Virus record (IMG/VR): IMGVR_UViG_3300034196_000127
Span: 1 to 37,469 of that record
Direction: 5' to 3' (one strand)
Source of the DNA: a virus
Length of the DNA: 37,469 nt
A program made the translations under genes and the position numbers. The notes beneath the pieces were generated by a model that had not been told where the DNA came from, did no database searches, and was given only the letters and a program-made list of their open reading frames with translations. Below are positions 1 through 37,469 of the stretch, piece after piece. Within the stretch, counting starts at the first letter, position 1; every line of letters begins with the position of its first letter.

Positions 1-127
1 CGAATCCGCCGCCATGCCTTGGGGATCTCGAAGCGGTCGACCAGGTGGACCGCAGCGTCCCACTCGTAGACCAGGCCCTCCTGGGCCGCCCAGACGCCCT
101 CGTAGAGGCGCTTGCGGCGCACGCCGG
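1..127. repeat. Terminal direct repeat, left copy (circular join)
   Basis: These 127 bases are identical to positions 37343-37469. Exact repetition of this length at both ends of an assembled sequence is what a circular molecule gives when the assembler runs once around it. The terminase reading frame continues without a break across the join, which supports a circular or circularly permuted genome of 37,342 bp rather than true physical terminal repeats. Confidence 0.95.
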
Positions 128-734
128 TGAGATTGCGGAGCTTAGTGAGGTAGGCGTCATCAACAGTGGGGTTGTCTTCATGGCGGCTGAGGAGGCGGGT
201 AGTCTGCTTCTTCAGGCAGCGCTGGTTGAGCCAGTGGGCGGGGCCAGCGGGGTTGCAGTCGGCGATCAGCTGTTGGTAGGGGACGACCTTGTTGCGCAGG
301 CGGGTGGTGAGGCTCTCCCAGTCCTCCTCGGCCAGCTCAGTCGCCTCGGCGACGTAGATCAGGTCGTACTCGGTGGACATGATCTTGACCGGGTTATCCA
401 TCCCGGCCACGACCACCTCGGATCCATTGGGGTAGGGGTAGCTCTGGCGGTGGGAGCGCCCTGCTCCCTCGGCGATCGGGCTACCTGCGGGGAGCACCTT
501 GGTCTCCCATGTGACCAGCGTCGATTGCGACATCGACGCGCGGGTCTTGCGCACCAGCAGGATGCGGCAGCCGGCATACTTACTGGCGACAAGGTTGAGT
601 TTCTCCAGGCAGGCCCGGCTTTTGCCGGTGCCCGCAGGGCCATCTAAAAGGACTTCGTCATCCTTGCAGTAGAACAGCTTCAGCGCCGCCCCAAAGGGCT
701 GGTAGGCGCGCTGCGCCGGCGTAGGCTCGGTCAT
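1..734 (-). CDS. terL: Terminase large subunit, N-terminal part (continues at 37342)
   Basis: This is the ATPase half of the DNA-packaging motor. The start ATG at 734 overlaps the stop of the small-subunit gene (ATGA). The frame is open to base 1 and continues in phase at 37342, giving 432 residues in the joined gene. Walker A is GPAGTGKS at residues 32-39. A Walker B-like stretch with its acidic pair is at 123-134 (YDLIYVAEATEL). The coupling-type segment ADCNPAGPAHW follows. The order ATPase then RNase H-like nuclease is that of phage terminases that cut concatemers at procapsid portals. The gene is split only by the arbitrary start of the sequence, so it is not truncated. Confidence 0.95.
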   Translation of the reverse strand, partial: MTEPTPAQRAYQPFGAALKLFYCKDDEVLLDGPAGTGKSRACLEKLNLVASKYAGCRILLVRKTRASMSQSTLVTWETKVLPAGSPIAEGAGRSHRQSYPYPNGSEVVVAGMDNPVKIMSTEYDLIYVAEATELAEEDWESLTTRLRNKVVPYQQLIADCNPAGPAHWLNQRCLKKQTTRLLSRHEDNPTVDDAYLTKLRNLTGVRRKRLYEGVWAAQEGLVYEWDAAVHLVDRFEIPKAWRRI

Positions 735-1345
735 ACCGCGTCAACGTCGATCCCCTGATACACCTTGAACAGCGGCCCGCCGCCGGCGCCCTGGTGCTCG
801 ATGATGAGCTTCTTGACGCCGAGCAGCTCGGTCATCTCGCGGGTGGTGTCCACGATCAGGGTCAGCCACTTGCTGCGCCCCTCGCCGCGCAGGGCTGGGC
901 GCACAATGCGCACGGTGCGCTTCACTTCGATCGGCTCACTCTCCTGTGGGAAGAGTTGGGCGGCCACCTGGACGGACGTGTTGCCCTTGCGTGGCTGACC
1001 CTCGCCCTCCTCGCCGGCCTCATCGAGCGCCAGCGTCTTCGTGGCTACACCCTCGGTCGTATAGTCGAACTTCCCGGCGAACCAGTCGCGCTCGCGCTGG
1101 GCGTCGGCGCGATACTCGCGCCACGCCTCATCAATGACTCGCTGGTAGGTGGCCAGGGCCACGGCCACCACCTCGCCGAGGCGCGCGCGGCTCAGCTCGC
1201 GCACCTGGTCGCCGATCGCCTGCATATCGCGGGCGACCGTATCCTCCGAGATGCGCAGCGCGGCGCAGATCTCGGCGTAGTCCTTGCCCTGGACGACCAG
1301 GTCGAAGACCTTGCTTTGTCGGATGAGGACGGGAAGGCGAGGCAT
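731..1345 (-). CDS. terS: Terminase small subunit (putative)
   Basis: A 204-residue protein directly before the large terminase. Residues about 12-44 form a helix-turn-helix (KVFDLVVQGKDYAEICAALR, then a recognition helix around SEDTVARDM), as expected for a small subunit that recognises the packaging site. The rest is predicted helical up to about residue 85, then charged, and lacks known enzymatic motifs. Its stop overlaps the large-subunit start by 4 bases, so the two are translationally coupled. The assignment rests on the HTH and position. Another DNA-binding regulator is possible but less likely at this place. Confidence 0.75.
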   Translation of the reverse strand: MPRLPVLIRQSKVFDLVVQGKDYAEICAALRISEDTVARDMQAIGDQVRELSRARLGEVVAVALATYQRVIDEAWREYRADAQRERDWFAGKFDYTTEGVATKTLALDEAGEEGEGQPRKGNTSVQVAAQLFPQESEPIEVKRTVRIVRPALRGEGRSKWLTLIVDTTREMTELLGVKKLIIEHQGAGGGPLFKVYQGIDVDAV

Positions 1346-1374
1346 TGAGACTCCGCAGAAGTCCGCAAAACGGG

Positions 1375-1638
1375 CTAGAGGCCAGCCACCAGCTGCGGGC
1401 TCAGCAGCAGCGCCAGGACAACGACCGCCACGATCAGGATGACGGCGGTCTGGAACGCGGACACCGCCACAAACCAGGTGAGCGAGCCCGCGATGCGCTC
1501 CAGGTGGCGCTCCAGGCGTCGGCCGAGCAGATCCACGACCTCGTCGGCGTCCACGCCCTGCTGCACCACGTCGCGGCCGGCAACGTCGTGTAGGCGCACG
1601 TCGCCGATCTGGTTGTCTGTCATCCCGAGCGCAGTCAT
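1375..1638 (-). CDS. Holin-like single-span membrane protein
   Basis: An 87-residue protein with about 55 polar, charged, helical residues followed by one long hydrophobic segment (from about LTWFVAVSAF to VLALLLS) near the C-terminus. This layout, a cytoplasmic helix followed by a C-terminal membrane span, is that of XhlA-type haemolysin/holin accessory proteins. It lies four genes downstream of the endolysin in the same operon, which supports a lysis role: forming or regulating the membrane lesion that releases the endolysin. The ATG at 1638 overlaps the stop of the preceding ORF (ATGA) and is chosen for that reason; an in-frame ATG is also present at 1623. Another small membrane protein cannot be excluded. 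Confidence 0.6.
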   Translation of the reverse strand: MTALGMTDNQIGDVRLHDVAGRDVVQQGVDADEVVDLLGRRLERHLERIAGSLTWFVAVSAFQTAVILIVAVVVLALLLSPQLVAGL

Positions 1639-1886
1639 GGCGTCGCGGCCTTTCTCGGGCGCCCGACGGGGCGCGGCGGGCGGGGCGGGAAGCGGCGGCG
1701 GGGGCGCCGGGATCCTGGCGTAATGATGATCGGGTCGGGGACGGGTCGTGGCGCGGCGTAGCGCGTGGGGCCGCAGATCGGGCAGGCGATCCAGGTGTCG
1801 CCGGGGACGGTGGTCAGGGCTGCGATGGCGTAGCAGCCGCAGCCGGGGCACTGGGCGGCCGCCCGGCGCGGCCTAGGCGCGGCCAC
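1635..1886 (-). CDS. Small zinc-ribbon-like protein
   Basis: An 83-residue ORF starting at GTG 1886. It carries CPGCGC near residue 13 and CPIC near residue 35, two CxxC-type knuckles spaced like a zinc ribbon, and a basic, proline-rich C-terminal tail ending GRPRKAATP. It overlaps the preceding ORF by 14 bases and the holin-like gene by 4, which fits a coupled late-operon gene. The function is not recognised. A DNA- or RNA-binding role is only suggested by the zinc knuckles and basic tail. Confidence 0.55.
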   Translation of the reverse strand: MAAPRPRRAAAQCPGCGCYAIAALTTVPGDTWIACPICGPTRYAAPRPVPDPIIITPGSRRPRRRFPPRPPRPVGRPRKAATP

Positions 1887-2121
1887 GGCAGGTGGGGCTC
1901 TGGCAGCCGTCGCCGCGGCAGAGCGAGCAGGTCGGCGTCAGCGCGGCCATCGCCTGCTCGGGCGTCTGGCCCGTGCGCACCAGGTGGCGGAGTGCGCGCA
2001 GGTCTCGGCGCGTCTCATCCAGCGCGATCTCCAGGCGCTGGCACTGGTCGGCGTTCGCCCGCAGCGACCGCTCCAGATGATCAATACGGGTGCGCAGCTC
2101 GTCCTCAATGGGGTCGCTCAC
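1873..2121 (-). CDS. Small coiled-coil protein with C-terminal cysteine cluster
   Basis: An 82-residue protein whose start GTG at 2121 overlaps the stop of the 39-residue ORF (GTGA). Residues 5-45 are strongly helical with heptad-like spacing (IDHLERSLRANADQCQRLEI). The C-terminus holds four cysteines in CSLCRGDGCQSPTC, a pattern suited to binding one zinc ion and reminiscent of DnaJ-like central repeats. It follows the endolysin and precedes the holin-like gene. The function is unknown. Spanin-like roles are unlikely because there is no signal or membrane segment. Confidence 0.5.
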   Translation of the reverse strand: MSDPIEDELRTRIDHLERSLRANADQCQRLEIALDETRRDLRALRHLVRTGQTPEQAMAALTPTCSLCRGDGCQSPTCRGRA

Positions 2122-2237
2122 GGCGCGATCTCCTCGGCCAGCACGGCGCGCCACAGGCGGCGCAGCAGGGCCAGGCTCAGGGCGCCGGTCTCGTACATGA
2201 CGAGTAGGCGCAGGCAGCGATCCAGGGCGGGGCTCAT
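2118..2237 (-). CDS. Tiny 39-residue ORF, coupled to endolysin
   Basis: ATG at 2237 overlaps the endolysin stop (ATGA), and its own stop overlaps the next start (GTGA), so it sits inside a chain of translational couplings. The product is short, leucine-rich and amphipathic (LRLLVMYETGALSLALLRRL). It could be a small lysis regulator or simply a coupling ORF that carries ribosomes to the next gene. There is no homology I can name. The support is the two precise 4-base overlaps and the lack of any other frame there. Confidence 0.4.
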   Translation of the reverse strand: MSPALDRCLRLLVMYETGALSLALLRRLWRAVLAEEIAP

Positions 2238-3307
2238 AGGCTCTGGCTCCTGATCGCGTCGGCGACCTCGGCGATCGCCGCGCCATAGTAGGTGCCGGGC
2301 GTGGCCCAGCCGTGTTTGGTGGGGTTGTGAGCGGCGCCCAGCTCGCGCAGGATCTGCGCGGAGCCGCGCAGCTCGCCGCCCAACGGGCGCACGCGCAGGG
2401 CGTAGCGGATCGCGGCCTCCTGAGGGAGGGTTGTGGCGGTGTTGGCGGTCAGGGCGTAGGCCAGGAGGCGGCCCAGGTGGGCGGGGACGCTCTCACGCAC
2501 CCAGTCGGCGAACGAGCAGCCGGCGCCGGGGGAGCCGTCTACGCCGATGCCGGCGGGGTTGCGGTGGGGCCGGGCGGCCCAGTCACTCGCAAAGTTGTTC
2601 GTCTCGTGGATGGCCTGGGCAACGGCGATCTCGGCGGGGATGCCGAGCTCGGCGCACTGCGCGAAGTAGGCGGGCAGGATGACCTCGCCAAGGTCATAGG
2701 CGGTGTAGGCGCCGTGGGGCCGGCTGAGGACGTAGGCGCGGGCCTGCGCGAGCGTGGCGCGACTCTGGCCGACGATGGGGCTGGTCTCGCTGTAGTGGGC
2801 CGCAGTGGCGAGGAAGACCTGGCCGAGGAAGCTGGGCCAGGGGAAGCCGGCCGGGTCGGTCTTGCGGCCTGGGGCGATGTCCACGTGGCGGACGACCTGG
2901 GTCGCGGGGATAGCGTAGCGGGCCACGAGGGCCTGGGCGAGGCTGATGAGGCTGGCGATCTGCACGGCGGGGTAGGGGTCCTGGCCGTCGTTGTGGTTCG
3001 AGAGCTCCACGCCAATGGAGCAGGCGTTGAGCCCGCTTACGGAGCGGCCGTCGATGCGCCACTGGCTGATGCCCGCGTGCCAGGCCGTGTCCCGGTCTCT
3101 GACCAGCTGGGAGATCGCCCCGGCCTTGTCGATGTAGTAGTGGATGGAGACAGGCTTGGCGTCGCTGCCGCCCTGGCGCAGCCAGGCCAGATCACCGGGG
3201 TGGCTGCCCGCCGTCGCGTGGATGACCAGCGCGCGGATCGGGCCGGGCCTGCCGGCATCGTAGTGGGGGCGGCTCATGCCGAGCCAGGCGATCGGGGGAG
3301 TGCTCAT
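2234..3307 (-). CDS. Endolysin: N-acetylmuramoyl-L-alanine amidase plus glucosaminidase-like domain
   Basis: A 357-residue cell-wall hydrolase. Residues about 25-165 form an Amidase_2 (PGRP-type) domain: IHATAG, HYYID, the WHAG histidine, GVELSNH, and HVDIAPGRKTDP supply the zinc histidines and the catalytic lysine region. Residues about 200-345 resemble a glucosaminidase/lysozyme fold: AIHETNNFAS with a candidate catalytic glutamate, then NPAGIGVDG and the F-x-x-W segment FADWV. Two activities against peptidoglycan in one protein are common in phages of thick-walled hosts. No signal peptide is seen, so it needs a holin. The ribosome site before ATG 3307 is weak, and a 187-base gap with one copy of a 21-bp repeat lies upstream. 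Confidence 0.9.
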   Translation of the reverse strand: MSTPPIAWLGMSRPHYDAGRPGPIRALVIHATAGSHPGDLAWLRQGGSDAKPVSIHYYIDKAGAISQLVRDRDTAWHAGISQWRIDGRSVSGLNACSIGVELSNHNDGQDPYPAVQIASLISLAQALVARYAIPATQVVRHVDIAPGRKTDPAGFPWPSFLGQVFLATAAHYSETSPIVGQSRATLAQARAYVLSRPHGAYTAYDLGEVILPAYFAQCAELGIPAEIAVAQAIHETNNFASDWAARPHRNPAGIGVDGSPGAGCSFADWVRESVPAHLGRLLAYALTANTATTLPQEAAIRYALRVRPLGGELRGSAQILRELGAAHNPTKHGWATPGTYYGAAIAEVADAIRSQSL

Positions 3308-3456
3308 AAGAGTGTGGTGGCTCGCGCCGGCGTCGTAGCGTTCACGCTGGCTCGTGGTGTGTGTGTGCCGTGTTGCGTGGCAGGAGTCACGCTCGGCGCG
3401 AGCGTCGGCATATCAAAGCGGCTCGCGTTCACGCCCGGAGAACCGGGGGAACGGAG

Positions 3457-3477
3457 CCGCGCGGAGTTCGCTCTGGC
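3457..3477. repeat. 21-bp direct repeat, copy 1
   Basis: CCGCGCGGAGTTCGCTCTGG(C) here recurs at 3825-3845 with one mismatch and in the same direction. The two copies bracket the 94-residue gene at 3495-3779. Similarity extends on one side to a TCGA about 5-8 bases away. It is either a regulatory site of the late operon (one copy before each late gene block) or the footprint of a recombination that brought in the small gene. Confidence 0.6.
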
Positions 3478-3494
3478 TATCGAAAAAGGTCAGG

Positions 3495-3779
3495 CTAGGC
3501 GGCGCGGGGCCGCAGGGTCAGGCGCGCGGTGTCGCAGCGCCCACCGTTGTTGAGGATCTCGATCTGGTCGCCCGGGCGCAGGCCATAGTCGCGCCGCAGG
3601 CGCTGGTGGAAGCTGTCCAGATCCTCGCCACGCTCCAGCTTGATGGTGACGACCGTCTCCTCGGGGACAAACTCGCCGTCGCCATCGACCACAAAACGGG
3701 CCGTACCGCGCTCGAAGCGGGTCAGGGTCGCCAGGCCGGTCAGAAAACGCTGGAGTCCAGTGGAGGCGGCGGCGATCAT
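3495..3779 (-). CDS. First gene of the late operon, 94 residues, unknown
   Basis: The ATG at 3779 is chosen because AGGAG lies at the right distance upstream, whereas the open frame extends much further without a start signal. The N-terminus is helical (LQRFLTGLATLTRFERGT). The rest is predicted beta-rich with charged turns (VPEETVVTIKLERGEDLDSF, GDQIEILNNGG). I do not recognise the family. Being first after the leader terminator and upstream of lysis genes, it could be a regulator of late transcription or a lysis-timing protein. That is inference from position only. Confidence 0.65.
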   Translation of the reverse strand: MIAAASTGLQRFLTGLATLTRFERGTARFVVDGDGEFVPEETVVTIKLERGEDLDSFHQRLRRDYGLRPGDQIEILNNGGRCDTARLTLRPRAA

Positions 3780-3797
3780 GGGGAGGCTCCTGGGTAC

Positions 3798-3830
3798 AAA
3801 AAAGCGCGGCGGCCTGGTGGCCTGCCGCGC
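3798..3830 (-). terminator. Rho-independent terminator in the late-operon leader
   Basis: On the minus strand a GC-rich stem (GCGCGGC-A-GGCC, loop ACCA, GGCC-G-CCGCGC) is followed directly by six T. It ends only 19 bases before the first late ATG at 3779, with the ribosome site in between. There is no room for a promoter after it, so late transcription must start upstream and pass through it. Confidence 0.75.
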
Positions 3831-3845
3831 GGGGTTCGCTCTGGC
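3825..3845. repeat. 21-bp direct repeat, copy 2
   Basis: Second copy of the repeat at 3457-3477, differing by one base. It overlaps the outer base of the leader terminator stem, so in RNA made on the minus strand it is transcribed just before and into the hairpin, where a nut- or put-like antitermination signal would lie. Confidence 0.6.
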
Positions 3846-3861
3846 GCTTCTCGATTGCTGA

Positions 3862-3871
3862 GGCCAGTATA
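3862..3871 (-). promoter_or_regulatory. Candidate late promoter -10 box (minus strand)
   Basis: Minus-strand TATACTGGCC, the same decamer that stands on the plus strand at 3957-3966, pointing the other way. It lies upstream of the leader terminator, where a late promoter is needed. No convincing -35 box stands at 16-18 bases, so it may need an activator. Confidence 0.4.
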
Positions 3872-3956
3872 GCGCGTTCGCCCGTGTGGATCGATAGGCG
3901 GCGAGTCCTGTTGTGCAGTAGGAATTATGCCGCGAATGGCGGTTCGCCCCGGCGGG

Positions 3957-3966
3957 TATACTGGCC
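3957..3966 (+). promoter_or_regulatory. Candidate promoter -10 box (plus strand)
   Basis: TATACTGGCC, identical to the oppositely directed decamer at 3862-3871. It is about 47 bases before ATG 4013. Transcription starting from it would begin inside or next to the palindrome at 3972-3985, which would make that palindrome an operator. No good -35 box is visible. Confidence 0.45.
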
Positions 3967-3971
3967 GAAGA

Positions 3972-3985
3972 TGAACAGGTGTTCA
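3972..3985. promoter_or_regulatory. LexA/DinR-like operator, GAAC-N4-GTTC
   Basis: TGAACAGGTGTTCA is a palindrome with 6-base arms and a 2-base centre. It contains GAAC-RNRY-GTTC, which fits the SOS box bound by LexA of Gram-positive type. It sits at the expected transcription start of the gene at 4013. Damage-dependent expression of that gene is inferred. A phage repressor could use the same site. Confidence 0.5.
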
Positions 3986-4012
3986 TCAAACTACATCCAC
4001 TGAGGTATCCCC

Positions 4013-4357
4013 ATGGCCCGCCCCACCTGCGTCTCCGAAGAACTCGCCCAGCTCCGCAACACGCGCCAGACCATCTTCTACCTGGCCAAGTGCATCGACC
4101 AGCGCGACAAGGACCTCGCCGACCAGCTCGCCCGCGTCGTCGCCGGCCAAGAGGCGCTCGACCGGAAGCTGGATCACCTGGCCGATCTCTTCGAGCAGTA
4201 CGCCAGTGGCGTCGAGCGCACCTGGCTAGAGAGCCACGGCAGCGTGGTCCAGTCCAACGAGGTGCTGCGCAACCTCCGCGACGATGTGCGCAAGGCGCCG
4301 GCGCTGATCGCCAACGCGGTGACCATCGCCGGCCCCGCCAAGGGCTGCGCCGCTTAG
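4013..4357 (+). CDS. Small helical protein, possibly SOS-controlled
   Basis: A 114-residue, largely alpha-helical protein (LAQLRNTRQTIFYLAKCID, VVAGQEALDRKLDHLADLF) with coiled-coil character and no membrane segment. It is the only plus-strand gene between the late operon and integrase 1, with its own TATACT box and a LexA-like operator. It overlaps the 3' end of integrase 1 by 4 bases, tail to tail. The function is unrecognised. An antirepressor or excision/induction factor would suit the position and operator, but nothing in the residues proves it. Confidence 0.7.
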   Translation: MARPTCVSEELAQLRNTRQTIFYLAKCIDQRDKDLADQLARVVAGQEALDRKLDHLADLFEQYASGVERTWLESHGSVVQSNEVLRNLRDDVRKAPALIANAVTIAGPAKGCAA

Positions 4358-5466
4358 AGCCCGAAGCGTGCCGCGAGATCCTCGGCATAGGGATTCTCGG
4401 CCGAGCTAAGGGCCGCCAGGTAGCGGCCGGTAGTGGCCAGGGAGCTGTGGCCCAGCTTCGCCTGGATCTCGCTGACTTTCGCCCCGGTCGCCTCCAGCTC
4501 GTGGGCGAATGTGTGGCGCAGTGCGTGGAAGCGGCCGGTGCCGAGATGCTTCTCGCAAATCCGCTGGAGCGTGCGCGCAGACACGCCCCACAGCGGCGTA
4601 TCTTTGGCCAGCGCCCTCAGCGGCCCGTGGCGGGCCTGGAGATAGCCGAGCAGCGCCTCGGCCACCGGGCGTGCCAGCGTGTCGCTGAACTTCTTCCCGC
4701 CCTTGCCGCGGCGCACGTGGATGGTCACCTGATTGCCGCGCACCTCAACGTCCCCCCACTGGAGCGCGGCCACCTCAGCCAGGCGCCGACCCGTCGTGAG
4801 CGCTAGCAGCAGCAGAGCGTAGTCGCGCTGACCATCCGGAGTGGCCCGGTCGAGCGCGGCCAGGCGCTCGCGCACGTCGCCGGCGTCCAGCGCCCGGGCG
4901 TCGGCGTAGGCATGCACCGGGCGACGCTCGACGCGCGTGATCGGGTTGGCCAGCGCGATCAGACCACGCGCCTGGGCGAACCGGTAGAGGCTTGACAGGA
5001 TGGCCAGGCGCTGGTTGTAGGTTGCCGGCGCCGGTGCCCCCTGGCCGGCCCAGCCCTGGGCGGCCAGGGCAATGAGATCGGCGGGGCCATCGAGATCCTG
5101 GCCAGCGCCGCGCAGCTGCGCGCGAAAGCTGGCGAGCGCGTCGGCGTAGGCCCGCCGGGTCTTCGCCGAGCCGCTGCGGCCACTCTTGGCGGCGAGCCAG
5201 GCGGCGATCACGGTGTCGAGGGCGGGGGATGGCGGGGGCGTCGGGGGCGTCGCGAGGGCGCCCGGGGCGCGGGCGAGGGCGGTCTCCACGGGGGTCTCCA
5301 GCAGGTAGGTCAGAGGGGCATGTCGTCTAATGTCTGTTAGACGACATGGGGATAGCGCATCATAGCGCGATCCGTCCGCCAGATCACTGGACTTTTGTAC
5401 CGCCGCGCCCTGGGCCTTTTTCGCTCGTGCCAGATACCGCCGGAGCGCCGCGCGCAGGGTGGCCAT
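4354..5466 (-). CDS. int: Tyrosine recombinase 1 (integrase)
   Basis: A 370-residue site-specific recombinase. A SAM-like N-terminal DNA-binding domain spans about residues 82-175 and the catalytic domain about 190-360. The catalytic set is visible: Arg228 in TGRRLAE, Lys near 255-258 in GKGGKK, His314-x-x-Arg317 in HALRHTF, His340 in LGHSS, and nucleophile Tyr349 in GRYLAA. ATG 5466 has a strong AGGAGG site. However, residues 1-75 match no part of the family and include the 28-bp palindrome, and GTG 5289 (Val60) has GGAG in front of it. The shorter 311-residue form would place the palindrome in the leader. It would catalyse phage integration, excision or multimer resolution. Confidence 0.9.
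   Translation of the reverse strand: MATLRAALRRYLARAKKAQGAAVQKSSDLADGSRYDALSPCRLTDIRRHAPLTYLLETPVETALARAPGALATPPTPPPSPALDTVIAAWLAAKSGRSGSAKTRRAYADALASFRAQLRGAGQDLDGPADLIALAAQGWAGQGAPAPATYNQRLAILSSLYRFAQARGLIALANPITRVERRPVHAYADARALDAGDVRERLAALDRATPDGQRDYALLLLALTTGRRLAEVAALQWGDVEVRGNQVTIHVRRGKGGKKFSDTLARPVAEALLGYLQARHGPLRALAKDTPLWGVSARTLQRICEKHLGTGRFHALRHTFAHELEATGAKVSEIQAKLGHSSLATTGRYLAALSSAENPYAEDLAARFGL
5319..5348. other. dif-like palindrome, candidate recombination site
   Basis: Two perfect 12-base arms around a 6-base centre; the inner layout is ATGTCGTCTAA - TGTCTG - TTAGACGACAT. The 11-6-11 spacing and the TAA-TGT...TTA core resemble bacterial dif sites bound by XerC/XerD. It lies within the first codons of recombinase 1 (residues about 40-50), or just before the gene if translation starts at 5289. 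Adjacent placement of core site and integrase gene is typical of attP. Confidence 0.5.
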
Positions 5467-5600
5467 CGCCGCCTCCTGCGGCCGCCGCGCCCCATGCTAC
5501 ACTGGGGGCGCAGCAGCCGCTGTCTCGATGGCCCGCTCCTTCCTTCACGCGGCGGGGCGGGCCGTCGGCGCGTCTGGCGACAGCATAGCATCATCGCAGT

Positions 5601-5638
5601 GTTAGGCGGGCGTTGGCTGGACGTTAGGCGGACGTTGG
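5601..5638. repeat. Two 16-bp direct repeats near integrase 1
   Basis: GTTAGGCGGGCGTTGG at 5601-5616 and GTTAGGCGGACGTTGG at 5623-5638 differ by one base and are 22 bp apart, two helical turns, so both present the same face of DNA. Such pairs are typical of integrase arm sites or operators. They lie about 135 bp upstream of the recombinase start. Confidence 0.5.
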
Positions 5639-5642
5639 GGTC

Positions 5643-5767
5643 GGTGGTATGCTGGGGCACACACGGACGCGCCCCGCCTCCCCTGATTCCCGTCGGGAGG
5701 CGGGGCGCGTCCGTCTGCGAGTAGCATACCACCGCGCCCCGGTTCGAAATCCGACTGGGGCGCGGTG
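5643..5767 (-). terminator. Nested GC-rich hairpins after the VapC-like gene
   Basis: Going down the minus strand from the vapC stop, the first hairpin has 11-bp arms (5730-5740 with 5757-5767). Then an outer 11-bp pair (5643-5653 with 5723-5733) encloses a 20-bp perfect stem (5663-5682 with 5695-5714). The arm at 5723-5733 overlaps the arm of the first hairpin, so the two folds compete. No T-run follows. They probably end or slow toxin-operon transcription before integrase 1. Confidence 0.55.
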
Positions 5768-5786
5768 TCGTTGTCGAGCGGGCGGG

Positions 5787-6215
5787 TTAGAGTGTCGCCA
5801 GGGCGGCCACTGGGTGCAGCACCGGAATGATCCCCACCAGGCGGGTGAGGTGTTCGCGGTCGCGTGAAATCAGTGTGGTGCCGAACTGCTGGGCGACCGC
5901 CGCATACACCGCATCGGCCCCGCGCAGGCGGTGGGTTGCTGCCAGCGTAGCGGCCTGGCGTGCGAGGCCCGCATCCAGCGACACGAAGGTGATGATGCGC
6001 AGCCGCGTGAGGATATCGGCGAGGCGCTGGGCGCGGGCCGCGTCGCGTAGGCGGCTCACCGTGCCGGCCACCTCTACCACCACCAGGGTCGGCACGATCA
6101 CCGCGATCTGGCGGGCGCGCAGCAGGCCGAGCAGCTGCCGGCTCGCGGCGTGGTCCTGCTCGTGCGGCTCGACCGCGTTGATGAAGACGCTCGTGTCGAT
6201 GGTGTACATGCTCAC
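5787..6215 (-). CDS. vapC: PIN-domain toxin, VapC-like
   Basis: A 142-residue PIN-domain ribonuclease. The acidic active-site residues are all present: Asp7 (TIDTSVFIN), Glu48 (VVVEVAG), Asp101 (RGADAVYAA) and Asp119 (LISRDREHL). Length and order are those of VapC toxins, which cleave tRNA or rRNA and stop growth. Start GTG 6215 overlaps the antitoxin stop (GTGA); an ATG two codons on (6209) is a possible alternative. Antitoxin first, toxin second, and 4-base coupling are the usual TA layout. It would kill or arrest cells that lose the element. Confidence 0.88.
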   Translation of the reverse strand: MSMYTIDTSVFINAVEPHEQDHAASRQLLGLLRARQIAVIVPTLVVVEVAGTVSRLRDAARAQRLADILTRLRIITFVSLDAGLARQAATLAATHRLRGADAVYAAVAQQFGTTLISRDREHLTRLVGIIPVLHPVAALATL

Positions 6216-6454
6216 CGCCGCATGGCCGACAGCAGATCGGCGCTGTCGGTCGCCAGCGGCGGCAGGGCGGCGGACTCGTCGCTGAGGCGCAGCAGCTCGC
6301 CCCAGGAGTCGCCGGCGTCCTCGGCCGGCAGGGCGGGCAGGGCGGCGGCGAGATCCGGCGCCAGGCGCGCGATCAGGCGCAGCTTGTCGGCGGCGGGCAG
6401 GCGCTGGGCCAGGGTGAGCACCTGGGCGAGGGTTGGGGTGTCGGCGAGAGACAT
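6212..6454 (-). CDS. Antitoxin of the VapC-like toxin (putative)
   Basis: An 80-residue acidic protein. ATG 6454 has AAAGGAG at good distance. The N-terminal half is helical (LAQVLTLAQRLPAADKLRLI), typical of the small antitoxins that precede PIN toxins in phage and cyanobacterial/Chloroflexota genomes (AbrB-less, DUF-type). The C-terminal half (LLRLSDESAALPPLATDSAD) is the kind of extended tail that wraps the toxin. Its identity rests on position and size. No DNA-binding motif is certain. Confidence 0.65.
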   Translation of the reverse strand: MSLADTPTLAQVLTLAQRLPAADKLRLIARLAPDLAAALPALPAEDAGDSWGELLRLSDESAALPPLATDSADLLSAMRR

Positions 6455-6482
6455 CTGCGGCTCCTTTCCATGGCGCGCGTGC

Positions 6483-6824
6483 CTACAGCTCCAGGAGGAT
6501 GCGGAGATAATCGGCAACCTTCCCCATCGTCGTGTCGGCGACCACGCCCCAACGGTCGATCAGTCGTTCCTTGGAGATGGAGCGCACGGCTTCGCACATC
6601 GCATAGGACGTGGTCTTGAGTCCGCCCTCTGGCGGCTCGATGCGCACATGGCTCTGCACGCGCCGAGCGCGCGTGGTGAGCGACACGACGATGACCAGAT
6701 CGGCAGGGCCTTGATTGAAGGTGTTCGTGGAGACGATCAGCACGGGCCGTTTCCCAAACTGTTCGTGTCCACGGGTGGGGTCGAGGTCGGCAAACCAGAC
6801 CTCCTTGCGCGACGGGTCGGGCAT
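6483..6824 (-). CDS. mazF: MazF/PemK-type mRNA interferase toxin
   Basis: A 113-residue protein with the MazF/PemK signature: KEVWFADLDPTRGHEQFGKR followed by PVLIVSTN, then LVIVVSLTTR, and KTTSYAMCEAVRSISKERL near residue 75-90. The family cleaves mRNA at short sequences and folds as an SH3-like barrel. The ATG at 6824 is 5 bases after the antitoxin stop, and its ribosome site (GAGGAG) lies in the antitoxin's last codons, so translation is coupled. It forms a second addiction module with the gene at 6830. Confidence 0.9.
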   Translation of the reverse strand: MPDPSRKEVWFADLDPTRGHEQFGKRPVLIVSTNTFNQGPADLVIVVSLTTRARRVQSHVRIEPPEGGLKTTSYAMCEAVRSISKERLIDRWGVVADTTMGKVADYLRILLEL

Positions 6825-6829
6825 GGATC

Positions 6830-7078
6830 TTACTCCTCGGGAAGCCCATCAGCAAGCGTAGCGTCCCACGCCTCGCGCTCGGCTCGCACCTCTGCCCACG
6901 CCGATGGGTCGGCGCGCAACGCGGCATAGTCCGCATTGATTTGATCGAGGATGCGCTGGCGTCGCAGCATCTCGATGGCCTGCTCCACCAGGTCGGCCAT
7001 CGATGTGCCGAACTCGCGTGCGAGGGTGGCAACCAGCTGATGGGTTTTCTCAGACACACGAATGGTCGTGGTGCTCAT
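6830..7078 (-). CDS. mazE: Ribbon-helix-helix antitoxin of the MazF toxin
   Basis: An 82-residue protein. Residues 1-45 (TTIRVSEKTHQLVATLAREF, then SMADLVEQAIEMLRRQ) form a typical MetJ/Arc ribbon-helix-helix DNA-binding domain. The acidic, tryptophan-containing C-terminal part would bind and block MazF. ATG 7078 is chosen because AGGGAG precedes it; the longer open frame has no signal. A promoter at 7174-7201 serves this pair, and the antitoxin-toxin complex is expected to repress it. Confidence 0.82.
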   Translation of the reverse strand: MSTTTIRVSEKTHQLVATLAREFGTSMADLVEQAIEMLRRQRILDQINADYAALRADPSAWAEVRAEREAWDATLADGLPEE

Positions 7079-7173
7079 GGGGCAGCTCCCTGGCGCTTGG
7101 GGGCGCGTGAAGCCCGCGTGCTCCAGGCGCCTCGTACGCGCTTGGGGCATCGCAGAGTGGTGTTGTTAGCTCT

Positions 7174-7201
7174 ATTGTAGCCTGAAAAGTCTACAGGTCA
7201 A
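7174..7201 (-). promoter_or_regulatory. Promoter of the MazEF-like operon
   Basis: On the minus strand TTGACC (7201-7196), a 16-base spacer, then TACAAT (7179-7174): a near-consensus sigma70 promoter. An inverted repeat TGTAG/CTACA within the spacer and -10 box could be the antitoxin operator. It lies just after the hairpin at 7205-7258 that closes the upstream operon. Confidence 0.75.
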
Positions 7202-7204
7202 GCG

Positions 7205-7258
7205 ACATCACACCGCGCCCCGGCGTCCGAGATCGGACGCCGGGGCGCGGTGTGATGT
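7205..7258. terminator. 26-bp perfect hairpin between operons
   Basis: Two perfect 26-base arms (7205-7230 and 7233-7258) around a GA centre, core CACCGCGCCCC/GGGGCGCGGTG. It stands between the end of the early operon (stop at 7321) and the MazEF promoter, so it should insulate the toxin genes. There is no T-run; other hairpins here with the same CGCCCC core also lack one. Confidence 0.65.
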
Positions 7259-7320
7259 GCGTAAAGATAACGTGCGGTGGCGTTGGCACTGGCGCAAGAT
7301 TGGCGTAAGCTGGCGCGAGC

Positions 7321-8217
7321 CTAGCGCCGCCCGCCGCTGGCCAGGTACTCGTCCGCTGTCTGCCGGCGCGGCTGCGGAGACTCCTCGAACACCCCGCCCG
7401 GCGCGGGAGCGGGCTCGGCGGGCGCGGGCTCGGCCGGCGGCGGCACGCTGGCCTCGTCGGGCGATGTGGCGTACTCGTTGGCCCAGACCTGCACCGCCTC
7501 CCAGGCCCGCTCGGCCATACCGTGAACTGCCGCCGGCCGCCACACGCCGCGCAGGTACTCGGCGTCAACCTCCGCAGGGTGCAGGCTCTTGAATGGCACA
7601 ACCGTGGCCGTGTCGCCCTTGCCCCACTCCTGCTCGTCGGCCGGGCCGAGGGGCATGACGATCTCGTGGTAGGTGACGATCTCGGGGTGGCGGGTGCGAT
7701 CCACCAGGCCGTCGGCCGCCTCGCAGACCCGCCCGTGGTCGATGAGGCAGGCCAGCAGCACGTCGGTCATCCGCGACCGCACCGAGAGCTGCACCAGGGG
7801 CTTGGCGCCGTCGATGTCCAGGTAGCCACGGATGCCCATCTTGCTGCGCTCATTTGCGCCCCAGCGCATGCCGATGCCCGCCTCGCTGGTGAGCCGCGCG
7901 TTGCGCCCGGCCAGGCTGCCCGCCACCGTGGGGGCCACCGGCCCGCTGGTGATCGGGTAGAGCCGCACCGACTCGCCGATGAACCAGTGACGCACGATCT
8001 CGGCCCCGCCCTGGCGCTGGTGCTTGATCTCGATCGGTATGACCTTCGCCGCCCGCATAGCCTCGTCGAGATCGGCGTCTTTGCCCACCTCAATATGGAA
8101 CCCTACCAGCGGCGTGAATCGCCCGCTGCCGATTGTCTGCCGGGCGACGCTTTTGCCGTTGGCGTACTGGAGGGTCGCCGCCTCCTGCACTGCCTGAACC
8201 TTGTTTCTGCCGATCAT
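7321..8217 (-). CDS. Conserved-looking early protein, 298 residues, unknown
   Basis: ATG 8217 with a strong AGGAGG. The first 240 residues look globular and mixed alpha/beta (FTPLVGFHIEVGKDADLDEA, IRGYLDIDGAKPLVQLSVRS, EIVTYHEIVMPLG). The C-terminal 50 are proline- and alanine-rich with a PAEPAPAEPAP repeat, a flexible linker, ending in a short conserved-looking tail (TADEYLASGG). A globular domain plus disordered tail with a short terminal peptide is also the layout of single-strand DNA-binding and recombination proteins. That is a guess; no motif proves it. It is last in the early minus-strand operon. Confidence 0.7.
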   Translation of the reverse strand: MIGRNKVQAVQEAATLQYANGKSVARQTIGSGRFTPLVGFHIEVGKDADLDEAMRAAKVIPIEIKHQRQGGAEIVRHWFIGESVRLYPITSGPVAPTVAGSLAGRNARLTSEAGIGMRWGANERSKMGIRGYLDIDGAKPLVQLSVRSRMTDVLLACLIDHGRVCEAADGLVDRTRHPEIVTYHEIVMPLGPADEQEWGKGDTATVVPFKSLHPAEVDAEYLRGVWRPAAVHGMAERAWEAVQVWANEYATSPDEASVPPPAEPAPAEPAPAPGGVFEESPQPRRQTADEYLASGGRR

Positions 8218-8229
8218 CGTGGGCCTCCT

Positions 8230-8254
8230 GAATGATGAATGATGAATGATGAAT
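8230..8254. repeat. Short tandem repeat, 7-bp unit
   Basis: Three and a half copies of GAATGAT in a row fill the spacer between the genes at 8260 and 8217. The repeat sets the distance between one stop and the next ribosome site, and could vary by slippage. Confidence 0.7.
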
Positions 8255-8259
8255 GCAGA

Positions 8260-8463
8260 TCAGGCCGTCGGCGGTCGCTGCGGCCGGCTCGCCTCGCTCA
8301 GCGCGTCCCAGGCCGGCGCCGCCATGCGGAGCGGCGTCAGCGCCAGCCGGGCCAGCTCGCGGGCGGCCGAGGGCTCCAGGGCCTGATCCTCGACCAGCTC
8401 GGCGGCCAGGGCCTCGATCTCCTCGCGCACGTCGGCGCGGCGGGTGCGGGTGCGGCGGCTCAC
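8260..8463 (-). CDS. Small helical protein, 67 residues, unknown
   Basis: GTG 8463 overlaps the stop of the preceding gene (GTGA). The sequence is basic at the start (SRRTRTRRADV) and then helical (EEIEALAAELVEDQALEPSA). No family is recognised. It belongs to the early operon by coupling. Confidence 0.55.
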   Translation of the reverse strand: MSRRTRTRRADVREEIEALAAELVEDQALEPSAARELARLALTPLRMAAPAWDALSEASRPQRPPTA

Positions 8464-8780
8464 GGGTTCACCTCGCGATCCAGGCCAAGCGCGATGGCGC
8501 GGGCCTCGCCGACGGCCCGCGCCATCGGGTTGGTCGCCTTCGCCACCAGCACCGGCCCCAGCCGCTCGGCGGGCAGCAGCCCCAGCGCCACCCAGCCCAG
8601 GATCACCAGGCGCCCGCTCATCCGCCGCGCCGTCGCCAGCACGCTGGCCTGGGCGCACACCTGAACGTCGTCGAGCGAGGCTAGCCACAGGGCCTTGGCG
8701 ACCTCCGTCCCGCCCCGCCACTCCTCCGCCGTCAGCATCCCCGGCGCTACGATCGTCAGCCCCTCAGTGGTAGTGCTCAT
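8460..8780 (-). CDS. Early-operon protein, 106 residues, unknown
   Basis: ATG 8780, with GAGAGG about 10 bases upstream, is preferred over the longer open frame. The product is helical (EEWRGGTEVAKALWLASLDD) with one moderately hydrophobic stretch (RLVILGWVALGLLPAERLG) that is more likely a buried helix than a membrane span. It is second in the operon driven by the promoter at 9783-9811, 94 bases downstream of the first gene. Function is unknown. Confidence 0.6.
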   Translation of the reverse strand: MSTTTEGLTIVAPGMLTAEEWRGGTEVAKALWLASLDDVQVCAQASVLATARRMSGRLVILGWVALGLLPAERLGPVLVAKATNPMARAVGEARAIALGLDREVNP

Positions 8781-8874
8781 CCGTGGTATCCTCTCTGCTG
8801 CCGAGGCGGGTGTTTCTTGGAGGTCTCGCCCGTCTCGACTTGGGGGCTCAGGAGCAATCCTGAGCCCTTGCGTG

Positions 8875-9732
8875 TTACAGCGCCCGCAGCGCCCGCCGGC
8901 AGAGGTCGGCCATGCCGTGCAGCGCGTCAGTGATCGGCAGCGAGGCGTAGAACAGCTGATCGGCGGCGTCGCCGGGCTCATCGGCGCAGGGCAGCAGCGC
9001 CTCGACAGTGGCCGCGATGCGCTCCAGGGCCTTCGCCGCGTCCCGCAGGCTGCGGCGCGACTCGGCCAGCGACCGGGGCGCGTCTACGAGGTCGCCCACC
9101 AGGGCGGCGGCGCGGCCGGGGGTGAGGAAGCTCAGGCGCTCCGCCGGCGTGGGCTCGAAGGGCAGCGGGTCGGGGGTATGCACCCAGTGGCCCGCCTCCC
9201 CGTCGTTGCGGTAGTCCTCGTACTCGGGCGGGATGTCGCCGGGGAAGGGCGTGCGCTCCAGGCCCTCGCGCTCGCTGCGGGCGGCGAAGTAGACCTCGGC
9301 CTCGGCGCGGACGCGGGGCTGGGCGGCGATGTAGGCGGCGTAGCAGTCGTTGTTGTCCGCTGCGGCCTTCGCCAGCTCCAGCTGGCCCAGCGCCTCGGCC
9401 TCGGCCAGCTTCGCCGCCGCGATCTCGGCCAGCTTCAGCTCCCAGCGCTCGCGGATGCAGCCCCAGGGGATGTCGATGCCCCGCTCGACACGCAGGTAGC
9501 AGGCCATGTCGATGGCCTGCAGCAGCCGCGCGTCCGGGGTCAGCTCCGCCAGCTGCGCCCACGCCTCGACCGGCGCCGTGCGGAACGTCGCCATGAGCGC
9601 CGCGCACACCACGTCGGCGGCCGCGAGCTGCTGATCGCGCAGGATGGTGTTGATCTCCCGGCGGTTCCGCGACTCCAGAAGGGTGAGGTTGTGCTGGTAG
9701 CGGTTGAGGCGGTAGGCACGGGTGGTGGTCAT
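8875..9732 (-). CDS. First gene of the early operon, 285 residues, unknown
   Basis: ATG 9732 has AAAGGAG in front and lies about 45 bases after the predicted transcription start, so it is the first product of the promoter opposing the repressor gene. In temperate phages this place holds lytic-side regulators or early replication/recombination genes. The protein is mostly alpha-helical and charged (IRERWELKLAEIAAAKLAEA; RRSLRDAAKALERIAATVEA), without membrane segments or enzyme motifs I can name. Confidence 0.7.
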   Translation of the reverse strand: MTTTRAYRLNRYQHNLTLLESRNRREINTILRDQQLAAADVVCAALMATFRTAPVEAWAQLAELTPDARLLQAIDMACYLRVERGIDIPWGCIRERWELKLAEIAAAKLAEAEALGQLELAKAAADNNDCYAAYIAAQPRVRAEAEVYFAARSEREGLERTPFPGDIPPEYEDYRNDGEAGHWVHTPDPLPFEPTPAERLSFLTPGRAAALVGDLVDAPRSLAESRRSLRDAAKALERIAATVEALLPCADEPGDAADQLFYASLPITDALHGMADLCRRALRAL

Positions 9733-9782
9733 GGCGGTGGTCTCCTTTGTTGGCTAGCGATGTTGACTTGTTCTTGAGAATA

Positions 9783-9811
9783 ATTATAGAGGATAAGCCG
9801 ATTGTTGTCAA
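9783..9811 (-). promoter_or_regulatory. Early (lytic-side) promoter
   Basis: On the minus strand a perfect TTGACA (9811-9806), 17-base spacer and perfect TATAAT (9788-9783). It drives the operon at 9732-7321. The -35 lies in the left arm of the shared operator, so the repressor would block it directly. Confidence 0.9.
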
Positions 9812-9839
9812 GACCTTCTGAGGTGATCTTGACAACAAT
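9801..9839. promoter_or_regulatory. Shared operator between repressor and early operon
   Basis: Two perfect 13-base arms (ATTGTTGTCAAGA and its complement) at 9801-9813 and 9827-9839 with a 13-base spacer. Each arm contains the TTGACA -35 box of one of the two divergent promoters. Arm centres are 26 bp apart, two and a half turns. This is the expected binding site of the Xre protein encoded next door. Confidence 0.85.
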
Positions 9840-9857
9840 TCAGGCACATGCTAGGAT
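9829..9857 (+). promoter_or_regulatory. Repressor promoter
   Basis: TTGACA (9829-9834), 17 bases, TAGGAT (9852-9857): a good sigma70 promoter, weaker at -10 than its divergent partner. It starts transcription about 28 bases before the Xre gene. Overlap with the operator arm implies autoregulation. Confidence 0.85.
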
Positions 9858-9891
9858 AAGCAGCGTTGTGAGAGAGAAAGAGAGGCCGAGG

Positions 9892-10173
9892 ATGTCAAAA
9901 ATCGTCAGCAAGGCGCGGAGGCTTCGGCTAGATTACGCCTCGAAGATTGGGCGTCCTGTGGAGCTGCGCGAGGTGGCTGGTGCAATCGGGATGACCGATG
10001 CGGCACTGTCCCGCTTCGAGCGAGGCCAAACAGAGCGCGTCGATTTTGACACGCTCCAGAAGCTCTGCGGGTTTTACACGGAGAAACTGGAGAAGCCTAT
10101 TGGAGTTGGGGATATCTTGGAGTATGATCCAAATAACAAGCGGGGCTTCGAGCTAGCCGGCGTTAGTGCCTAG
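9892..10173 (+). CDS. Xre/Cro-CI family repressor
   Basis: A 93-residue protein. The start at 9892 has GAGAGG upstream and lies after the promoter; the longer frame would begin inside it. Residues about 24-62 are a Cro/CI helix-turn-helix (ELREVAGAIG, MTDAALSRFERGQ, FDTLQKLCGFY). No C-terminal cleavage or dimerisation domain of lambda CI size is present. As the only repressor-like gene, divergent from the early operon across a symmetrical operator, it is the candidate lysogeny switch. The end of the gene forms part of its own terminator stem. Confidence 0.88.
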   Translation: MSKIVSKARRLRLDYASKIGRPVELREVAGAIGMTDAALSRFERGQTERVDFDTLQKLCGFYTEKLEKPIGVGDILEYDPNNKRGFELAGVSA

Positions 10174-10186
10174 CTCGAAGCCCCGC
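10140..10186 (+). terminator. Terminator of the Xre gene
   Basis: Perfect 17-base arms (10140-10156 and 10170-10186) with a 13-base loop that includes the stop codon, followed by TGTTTGT. The stem uses the last coding bases of the repressor gene. Confidence 0.75.
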
Positions 10187-10250
10187 TGTTTGTGGCCGCG
10201 CTGCGACCGTCGAAAAGCTCAGCGCCGCCACTGGTACCGTCGACCTCCCT
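10182..10250. repeat. Boundary repeat of small-gene array, copy A
   Basis: About 68 bases that align with 11221-11284 at roughly four bases in five, beginning CCCGCTGTTTGTGG and including TCAGCGCCGCCAC (10219-10231). A partial copy is at 10748-10760. Further on, a small hairpin (GCTCCC..GGGAGC) and AAAAGGAGAG look like the leader of a plus-strand gene, but no start codon follows. The plus-strand partner gene of this unit seems to be lost. Confidence 0.6.
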
Positions 10251-10324
10251 GCCGTGCGACCTGAAGATCGGCATCTATGGTGAAGCTCCCTCTGAGGGAG
10301 CGGGCACCCAAAAGGAGAGTAGCC

Positions 10325-10720
10325 TTACTTACACAAGGGCAGTCCTACATCAAGGATGGGCTGGGTGGACACGGGGTAGCGTGAGTCTAATGGGTCTGGA
10401 CGCCGGATCGGGGCAATATCTTGAAAGCGCCCACTACTCACCGCTGTGCCATTCAGCGCATAGGTCTTCCCGTCGGCGATGAAGACCACGTAGCGCCCCT
10501 CAAGGCACATTACAGAGCCTTTATCTACGGTAAATGGCCACTTATCGCCCAACTCAGCACGCGTAATGGTGCGGTTGGTGCCTTCACTGGCGGGCACGCT
10601 GGCCGGCGAAGCCCTACGCTGCCCGGTGCTCCAAAGCATGAAGCCACCAATGGCGATCGCAAGGACGACGAGGGCAAGCAACTTCGTGTTCTGGTTACGT
10701 TGTGGAGTAGATTGCTGCAC
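10325..10720 (-). CDS. DUF2511-like anchored or exported protein
   Basis: A 131-residue protein. The N-terminal polar stretch is followed by one membrane/signal segment (LLALVVLAIAIGGFMLW). The rest matches the pattern of the YebY-type DUF2511 domain: ITRAELGDKWPFTVDKGSVM, a cysteine, YVVFIADGKTYALNGTAV, and a second cysteine near the end. Start GTG 10720 is preferred to GTG 10738 because GAAAGGCGTTGAAA, the same box that precedes neighbouring minus-strand genes, is then correctly placed. Such a protein in a phage is a likely lysogenic conversion gene acting at the envelope. The function is unknown even for the family. Confidence 0.7.
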   Translation of the reverse strand: MQQSTPQRNQNTKLLALVVLAIAIGGFMLWSTGQRRASPASVPASEGTNRTITRAELGDKWPFTVDKGSVMCLEGRYVVFIADGKTYALNGTAVSSGRFQDIAPIRRPDPLDSRYPVSTQPILDVGLPLCK

Positions 10721-10842
10721 GATTTCAACGCCTTTCACTGGAAAGTCTCAGCGCCGCCACGATGCTACCCACCGACTCTCACTGCTGAGTCATCGGCTTC
10801 TATGAACACTGCCCCCAATGGGAGCGAGGAAGGGACTGAGGG

Positions 10843-11052
10843 ATGGACGAAGAAGGAGTCCGTCAGATCGTGCGGGAGGAACTCTCCCAATTGCTCAATG
10901 TCTCGACAGCCAGGCTAGATCATCTCAAGGCCGAAATCGTCCAGAGCATCTCGCAGATGCTCAGCGCGTCCCTTGATCAGGTCATTCTTGTCCATGCATC
11001 ACCCGATGCATCTTCTGAAAGCCGTCAATCAGGATCTGGTCGTTCTTGCTGA
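10843..11052 (+). CDS. Small helical protein, 69 residues
   Basis: ATG 10843 follows GAGGAAGGGACTGAGGG. The first 50 residues are convincing and amphipathic (GVRQIVREELSQLLNVSTAR, then LDHLKAEIVQSISQMLSASL). The last 20 overlap a minus-strand gene at 10982 and look unnatural, so the 3' end may have been lost and replaced. Function unknown. It is one of the alternating tiny genes of this region. Confidence 0.55.
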   Translation: MDEEGVRQIVREELSQLLNVSTARLDHLKAEIVQSISQMLSASLDQVILVHASPDASSESRQSGSGRSC

Positions 11053-11185
11053 GGATGTCTACGAGCACGGTGAGCGGCATCCAGATCTCGCGATACCCGT
11101 CGCCATCGGGGACGCGGAGGCAGATTTCGGCGTTACGGAAGTGCTCTGCTCGTGTCTGCTCCTGGGGTAGTTGCTTGTCTGACAT
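10982..11185 (-). CDS. Small protein, 67 residues, unknown
   Basis: ATG 11185 is preceded by GAAAGGGTTTGAAA, the box found before other minus-strand genes of the array. The product looks like a genuine small domain (FRNAEICLRVPDGDGYREIW, MPLTVLVDILSKNDQILIDG). No family is recognised. It converges with and overlaps the 3' end of the plus gene at 10843 by 71 bases. Confidence 0.6.
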   Translation of the reverse strand: MSDKQLPQEQTRAEHFRNAEICLRVPDGDGYREIWMPLTVLVDILSKNDQILIDGFQKMHRVMHGQE

Positions 11186-11190
11186 GGTGT

Positions 11191-11204
11191 TTCAAACCCT
11201 TTCG
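11191..11204 (-). promoter_or_regulatory. Recurring ribosome-site box GAAAGGGTTTGAAA
   Basis: This 14-base box, read on the minus strand, ends 5 bases before ATG 11185. Copies occur at 11780-11793 (before GTG 11772), 12162-12175 (one base different, no gene follows) and 10723-10736 (two bases different, before GTG 10720). AAAGGG supplies the Shine-Dalgarno part; the conserved TTTGAAA suggests a further role. GGAAAGGGTTG at 14249 on the plus strand is related. Confidence 0.6.
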
Positions 11205-11220
11205 TCGCAGGATGCGCCGC

Positions 11221-11284
11221 CCCGCTGTTTGTGGATGCGCTGCGCACCGGATCAAAGTTCTCAGCACCGCCACTATGGCTACCT
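11221..11284. repeat. Boundary repeat of small-gene array, copy C
   Basis: Second full copy of the boundary element at 10182-10250: CCCGCTGTTTGTGG, then GCGCTGCG, then TCAGCACCGCCAC at 11261-11273. Here it is followed by a hairpin, AAGGAGAGAGG and a real start codon at 11322, which shows what copy A has lost. Confidence 0.6.
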
Positions 11285-11321
11285 CCCCGCTAGGAGAGGG
11301 AAGACCCGATAAGGAGAGAGG

Positions 11322-11567
11322 ATGGACAAAGCACCTGACGTGTATCTTCGGGAGATGCACCAGCGTACGCTCGAGCTGTCAGCAGCCATGCATCGCCGGA
11401 TCACGGAAATTCAGGCGGAAATCGATGCGGGCCATAGCGTTCGACGAGCCCTCCGAATTCGACTTCCCAAAGTTGTCGGGTTTCGTCGGCCGAGCCGAAC
11501 GCCGGCCCAACGCGCCCCAAACGGCGCCGCCGCGTGGTGGCGATTAAGTCCTGGTAGTCGTCGATAA
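11322..11567 (+). CDS. Small plus-strand ORF, C-terminal half doubtful
   Basis: ATG 11322 has AAGGAGAGAGG. The first 40 residues are plausible and helical (VYLREMHQRTLELSAAMHRR). After that the reading is arginine- and proline-rich, antisense to the gene ending at 11401, and does not look like protein. The original 3' end was probably replaced. Same pattern as the gene at 10843. Confidence 0.45.
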   Translation: MDKAPDVYLREMHQRTLELSAAMHRRITEIQAEIDAGHSVRRALRIRLPKVVGFRRPSRTPAQRAPNGAAAWWRLSPGSRR

Positions 11568-11772
11568 GCGCCACGAGCAGGCCACGCAGGCGGTAGAACT
11601 CAGGATGGTCGGGAAGGTCTGCGACGAACGGGCGGAGCGCATCAAGGGAGACCGCGTAGGCGCGAAAGAGGTTGCGGTCATAGGTGGTGTCCTCCGCTTT
11701 GCCATGCACCGCCGCCACGACGGCAGAGACTGCGCGCCAGGCGGTGCCATAGCAGAGAAGCGTTGCGTACAC
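11401..11772 (-). CDS. Small helical protein, 123 residues, unknown
   Basis: GTG 11772, 8 bases after the GAAAGGGTTTGAAA box (11780-11793). Helical throughout the middle (AYAVSLDALRPFVADLPDHP, LRGLLVALIDDYQDLIATTR), with a tyrosine- and proline-containing end (VERYGPHRFPPEFP). No family is recognised. It is convergent with and overlaps the plus ORF at 11322. The ribosome box is the main support for this start. Confidence 0.55.
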   Translation of the reverse strand: MYATLLCYGTAWRAVSAVVAAVHGKAEDTTYDRNLFRAYAVSLDALRPFVADLPDHPEFYRLRGLLVALIDDYQDLIATTRRRRLGRVGPAFGSADETRQLWEVEFGGLVERYGPHRFPPEFP

Positions 11773-11817
11773 GTGTTTTTTTCAAACCCTTTCATTCGGG
11801 AGGGGAGGAACGTTGCG

Positions 11818-12156
11818 ATGATCGAAGCTGAAACGGAAAAGCTGCTCCCCAAGGGGTATTTCAATCTTCCCAAGCTGCGCAGGGCGCTGGAGCAGCTGCG
11901 CCAGGAGATGCATGTCAACCCTGACGCGATCACGCTCCTCGACCAGCTCGACGCCTGGCTCACACCAGAGATGCGCCCGCTGCCATCCCTAACCAACCCA
12001 GCAGCGCTGGCCAAGACGATCAACACCTTTCACTCCGCCCTCGCCAGCGACGATCCCGAGTTAGTGCGCTTGTACGCCACCACCCTCTTCCGGCTCAGTG
12101 CGGCGACGATGTGCGGCGTCTACACGAGCGGCGCCCAGGTGGTCTACGAGATCTAG
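11818..12156 (+). CDS. Helical protein, 112 residues, unknown
   Basis: ATG 11818 follows GGGAGGGGAGG. Mostly alpha-helical (LPKLRRALEQLRQEMHVNPD, AKTINTFHSALASDDPELVR, LYATTLFRLSAATMCGVYTS). Last plus gene of the array, it ends about 170 bases before a strong terminator. Only 45 bases separate it from the start of its divergent neighbour, so both ribosome sites share this gap. Function unknown. Confidence 0.6.
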   Translation: MIEAETEKLLPKGYFNLPKLRRALEQLRQEMHVNPDAITLLDQLDAWLTPEMRPLPSLTNPAALAKTINTFHSALASDDPELVRLYATTLFRLSAATMCGVYTSGAQVVYEI

Positions 12157-12372
12157 TTTTTTTTCAAACCCTTTGCACAGGCCCTCGGAACCTTACCAAC
12201 TTGTCTTCTGAGACACCAAAAGCGCCGGCCTGGTGGCCGACGCCTGGTGCTGAGCGGGGGCTCAACGCAACGAGCCGGCTCTAGAGTGGTGGAGATGGGG
12301 GGACATAGCCCACCTCCGCCACCCTAGAACCGGCTCCGCTATGCGAATCATCGCATAGCAGAGCCGGTTTTT
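12157..12372. other. 216-bp structured gap with competing hairpins
   Basis: No gene is seen here. It starts with an orphan copy of the recurring box (12162-12175). It then holds a hairpin around GGCCTGGTGGCC (near 12225), a 23-base arm pair (12272-12294 with 12314-12336, three mismatches) and the terminator at 12328-12373. The arm at 12328-12336 can pair in either of the last two, so they exclude each other. Confidence 0.65.
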
Positions 12373-12373
12373 T
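12328..12373 (+). terminator. Strong rho-independent terminator
   Basis: Eighteen base pairs with a single mismatch (12328-12346 with 12351-12369), loop ATCA, and six T at 12368-12373. It ends plus-strand transcription exactly at the stop codon of the opposing recombinase 2 gene. Confidence 0.9.
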
Positions 12374-13452
12374 CATGCCGCTTTCCCGCCGATCACCCGG
12401 AAGGTGAGCCGCTCCACCCCCTCCCGCTCATCGCTCGTGCGCGCAGCGGCCGGCAGCTCGGCCCTAAAGCGCAGCAGCTCGACCGCCTCGTGCTCCTTTG
12501 CCGACGACGCCGCGATGTAGCGCAGCGTGGTCTTCGGGTCGCTGTGGCCCAGCAGACGCTGGATCGTCAGCAGATCCACCCCGCGCACATACAGCTCGGT
12601 CGCAAACGTGCGCCGCAGCTGGTGCGGGCTGACCAGCGGCGGCAGCTCGCCCTCGGCCACAGGCCAGCGCCTGGGCAGCCAGCGCTCGAAGACATGGCCC
12701 ACCGAGCGGTGGTCGAGCCCCGCGTCATCACCACCAGTGCTCAACACCGGCGCGTGGGCCGGCTGCGGCCCGGCCTCGGCCAGCTCGGCGAGCAGCTCGG
12801 CGCAGATCGGCACCACCCGCGAGCGGCCGCCCTTCCCGTAGCGCACGGTCAGCTCGCGCCGCTCCAGATCCAGATCCCCCCAGAGCAGCTTCGCCACCTC
12901 CTCCCGCCGCAGGCCGGCGTACAGCATCAGCAGGATGCAGCGCCGGTTGCGCGGCCAGGTCACCCGGTGTGACCGTGGCGGCTTGTCGATCGCCGTAAAC
13001 AGATCGCGGATCTGGCTCCGGGTAAGCACGTTCGGCGGGGGCGGGATCACCCGCGGATGGCGCACCCCGAGCGCGGGGTTCTCCGTGAGATAGCCCCGCT
13101 CAACGCACCAGGCGCAGAAGGTGCGCAGGGTGGTCAGCGCATTCCGGGTAGTCCCTGGGCACACCAGGGTGCCCTCCGGGTCGCCCCGTCGCCGGCGGCG
13201 GGTGGGCCGGCTGCCCAGGGCGGTCTTGTAGTCGGCGATGCGGTGGCGGGTCAGCGCATCGACCCGCAGGTCGGCGCCCGCCCAGGCTAAAAACGCCTCT
13301 ATGTGCTGGCGATACCGCGCTACGCCGCGTGGCTGCATGCCGTCGGCGGTGCGCGATGCGCACCAGTGGTCGAGCAGATCCACGATGCGCGGGGACGGGG
13401 CCTCAGGGGGCTGCCGGAGCAGCCACCGGAGGATGGTTCGGAGGATAGCCAT
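12373..13452 (-). CDS. Tyrosine recombinase 2
   Basis: A 359-residue recombinase, distinct from the first. ATG 13452 is chosen for its AGGAG site; the open frame extends further without one. A SAM-like core-binding domain spans about 20-125 and the catalytic domain about 140-330. Catalytic residues: Arg182 (AGLRREE), Lys207 (GKGGR), His277-x-x-Arg280 (HQLRRTF), His303 (LGHSD), Tyr312 (LRYIAA). XerC/D-like in layout, with an extra 30-residue C-terminal tail. Two recombinases in one phage genome suggest separate jobs, integration and multimer resolution, or one acquired with the neighbouring array. Confidence 0.92.
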   Translation of the reverse strand: MAILRTILRWLLRQPPEAPSPRIVDLLDHWCASRTADGMQPRGVARYRQHIEAFLAWAGADLRVDALTRHRIADYKTALGSRPTRRRRRGDPEGTLVCPGTTRNALTTLRTFCAWCVERGYLTENPALGVRHPRVIPPPPNVLTRSQIRDLFTAIDKPPRSHRVTWPRNRRCILLMLYAGLRREEVAKLLWGDLDLERRELTVRYGKGGRSRVVPICAELLAELAEAGPQPAHAPVLSTGGDDAGLDHRSVGHVFERWLPRRWPVAEGELPPLVSPHQLRRTFATELYVRGVDLLTIQRLLGHSDPKTTLRYIAASSAKEHEAVELLRFRAELPAAARTSDEREGVERLTFRVIGGKAA

Positions 13453-13821
13453 ACGTCGAACTCCTGGTACTCCCTGGCCAGGGTCAGCGAATGGCGCGCG
13501 CCAGATCACGCCCGCGCAGGAAGACACCCTGCGCGGGCAGACGTCGCGCACAAGAGTACCAGATCTAAAGGGCGATACAACCATACATCGTAATTTTCCC
13601 CGGCTGTAATGATATTTTTCACCCCGCCGCCGCTCGGCTCAACGGCGCAGCGGCGGGGCCTACCACCTGGCGGCCGGACGATGCCGGACGGCCGCCAGAA
13701 CGTCACTATGCACGATGCACCACGACGCCACAACCCCCGCGAAGCCCGCACGAGGCCCCCCGCGAACGAACGGCGGCGCTGGGCCACAACGGGCCGCACT
13801 GGGAGGCGGCGAACAAATCCA
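13453..13821. other. Gap upstream of recombinase 2 with hairpins
   Basis: About 370 bases without a convincing gene. Two GC-rich hairpins with 9-bp arms lie at 13622-13658 and 13667-13698. An A/T-richer stretch (13565-13620) could hold the recombinase promoter: on the minus strand TTACAG, 18 bases, TATGGT. A reading frame is open on the plus strand here but has arginine- and proline-rich, unlikely content. Confidence 0.5.
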
Positions 13822-14100
13822 ATGACAACTACGCGACGGCGCTGGCCGACGGCGGCGAGTGCCGCACGCCGGCTGGCGATGCGAAACCTGGAGCGCCAGA
13901 TCCACATCTATCGCGAGCTGCTGCGCGAGCCGAAGATTTATGGCGACAACAAGCTGGCGAGGATGATCTACGAGGCGATGGCCCTGGCCGAGCAGGCCCT
14001 CCGCGAGCTGGCAGAGGTCAAGCCCTACCCCGATGACGAGGCGCCCAGCGAGGCGCCCGCCGAGGGGGACGCGAACACCCCCGCCGAGCCGCATATCTGA
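13822..14100 (+). CDS. Small helical protein, start uncertain
   Basis: The convincing part begins at Met 13879 (RNLERQIHIYRELLREPKIY, then KLARMIYEAMALAEQALREL) and ends in an acidic, proline-rich tail. Neither ATG 13822 nor 13879 has a good ribosome site, so the product is 92 or 73 residues. An overlapping frame just upstream also reads plausibly (HNGPHWEAANKSNDNYATAL), so a frameshift or sequencing indel near 13875 is possible. Function unknown. It precedes the replication initiator. Confidence 0.5.
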   Translation: MTTTRRRWPTAASAARRLAMRNLERQIHIYRELLREPKIYGDNKLARMIYEAMALAEQALRELAEVKPYPDDEAPSEAPAEGDANTPAEPHI

Positions 14101-14166
14101 ACCATCGCGGGGGTGTTCGCGGGGCATTCCCGGGGCTATACCCGGACAGAGCGCCCGATGAGGATT

Positions 14167-14206
14167 AAAAAGCCCCATCGCCCAGGCATATGCCTGGGCG
14201 ATGGGG
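14167..14206 (-). terminator. 34-bp perfect palindrome with T-run on the minus strand
   Basis: Bases 14173-14206 form a perfect palindrome (17-base arms, half CCCCATCGCCCAGGCAT). On the minus strand it is followed by CTTTTT, giving a terminator that faces recombinase 2. It lies upstream of the initiator gene, so on the plus strand it is in that gene's leader. Confidence 0.7.
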
Positions 14207-14313
14207 AGACGCCGAGCCATCGTCGCCTGCGAGCGAGCGAGGGCAATAGGAAAGGGTTGCACCACTATGATACCACGGCCACTGTGTCAGCCAGTGTCAC
14301 ACGGAGGGACGCC

Positions 14314-15600
14314 ATGATGGCATTGCCTTCCCCTATTATCGACCAACTGCTCGATCTGAACCGATCCGCACAACTCAAAGGCGCGCTGCGGATCTACGCG
14401 CTCGCCGGCACCGACGGGGTGGCCGTGCTGAACGGCGGCGTCCGCGGGTGGGCTGAGGCCCTCGGCTGCGGGCGTAGCTACCCGAAGGTGTTGTTTGGTG
14501 AGCTGGAGCGGCTTGGCATCATTCACGGAGTTGAGTTCTACCCGGGTGAGGGGGGCCAGGTTGCCGAGGTGTACCTGGAGCCGGCGGCGGATTCGATCAC
14601 TGATCAGGCGCTGGCTCCCGCGCTGCCACCGGACGGCCATGACGGATCGCATCAGGACGCGGAATGCCATGCGGCTGATCGATCACTGATCGAACCCCCC
14701 CACACCCCCCTATATGGTACTGATCATGATCTTAAGCAGCAGCAGCATGCGGCTAATCCGAAATCGGATATTGCTGATGAGCCCGGCATGACGGGCCGAC
14801 TGCTGCGACAGGAGTTCCCCCAGGTTGACCAGGCGCTCATCGCCGCCTGGGAGGCTGACCCGCGCGTCGATACCGAAGCGGCGGCGAAAGCGCTCTGCGG
14901 CCAGCCCGAGGCGACCCTGGAGCTGTGGCACGCGCAGATCGCAGCAGCTGAGCGCCGGCGTGGGATCGACACGCCGATCGGCTTAGTCTTGGCAATCTGG
15001 GGCTGCGGTAAGCTTGTGAACTCGCCACGCGCCCAGTCGCGGCCACCCGAGCGGCGATCCTGCCGGCCCCCATTCCCGCCAGAGATCAACCCGGCGAACT
15101 ACCACGACAACCCGCTGTACCTCGTCGGCGACGGCCCCGACGACCGCGCCGTGGAGACCGAAGCCGATCTGCCGGCCCAGGCCGAGGAGGCCCGGCGCGA
15201 ACCCCCGCCGCCCCCCGAGCCCGCCCCGCCTCCGTCGATCCCCTTCCTGCTCCAGGGAGCCGTGAATATGGGAGGCCAGCCGCGCAACCCCGTCGAGCAG
15301 GCGTTTCTCATCGAGCGCTTCGAGGCCGGCGACGATTCCCGCGCAGCGGTGCGGGCGCTGTACAACCGGCGCCGCGATGAGCTGGCGCGGCTGAAAGCCA
15401 GGGACGAGGCCCTGGTCGCCGAGGTGGCGCAGCTGCTCGGCGGCGCGCCGCCGACCCCAGACGAGCGGCGGATCATCGCAAGTCGCCTAGGCCTCAAGGA
15501 CTCTCCCGAGGAGATCGCGGCGGCGCTTCGGAGCAAGCGCGAGCGCCAGCCCAGCCGGAAGAAGCGGGCGGTCGTAGACCGCCCGCCAGGAGGTGACTAG
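14314..15600 (+). CDS. Replication initiator-like winged-helix protein
   Basis: A 428-residue protein. ATG 14314 is preceded by GGAGGG. Residues about 10-95 look like a winged helix-turn-helix (ALRIYALAGTDGVAVLNGGV, WAEALGCGRSYPKVLFGELE, RLGIIHGVEF). A polar linker follows; its DNA carries repeated TCGATCACTGATC motifs. A helical middle (LLRQEFPQVDQALIAAWEAD) ends in GCGKLVNSPRAQ. Then come a proline-rich stretch and a basic C-terminus. DNA-binding head, internal repeats and first place in the replication/segregation operon parallel lambda O-type initiators. No helicase or polymerase motif is present, so host replication proteins would be recruited. The role is inferred. Confidence 0.6.
   Translation: MMALPSPIIDQLLDLNRSAQLKGALRIYALAGTDGVAVLNGGVRGWAEALGCGRSYPKVLFGELERLGIIHGVEFYPGEGGQVAEVYLEPAADSITDQALAPALPPDGHDGSHQDAECHAADRSLIEPPHTPLYGTDHDLKQQQHAANPKSDIADEPGMTGRLLRQEFPQVDQALIAAWEADPRVDTEAAAKALCGQPEATLELWHAQIAAAERRRGIDTPIGLVLAIWGCGKLVNSPRAQSRPPERRSCRPPFPPEINPANYHDNPLYLVGDGPDDRAVETEADLPAQAEEARREPPPPPEPAPPPSIPFLLQGAVNMGGQPRNPVEQAFLIERFEAGDDSRAAVRALYNRRRDELARLKARDEALVAEVAQLLGGAPPTPDERRIIASRLGLKDSPEEIAAALRSKRERQPSRKKRAVVDRPPGGD
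14593..14731. other. Iteron-like repeats inside the initiator gene (candidate origin)
   Basis: TCGATCACTGATC occurs at 14593-14605 and 14679-14691. A related ACTGATCATGATC, containing the palindrome GATCATGATC, is at 14719-14731. They cluster in the part that encodes a linker of the initiator, as origin iterons do in lambda gene O. A locally A/T-richer stretch follows (to about 14780). Confidence 0.5.
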
Positions 15601-15602
15601 AC

Positions 15603-15818
15603 ATGTCCACACGCCCGCTCATCGCCAGCGAGCGCCTCGATGACCGGCTCGGCGTGATGGTCGTCGCCCGGCCCAGCCAGGCCGGCGCCCCGCCCAGCGT
15701 GTTCGCGGCGGCGCTGCGGCTCGCGCTCGCGCAGACGCTCCCGCTGCCCCAGCGGGCGGCGCGGGCCTGGCGCTGGCAGTGGCAGCACCGCAGTGCCATG
15801 TGCGCGAGGAACAACTGA
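15603..15818 (+). CDS. Small basic protein, 71 residues, unknown
   Basis: ATG 15603 comes 2 bases after the initiator stop, with AGGAGGT just upstream in the end of that gene. Helical with alanine-, arginine- and tryptophan-rich content (AALRLALAQTLPLPQRAARA, WRWQWQHRSAM). No family is recognised. It is coupled between the initiator and the ParB-like gene. Confidence 0.6.
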   Translation: MSTRPLIASERLDDRLGVMVVARPSQAGAPPSVFAAALRLALAQTLPLPQRAARAWRWQWQHRSAMCARNN

Positions 15819-15819
15819 G

Positions 15820-16872
15820 ATGCCCAACGCTATCGACACCACGCCCGCCGATGCGCCGCTGAGCGGCGATGAGCAGCGCACCCTGGCCGAGCACGAGGCG
15901 GTGATCGCCGACGGCATCACGACGTTCCTGGCCGTCGGCGCATCCCTCGCGGCCATCCGCGACGGCCGCCTCTACCGGGTCGCCCATGACAGCTTCCCCG
16001 ACTACCTGGCCGAGCGCTGGCCGCAGCTCGGGGGCCGGCGCCAGGCCGACCGGCTGATCATCGCGGCCGAGGTGAACAAGGACTTGAGACCAATTGGTCT
16101 CAGTGTGGCGAACGAGGCGCAGGCCCGCGAGCTGGGCGGGCTGCCCGCCGAGGGCCGACGGGAGGCCATGCGCCGCGCCACAGCCCAGGCCGGCGACAAG
16201 CCGCCCATCGCCGCCCAGGTGCGGGCCGCCGCCCGCGCCGTCGCGGCCGAGCCCGCCCCCGAACCCCTGGCCGCCGTCGCCGCAGCGCTGCGGCACGGCA
16301 CCATCCACGACGCCTACGCCGCAGCGCAGGCCGCTGGCGCACACTACGACCGCGCCATGGCCGCAGTGGACGCCCGGGTCGAGGGCAGGCCGCTGGACGC
16401 CGCCCTGGCCATCCTCCAAGCGCCCGAGGACAAAGGAGCCCCGATGCCCACGATGCCCACGCCGGCCACGGAGCCGGCCCCCACGCCCGCCCCGCCGGCC
16501 TTCGACGCCCGGATCTGGTCGCTGTACGCGACGGCGGCCGGGGCGAAGCTCATGGTCTACGCCCACGACTACCAGCTGATGACGCCCGACGAGACGCGCC
16601 GGCGCTACACCGACGATGCCCTGCCCGCCCTGATGGAGCGCATCAGCGCGCTGATGTACGCGGCCCTGGCCTCGCACGCCCCGCACGCCCCGCACGCCGG
16701 CCGCCCGCGCCTGCCCCGCATCCCACCCCGGCCCGCGCCCGCCCGCGACGACGACCCCGTCGGCCTGGCCCGCGAGGCGACGGAGTGGCGGCGCTGGGCG
16801 CACTGGGCCGAGGACACGGTGGCACTGCTGTCGGGGGATGAGCGGCCCGCACGCGAGAAAGGAAACCTATGA
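15820..16872 (+). CDS. ParB/KorB-like DNA-binding protein
   Basis: A 350-residue protein. ATG 15820 lies 1 base after the preceding stop. Residues about 40-145 match a domain common in plasmid and phage proteins: LAAIRDGRLYR, HDSFPDYLAERW, RQADRLIIAAEV, EAQARELGGLPAEGRREAMR, with a helix-turn-helix around the RQADRLI helix. A helical alanine-rich part, a proline hinge (near 220) and a second helical domain follow. Its place in front of the ParM operon suggests operator or partition-site binding. A perfect 18-bp palindrome (16085-16102) lies in the codons right after the HTH. DNA binding is likely; the specific role is inferred. Confidence 0.65.
   Translation: MPNAIDTTPADAPLSGDEQRTLAEHEAVIADGITTFLAVGASLAAIRDGRLYRVAHDSFPDYLAERWPQLGGRRQADRLIIAAEVNKDLRPIGLSVANEAQARELGGLPAEGRREAMRRATAQAGDKPPIAAQVRAAARAVAAEPAPEPLAAVAAALRHGTIHDAYAAAQAAGAHYDRAMAAVDARVEGRPLDAALAILQAPEDKGAPMPTMPTPATEPAPTPAPPAFDARIWSLYATAAGAKLMVYAHDYQLMTPDETRRRYTDDALPALMERISALMYAALASHAPHAPHAGRPRLPRIPPRPAPARDDDPVGLAREATEWRRWAHWAEDTVALLSGDERPAREKGNL
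16085..16102. repeat. 18-bp perfect palindrome in the ParB-like gene
   Basis: TGAGACCAATTGGTCTCA, perfectly symmetrical, encoding part of the segment between helix-turn-helix and the following helices. It could be an internal operator. Since homologues of the domain have a variable, glycine/proline-containing segment here, it may be neutral. Confidence 0.5.
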
Positions 16873-17786
16873 GCGCTGATGATCGGGAGGTGCTGCAGGA
16901 GCGCCTGCGCAGGGCCGAGGATCTGGCCGCCGCCGCCGCCGGCGATGTGGAGGCCGCCACGACCGCCCGCGCAGCGGCCCTGGAGCTACGCCAGGAGCGT
17001 GCCGGGCTCCTGGACATCGCGGCTGCGGCCGAGAGATTCCTACGTGCGGCCGGGATGGCCGAGGATCTGAGCGCTCCTGGCGCCGCGCTGGAGCAGGCCC
17101 TGGCCGCGCAGTTCCCCGAGCCCAATCCCGGACGCACGCGCTGGTGGATCAGCCATGCGATCGATGCCGCCCGGTTGGTCCCGGCGAGCGACCTGCCGGA
17201 GATCCGGGCTAGCGAAAACCAGCGGCGCTATGTTCGGGGCGCGAACGAGGAGCGCGACGCGGCGAACCTGCGGGCGACCGCGTGGTATCAGCAGTGGGCA
17301 GACGCCAACCGCGCGGTCGAACGGGCGCAGCTGCGCGCGGCAGGGGCGGAGGCCCGCGCCCAGCGCCTCATCGGTCAGATGGGGGCCGCCGTCGCCGACG
17401 CCGCGCCTGATCTCGGCGACTGGCTCGCCCAGGAGGCCGCCCCGCGCCGGCCGGATCGGAGCCTGCCGCCGGCAGAGATGATCCTCCGCCTGGATGGCTA
17501 CATCGGCGCCGCCCGATACGTGATCGCCGGCCTCCAGGGCAGGCCCTTCTCCTGGCGCGGCGTGGACGGCCAGCACGAGTTGCCCCGACTGGCCGCGATG
17601 GGCGTGACGCTGGTCTCGAAGAGCCACGCCGAGCGGCTCGGCTACCGGCTCAAGAAGAACGCGCAGCCGGTGGGCGAGCGCTACTTCCAGTCCCCGATCA
17701 GCCGCGCCGCCTTTGTGTACGTGCTGGAGTGCCAGTGTGTGCCGGCTGATCCCGAAGAAACGAAAAAAGCAGAAGCCGAGTTATGA
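16869..17786 (+). CDS. Coiled-coil protein of the segregation operon, 305 residues
   Basis: ATG 16869 overlaps the preceding stop (ATGA). Residues 1-60 and about 125-170 are long charged helices with coiled-coil character (LQERLRRAEDLAAAAAGDVE; RAVERAQLRAAGAEARAQRL). The C-terminal third is a compact domain (LDGYIGAARYVIAGLQGRPF, VTLVSKSHAERLGYRLKKNA). The family is not recognised. Coupling to the ParB-like gene and to ParM suggests it works with them. Confidence 0.65.
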   Translation: MSADDREVLQERLRRAEDLAAAAAGDVEAATTARAAALELRQERAGLLDIAAAAERFLRAAGMAEDLSAPGAALEQALAAQFPEPNPGRTRWWISHAIDAARLVPASDLPEIRASENQRRYVRGANEERDAANLRATAWYQQWADANRAVERAQLRAAGAEARAQRLIGQMGAAVADAAPDLGDWLAQEAAPRRPDRSLPPAEMILRLDGYIGAARYVIAGLQGRPFSWRGVDGQHELPRLAAMGVTLVSKSHAERLGYRLKKNAQPVGERYFQSPISRAAFVYVLECQCVPADPEETKKAEAEL

Positions 17787-17806
17787 CCACGACAAGGGAG
17801 TTATCG

Positions 17807-18790
17807 ATGCTCGCAGGACACGGCCCGAACATCGGCCACGGCCACGTGAAATACATCGTTATCGACAAGAGCGGCAAGGAGCTGCCGCCGGTCATCTTCC
17901 CGGCGATGATCGCCCGCGCCGGTCGCGCCGTCGCCGGCGCGCTCTCCAGCGCCGCCACCGTGGACCGGGGCGGCGCGCAGTGGTGGGTCGGCGACGACGC
18001 GCTGCTGGCGCCGAGCCAGCTGACCATGCTGGCCCAGGAGCGCCTGAGCGACCCGATCTTCGTCCCGGCCCTGGTGAGCGGCGCGCTCCAGCGCCTGGGG
18101 CACCTCAACGGCGCCGCCAGCGGCGTGTGCGTCACCGGCCTGCCGGCGACCTGGTCGGCCGACGTGGAGAAGGCCCGCGCCCTGGGCGAGCGGCTGCGGG
18201 CCGCCGCCCCCGGCTACACCAAGATCCGGGTTATCCCCGAGCCCCTGGGGCTGATCTACAGCGCGCTCCTCGACGCTGACGGGCAGCTCGTGGGGGACGC
18301 GGCGCTGACCACGGGGCGCATCGCGGTGGCCGACCTCGGCCACCTCACCGTGGACCTCTCGACGATCCGGCGCCTCACCCCCGAGCCGGCGGGCCTGGAG
18401 ACCTATCAGCTGGGCACGGTCGTTCCTCTGCGCCAGATTCGGGCGCAGCTCTCCAGCCACTTCGAGCGCGAGCTGAGCCTCTACGAGACGGATATGGCGG
18501 TGCGAGCCGGCGGCATGCGCGTGGCCGGGCAGCAGCAGGCGCTGCCCGTCGGCTGGGATCGCCCGCTGCGCGAGGCCGGCGCGGCAATCGCCGCCCGCCT
18601 GGTCGAGGCCTGGGGGCGCGGCACGCAGTTCGACGCGATCCTGATCGGCGGGGGCGGGGCTGAGATCCCGCACCTGGTCGAGGCGATCCGGCGCTCCTTC
18701 CCCCACGCCGCCGCCGTCGCCGACCCGCAGATCGCCATCGCCCGCGGCTACGCGAGATTGGCCCGCCGCCTGGCCCGCGAGGCGGCGTAA
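17807..18790 (+). CDS. parM: ParM-type actin-like ATPase
   Basis: A 327-residue actin-fold protein. The ATG at 17807 has GGGAG 6 bases away; ATG 17783, eight codons upstream, overlaps the previous stop (ATGA) and is the alternative. Actin signatures: phosphate-1 loop GPNIGHGHVK at residues 6-15, phosphate-2 VADLGHLTVD at 174-183 and adenosine motif IGGGGAEIPHL at 280-290. EPLGLIYS (145-152) matches the connecting strand region of ParM. ParM proteins polymerise to push plasmid copies apart. Phage relatives (Alp proteins) move or position viral DNA. It sits in one operon with a ParB-like gene and an adaptor-like gene carrying palindromes. Confidence 0.85.
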   Translation: MLAGHGPNIGHGHVKYIVIDKSGKELPPVIFPAMIARAGRAVAGALSSAATVDRGGAQWWVGDDALLAPSQLTMLAQERLSDPIFVPALVSGALQRLGHLNGAASGVCVTGLPATWSADVEKARALGERLRAAAPGYTKIRVIPEPLGLIYSALLDADGQLVGDAALTTGRIAVADLGHLTVDLSTIRRLTPEPAGLETYQLGTVVPLRQIRAQLSSHFERELSLYETDMAVRAGGMRVAGQQQALPVGWDRPLREAGAAIAARLVEAWGRGTQFDAILIGGGGAEIPHLVEAIRRSFPHAAAVADPQIAIARGYARLARRLAREAA

Positions 18791-19140
18791 TGCCATCGAC
18801 GCTGCCTCAGCTGCCGGTGCGAACCAGCCAGGCTCTGCGCGATCTGATCGCGCAGGCCGGGCCGGTCAACGCGGCCGTGCGTGCGCTGCTCATCCTGGGC
18901 GCCCATGCGGTGGGGCTGGATATCGGCCCCGCGATCGAGCCCGAGATTTATTCCCTGCTGGCGTGTCCGACGCTCGACCCCGCGATCCGTGTAGCTCTGG
19001 GCGCAGTGGAGATCCATGCGCCTGTGCCAGCGTCCCGCATAGGTGACAGCACCGGTGCTGTCACCGGTGACAGCACCGGTGCTGTCACCTTACCAGCGAG
19101 GGAAGATGACCCGTTTGCGGGGATAGGGATCGAGGTCTGA
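18790..19140 (+). CDS. Adaptor-like protein after ParM (ParR candidate)
   Basis: A 116-residue protein; its ATG at 18790 overlaps the ParM stop by one base (TAATG). Residues 8-40 (VRTSQALRDLIAQAGPVNAA, VRALLILGAHAVG) could form the helical part of a ribbon-helix-helix fold, as in ParR. The next 40 residues are helical. The tail encodes GDSTGAVT twice because two perfect 24-bp palindromes lie in it, and ends in the acidic DDPFAGIGIEV, a plausible ParM-contacting peptide. Size and position fit a centromere-binding adaptor. Sequence similarity to ParR is not obvious. Confidence 0.55.
   Translation: MPSTLPQLPVRTSQALRDLIAQAGPVNAAVRALLILGAHAVGLDIGPAIEPEIYSLLACPTLDPAIRVALGAVEIHAPVPASRIGDSTGAVTGDSTGAVTLPAREDDPFAGIGIEV
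19042..19089. repeat. Two tandem perfect 24-bp palindromes (candidate centromere)
   Basis: GGTGACAGCACC followed by its complement makes one 24-bp perfect palindrome; a second identical copy follows without a gap (19042-19065 and 19066-19089). The result is four 12-bp half sites in alternating direction. Iterated sites next to parM/parR genes are the hallmark of partition centromeres. It lies in the 3' part of the adaptor gene, in frame. Confidence 0.65.
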
Positions 19141-19157
19141 GAGACAGGAAGAAGGAA

Positions 19158-19184
19158 GCGGGCCGATGTAGCGCATCGGCCCGC
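19158..19184 (+). terminator. Hairpin between adaptor and membrane-protein genes
   Basis: Perfect 11-base arms (GCGGGCCGATG and complement) with loop TAGCG. A second hairpin with 8-base arms (CGCTGGCG) follows directly. There is no T-run. They divide the operon into a replication/ParM part and a membrane/ATPase part, and probably lower expression of the latter. Confidence 0.5.
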
Positions 19185-19243
19185 CGCTGGCGAAGGGCCA
19201 CCACGCCAGCGTAGCAAGGAATCTACCACGAAAGGGCCTTCCC

Positions 19244-19855
19244 ATGCAGAGTGAACCCCGCCCGAGCTGCGCCGCGCGCCTGCTCGATATCCGCACCTAC
19301 GTGATCGCCGCCCGTCGCGCGATGCTGAACGCCGATCCGGGCGCCGCCGTCTTTATGATCGCCGTCTTCGGGCTGATCGCCCTCTGCCTGCTGCCTCTCT
19401 ACCTCACCTTCGACCTCGGCTCGACATGGACATTTACCACGGGCCTGCGCGACGCCGCCGCACCGGCGATCAACGATGTGGCCGCGCAGGTGGCCGGCTG
19501 GCTCCAGATGAGCATCGGCACCGTGTTGGCCGGCGTCATCCTTACGAGCTTCACCATGCTGCCAAGCCTCTTTGAACTGGCCTTCCCCAGCGTGCAGCAC
19601 CCGCTGCTTTCTCTCGTGCTGCTTGTTAGCATCGTGTTTGACTACGTGACCGACTGGGGAAAGACCTGGGCACTTGTTGGCACCTGGACGGATAACCCCG
19701 TGATCCACTTCGTGGGCACGGTCTTCCTGTGCGCATTCTTCTCTGTTGGTGTCCAGGCTGTACTTGTGTGCTGTATCACCGTGATCATCTTCGGGATTAT
19801 CTCGCTCGTGAGCGGCAGTAAGCGGCAGGTTGAGGCGGTCGTTCTTCAGCGGTAA
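19244..19855 (+). CDS. Multi-pass membrane protein, 203 residues
   Basis: ATG 19244 has AAAGGG upstream (the GAAAGGG element again). About four membrane spans: GAAVFMIAVFGLIALCLLPL (35-55), a weaker one around VAGWLQMSIGTVLAGVIL (85-105), PLLSLVLLVSIVFDYV (120-135) and VFLCAFFSVGVQAVLVCCIT with VIIFGIISLV after it (155-190). No transporter motif is recognised. Together with the ATPase that follows 10 bases later and the small membrane protein after it, it could form a membrane platform for a DNA motor. This is inference from order. Confidence 0.65.
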   Translation: MQSEPRPSCAARLLDIRTYVIAARRAMLNADPGAAVFMIAVFGLIALCLLPLYLTFDLGSTWTFTTGLRDAAAPAINDVAAQVAGWLQMSIGTVLAGVILTSFTMLPSLFELAFPSVQHPLLSLVLLVSIVFDYVTDWGKTWALVGTWTDNPVIHFVGTVFLCAFFSVGVQAVLVCCITVIIFGIISLVSGSKRQVEAVVLQR

Positions 19856-19865
19856 GGAGGGCGTC

Positions 19866-21257
19866 ATGTCCTTGATCACTGCTGAGGAGCTGGCGCGCGG
19901 ACTAATCATCGGCACGTTCGGCGGCGCGGCCGGGCTCTGCACGGTCGCGTTTCCCGGCTCGGTGCTATGGCTGCTGCCCGCCGGCCTGGCCGTAGGGGGG
20001 TGCGCCCTGACGGTGCCTGAGGTGCGGCAGGAGGTGATCCGCGCCCTGCCTGCGCGGGCCGAGCTGCCGGCCCTGGCCGACAAGCTACGGCGGGCGCTGC
20101 CTGTGCTACCCGCTGGCCGCCAGGTCGAAGACCAGGCCGCCGCACCGCTGGCCAGCAGGCGCAGCCCTCGGCCCGCCCAGGCCGAGCCGGCGGGGCAGGC
20201 GCTCCCCCCGCGTGAGTGGCTGCGCGCCGTCAACGATCTGCCCGACGATAACCCGCACATGACCGTGGTCGGGCCGAGCGGATGCGGCAAGACCACGTTT
20301 GTGTCCGCCACCCTGAGCCAGCGACCGGGCCGGGTGGTGGTACTCACGCCGAAGGTGAGCCCCGGCGCGTGGCGGGGCGCCGAGGTCGTCACCCTCAGCG
20401 ACGATCTGAGCTACGCGCCGCTGGCCGATGCGCTCAATGATCTCCAGACCGAGGCCAAGCAGCGAACCCTGGCCCTACGCCGCGGCGAGCCGCTGGAGCC
20501 AATGACCGTCGTACTCGACGAGTTGCCCGAGCTGCACGCCGAGATCCCCGGCGCGGGCAAGTTTGCGGTGCGCCTCTCGCGCTGGGGGCGCGAGCTGGGC
20601 ATGCGCCAGGTCGTGCTGGCCACCTCAGACGACGCGCTCAACATCCCCGGCTGGGCGGCCACCCGGTCGAACTACGTGCGGGTCGAGCTGGGCAAGCCCG
20701 CCCCCGACGGGAGGCGGCCCGCGATGCTCGACGATGGCCAGAGCCGCCGCCCGCTCGACCTGGGCAACGTCAAGGGCGGCGCCGATCGGGCGCAGCTGCG
20801 CCCCTGGCGGGCGGCCCATGTCGATCCGTTCGAAGGGGAAACGACCCAACTCACGCCCATTCCGAGCATTCCTCCCGTGTCTGCCACTGAGGCCAGCGCG
20901 CTCCTGGCCAGCTACCTCGATGAGGCCATTCCTCCGCATCAGGACGCCGAGGGAATGGTCATTCATCCTATTCCCGGGAATAGGATGAATGACCATTCCT
21001 CGGTCACAGTGGAGCCGGGAACGGGGCCGGGCGTTACCCTCAATGTTATCCAGACAATCACGGGGAAGGGAGGCCGGCAGGCCGATAACAGCGCCTACGC
21101 ACAGGCCCTCATCGCCCTCTACCGGGCTGCTGGCGCCGATGGGATCACCTTCACCAAGGCGTATGCACAGCACAAGGGCACCAAGGAAATAGCCTTCACG
21201 GCATGGCAGGAAGGGAAAGCCGCCGCGCAGAAATCGAAGGAAGAGGCACCATCGTGA
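19866..21257 (+). CDS. Membrane-anchored FtsK/HerA-like ATPase
   Basis: A 463-residue protein. ATG 19866 has AAGGAGGG. Two hydrophobic segments at about 12-28 and 32-50 anchor it. After a linker, the P-loop domain spans about 115-320: Walker A GPSGCGKT (136-143), Walker B TVVLDE (214-219), and LSRWGRELGMRQVVLATS (237-254), which resembles the conserved arginine/sensor stretch of FtsK/VirB4-type motors. A second linker (325-395) contains the 48-bp palindrome. A helical C-terminal domain (SAYAQALIALYRAAGADGIT) may be a winged helix. DNA pumping at the membrane is the family role. Here it may serve segregation, recombination or transfer. Confidence 0.75.
   Translation: MSLITAEELARGLIIGTFGGAAGLCTVAFPGSVLWLLPAGLAVGGCALTVPEVRQEVIRALPARAELPALADKLRRALPVLPAGRQVEDQAAAPLASRRSPRPAQAEPAGQALPPREWLRAVNDLPDDNPHMTVVGPSGCGKTTFVSATLSQRPGRVVVLTPKVSPGAWRGAEVVTLSDDLSYAPLADALNDLQTEAKQRTLALRRGEPLEPMTVVLDELPELHAEIPGAGKFAVRLSRWGRELGMRQVVLATSDDALNIPGWAATRSNYVRVELGKPAPDGRRPAMLDDGQSRRPLDLGNVKGGADRAQLRPWRAAHVDPFEGETTQLTPIPSIPPVSATEASALLASYLDEAIPPHQDAEGMVIHPIPGNRMNDHSSVTVEPGTGPGVTLNVIQTITGKGGRQADNSAYAQALIALYRAAGADGITFTKAYAQHKGTKEIAFTAWQEGKAAAQKSKEEAPS
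20952..20999. repeat. 48-bp perfect palindrome in the ATPase gene
   Basis: Two perfect 24-base arms meet without a spacer (left arm begins GGAATGGTCATTCATCC). Beyond a bulged G, four more bases pair (CCGA/TCGG). It encodes residues 363-378 of the ATPase in a linker between motor and C-terminal domain. Its length is far above what a coding sequence gives by chance. Confidence 0.85.
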
Positions 21258-21607
21258 AACTGATCGGAGCAATCACCGCCCTCGGCGCGCTGGCGCTGGG
21301 CTGGTTTATCACCTGGCGGATCACCAGCGGCGTAGAGTCCTGGTTCGCCGCCAGCGGGGCGGGCAACGTACTGGGGTGGTCGCTCGTCGCCGCCCTGGCC
21401 CTCGCCGTCTTCGCCATCCCGGCGGGCGCCTGGGGTCTCGCCATTCGCATGTGGGTCGTGAAGATGCGCCGCGATGAATATCTTGGCAGCACCCCGCACG
21501 CGCTGCTGCCCCAGGCTGCGGCGCAGATCGCCGCAGCTGAGCAGCCGAGACTGCTAGCGACACAAACAAAGGAGCTGTGTGATGCGACTACCCGACGGCT
21601 CGATTGA
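21254..21607 (+). CDS. Two-span small membrane protein, 117 residues
   Basis: GTG 21254 overlaps the ATPase stop (GTGA). Two membrane spans (LIGAITALGALALGWFITW and LGWSLVAALALAVFAIPAGA) are followed by a basic stretch (RMWVVKMRRDE) and a polar helical tail. Coupling to the ATPase suggests a partner in the same membrane complex. No family is recognised. Confidence 0.65.
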   Translation: MKLIGAITALGALALGWFITWRITSGVESWFAASGAGNVLGWSLVAALALAVFAIPAGAWGLAIRMWVVKMRRDEYLGSTPHALLPQAAAQIAAAEQPRLLATQTKELCDATTRRLD

Positions 21608-21860
21608 GGTGAGGGTATGCTACGAAACGGGATTTCTACGCGACCTCCTGGCCCGCCCGCTGCGGCGCGGCATGCGCTGCGACGGCTGCCAACACTGGCA
21701 ACCCGACCCGGAGTGGCTGGGTGAGGGCGAGTGTGACGCGCAGGATGAGCGCGAGTACACGAGTGACTATATGGCCTGTGTCCACTGGAGTCCGAAGCTG
21801 GGCAGCGACCTCGACTACATGGGCGTTCCGCTCGCTAGTCCGGCTGCTCAGCTTGACTAG
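21582..21860 (+). CDS. Cysteine-rich small protein, 92 residues
   Basis: ATG 21582 has AAAGGAG; a GTG one codon earlier is possible. It overlaps the preceding gene by 26 bases. CDGCQHW (near 34) with further cysteines at about 51 and 66 in GECDAQDEREYTSDYMACVH could bind zinc. It is the last gene of the plus-strand operon. The function is unknown. The Cys-x2-Cys-x14-Cys-x14-Cys spacing differs from common zinc ribbons. Confidence 0.6.
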   Translation: MRLPDGSIEVRVCYETGFLRDLLARPLRRGMRCDGCQHWQPDPEWLGEGECDAQDEREYTSDYMACVHWSPKLGSDLDYMGVPLASPAAQLD

Positions 21861-21910
21861 GCCCTAGCCCGCCGCCATCCGTCAACGGAGACACCGTGCC
21901 GACATTTGCG

Positions 21911-21958
21911 CGCAAACAGCCGCCCCAGTCCGATCTCGGACTGGGGCGGCTGTTTGCG
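21911..21958. terminator. Bidirectional hairpin between converging operons
   Basis: Perfect 23-base arms (21911-21933 and 21936-21958) around a TC centre, core CCGCCCCAGTCCGA. On the plus strand GTTT follows. The 160-bp gap it occupies separates the ends of the plus-strand (21860) and late minus-strand (22021) operons, so it should stop both. The remainder of the gap shows nothing else. Confidence 0.8.
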
Positions 21959-22020
21959 TTTCCTGCTGCGGTCGTGACAAGCTACGCCTCGCCGAGCTCG
22001 CTAAGGATCACCAGCGGCGA

Positions 22021-22422
22021 TCAGCGCGCCATGACCACGGCGCGGCGCGTCGGCGGGCCGTCGAGCCCGTGCGGCGGGCTGCCCATCACAGTCCCCGCCA
22101 TGTAGAGCCGCGTGTCCTGGAAGAGCGCGCCCATAAAGATCAGACGCTCACGGGTGTAGGTCGTTCCGGCCACGACCTCGCCCGGCGCAGTCGCCAAGAT
22201 CGTCGCGTAGATGCTCGGGTTGTCCTCGAAGAGCGCCGAGAGGTCGTTGGCATCCCGCATGATCGCGCGCAGCCTGTCGAGGATATTCTGGCCGCCGTCG
22301 GCCCACTCCGTGATCGCTGCTGGCCGTTCTGCCATCTTCGCCTCGCTTTCCGTGTCGAAATAGTGCTTCGTCGCGCCGTCGAACCAGATCCAGCGGCCGT
22401 CTGCCGATTGGTAGGCGCTCAC
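22021..22422 (-). CDS. Last late gene, 133 residues, unknown
   Basis: GTG 22422 overlaps the fibre stop (GTGA). The N-terminus SAYQSADGRWIWFDGATKHY reads like a carbohydrate- or surface-binding strand pair. The middle is helical (ITEWADGGQNILDRLRAIMR). The end mentions no known domain. Directly after the tail fibre, it may be a fibre chaperone or a second adsorption protein. Nothing further can be said. Confidence 0.6.
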   Translation of the reverse strand: MSAYQSADGRWIWFDGATKHYFDTESEAKMAERPAAITEWADGGQNILDRLRAIMRDANDLSALFEDNPSIYATILATAPGEVVAGTTYTRERLIFMGALFQDTRLYMAGTVMGSPPHGLDGPPTRRAVVMAR

Positions 22423-23438
22423 GGCTGGATCGCGATCTGGACTGCCGATCCGGTTGCAAATTTGACCATGAGCCTCGTCTTCCCTGCGCCGTTGTCCTCC
22501 ACGTACAGCCGCGCCGAATTCGCTGCGCCCGCCGCCGGCGCGGTCATCTCCGACATCTCGTGGTAGCCCGCGCCCCATCGGCTATTGCCACCGTCGCTGT
22601 AGAGCTGCCAATTTGTCGCCCCTGCGGCCTGCGTCTCTAGGTACATCCCGTAGGCCGATGTGACGGCCCCGCCGCCGCTGTTGAGCATGGCGTTGATCAG
22701 GTGGCCCGCCATGCGCGTGACGGTGCCTGTGCCAAGGTTGCGCACGTCGAGCCGGCTGCCACCCACGAGCAGCGTCGTCCCTGTGTTGTAGTTGAACACA
22801 CTGCTGACGACCCCGACTTGTCCCTTGGAGGCGCTGCCGCTCGTGGCGTTTGTCGTGCCTCGGTAGCGGTTGGTGGCGAAGATCGCGGCGCTCTGATACG
22901 CGGTGTCTGCGGTGTTTGTGGCGTCCAGCTCGGCCAGGATGGCAGCGTCGAGCGTCGCCACGCTCGACGTAAGCTGGTACGCCGTCAGTGCGTAGACTAA
23001 CGCCGGCGCGGCCCCGATGCCCTGCGCCGCAGTAAACGTGTTCGCGGCGTTCAGCAACGGCACGTTGCTCGACAGCCGCGCGTCGGCCAGCGTGCCAGAT
23101 GTGATATCGCTGGCGCTAGGGATAGACACGCTGATCGTAGTCTCTCCGGTGGCGTCGTTGTATGTGATGGCGACGTTCGTTCCGCCCGCCTTAAGCGCCG
23201 CGCCTACGATGTCCTGCACAGCCTCGGGAAGATCGCTGATCTGGCCTGCGGTGTGGGCGCTGGCGGCGGCGACGTGCGCCGAGAGGCCCGCCGCCGCCGC
23301 TGCGGTCGATGCCGCCGCGGCACGCTGGGCCTCGCGAGTGGCCTCGTCGCTGAGCGTGCCGCTGGCACTCTGGATCGCCGCGTCGCTCGTCTTAGCGATG
23401 AGCGCCGAGAGGCGGCGGATGCTGGAGTCCATGATCAT
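22419..23438 (-). CDS. Tail fibre protein
   Basis: A 339-residue protein; the ATG at 23438 overlaps the previous stop (ATGA). An alanine/serine-rich helical stalk (about 35-65) is followed by ISDLPEAVQDIVGAALKAGG and VAITYNDATGETTISVS, a pair of motifs widespread at the base of phage fibres. Next comes a repetitive, asparagine-, serine- and threonine-rich beta region (LLNAANTFTAAQGIG, NRYRGTTNATSGSASKG, LNSGGGAVTSAYGMYLETQA), and a C-terminal domain ending in VQIAIQP. It should trimerise and bind the host surface. Confidence 0.8.
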   Translation of the reverse strand: MIMDSSIRRLSALIAKTSDAAIQSASGTLSDEATREAQRAAAASTAAAAAGLSAHVAAASAHTAGQISDLPEAVQDIVGAALKAGGTNVAITYNDATGETTISVSIPSASDITSGTLADARLSSNVPLLNAANTFTAAQGIGAAPALVYALTAYQLTSSVATLDAAILAELDATNTADTAYQSAAIFATNRYRGTTNATSGSASKGQVGVVSSVFNYNTGTTLLVGGSRLDVRNLGTGTVTRMAGHLINAMLNSGGGAVTSAYGMYLETQAAGATNWQLYSDGGNSRWGAGYHEMSEMTAPAAGAANSARLYVEDNGAGKTRLMVKFATGSAVQIAIQP

Positions 23439-26400
23439 AGCGATTCGTCCGTGACGGCCAGGCGGCCGAAGTTTGTATGCGTCGTCCCTGTCGGGTACGG
23501 GATGAGCGACCACGTCGTCCCATCCCAGTAGACAATCCCCGTCGTAGCTGCGCCCGCGATGGCGCCGCGGCTGGCGTTGCTCACGAGGTAGGAGGGTGTC
23601 GTAACTGCGGAGTAGGCAACCGCAGAAGACCCGTCCGACCGCACAAGCATAATTTCCGTACTGCCGGCTACCGTGACGCGGTAGCCGTACACGCTCCCGT
23701 CAGAGCAGGCGACGAGGCCGTTGATCGACGGCGCGCCGGCCCAGACAGCAGGATCGCTCACTCGGTAGTCGGAGGAGCGCCAGATATCGCCCGTCCAATC
23801 GTTTACGGCGTACACGGTGCGCCCCCCCGGCACAACCGTTATATACGTGGCAAAGTTGGTGTAGCCCGGCCCGTTCAGCGAGCTCGTCCACGACCCCGAT
23901 GGAGTTACGGATGTGATCACATGCGGGTCGCCCCTGCCGACCACAATATCCCCGTCCTGCCCAATCGCGTAGATGCCCCCCTTGTCGTATGTGCCACCCC
24001 TGTAGTATCCTCCCGTGGCCCTCCAGACGACAGGGAAGGGCGATCCGTCTGTGCGCCACCAGTTTGCGCATATTGCCCAACCTCCGGTGTCAGGCCAGAG
24101 GACGGCGGTCGTATTCAGCCTGATGTAGTAGACGCTCGTCCCTACATCAGGGATCGCAAGCGCTACTGCTGTCCACGTTGCCCCTGCGTCGGATGTGTGC
24201 CAAACGGCGCTATGAGCGCCGTCGCTCATCATGAGCGCCCCCCCGACGGCATATGGCAGATCGCAAGCGCTACTGCTGTCTCCAGCGATCACCCACTCGC
24301 TCGAGTTGAACGGATTAACGCCGATGGCCTTCCAGTACGCCCCGGCGACAGGTGGGGCGACCATGCGCCAGCCCGCGCTGTCGTGTATCCAGATCCCATC
24401 GTTGGCACCGCTCACGCCCCATGTCGGGATGATCAGGTTGCCGGGGGCTACGAGCGGCGCCCCCAGCGCGCCGTAGCCGATACGCTGTGCGCTCGCGCTA
24501 TCGATCGGGTAGTGCGCCGCCAGTGTGACGAGCTTTCCGGCACCGCTCCCGGTCGCCGGCGGCAGCATCGACGCGGTGAAGCCCGCGCCCGACCAGATCA
24601 GTTTGTAGAGATTGCCCGCGCCGGCCGAGAGCACGAGCGCCGGCAGGGCGCCGTCGCGGATAAGGTCAGCCGCCTCGCCGACAACGAATGCCTGTTCTTC
24701 GAGCAGCGGCGTGATGCTGGTCAGGCCGTCGGCCGGCTGGGAGGCCGGGTCGACGCCGCTCCAGTCTACGGTGTGCGCCTCCTCAAACTGCACGGCCTCG
24801 GCGACGGCGCTGCCAACGCCGCTGAACACCGCCCCGTGTCCCCAGGGCGCGGTGGCAAGCGCCGCGGCGATGCTGCCCGCGATGCCCTGTGTGGCCACGG
24901 CCCAGCTCGTCCCGCCGTCGTAGGAGACGTGCATCGCGTCGCCGGCGGTCACGCGGATCTCGCCCGGGTTCGTCGGGCTGCTCTGGCAGTCCGTGACCGA
25001 GTCCGCGAACGTGCCGATCGCCGCCCAGGTCGCCCCGCCGTCCTGCGAGCGGCTCAGCGTGGAGCCGTGGCCGGCGATGATGTCCAGCCGGTCGGCCTCA
25101 TTCACATGCAGCGCGCCGATGCTTCCCGCCAGCGTGGTCAGCAGGGCGGGCAGCGTGGCCAGGGCGTCGGATGTGGCGTAGATCGCGCCCGACGACCAGC
25201 CGGAGAGCAGCGGGCCAGACTCGTTGAAGCCGGGCACGGCGGTGCAGCTGGCCCCGCCCGGGGCGGCGAACGAGCGCCAGCCGGCGATGGTGGCCAGCAC
25301 GCGCCAGCCGCTGGAGCCGCAGGCCGCCGAGACGACGCGGCTCAGCACCTGCAGGTCGCTGGCCTTGGGCGTGCGCGTCACCGTCGCCGACTCGCCGCTC
25401 GCGCTGGTGGCGGTCAGGGCGATCGTGGTACCCGTGAGGTCGGTGAAAAGGAAGATCGGGGCGGGGTCGCTCGACGAGGTCGGCGCGGCGCCCGGGCCGC
25501 TGGCCACCCAGGCGCGCGACGCGATGGCGTATCCGGCCCTGTCGCGGGAGGCGTCCTGGCACTGCACCAGGTAGGAGGCGACGGGGACGCCGGCCAGCGT
25601 CACCAGCTGGTGCTCGACGCGCATGCTGAAGTCGGCCTCGGGCGGGGCGATCGAGCTGGCGTAGCCGCTGACCTTCGAGGGTCCGATGCTGACGATGAGG
25701 CGCATGCCGCCATCAGCGGCGGTGGAGGCCTCCATCACGTAGGCCGGCTTGTTCTCGGCGTAGCCCAGCCTGGCGCAGCGAAACAGGATGGTGTCGCCGG
25801 GTAGCAGAGAGATATTGAGCGGCGCCGAGATCCACAGGTTGACCCGCGCCCTGGCCCGACGGCTCAGCTCGCGCTCGGCGATGGCCTGGCAGACCGCGTC
25901 GGTCTGGGCGAATCTGAAGCTCTTGCCGTCCGGCTTGCCGACGATGCCGCTCGCAGTGAAGGTGCCGTCAGGGACGGCCCCGCTCGGCGTCTTCGGCCCC
26001 GTGGCCGTGTAGACGCTGATGACCGACTCGTTGCCTTCGAGCTGGACGCCCGCGTCGAAGATGCCCAGCTCGCCCGCGTCCAGATCCGCGCCGTCGGCGT
26101 AGATCGTCGCGCTGGTCGACGCCGGGATGCCCGGGCTGTCCACCACCCGCACGCGGCCCGAGGGGGTCACGTAGGCGCTGGCGCCGCCGAACTCCATCAG
26201 GGTGCGGAAGAGCTGGCTGATATTCTCGGTGGTCTTGAGGACGATCGGGTAGACGTCGCCCAGGGTGTAGACGCTGCCCGGGTCGAACACCGAGTCGATG
26301 TCCGCCGCAGCGATCCCGGCGGCGGTCAGCAGGTCGCGCACGGCGTCGGGGAAGCTGCGGTGCGACCAGGAGATCTGGCTCGGCAGGGCCTTGTCGAGGT

Positions 26401-26665
26401 CGAGCAGATCGACTAGGTTGGTCGTGCGCTGCATCGTGGCCGCCTGGCTGCCCCGCTCGGCGGTGAGGCCGGTGAAAAAGCGCGTGCTCTTGCCGTTGAC
26501 GAGCAGGTCGACCTGCGCCGGCTTGCCCGCCTCGCCGGCCGGGAGATCCCGCACGGCCACGGCGCAGGTCGAGCGGCCGCGCAGGGAAGACAGCGTGCGC
26601 GTAGGTAGTTCAGTCAGGGTGATCGGCTGGCCGTCGACCCAGGCGCGGGCGGCGAGATCTCTCAC
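23435..26665 (-). CDS. Tail tip protein with Asp-box propeller region
   Basis: A 1076-residue protein; the ATG at 26665 overlaps the previous stop. The first 350 residues look like a tail hub (gp27/late-control-D type): ENISQLFRTLMEFGGASAYV, LSRRARARVNLWISAPLN, LLPGDTILF. Residues about 400-445 resemble an immunoglobulin-like or fibronectin-like module. From about 480 onward there are Asp-box motifs S-x-D-x-G-x-T-W at about 538-547, 579-588 and 823-832, which mark BNR/sialidase-type beta-propellers. A hub fused to a glycan-binding or glycan-cleaving propeller would recognise host surface sugar. No sialidase catalytic set could be assigned. Confidence 0.8.
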   Translation of the reverse strand: MRDLAARAWVDGQPITLTELPTRTLSSLRGRSTCAVAVRDLPAGEAGKPAQVDLLVNGKSTRFFTGLTAERGSQAATMQRTTNLVDLLDLDKALPSQISWSHRSFPDAVRDLLTAAGIAAADIDSVFDPGSVYTLGDVYPIVLKTTENISQLFRTLMEFGGASAYVTPSGRVRVVDSPGIPASTSATIYADGADLDAGELGIFDAGVQLEGNESVISVYTATGPKTPSGAVPDGTFTASGIVGKPDGKSFRFAQTDAVCQAIAERELSRRARARVNLWISAPLNISLLPGDTILFRCARLGYAENKPAYVMEASTAADGGMRLIVSIGPSKVSGYASSIAPPEADFSMRVEHQLVTLAGVPVASYLVQCQDASRDRAGYAIASRAWVASGPGAAPTSSSDPAPIFLFTDLTGTTIALTATSASGESATVTRTPKASDLQVLSRVVSAACGSSGWRVLATIAGWRSFAAPGGASCTAVPGFNESGPLLSGWSSGAIYATSDALATLPALLTTLAGSIGALHVNEADRLDIIAGHGSTLSRSQDGGATWAAIGTFADSVTDCQSSPTNPGEIRVTAGDAMHVSYDGGTSWAVATQGIAGSIAAALATAPWGHGAVFSGVGSAVAEAVQFEEAHTVDWSGVDPASQPADGLTSITPLLEEQAFVVGEAADLIRDGALPALVLSAGAGNLYKLIWSGAGFTASMLPPATGSGAGKLVTLAAHYPIDSASAQRIGYGALGAPLVAPGNLIIPTWGVSGANDGIWIHDSAGWRMVAPPVAGAYWKAIGVNPFNSSEWVIAGDSSSACDLPYAVGGALMMSDGAHSAVWHTSDAGATWTAVALAIPDVGTSVYYIRLNTTAVLWPDTGGWAICANWWRTDGSPFPVVWRATGGYYRGGTYDKGGIYAIGQDGDIVVGRGDPHVITSVTPSGSWTSSLNGPGYTNFATYITVVPGGRTVYAVNDWTGDIWRSSDYRVSDPAVWAGAPSINGLVACSDGSVYGYRVTVAGSTEIMLVRSDGSSAVAYSAVTTPSYLVSNASRGAIAGAATTGIVYWDGTTWSLIPYPTGTTHTNFGRLAVTDESL

Positions 26666-27003
26666 GACGCCCTCTCGCGGGTAAAGGTGGCCTCGCCAAC
26701 GCTGCCCTCGCTGACGACCAGTAGCGGATTGATGCGCAGTTGCATCGCGGCAGAGACGGAGCTGGTGCCATCGCTCAGGCTCGCCGTTGTGCCGTTCAGC
26801 GCCTTGAGCTCAGCCGTCTTGGCGGCCGCCACGAAGATCTTGCCAACGATCGTGTTGCCCTCGAAGCCGATCCGCACAATATCCACATCGCCCAGCGTGC
26901 CCAGCAGTGGTCGTATGACGAGGCGCGGCGGATTCTGCCAGTCCGGTCGTGTCCCGTCATCGGGCTGCCAGTCAAAGGGGACGCCCCCAAAAGTCCAACT
27001 CAT
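26662..27003 (-). CDS. Small tail tip protein, 113 residues
   Basis: The ATG at 27003 overlaps the tape measure stop (ATGA). Beta-rich (LGDVDIVRIGFEGNTIVGKI, SAAMQLRINPLLVVSEGSVG). Between tape measure and hub one expects the distal tail protein; this is short for that family (usually above 200 residues), so it may be a reduced distal tail protein or an accessory. The order supports a tail role. Confidence 0.65.
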   Translation of the reverse strand: MSWTFGGVPFDWQPDDGTRPDWQNPPRLVIRPLLGTLGDVDIVRIGFEGNTIVGKIFVAAAKTAELKALNGTTASLSDGTSSVSAAMQLRINPLLVVSEGSVGEATFTRERAS

Positions 27004-30000
27004 TGGGCTGCTCCATTGCTCTGGTAGAGGAGGTCGACGGCGCCGCTCAGCTCTGCGGCAACCAGCTCCACAGCGCGCTCGGCGATCCGGTCGCTGAGCG
27101 CCGCCAGGCGCGCCTCGTTATCAATGACATTGCCCGTGATGGTCATGTGCGACTGGATCTGGATGGTCGCCCCGCCCCCGCCACCGCCGGCCGCGCCCAT
27201 CACCGGCGCCTCAGGAGAGGCCGGGGTGACGGTGCCGGCGGCCCCGCCCATCATCAGGTAGGTTCGGCCCCCAACGCTCAGCAGCTCGGGCCGGTTGACC
27301 TCCGTCACCTCGGCGAAGGTGTTGGCTGGTATAGTGCCGCCGGTGGCGCGGGTGCCGCTGTAGGTGCCGCCGCCGGGGAGGCGCCCGCTCGTGGCGTTGC
27401 CCTTGCCTCCAGGGCCGTCCCGCTCCTCGCTGTAGCTGGTGACGATCCGCGTCCGCACCTCGCCGGGGATGCCGCGCAGCGTTTTGGCGTAGTCCTCGGC
27501 CTCGCCGCCCTTCTCGGTGAAGTTGGTGACGGCGGTGGCAACGTACTCCTTGGACATGTCCGTCATCGCCCGCTCGGTGTCGATGGCGGCCTGCTCCTGG
27601 TCTCCCAGGTGCCCGATCAGGGTCTGGACGCTGCCGCCCGACGAGGAGGCGAACTTGTCGATCTCGCCGGCCATGTTCAGGAAGACGGTGGCGGTCGAGC
27701 TCTCCTGAAGGCCGTATGCCTGCTCCAGCGCCCCGGTGATCTCGGCGGCCTTGTCTTTGGAGATGTTGCCCAGCGTGGCTTGGCTCACCACGTAATCGAC
27801 GAGCATCTGGCCCAGGTGAGCGCGCTGGGCCGCCTGCTCAGCGATGTAGGAGGCGGCGGCCTGCTGCTCCCGCTCCGTGAAGCCCGTTTGCTCTGTGGCC
27901 AGGCGTTCTGCATTCGCCGCCTTCAGATCATTCTTGCGTTCCTCATAGGACTGCGTCTCCTCGGCGATCCGACGCAGGATGCCCTCGCGCTGCTTGGCCG
28001 TGGTCGCGTTCTGAAGCTCGCCGGCCAGATCGACCATCTTGGCCGTGTGATCTTTGTCCAGGCCAGCGATCCGGTCGTTGCTCTCCTGGCCGATGCTTGC
28101 GAGCTGGTCGGCGTGGGCCGACCGGCGCTCCTCCGCCCCGTCGAGGAAGGACGCCTGGGTCGAGACGTAGGCCGCGACGGCCTCGCCGCCCTGCGCGTAG
28201 GTCTCAGCGATCTTATTGCCGAGCGCCTCGATATCCGAAGCGGTCAGGCTGGCCTGGCTACCCATGTCGGCCGTGGCGTCGCGCAGCCCCTGGGCCTGCT
28301 GGGTGGCGGTCAGGCCGGCGGCAGCGGCGCGGTTCTCGGCCGCGATCTGTGAATCGAGGTTGCCGGTGGCCACCTTGAGCGCATCGGCCTTCGCATTGAT
28401 GGCCGCCATCTCGGTCGCATACTGCTGCTCCGAGACCATCCCGGCCGACATCCGCCGGCCCATGTCCTCAAGCTCGCCCTGGATCTCAGAGCGCAGCTCT
28501 TTGACCGTCGCGGCGGAGGCCGCGATGTTCTTGTTCGCGGAGAGCTGAGCACCCTCGTAGGCCTTGAGCGCCTGGGTGCTGGCGTTCCACCAGCCTCGGC
28601 TCTCCAGCAGCTGCGTGCTGGCCGAGTCGACCTTGTTGCTGTAGTCGTTCCACGACGCCGCCGCCCAGGTCACGGCGGCCGCCACGGCCGCCAGCGGCAG
28701 TAGGGTCGCCGCGATCGCCGCAGCCTGGGCCATAAAGACCGTGCTCGACGCCGAGACGGCGGCGATCATCACGGGGATCTGGGAGACCGCATAGAACGCC
28801 GTGGCCGCTGAGAGGCCGATGAGCCCGGGCACGACGGCGTTGGCCATAACCTTGGCCATCGTGCCCAGCCGGGTACTGGGGTCGCCCAGCGCCTGCGCGA
28901 AGGTCGTCACCCCGTTAATCGCGGGGATGACGGCCTGCTGGAGCAGCGCGGTCAGGGCCGGCAGCACGAGCGAGCCGGCCACGATGCCGAACGTCTCCAG
29001 GCTACCCTTCGCGCTCTCCAGGGCGAAGGCGAAGCCCTGCTGGCGGGCGGCGGCCTGCTGGGCGGCCGTGCCGGCGGCGGACATCGAGTCGCCCATCCGG
29101 TTGAAGCCGTCGGCGCCGTTCTCGGCGATGATCGCCGCCGCGCGGATCGCGTCGGCTCCGAAGATGGCGTTGAGCTCGACCTGCTTCTGCTCGTTGTTCA
29201 GCCCCTTGAGGCTGCCCTGGAGCAGCTGCGCGGCCCCTTCCATTCCGATGAAGGCACCGTTGGCGTCGTAGAAGCGGCTGGTGCCCTCGCTGGTCAGCAG
29301 CCCGAGCCGGGCCATCGCAGCAGCCTGAGCGTCGGTCTGTGGCACCAAGCGGCTCAAAAAGGTCTTAAACGAGGTTCCGGCATCGGCAGCCGAGCTGAAC
29401 CCGGGGGCCAGCAGCGCCATGGTCTGCACGGTCTCCTGGAAGCTCGCGCCAGCCAGCTTGGCCACCCCGCCAGCGTTGGCCATGCCCAGGGCCAGGTCAT
29501 CGACATCCACAGTCGAGGCGTTGGCGGCCTGGGCGAGCAGGTCGGAGCTCTTGGCCAGGAACGCGGCCTTCTCGGCGGCGGACGCGCTTGCGTCGACCCA
29601 GACGCCGAACTGTTTGGCCGAGATCTCGGCCGCGTCGGCGAGGTCGAGCTCGCCAGCGGCGGCCAGGTTCATCGCCGCCTCAAGCCCGCCTGCCGCCAGG
29701 GTGGCGGGGTCGATGCCGCCCTTCGCCAAATTGATCGCCGCATCCTGGGCCTGGGCCGCACTGTACTGCGTCTGGGCGCCCATGTCCAAGAAGAGCTGCT
29801 TGAAGGAGTCGAGGGACTGCCCGCTCTCCTGCATCGCCGAGCCGACGACGGCGCCGAAGCGGTTCATGCCCGCCTCGAAGTCGCCCGCCTGGCTGATGCT
29901 CTGGGCGACGAAGCCCGCGATGGCCTGGCCGGCGCCGAGGGCCGCCTCGGTTGCAAGCTCGCCCATACGGCGCAGCGCCCCGGTGGCGATCTCGGCAAAG

Positions 30001-30128
30001 CCGCGAATTTTCGGGCCGCTCTTGTCGGACGAATCGCCCAGGCCGTCAACCGCATCCTTGCTCTTACGCAGGGGTCCGGAGGCCTGGTCCTCGCCGGCGA
30101 CGACGAGCTTGATGGTGTAGGTGGCCAC
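27000..30128 (-). CDS. Tape measure protein
   Basis: A 1042-residue protein, starting at GTG 30128. The N-terminal part (to about 370) matches the PhageMin_Tail/TP901 pattern: FEAGMNRFGAVVGSAMQESG, GAQTQYSAAQAQDAAINLAK, ASTVDVDDLALGMANAGGVA, FSSAADAGTSFKTFLSRLVP. Hydrophobic segments at about 385-490 follow, and then long helices with coiled-coil character to about 880. At the usual 1.5 angstrom per residue it predicts a tail near 155 nm, so a siphovirus. It sets tail length and may form the channel for DNA entry. The glycine-rich C-terminal part (GAAGGGGGGATIQIQ) is a linker to the tip. Confidence 0.92.
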   Translation of the reverse strand: MATYTIKLVVAGEDQASGPLRKSKDAVDGLGDSSDKSGPKIRGFAEIATGALRRMGELATEAALGAGQAIAGFVAQSISQAGDFEAGMNRFGAVVGSAMQESGQSLDSFKQLFLDMGAQTQYSAAQAQDAAINLAKGGIDPATLAAGGLEAAMNLAAAGELDLADAAEISAKQFGVWVDASASAAEKAAFLAKSSDLLAQAANASTVDVDDLALGMANAGGVAKLAGASFQETVQTMALLAPGFSSAADAGTSFKTFLSRLVPQTDAQAAAMARLGLLTSEGTSRFYDANGAFIGMEGAAQLLQGSLKGLNNEQKQVELNAIFGADAIRAAAIIAENGADGFNRMGDSMSAAGTAAQQAAARQQGFAFALESAKGSLETFGIVAGSLVLPALTALLQQAVIPAINGVTTFAQALGDPSTRLGTMAKVMANAVVPGLIGLSAATAFYAVSQIPVMIAAVSASSTVFMAQAAAIAATLLPLAAVAAAVTWAAASWNDYSNKVDSASTQLLESRGWWNASTQALKAYEGAQLSANKNIAASAATVKELRSEIQGELEDMGRRMSAGMVSEQQYATEMAAINAKADALKVATGNLDSQIAAENRAAAAGLTATQQAQGLRDATADMGSQASLTASDIEALGNKIAETYAQGGEAVAAYVSTQASFLDGAEERRSAHADQLASIGQESNDRIAGLDKDHTAKMVDLAGELQNATTAKQREGILRRIAEETQSYEERKNDLKAANAERLATEQTGFTEREQQAAASYIAEQAAQRAHLGQMLVDYVVSQATLGNISKDKAAEITGALEQAYGLQESSTATVFLNMAGEIDKFASSSGGSVQTLIGHLGDQEQAAIDTERAMTDMSKEYVATAVTNFTEKGGEAEDYAKTLRGIPGEVRTRIVTSYSEERDGPGGKGNATSGRLPGGGTYSGTRATGGTIPANTFAEVTEVNRPELLSVGGRTYLMMGGAAGTVTPASPEAPVMGAAGGGGGGATIQIQSHMTITGNVIDNEARLAALSDRIAERAVELVAAELSGAVDLLYQSNGAAQ

Positions 30129-30197
30129 GGTGAGACCAGGCCGCCGGTGGGGGCAGGCGGCGTGTGCAGCGGATGGGAAATGCGGGGCGGGGCGGGC

Positions 30198-30455
30198 CTA
30201 GCTGAGGGTGGTCTTGCGGCGCTGGGTGGTGCGGCGCATCTGGCGCACCTCGGCCTCCAGCTGGAGGCACAGTAGGTGGTCGTTCACGGCGTCGAGGCTC
30301 TGCTCCTCCAGCGCCGCCGGCGTGCAGTGGTACACGTCGCGACAGAGGATCAGGCTCAGGTACTCTGGCGGCTGCGGCCCCCTGGTCCACAGGTGATGCA
30401 GCAGCCGCTCCCTTAGTTTTTTGCGCGGGCTCCTCGGCCGTAGACGGTCTGCCAT
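30198..30455 (-). CDS. Tail chaperone extension (gpT-like), made by -1 frameshift
   Basis: An 85-codon frame that overlaps the end of the chaperone gene by 43 bases. It has no useful start of its own; the ATG at 30455 lacks a ribosome site. It is entered by slipping at A AAA AAC (30422-30416), after which CTA AGG GAG continues as LRERLLHHLW. The frameshifted product is about 176 residues. In siphoviruses the longer form (gpGT) binds the tape measure while the short form coats it, and both are lost from the mature tail. Confidence 0.85.
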   Translation of the reverse strand: MADRLRPRSPRKKLRERLLHHLWTRGPQPPEYLSLILCRDVYHCTPAALEEQSLDAVNDHLLCLQLEAEVRQMRRTTQRRKTTLS

Positions 30456-30727
30456 ACGGCGGCCCAGATCTCGGGCTGCGCATCGAGGGGCAGGTCATCC
30501 ACGCCGCCGACGACGACGCGGTTCAGGAACTCCAGGGCATCTTCATCGGAGCCCCTGCCCTGGCGCAGCTGGCCCAGCAGGCGCAGATCGCCCATCTTGA
30601 GCGAGCTGGTGTCGATCATGATCTCCAGCGCGGCGGCCTCCTGGGCGACCTGGGCGACGGGCGTGGCGATGGCGTTCTGGACGATGGCGTTCTGGGCAGG
30701 GGCGGTGCGGCCTCGGCGACGGGACAT
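30413..30727 (-). CDS. Tail assembly chaperone (gpG-like)
   Basis: A 104-residue protein; ATG 30727 with AAAGGAG. Helical, with a polar start (QNAIVQNAIATPVAQVAQ) and a domain MGDLRLLGQLRQGRGSDEDA typical of tail chaperones between major tail protein and tape measure. It ends AKN-stop exactly at the slippery heptamer A AAA AAC followed by TAA, so most ribosomes stop and some slip back to make the extended form. Confidence 0.85.
   Translation of the reverse strand: MSRRRGRTAPAQNAIVQNAIATPVAQVAQEAAALEIMIDTSSLKMGDLRLLGQLRQGRGSDEDALEFLNRVVVGGVDDLPLDAQPEIWAAVWQTVYGRGARAKN
30416..30422 (-). promoter_or_regulatory. Programmed -1 frameshift site A AAA AAC
   Basis: In the zero frame the codons are GCA AAA AAC TAA, the canonical X XXY YYZ heptamer with a stop codon right after. 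In the -1 frame translation continues for 72 residues to 30198. Position between major tail protein and tape measure is exactly where most long-tailed phages use such a slip. Confidence 0.9.
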
Positions 30728-30782
30728 GGGGGGGCTCCTTTGGCTAGCGCTACGGTGTGGCAGGGTGGGCAATGTATGTGGT

Positions 30783-30830
30783 GCGCCGCGTGGGCGGGGC
30801 GAGCCCCCACCCTCCCGCGGCACGCGGCGC
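30783..30830 (-). terminator. Hairpin after the major tail protein gene
   Basis: 10-bp arms (GCGCCGCGTG at 30783-30792 with 30821-30830) enclose a second GC-rich stem. It starts right after the tail protein stop. No T-run follows. It likely protects the 3' end of the upstream message or attenuates transcription, keeping the abundant tail protein above downstream products. Confidence 0.55.
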
Positions 30831-31286
30831 CTAGATAGCAGGGACAGCGGCGGGGATCACGCGCGGCACCTGCAGCTTGAAGGAGCCGGCCAGCGGGCCG
30901 GGGTCCTCGCCACTGGCGCCCGGGTAGAGGAACTCGGTGACGACGCCCTTGCCGCTGGTGAAGCGCTGGTCGCCCGGCTGGCCGCCGGCGGGGCTCCAGC
31001 GCACATAGAGCGGAGAGCCGGCTTCAAAGGCGGCGCGCACGATTTCGAATGCCTCGCCGACGGTCGCGGTGTAGATGATCTTGACTTCGATCTCCATCGG
31101 CTCGCGCTTTCCGGTCGTGATGATCGGGTAGTCCCCATCGAGCGTGTACTTCACGCCGGTCTGGCGGGTCTGCGCCGACGGCTCGATGCTGCTCGTCGAG
31201 CCAGAGATGTTGGACCAGGCGGTGTCGTCGGTCGAGATCTCGATCGGGCAGTCGAGGCCGCTCATGGCATCAGTGGTCTGGGACAT
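30831..31286 (-). CDS. Major tail tube protein
   Basis: A 151-residue protein; ATG 31286. Beta-rich pattern of tail tube proteins: CPIEISTDDTAWSNISGSTS, then YTLDGDYPIITTGKREPMEI, EVKIIYTATVGEAFEIVRAA, TSGKGVVTEFLYPGAS and a final KLQVPRVIPAA. It lies between the tail terminator and the tail chaperone, the standard place. Its leader (GAAAGCACCACCAC before ATG) resembles that of the major capsid gene. Hexameric rings of it would form the tail tube. Confidence 0.82.
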   Translation of the reverse strand: MSQTTDAMSGLDCPIEISTDDTAWSNISGSTSSIEPSAQTRQTGVKYTLDGDYPIITTGKREPMEIEVKIIYTATVGEAFEIVRAAFEAGSPLYVRWSPAGGQPGDQRFTSGKGVVTEFLYPGASGEDPGPLAGSFKLQVPRVIPAAVPAI

Positions 31287-31313
31287 AGTGGTGGTGCTTT
31301 CTGGTGTGGGGTG

Positions 31314-31751
31314 CTAAAAGACGCTAGCGGCGACGGGGATGACCTCGTGGAGGTAGACCACGCCGCCGATAGTCACGATGTCGCGCGCCTCGGTCGGATC
31401 ACCGTAGGCGATGGTCTTCCAGGATGCGGTGCGGGGGTTGGCGAGCATGACGGCGAAGATCTGCTGCTCCAGCAGGTCGAGCCGGTCCTCGGCCTGGGCC
31501 GGTGTCCAGCCGGCCGCCTTGTCGCGGTAGACCACGAAGGTGTGCAGGGCCAGGCCGAAAGTAGCGCGTCCGCGGGTGTCGCCGATCGTGAGGCGCTGGC
31601 GCTCACTGGCCGCGCTGGTGACGCAGATCGCCGGGGACTTGCCGCCAAAGTCGTCGGCCTGGTGGTCGAACACGACCCCTGCGGCGCTCACGCCGTCGCC
31701 GAGGAGCTGGGCCAGGGCCTTGCGGGCGTCGCTGCGGTTAGGTGGGGTCAC
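31314..31751 (-). CDS. Tail terminator / completion protein
   Basis: A 145-residue protein; the GTG at 31751 overlaps the previous stop (GTGA). Alternating strands and helices (GVVFDHQADDFGGKSPAICV, ALHTFVVYRDKAAGWTPAQA, EDRLDLLEQQIFAVMLANPR) resemble lambda gpU/HK97 gp11-type tail terminators that cap the tube. Its place just before the major tail protein supports this. Sequence alone would not. Confidence 0.7.
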   Translation of the reverse strand: MTPPNRSDARKALAQLLGDGVSAAGVVFDHQADDFGGKSPAICVTSAASERQRLTIGDTRGRATFGLALHTFVVYRDKAAGWTPAQAEDRLDLLEQQIFAVMLANPRTASWKTIAYGDPTEARDIVTIGGVVYLHEVIPVAASVF

Positions 31752-32128
31752 TGGGGGAGCTCCGCGATCAGGGACTGGGCAGCCCCTGCGGCGATCGTGG
31801 CCTGCTGCTGGTAGACGGACTTGTACACGTCGTAGCGACCACCCTTCTTCTTCGCCAGGGCCGCGCTGTAGACGCTGACCAGGGCGTTGTTGCGTGGGTT
31901 ACGCGCCGACGGGTCGATGGAGATCTCGCCGCGCAGACCATTGAGCTCTGTGCGGTGCGATGCGCGCCATGCGCCGGTGTCCACTGCGGTGCTGACGATG
32001 GCCAGCCGGCTGGCCGTGGCCAGGCCGAACTGCACCGCCTTGCCGAGCGCGCCCGACGGGCGCATCGCGGCGAGCAGCATCAGGCACGCGGCCTGCGCCT
32101 CCTGAAGGCCGCTGATGTCCTGCCTCAT
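31748..32128 (-). CDS. HK97 gp10-like head-tail/minor tail protein
   Basis: A 126-residue protein. ATG 32128 overlaps the previous stop (ATGA), so the longer open frame is rejected. The pattern of a helical start (LQEAQAACLMLLAAMRPSGA), TGAWRASHRTEL and the C-terminal YSAALAKKKGGRYDVYKSVY fits the HK97 gp10 family, found between head completion and tail terminator genes. It probably helps join tail to head. Confidence 0.7.
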   Translation of the reverse strand: MRQDISGLQEAQAACLMLLAAMRPSGALGKAVQFGLATASRLAIVSTAVDTGAWRASHRTELNGLRGEISIDPSARNPRNNALVSVYSAALAKKKGGRYDVYKSVYQQQATIAAGAAQSLIAELPQ

Positions 32129-32472
32129 CGCTGGAGATCCTCCAGCACCAGGTACCGAAACGTTTCGCCCCGCCATTCCCAGCGCGACGCGGCGCGCACC
32201 TGGTGCTCGCGCCCGAGGGCGACGAGAATATCGCCCTCGGCGATGTCGAGCGCCCCGTCCATAAAGGTCTCCAGGAGCTGCACGGGCGCTTCCAGGATGA
32301 GGCGCTTCACGCGCTCACCCTTCCCGCCGGGGTCGGCAGGGTCGAGCGGCGTGCAGCGCAGCGCGGGGTCCACCAGGTGGGGCTGCGGCCCGAGTTGCTT
32401 GCCGTCCGCCATGGGAGGCACGCGCTTGGTGGTGAACGGCACAGTGGCCATGCGGGCAAACGAGCGGCTCAT
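32125..32472 (-). CDS. Head completion (stopper-like) protein, 115 residues
   Basis: The ATG at 32472 overlaps the preceding stop (ATGA). A mostly beta protein with a basic start (SRSFARMATVPFTTKR) and a barrel-like end (ILVALGREHQVRAASRWEWR, FRYLVLEDLQR). The pattern of a small barrel between the connector and the gp10-like gene is that of head closure/stopper proteins (SPP1 gp16, lambda FII). Assigned by order and predicted fold. Confidence 0.55.
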   Translation of the reverse strand: MSRSFARMATVPFTTKRVPPMADGKQLGPQPHLVDPALRCTPLDPADPGGKGERVKRLILEAPVQLLETFMDGALDIAEGDILVALGREHQVRAASRWEWRGETFRYLVLEDLQR

Positions 32473-33332
32473 CGGCTGCGGGCCTCCTGGCGGGCGCTGG
32501 CCCGCAGCGCGGCGGTGGCCGGGCCGACAGCCTCCATCGCGGGGTGGTAGAGCACCATCACCGTGCGGCAGCGCCAGTGGAAGGGTGGCTGCATCAGCTG
32601 GGGGGCGAACTGCGGCGTGCCGCTCAGATCGAAGGGCGCATCGAGCGGGCGGATCTGGCCGTGGACGTTCAGGCAGCACTGGGTGGTGCGCCGGTCGACC
32701 GCCGCGATAGCCTGCTTCGCAAATCGCTGGCCGCGCGGCTCGGCCGCCTGGTAGATTGCGCTGCGGCCGCCGTTGTCCAGGCCGAAGACGAAGTCCGTTA
32801 CGGCCAGGTCGAGCCGACTCCGCCCCTGGCGCCACAGGCTGGCCCGGCCGTCCCCGGCCAGGCCGGGGGCGAGTAGGCGGGCCGTGGCCACCTCGGGCGG
32901 CGCGGCGGTCACCTCCAGGCGCGTGGCCTCGGCGAGGATGAGCCCGCCGATCCCGTCGAGCCACTGGAGTGCCCGGGTGATCTCGGCGTCTGAGAGCCTC
33001 ACCTGGGCGGTGGCCGTGCTGGCCACCGCCGGCGCTGCGGACAGAGCAACATCGACGAGCGGGGAGAGGCGCACGAGCTCATCGCTGGCGAATGCCTCGC
33101 TGCGCTGGGCCACCTGGCCCGCTGCGGTCGCCAGATGGCGACGCATCGACGCCTGAGCAGAGCGCAAAGCCGTGGGCAGCCCCTCCCGCACGCCGCGCGC
33201 CCCTGTGCTCGCCAGCGCCTCCTGGAGGGCGCTGCGTAGCGCCGCATAGGTGCGGTCGAGCTCCTGCGCTAGGCGGGACTCCAGAGCCGTCAGGGCGCGG
33301 ATATGAGCATCCGCTGCTCGCAGATCAGGCAT
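32469..33332 (-). CDS. Minor head protein (SPP1 gp7 / Mu F-like)
   Basis: A 287-residue protein; ATG 33332 overlaps the preceding gene by 8 bases. The first 180 residues are helical. The C-terminal part has the Mu-F signature: FAKQAIAAVDRRTTQCCLNV, HGQ, and PPFHWRCRTVMVLYHP, with conserved cysteine and histidine positions. Proteins of this family sit inside the capsid near the portal and affect DNA ejection. Its location downstream of the capsid gene, not next to portal, is somewhat unusual. Confidence 0.8.
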   Translation of the reverse strand: MPDLRAADAHIRALTALESRLAQELDRTYAALRSALQEALASTGARGVREGLPTALRSAQASMRRHLATAAGQVAQRSEAFASDELVRLSPLVDVALSAAPAVASTATAQVRLSDAEITRALQWLDGIGGLILAEATRLEVTAAPPEVATARLLAPGLAGDGRASLWRQGRSRLDLAVTDFVFGLDNGGRSAIYQAAEPRGQRFAKQAIAAVDRRTTQCCLNVHGQIRPLDAPFDLSGTPQFAPQLMQPPFHWRCRTVMVLYHPAMEAVGPATAALRASARQEARSR

Positions 33333-33738
33333 CGTCGCCGCCCCCCGTCGTGTAGTCCACGGCCGGGCCGCGCCGCAGCGTGAAGCCTTGGGCTACCCCG
33401 CCCCCCGCCGCCGGCGCGCTCGCCCGGATCCGGCCCAGGGCCGCGCTGATCTGGCTCAGCTTCTCGTCGCGCTGCCCCACCTTCAGATCGGCCTGGGCCG
33501 CGTAGTGCAGCTCCAGGCGCTCCAGGCAGGCGCTGAGCGCCAGCTGGCGCACCCGCTTGCGCTGGACGACCGTGGCGGCGGCCAGGTCGGCCACGCCCAC
33601 GTCGGCGCAGGCGTCGGCGATCGGGTCGCTGTAGTGGCCCTGGGGCTGGCCCTCAGTAGCGGCTGGGCTCCATCCCGCGTCGGCCGCGAGGGCGGCGAGG
33701 TCGCGGTGGAGGCGCTGGGCGAGGTCGGCGTCGGTCAT
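33325..33738 (-). CDS. Head-tail connector/adaptor (putative), 137 residues
   Basis: The ATG at 33738 is preferred because the longer frame would begin inside the hairpin after the capsid gene; the ribosome site is weak. Helical (DADLAQRLHRDLAALAADAG, KRVRQLALSACLERLELHYA) with a flexible glycine-rich end. Helical adaptor proteins that dock under the portal (gp6/gp15 type) are encoded right after the capsid gene, which is the basis for the name. Confidence 0.55.
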   Translation of the reverse strand: MTDADLAQRLHRDLAALAADAGWSPAATEGQPQGHYSDPIADACADVGVADLAAATVVQRKRVRQLALSACLERLELHYAAQADLKVGQRDEKLSQISAALGRIRASAPAAGGGVAQGFTLRRGPAVDYTTGGGDDA

Positions 33739-33764
33739 AGGTAGGTGCTCAGGTGGGTGAGTAT

Positions 33765-33793
33765 CTGGGACGGACTCCACGAGTCCGTCCCAG
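33765..33793 (-). terminator. Hairpin after the major capsid gene
   Basis: Perfect 12-base arms (CTGGGACGGACT and complement, 33765-33776 with 33782-33793) with a 5-base loop, 14 bases after the capsid stop. No T-run. Probably a partial terminator or RNA stabiliser that raises capsid message over the genes downstream. Confidence 0.6.
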
Positions 33794-33806
33794 TCAGCGG
33801 TGACGG

Positions 33807-34778
33807 CTAGGCGCCGGCGACGGCGCCGACCTCGGTCATAACCCCGTGGGCGATCTCAGGGCCGTACTCCAGCCCGCACTCGCCGTAGAGCTGGTACTTG
33901 TCGGTCGAGCCGGTCTTGGCCAGGGGCTCGACGAACAGGAAGCCCTTGCCGGGGACCAGCAGGAAGACTGGCTTGCAAAGGCCGAGGTGCGCGAATGCCA
34001 GCGTGGTGGCGGGGACGTTGCGCTCCAGCATCACGTTGATCTCGCCGAACTCGGTGATGATCGAGGTGACGGCCACGCCGCCGACGTTGCGGGTCTGCTC
34101 GATATAGCCCATATCGGTGACGAAGAGCTTGGTCAGGCCGCGCTTGAGGGTCGCGCTCACCAGGATGGTGGGCTGGAGGCTGCTGATGATCCCGTGGGTG
34201 GCGAAGACGCCCTGGAGGAAGTCCAGGACGGCCACGCGGGTCAGCGCCGCACTGTTGAGGTCCGCCACGTTGGTCGTGGCGGCGTTGAGCAGGCCGCGCG
34301 TGCTGCGGGCCGTGGTGTTGTCGGCCGGCTTGTGGTACACGCCCGTGAGCAGGCGCTTGTTCCAGTGGATGCCCGCCTGGCGCAGCTTGACCTGGGTCTG
34401 GTGCGCGATCTCGTTCGTCACCGGGTTGGCCTGGTCGTTATTCACGCCGGCCATCAGTCCGCGCGCCGCCTGGGCGGTGTAGGACACGCCGAAGGCGTCA
34501 TGGTAGATCTCGACCAGGTTGGAGAAGTTGCCGCGGGCCAGGTTGCTCCCGGCGGGCGCGTCGGCGCCCTCCAGGGCCGGGGTGAGGTTCGGGTCGACGA
34601 TCACGTCGGCCTGCCACTCGACCTCGGGCGAGCCGATGACGACGCCGCCGCCCTGCGAGAGACCGCCGATGGCGCTGAGGAACCGGGTGTCGTCGGGGGC
34701 CACGGTGAACAGCTCGCCGCCGAAATTCGGCAGGTTGTAGGTTAGGCCAAGGCCGGCGACGGGGATAGATGCAGGCAT
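33807..34778 (-). CDS. Major capsid protein (DUF5309/SU10-like, HK97 fold)
   Basis: A 323-residue protein; ATG 34778. It follows the SU10-type/DUF5309 capsid pattern: SNLARGNFSNLVEIYHDAFG, VSYTAQAARG, IAHQTQVKLRQAGIHWNKRL, RSTRGLLNAATTN, LQPTILVSATLKRGLTKLFV, a beta-hairpin NVMLERNVPATTLAF, and a C-terminal tail. Position after scaffold and portal agrees. No N-terminal prohead-protease domain or delta domain is seen, and a separate scaffold gene precedes it. A strong hairpin follows the gene. Confidence 0.85.
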   Translation of the reverse strand: MPASIPVAGLGLTYNLPNFGGELFTVAPDDTRFLSAIGGLSQGGGVVIGSPEVEWQADVIVDPNLTPALEGADAPAGSNLARGNFSNLVEIYHDAFGVSYTAQAARGLMAGVNNDQANPVTNEIAHQTQVKLRQAGIHWNKRLLTGVYHKPADNTTARSTRGLLNAATTNVADLNSAALTRVAVLDFLQGVFATHGIISSLQPTILVSATLKRGLTKLFVTDMGYIEQTRNVGGVAVTSIITEFGEINVMLERNVPATTLAFAHLGLCKPVFLLVPGKGFLFVEPLAKTGSTDKYQLYGECGLEYGPEIAHGVMTEVGAVAGA

Positions 34779-34800
34779 GGGGTGGTGTGCTTTCTTCGGC

Positions 34801-35439
34801 CTACGCGCTGGTCAGCTTGGCTGACTTCAGGCGGATGGCCGCGGTGGTGTCGCCGCGCTTGGTGGCGTCGGCGATCTGCTGGTCGAGGGTGGGGGCCGTC
34901 GAGGGGTCGCTCGGCGGCAGGTGCGCGCCGGCGGCGGCCGGCGCGAGGAAGCCCTTGATCTTGGCCAGGGCGGCGGCGACTGCGGCCGCATCAGCGCTGG
35001 CCTGGCCAAGCTCGCCGAAGGCCTTGATCAGGGCGGCGGGCACGCCCGTTTCCGCCGCGCTCTCCGCGATCAGGGCGCGGCGCTCGGCGGCCTGAACCCT
35101 ACTCTCCGCCGCCAGGGCGGGGTCCGGGGTGACTGGCTGGCTGGCGGCGGCCTCCAGGGAGCTCACGCGGGCCTGGGCGGACGTCAGGGCCTCCTGGGCG
35201 GTGCGCAGCTGCGAGCGGTATTTGGCAGCCTGCTTGCGGGCTTTGCCGGCCTCCTGCTGCCACTCGGTAGCCGTCAGCTCGGGCTCATCGTCGCCATCCT
35301 CATCGTCATGGGAAACGGCCGGGGCGGGGTCGGCAGCGGGCGCCGGGTCGGCCGCCGGGGCCAGATCCGTCGCGGTCTGCGGCTCAGTCTGCTGCTGCTC
35401 AGGCGCCTGGCCCTGCTGCTGCGTCTTTTCGGGGTCCAT
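34801..35439 (-). CDS. Scaffolding protein
   Basis: A 212-residue protein; ATG 35439 preceded by GAGGAG. Acidic and disordered at the start (glutamine runs, then AADPAPAADPAPAVSHDDED), a long charged helix (about 55-98: WQQEAGKARKQAAKYRSQLR) and a helical C-terminal region with a basic end (AAIRLKSAKLTSA). This is the usual build of scaffolding proteins between portal and capsid genes. No protease motif is present. Confidence 0.82.
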   Translation of the reverse strand: MDPEKTQQQGQAPEQQQTEPQTATDLAPAADPAPAADPAPAVSHDDEDGDDEPELTATEWQQEAGKARKQAAKYRSQLRTAQEALTSAQARVSSLEAAASQPVTPDPALAAESRVQAAERRALIAESAAETGVPAALIKAFGELGQASADAAAVAAALAKIKGFLAPAAAGAHLPPSDPSTAPTLDQQIADATKRGDTTAAIRLKSAKLTSA

Positions 35440-35443
35440 CGGG

Positions 35444-36796
35444 CTACTCCTCGTTGTCAGCGCCCGCCTGGGGCGCGTCGTCGGCGGTGTTGTCTATCAT
35501 CGGCGCCCGGGCCCCCTCATCGGGGGCCATCAGCGCCCGCCTGGCGCCCTCCACGCCCACGCGCTGCGCCTCCAGGGCGAGCTGCTGGCCGGGGGGCGGG
35601 GCAATCACGGGTCGGTCGGGGTCGATGCGGTGCAGGGCCGGGTCGAGACCGGCGAACACGCCCATCTGCAGGCCCGCCGTCAGCGCCCAGCGCTCGGCGG
35701 TCTCGATCGCCGCGTCCACGTGCGTCCGCACGTCGTTGACGTGGTCAATCAGCTCCATGCAGAGCGTCACGACTGTGTCGTAGGCCAGGTCGTTGCGGCT
35801 CACCAGGTCGTCGAGGATGAGCTGGGGCAAGACGCTCTTGAACTCCTTGAGCACCTTGTCGATGAGCAGGAGCGCCTGGTCGATGGCCAGGTTCGGGTTG
35901 AGCGTGTACGCCTTCGCGTCGGGCTCATCGAGCGTGATCGCGTTGTTCGCCGGGTCGAAGGCCACATCCCGCACGCCGCTGAACACGGTGATCGGCTCGG
36001 CGTTACGCTGCACCACGTCGAGCGCCTGGCTGGCCGCGTCGTTGGCGCGGTCGAGCTGCTCGTAGGCGCCGGCGAAGGCGCACTCGCCGATGCTATCCTC
36101 GCCGGCGAGGTATGGGCTGAGCAGCAGGCCCACGAAGCCCAGGCGGTTGGGGCGCTGCGCCCCCTGGCCGTCGTAGTCGTAGGGCTGCCCAGAGCGGAAG
36201 GTGCGCACCTCGCGGGGGGTGATCAGCTGCGCGTACTCGTAACGGCCGCGCCGATCGACCAGATTAGATTTGATGACTAGGCCGAAGGGCGTGCCATCCT
36301 CCAGGCTGCCCATCACCACCTCATCGGGCCGCAGCGGGACGATCTGCACGGTGTGCGCGCGCCAGTCGTCGACCAGGAGCAGGCCAAACTCGCCGCAGAT
36401 GGCGCCGTGGAGCACGGCCCGCGCGTAGCTCGCACGGGCGCTCGACCAGGCCCGCACCTGGGCTACGGCCTCGGCCAGGGGCGGGGGTGTGCCCTCGGCG
36501 AGCGCCCAGCCGCCCGGCACCTTGGCCACGTCCATGCGGACGGCGCGGCGTAGCGGGGCGAAGATCTGGCGGATGCCGGCGTAGAGCTTCAGGGCCTTGC
36601 GGTAGGACTCGATCTGGTACACGGTGCCCCGGTAGTAGGCCCGCAGCAGCTCGTAGTGGGCGCAGCGCTCCTGCAAGCGCGGGCGGTACAGCGCCAGGCC
36701 GGGCACGGTGTCGAACACCGAGTCCACGGTGACCAGGGCGGTCGCCCCGGCGGCGTAGTCGTTGGAGGTCTGGGCGGTTAGCGCGGTCGTTGCCAT
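35444..36796 (-). CDS. Portal protein
   Basis: A 450-residue protein; ATG 36796 overlaps the terminase end by 19 bases. Portal features: YYRGTVYQIESYRKALKLYA near the start, a wing region (EFGLLLVDDWRAHTVQIVPL, RPDEVVMGSLEDGTPFGL), the long helical stem (LAGEDSIGECAFAGAYEQLD, RANDAASQALDVVQ), then crown-type helices (LLIDKVLKEFKSVLPQLILD) and a disordered acidic end. It follows terminase and precedes scaffold. It would form the dodecameric entry for DNA. Confidence 0.88.
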   Translation of the reverse strand: MATTALTAQTSNDYAAGATALVTVDSVFDTVPGLALYRPRLQERCAHYELLRAYYRGTVYQIESYRKALKLYAGIRQIFAPLRRAVRMDVAKVPGGWALAEGTPPPLAEAVAQVRAWSSARASYARAVLHGAICGEFGLLLVDDWRAHTVQIVPLRPDEVVMGSLEDGTPFGLVIKSNLVDRRGRYEYAQLITPREVRTFRSGQPYDYDGQGAQRPNRLGFVGLLLSPYLAGEDSIGECAFAGAYEQLDRANDAASQALDVVQRNAEPITVFSGVRDVAFDPANNAITLDEPDAKAYTLNPNLAIDQALLLIDKVLKEFKSVLPQLILDDLVSRNDLAYDTVVTLCMELIDHVNDVRTHVDAAIETAERWALTAGLQMGVFAGLDPALHRIDPDRPVIAPPPGQQLALEAQRVGVEGARRALMAPDEGARAPMIDNTADDAPQAGADNEE

Positions 36797-37469
36797 AGGT
36801 TCGGGATGTTCGTGCTCTTGGCGGCGCCGGGGCCGCCCAGCTTGTCTACATAGGCCACGCCGTAGCGGGCGGCATCGCAGCCGTGATCGTCGATCTTCAC
36901 CGGGGCCTCTTTGAGCTCTTTGCCGCCCTGACCCTTCGGCCAGTGGTAGCTGTCGAACTCCTCCTCGGTGGAAGCGGGCTTCTTCGCCTCGCTCAGGGTC
37001 TCGTCACGCTCGACGAGGCTATCCCGGAGGAGAAAAAGCCGGGGCTTGCCGTCGCCGGCACGAGCCATCCGGGCCTGCACGGCTTGGATACCGGGGGTCA
37101 GCGCCTTGTGGGCGGCGATCGTGCGGAGTCCGTGGCGCTCGGCAGTGGCGCGGTCCTCGGCGTCGTGGTCGGCAATAGTCGCCTCAAAGGCCTCGCCGGC
37201 GGAGTGTTCGAGGATATCTTTCACATGGTCCTCCACCAGGCGCCCCGTGCGGTAGATCTCGCGGTAGCGGTACATGCGCCCGTCGCCATCGATAGCCCAC
37301 CATTGGCAGACAAAGGGATTCGTGAAGCCGAAGTCGATAACCCGAATCCGCCGCCATGCCTTGGGGATCTCGAAGCGGTCGACCAGGTGGACCGCAGCGT
37401 CCCACTCGTAGACCAGGCCCTCCTGGGCCGCCCAGACGCCCTCGTAGAGGCGCTTGCGGCGCACGCCGG
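36778..37469 (-). CDS. terL: Terminase large subunit, C-terminal (nuclease) part
   Basis: Continuation of the gene that starts at 734. The RNase H-like nuclease domain has three acidic sites: VIDFGFTNPF, then ATIADHDAEDRATAERHG and finally KIDDHGCDAARYGVAYVDKL near the C-terminus, typical for large terminases (Terminase_6C type). It ends at 36778, overlapping the portal start by 19 bases. Bases 37343-37469 repeat 1-127. Confidence 0.93.
   Translation of the reverse strand, partial: GVRRKRLYEGVWAAQEGLVYEWDAAVHLVDRFEIPKAWRRIRVIDFGFTNPFVCQWWAIDGDGRMYRYREIYRTGRLVEDHVKDILEHSAGEAFEATIADHDAEDRATAERHGLRTIAAHKALTPGIQAVQARMARAGDGKPRLFLLRDSLVERDETLSEAKKPASTEEEFDSYHWPKGQGGKELKEAPVKIDDHGCDAARYGVAYVDKLGGPGAAKSTNIPNLWQRPR
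37343..37469. repeat. Terminal direct repeat, right copy (circular join)
   Basis: Identical to 1-127; see the left copy. The length is typical of the overlap left by a graph assembler with k of 127, which suggests a circular contig, not an experimentally defined phage end. Confidence 0.95.

Follow-up and report, generated by a model that had tools for sequence, protein, structure and literature searches.

Gene content and layout of the operon

The DNA analysed here (the window) is the virus record IMGVR_UViG_3300034196_000127 at its full length of 37,469 bases, and its plus strand carries an unbroken run of genes from 15820 to 21860, as a preliminary description of this DNA had proposed. The genes of the run are packed closely or overlap, with a single longer gap of 103 bases ahead of the gene for a membrane protein, and the core of the run (17783-21257, plus strand) encodes a ParM-family protein, an adaptor whose gene contains a tandem palindrome, a polytopic membrane protein, and a P-loop ATPase. 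Upstream of this core, the product of the first gene (15820..16872, +) had been called ParB-like, a label that found no backing, the protein having no match in Pfam, PHROGs, or NCBIfam; a true ParB is encoded by L002, a related viral contig. The second upstream gene (16869..17786, +) matches, over its C-terminal part, a small protein of the prophage L072 that is placed there between ParM and the motor. Downstream of the core, a second, small membrane protein (21254..21607, +; conserved in L002 and matched more weakly in L024 and L028) and a Cys-rich small protein (21582..21860, +; conserved in L002 and L010) are both present as first described, and the latter possibly binds zinc. Beyond the run, a terminator-like 23-bp inverted repeat (21911..21958) lies where the early and late operons converge, and a scan of the window against Rfam returned no match.

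A ParM-family actin, a putative adaptor, and centromere-like repeats

The gene at 17783..18790 (+), in which an internal ATG at 17807 is another possible start, encodes a protein that profile searches place among the ParM-family actin-like ATPases, in agreement with the ParM signatures noticed earlier. Taken alone, the window sequence gave matches that were weak yet consistent (ALP_N, 2.6e-5; PHROG "partition protein", 4.8e-21; NCBIfam ParM, 1.9e-12), and the profile of its family gave a full-length match to solved ParMs (pCBH ParM at 2e-14, as well as Dh-cParM1, ParM 3js6, and Alp12). Within the nucleotide-binding motifs, several glycines and one aspartate are invariant among 13 relatives. 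An AlphaFold model of the protein, built from 2-3 sequences, was poor (pLDDT 39.5), and the actin fold is supported here by sequence comparison. Overall, the filament half of the operon can be assigned with good confidence as a ParM-type partition system.

The next gene (18790..19140, +) encodes, judging by its size and layout, a putative ParR-type adaptor. Its short N-terminal domain is RHH-like by eye, with no profile match and no solved-structure match, and is followed by a variable linker and a conserved, acidic or hydrophobic tail (DPFAxIGIEV) at the C-terminus. Nearly all of the loci that we compared have a gene of adaptor size after ParM, and two adaptor families among them showed no link by profile comparison. 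The tandem palindromes reported earlier for this gene are two exact 24-bp copies (19041..19090) in its linker-coding part, and they form a putative centromere-like site made of four GGTGACAGC half-sites, which are absent elsewhere in the window (chance expectation, 0.5). Comparable clusters were found in L002, with four TGTATACAG copies directly 3' of the adaptor gene and none elsewhere in 20.7 kb, and in the prophage L071, with four TGTTGAAC sites within the adaptor gene at a spacing of exactly 33 bp. Exact motif searches therefore recovered, in the window, L002, and L071, the clustered repeats by which a ParMRC centromere is recognized; these searches replaced a count of repeated 9-mers, a weak test that was unsuccessful at roughly half of the loci. 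At L061-L063, repeats at the adaptor were weak or absent, with none that was clear. The position of these adaptor-end repeat clusters is conserved and their sequence is not, as is expected for adaptors and sites that co-evolve.

The membrane module: a polytopic protein and an anchored ATPase

The membrane protein (19244..19855, +; 203 aa) carries an FDYVTDW motif and several hydrophobic segments, which bears out its description as a multi-pass protein. Membrane proteins of this kind fall into three families, with no link by profile comparison in the two of the three pairs that were compared. Ahead of the gene lies a double-hairpin leader (19158..19211, +; stem 1 at 19158-19184 and stem 2 at 19185-19211), the stems of which show covariation across four sequences (the window, L002, L005, and L010). 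As the leader is present in L005 and L010, where ParM is absent, it belongs to the membrane-ATPase half and marks the join between the halves. Strong hairpins were seen ahead of the membrane gene in many further loci too.

The ATPase (19866..21257, +) consists of an N-terminal hydrophobic membrane segment, a motor domain with Walker A (GPSGCGKT) and Walker B motifs, a linker, and a C-terminal helical domain. It had been proposed as a membrane-anchored FtsK/HerA-like ATPase, and its anchor, Walker motifs, and profile kinship all agree with this, although its own score against Pfam FtsK_SpoIIIE (12.6 bits) lies below the 24-bit cut-off. By hhalign, its profile aligned with those of the FtsK-type ATPases that occupy the same cassette slot (E 8.9e-6, probability 83), and the best solved match of the profile was an FtsK/SpoIIIE protein (FtsK/EccC 4nh0, 1.6e-5). 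The FtsK cut-off in Pfam is passed by the cassette ATPases of L061 (1.2e-14) and L065 (3e-15) and also by that of L031, which has no ParM. Given this comparison with cassette relatives and the relatives above the cut-off, the window ATPase is a probable member of the FtsK/HerA family and a predicted translocase, and the motor half can be assigned as FtsK/HerA-type with moderate confidence. An AlphaFold model (2-3 sequences) was poor (pLDDT 43.6), its core being better than the rest, and a structure search with this low-confidence model returned EssC first, FtsK within the top ten, and HerA further down.

Compared with its counterpart in L002, the window ATPase is near-identical over the first ~60 residues and very different in the motor domain, so it is a mosaic protein. 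The linker-coding part of its gene contains a perfect 48-bp palindrome (20952..20999), and palindromes occupy the same linker spot in L002 (10895-10942), L005 (5315-5362; L005/L032), and L025 (6237-6270), with mostly unrelated sequences among the four relatives. These palindromes are possibly a site for the C-terminal domain of the ATPase, or else inserted palindromic elements.

Recurrence in Chloroflexales and exchange between the two halves

Of 82 Chloroflexales genomes searched with a ParM profile, 18 contained a relative of ParM. At 13 of 15 intact ParM loci, ParM is succeeded by the adaptor, the membrane protein, and the ATPase in this order, as against none of 123 control genes. These 15 loci, the window and L002 included, each have an intact ParM and more than 4 kb of downstream sequence, and they were scored for a same-strand, membrane-anchored Walker-A ATPase downstream of ParM; in most of them, its gene comes third after that of ParM. 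The loci L071-L074, four of the 13, are closely related to one another, and counting them once gives 10 of 12; ParM without the motor was seen in L066 and L069. The viral contig L002 carries the entire set in unchanged order with tail genes behind it, while L071/L085 and L077/L086 are prophages with terminase and portal families unlike those of the window. The same is true of the major head protein family in the L071 prophage, which adjoins an integrase in a 6.35-Mb contig. Scans of viral contigs returned few relatives. The proposed gene order is thus conserved in other contigs (L002 and the Chloroflexales loci), and the ParM part and the membrane/ATPase part, far from never co-occurring, are found together in many other genomes. 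The operon is real and recurrent.

The physical joining of a filament system to a membrane motor, as claimed in the preliminary description, is conserved and has been re-made repeatedly. In the fully supported ParM clade of L002, L065, and L067, all three members differ in membrane family and ATPase type. The ParM of the window shares 66-67% identity with those of L061/L062 and 32% with that of L002, whereas the membrane genes of the window match L002 (80% identity for the membrane protein). This mixture within a clade and this mismatch of identities indicate that the ParM-adaptor and membrane-ATPase halves recombined more than once with their order kept, ParM and adaptor staying paired and the membrane/ATPase half being exchanged. 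Such repeated re-joining in an unchanged order is the strongest evidence of a functional link between the halves. As the pairing recurs in many unrelated Chloroflexales phages and mobile elements, our data suggest that filament and motor act on the same DNA.

Each half also occurs by itself. The membrane/ATPase pair was found without a nearby ParM at at least 8 loci (several of which are contig fragments). Many integrative elements carry such a pair with no ParM detected, and a ParA or ParB gene is often close by (L010, L026, L028, and L030). Since each half is found without the other, neither needs the other, and the two could be independent neighbours held together solely by the mosaic make-up of phage genomes, with ParMRC segregating DNA and the membrane/ATPase pair serving in entry exclusion, counter-defence, or the envelope. 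The covarying leader that the membrane/ATPase half keeps as its own, ParM-less loci included, would fit such independence. We nevertheless consider this reading unlikely, as motors and membrane proteins of different families have repeatedly been joined to ParM in an unchanged order, and as the ParM-less copies so often lie close to ParA/ParB genes. A defence role was rejected, the PADLOC matches being weak and lying mostly over the P-loop region.

Comparison with known systems

The centromere repeats of classical ParMRC systems lie upstream of parM. Like type II ParMRC systems (pCBH ParM, pSK41 ParM), the operon has ParM directly upstream of a small adaptor, with repeats nearby; unlike them, it has the repeats within the adaptor gene or directly behind it, and it further includes a membrane protein and an ATPase. 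The AlpAC/alpS system of the Corynebacterium prophage CGP3 likewise comprises a prophage actin, an adaptor, and repeat sites (PMC4446434, PMC5539076), and its actin AlpC acts with the adaptor AlpA to bring phage DNA to the membrane (PMC4446434). However, AlpA precedes AlpC and alpS lies upstream, whereas in the window ParM comes first and the sites are at the 3' end of the adaptor, so that the AlpAC arrangement of a leading adaptor and upstream promoter sites is not that of the window. In addition, a word search of the AlpC paper found no FtsK (PMC4446434), whereas the window operon has an FtsK-like ATPase.

Further precedents come from Bacillota, on the basis of published papers and one Brevibacillus record (NZ_CP085875). 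A ParM with an RHH adaptor is common in phages and Bacillus plasmid prophages (PMC8026635), and FtsK/SpoIIIE and Replic_Relax genes are reported often to adjoin the segregation systems of Bacillus plasmid prophages (PMC9658697), so the same kinds of proteins occur there as neighbours. In the Brevibacillus record, the adaptor ends in DMDFG, akin to the acidic tails of the Chloroflexales adaptors, but the FtsK and Replic_Relax genes diverge from ParM, with no gene for a short polytopic protein in between. No Replic_Relax was found among the window proteins scanned; in the L071 prophage, a Replic_Relax gene stands after the motor. Mycobacteriophage FtsK-like proteins have an FtsK core in common with L061 (31.6% over 28% of the query). 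The earlier statement that no described system has this full set is less well supported, as ParM-RHH, AlpAC, and FtsK/Replic_Relax are precedents; for the ordered ParM-adaptor-membrane protein-ATPase operon, a limited literature search found no description.

Genome form, lifestyle, and predicted host of the phage

The two ends of the record are an exact 127-bp direct repeat (window 1-127 and 37343-37469), which closes the genome into a circle of 37,342 bp with a junction that splits the large terminase gene. Besides terminase, the window encodes a major head protein, head morphogenesis, tape measure, and amidase proteins, and it is a complete circular tailed-phage genome. Two tyrosine integrases are encoded in these 37 kb (4354-5466 and 12373-13584 (-)), and the phage is probably temperate. 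The term phage-plasmid used in the preliminary description is not upheld, as these two integrases and the prophage relative within a 6.35-Mb contig make an integrated lysogen the more likely form. For the same reasons, we consider it improbable that the operon stabilises an extrachromosomal plasmid prophage in which the FtsK-like motor resolves dimers or clears the septum. The circular closure of the window would agree with such a prophage, as would the ParM-RHH and FtsK/Replic_Relax neighbourhoods reported for Bacillus plasmid prophages (PMC8026635, PMC9658697), but the closure fits a terminally redundant phage genome as well.

The host of the phage is predicted to be a Chloroflexales bacterium, since relatives of its membrane protein were confined to this order in our searches. 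A scan of genome contigs found a single genome relative of the protein, in Oscillochloris sp. ZM17-4, and matches to the family came from Chloroflexales alone in a search of the order and in a 400-genome sample of the phylum, the four matching genomes of the latter all being on the order-search list already.

Elsewhere in the window, a PIN-domain protein (5787-6517 (-)) with a small overlapping partner gene is likely a toxin-antitoxin pair, and more perfect palindromes lie at 14173-14206 (17-bp arms) and 7205-7258 (26-bp arms), one of them close to the start of the 14113 gene.

Proposed role of the joined halves

We tentatively favour, as a reading that comes close to being probable, a type II partition operon (parM-adaptor-centromere) that has been extended by a membrane module, the motor of which would receive or position excised phage DNA. 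Starting from the observed gene content, order, recurrence, module exchange, and repeat sites, we infer a course of binding, movement, and docking. After infection or prophage excision, the adaptor would bind the palindromic repeats in the 3' region of its own gene, and ParM filaments would, by analogy with ParM and AlpC, capture the adaptor-DNA complex and move the circular phage DNA. The membrane protein and the ATPase might then provide a dock, at the membrane or septum, where this same DNA is engaged and either translocated or retained, and replicating genomes could thereby be positioned, and shared out, along the host's multicellular filament. In favour of this reading, the module is present in prophages whose head and terminase genes differ. 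Given the integrases in the window and L071, partition may be dispensable for lysogeny in both.

Alternatively, the membrane protein and ATPase could be a pump for cell-to-cell DNA transfer along the trichome, like TraB of Streptomyces, to which ParM would deliver the DNA. The hosts, Chloroflexales, are filamentous, and an N-terminal membrane segment, an FtsK-type motor, and a C-terminal HTH-like domain would suit such a pump, as would the occurrence of the pair in integrative elements that encode an integrase and replication proteins and in which no structural genes were seen, and the location of Replic_Relax after the motor in L071 and beside FtsK in Brevibacillus. However, tailed phages already spread by particles, the window has shown neither a relaxase nor repeats like the clt sites that TraB-type translocases recognise through a C-terminal winged helix (the ATPase-linker palindromes being candidates for such sites), and L005 has a further, canonical FtsK together with an NlpC/P60 protein, which could do the transfer instead, all of which leaves the pump a distinctly unlikely explanation. 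Very unlikely, in our estimation, is that the entire operon is one machine in which filaments deliver DNA to an FtsK-type motor that pumps it through septa and into adjacent cells of the filament, with the phage spreading free of particles.

Actin-type partition systems have been described as consisting of three parts, and a recurrent fourth and fifth part, the membrane protein and the DNA-pump-like ATPase that were recombined again and again onto one position, would tell the destination of the filament's cargo. As a complete version is present in a prophage on a chromosome-sized contig, the role of a prophage actin at the membrane would become directly testable.

Two of the ParM-less loci have further features of their own. 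In L005, the region 6409-14740 encodes the canonical FtsK and the NlpC/P60 membrane protein, along with tiny membrane proteins and a large protein whose start resembles a signal peptide; the region looks like a transfer module or a non-tailed virion module. Initiator-like genes with in-frame tandem repeats were seen in L005 (1944-2795; DDLQIV) and in L010 (7645-8517 as oriented; DDQMIV), and these repeats are possibly origin iterons located within the gene.
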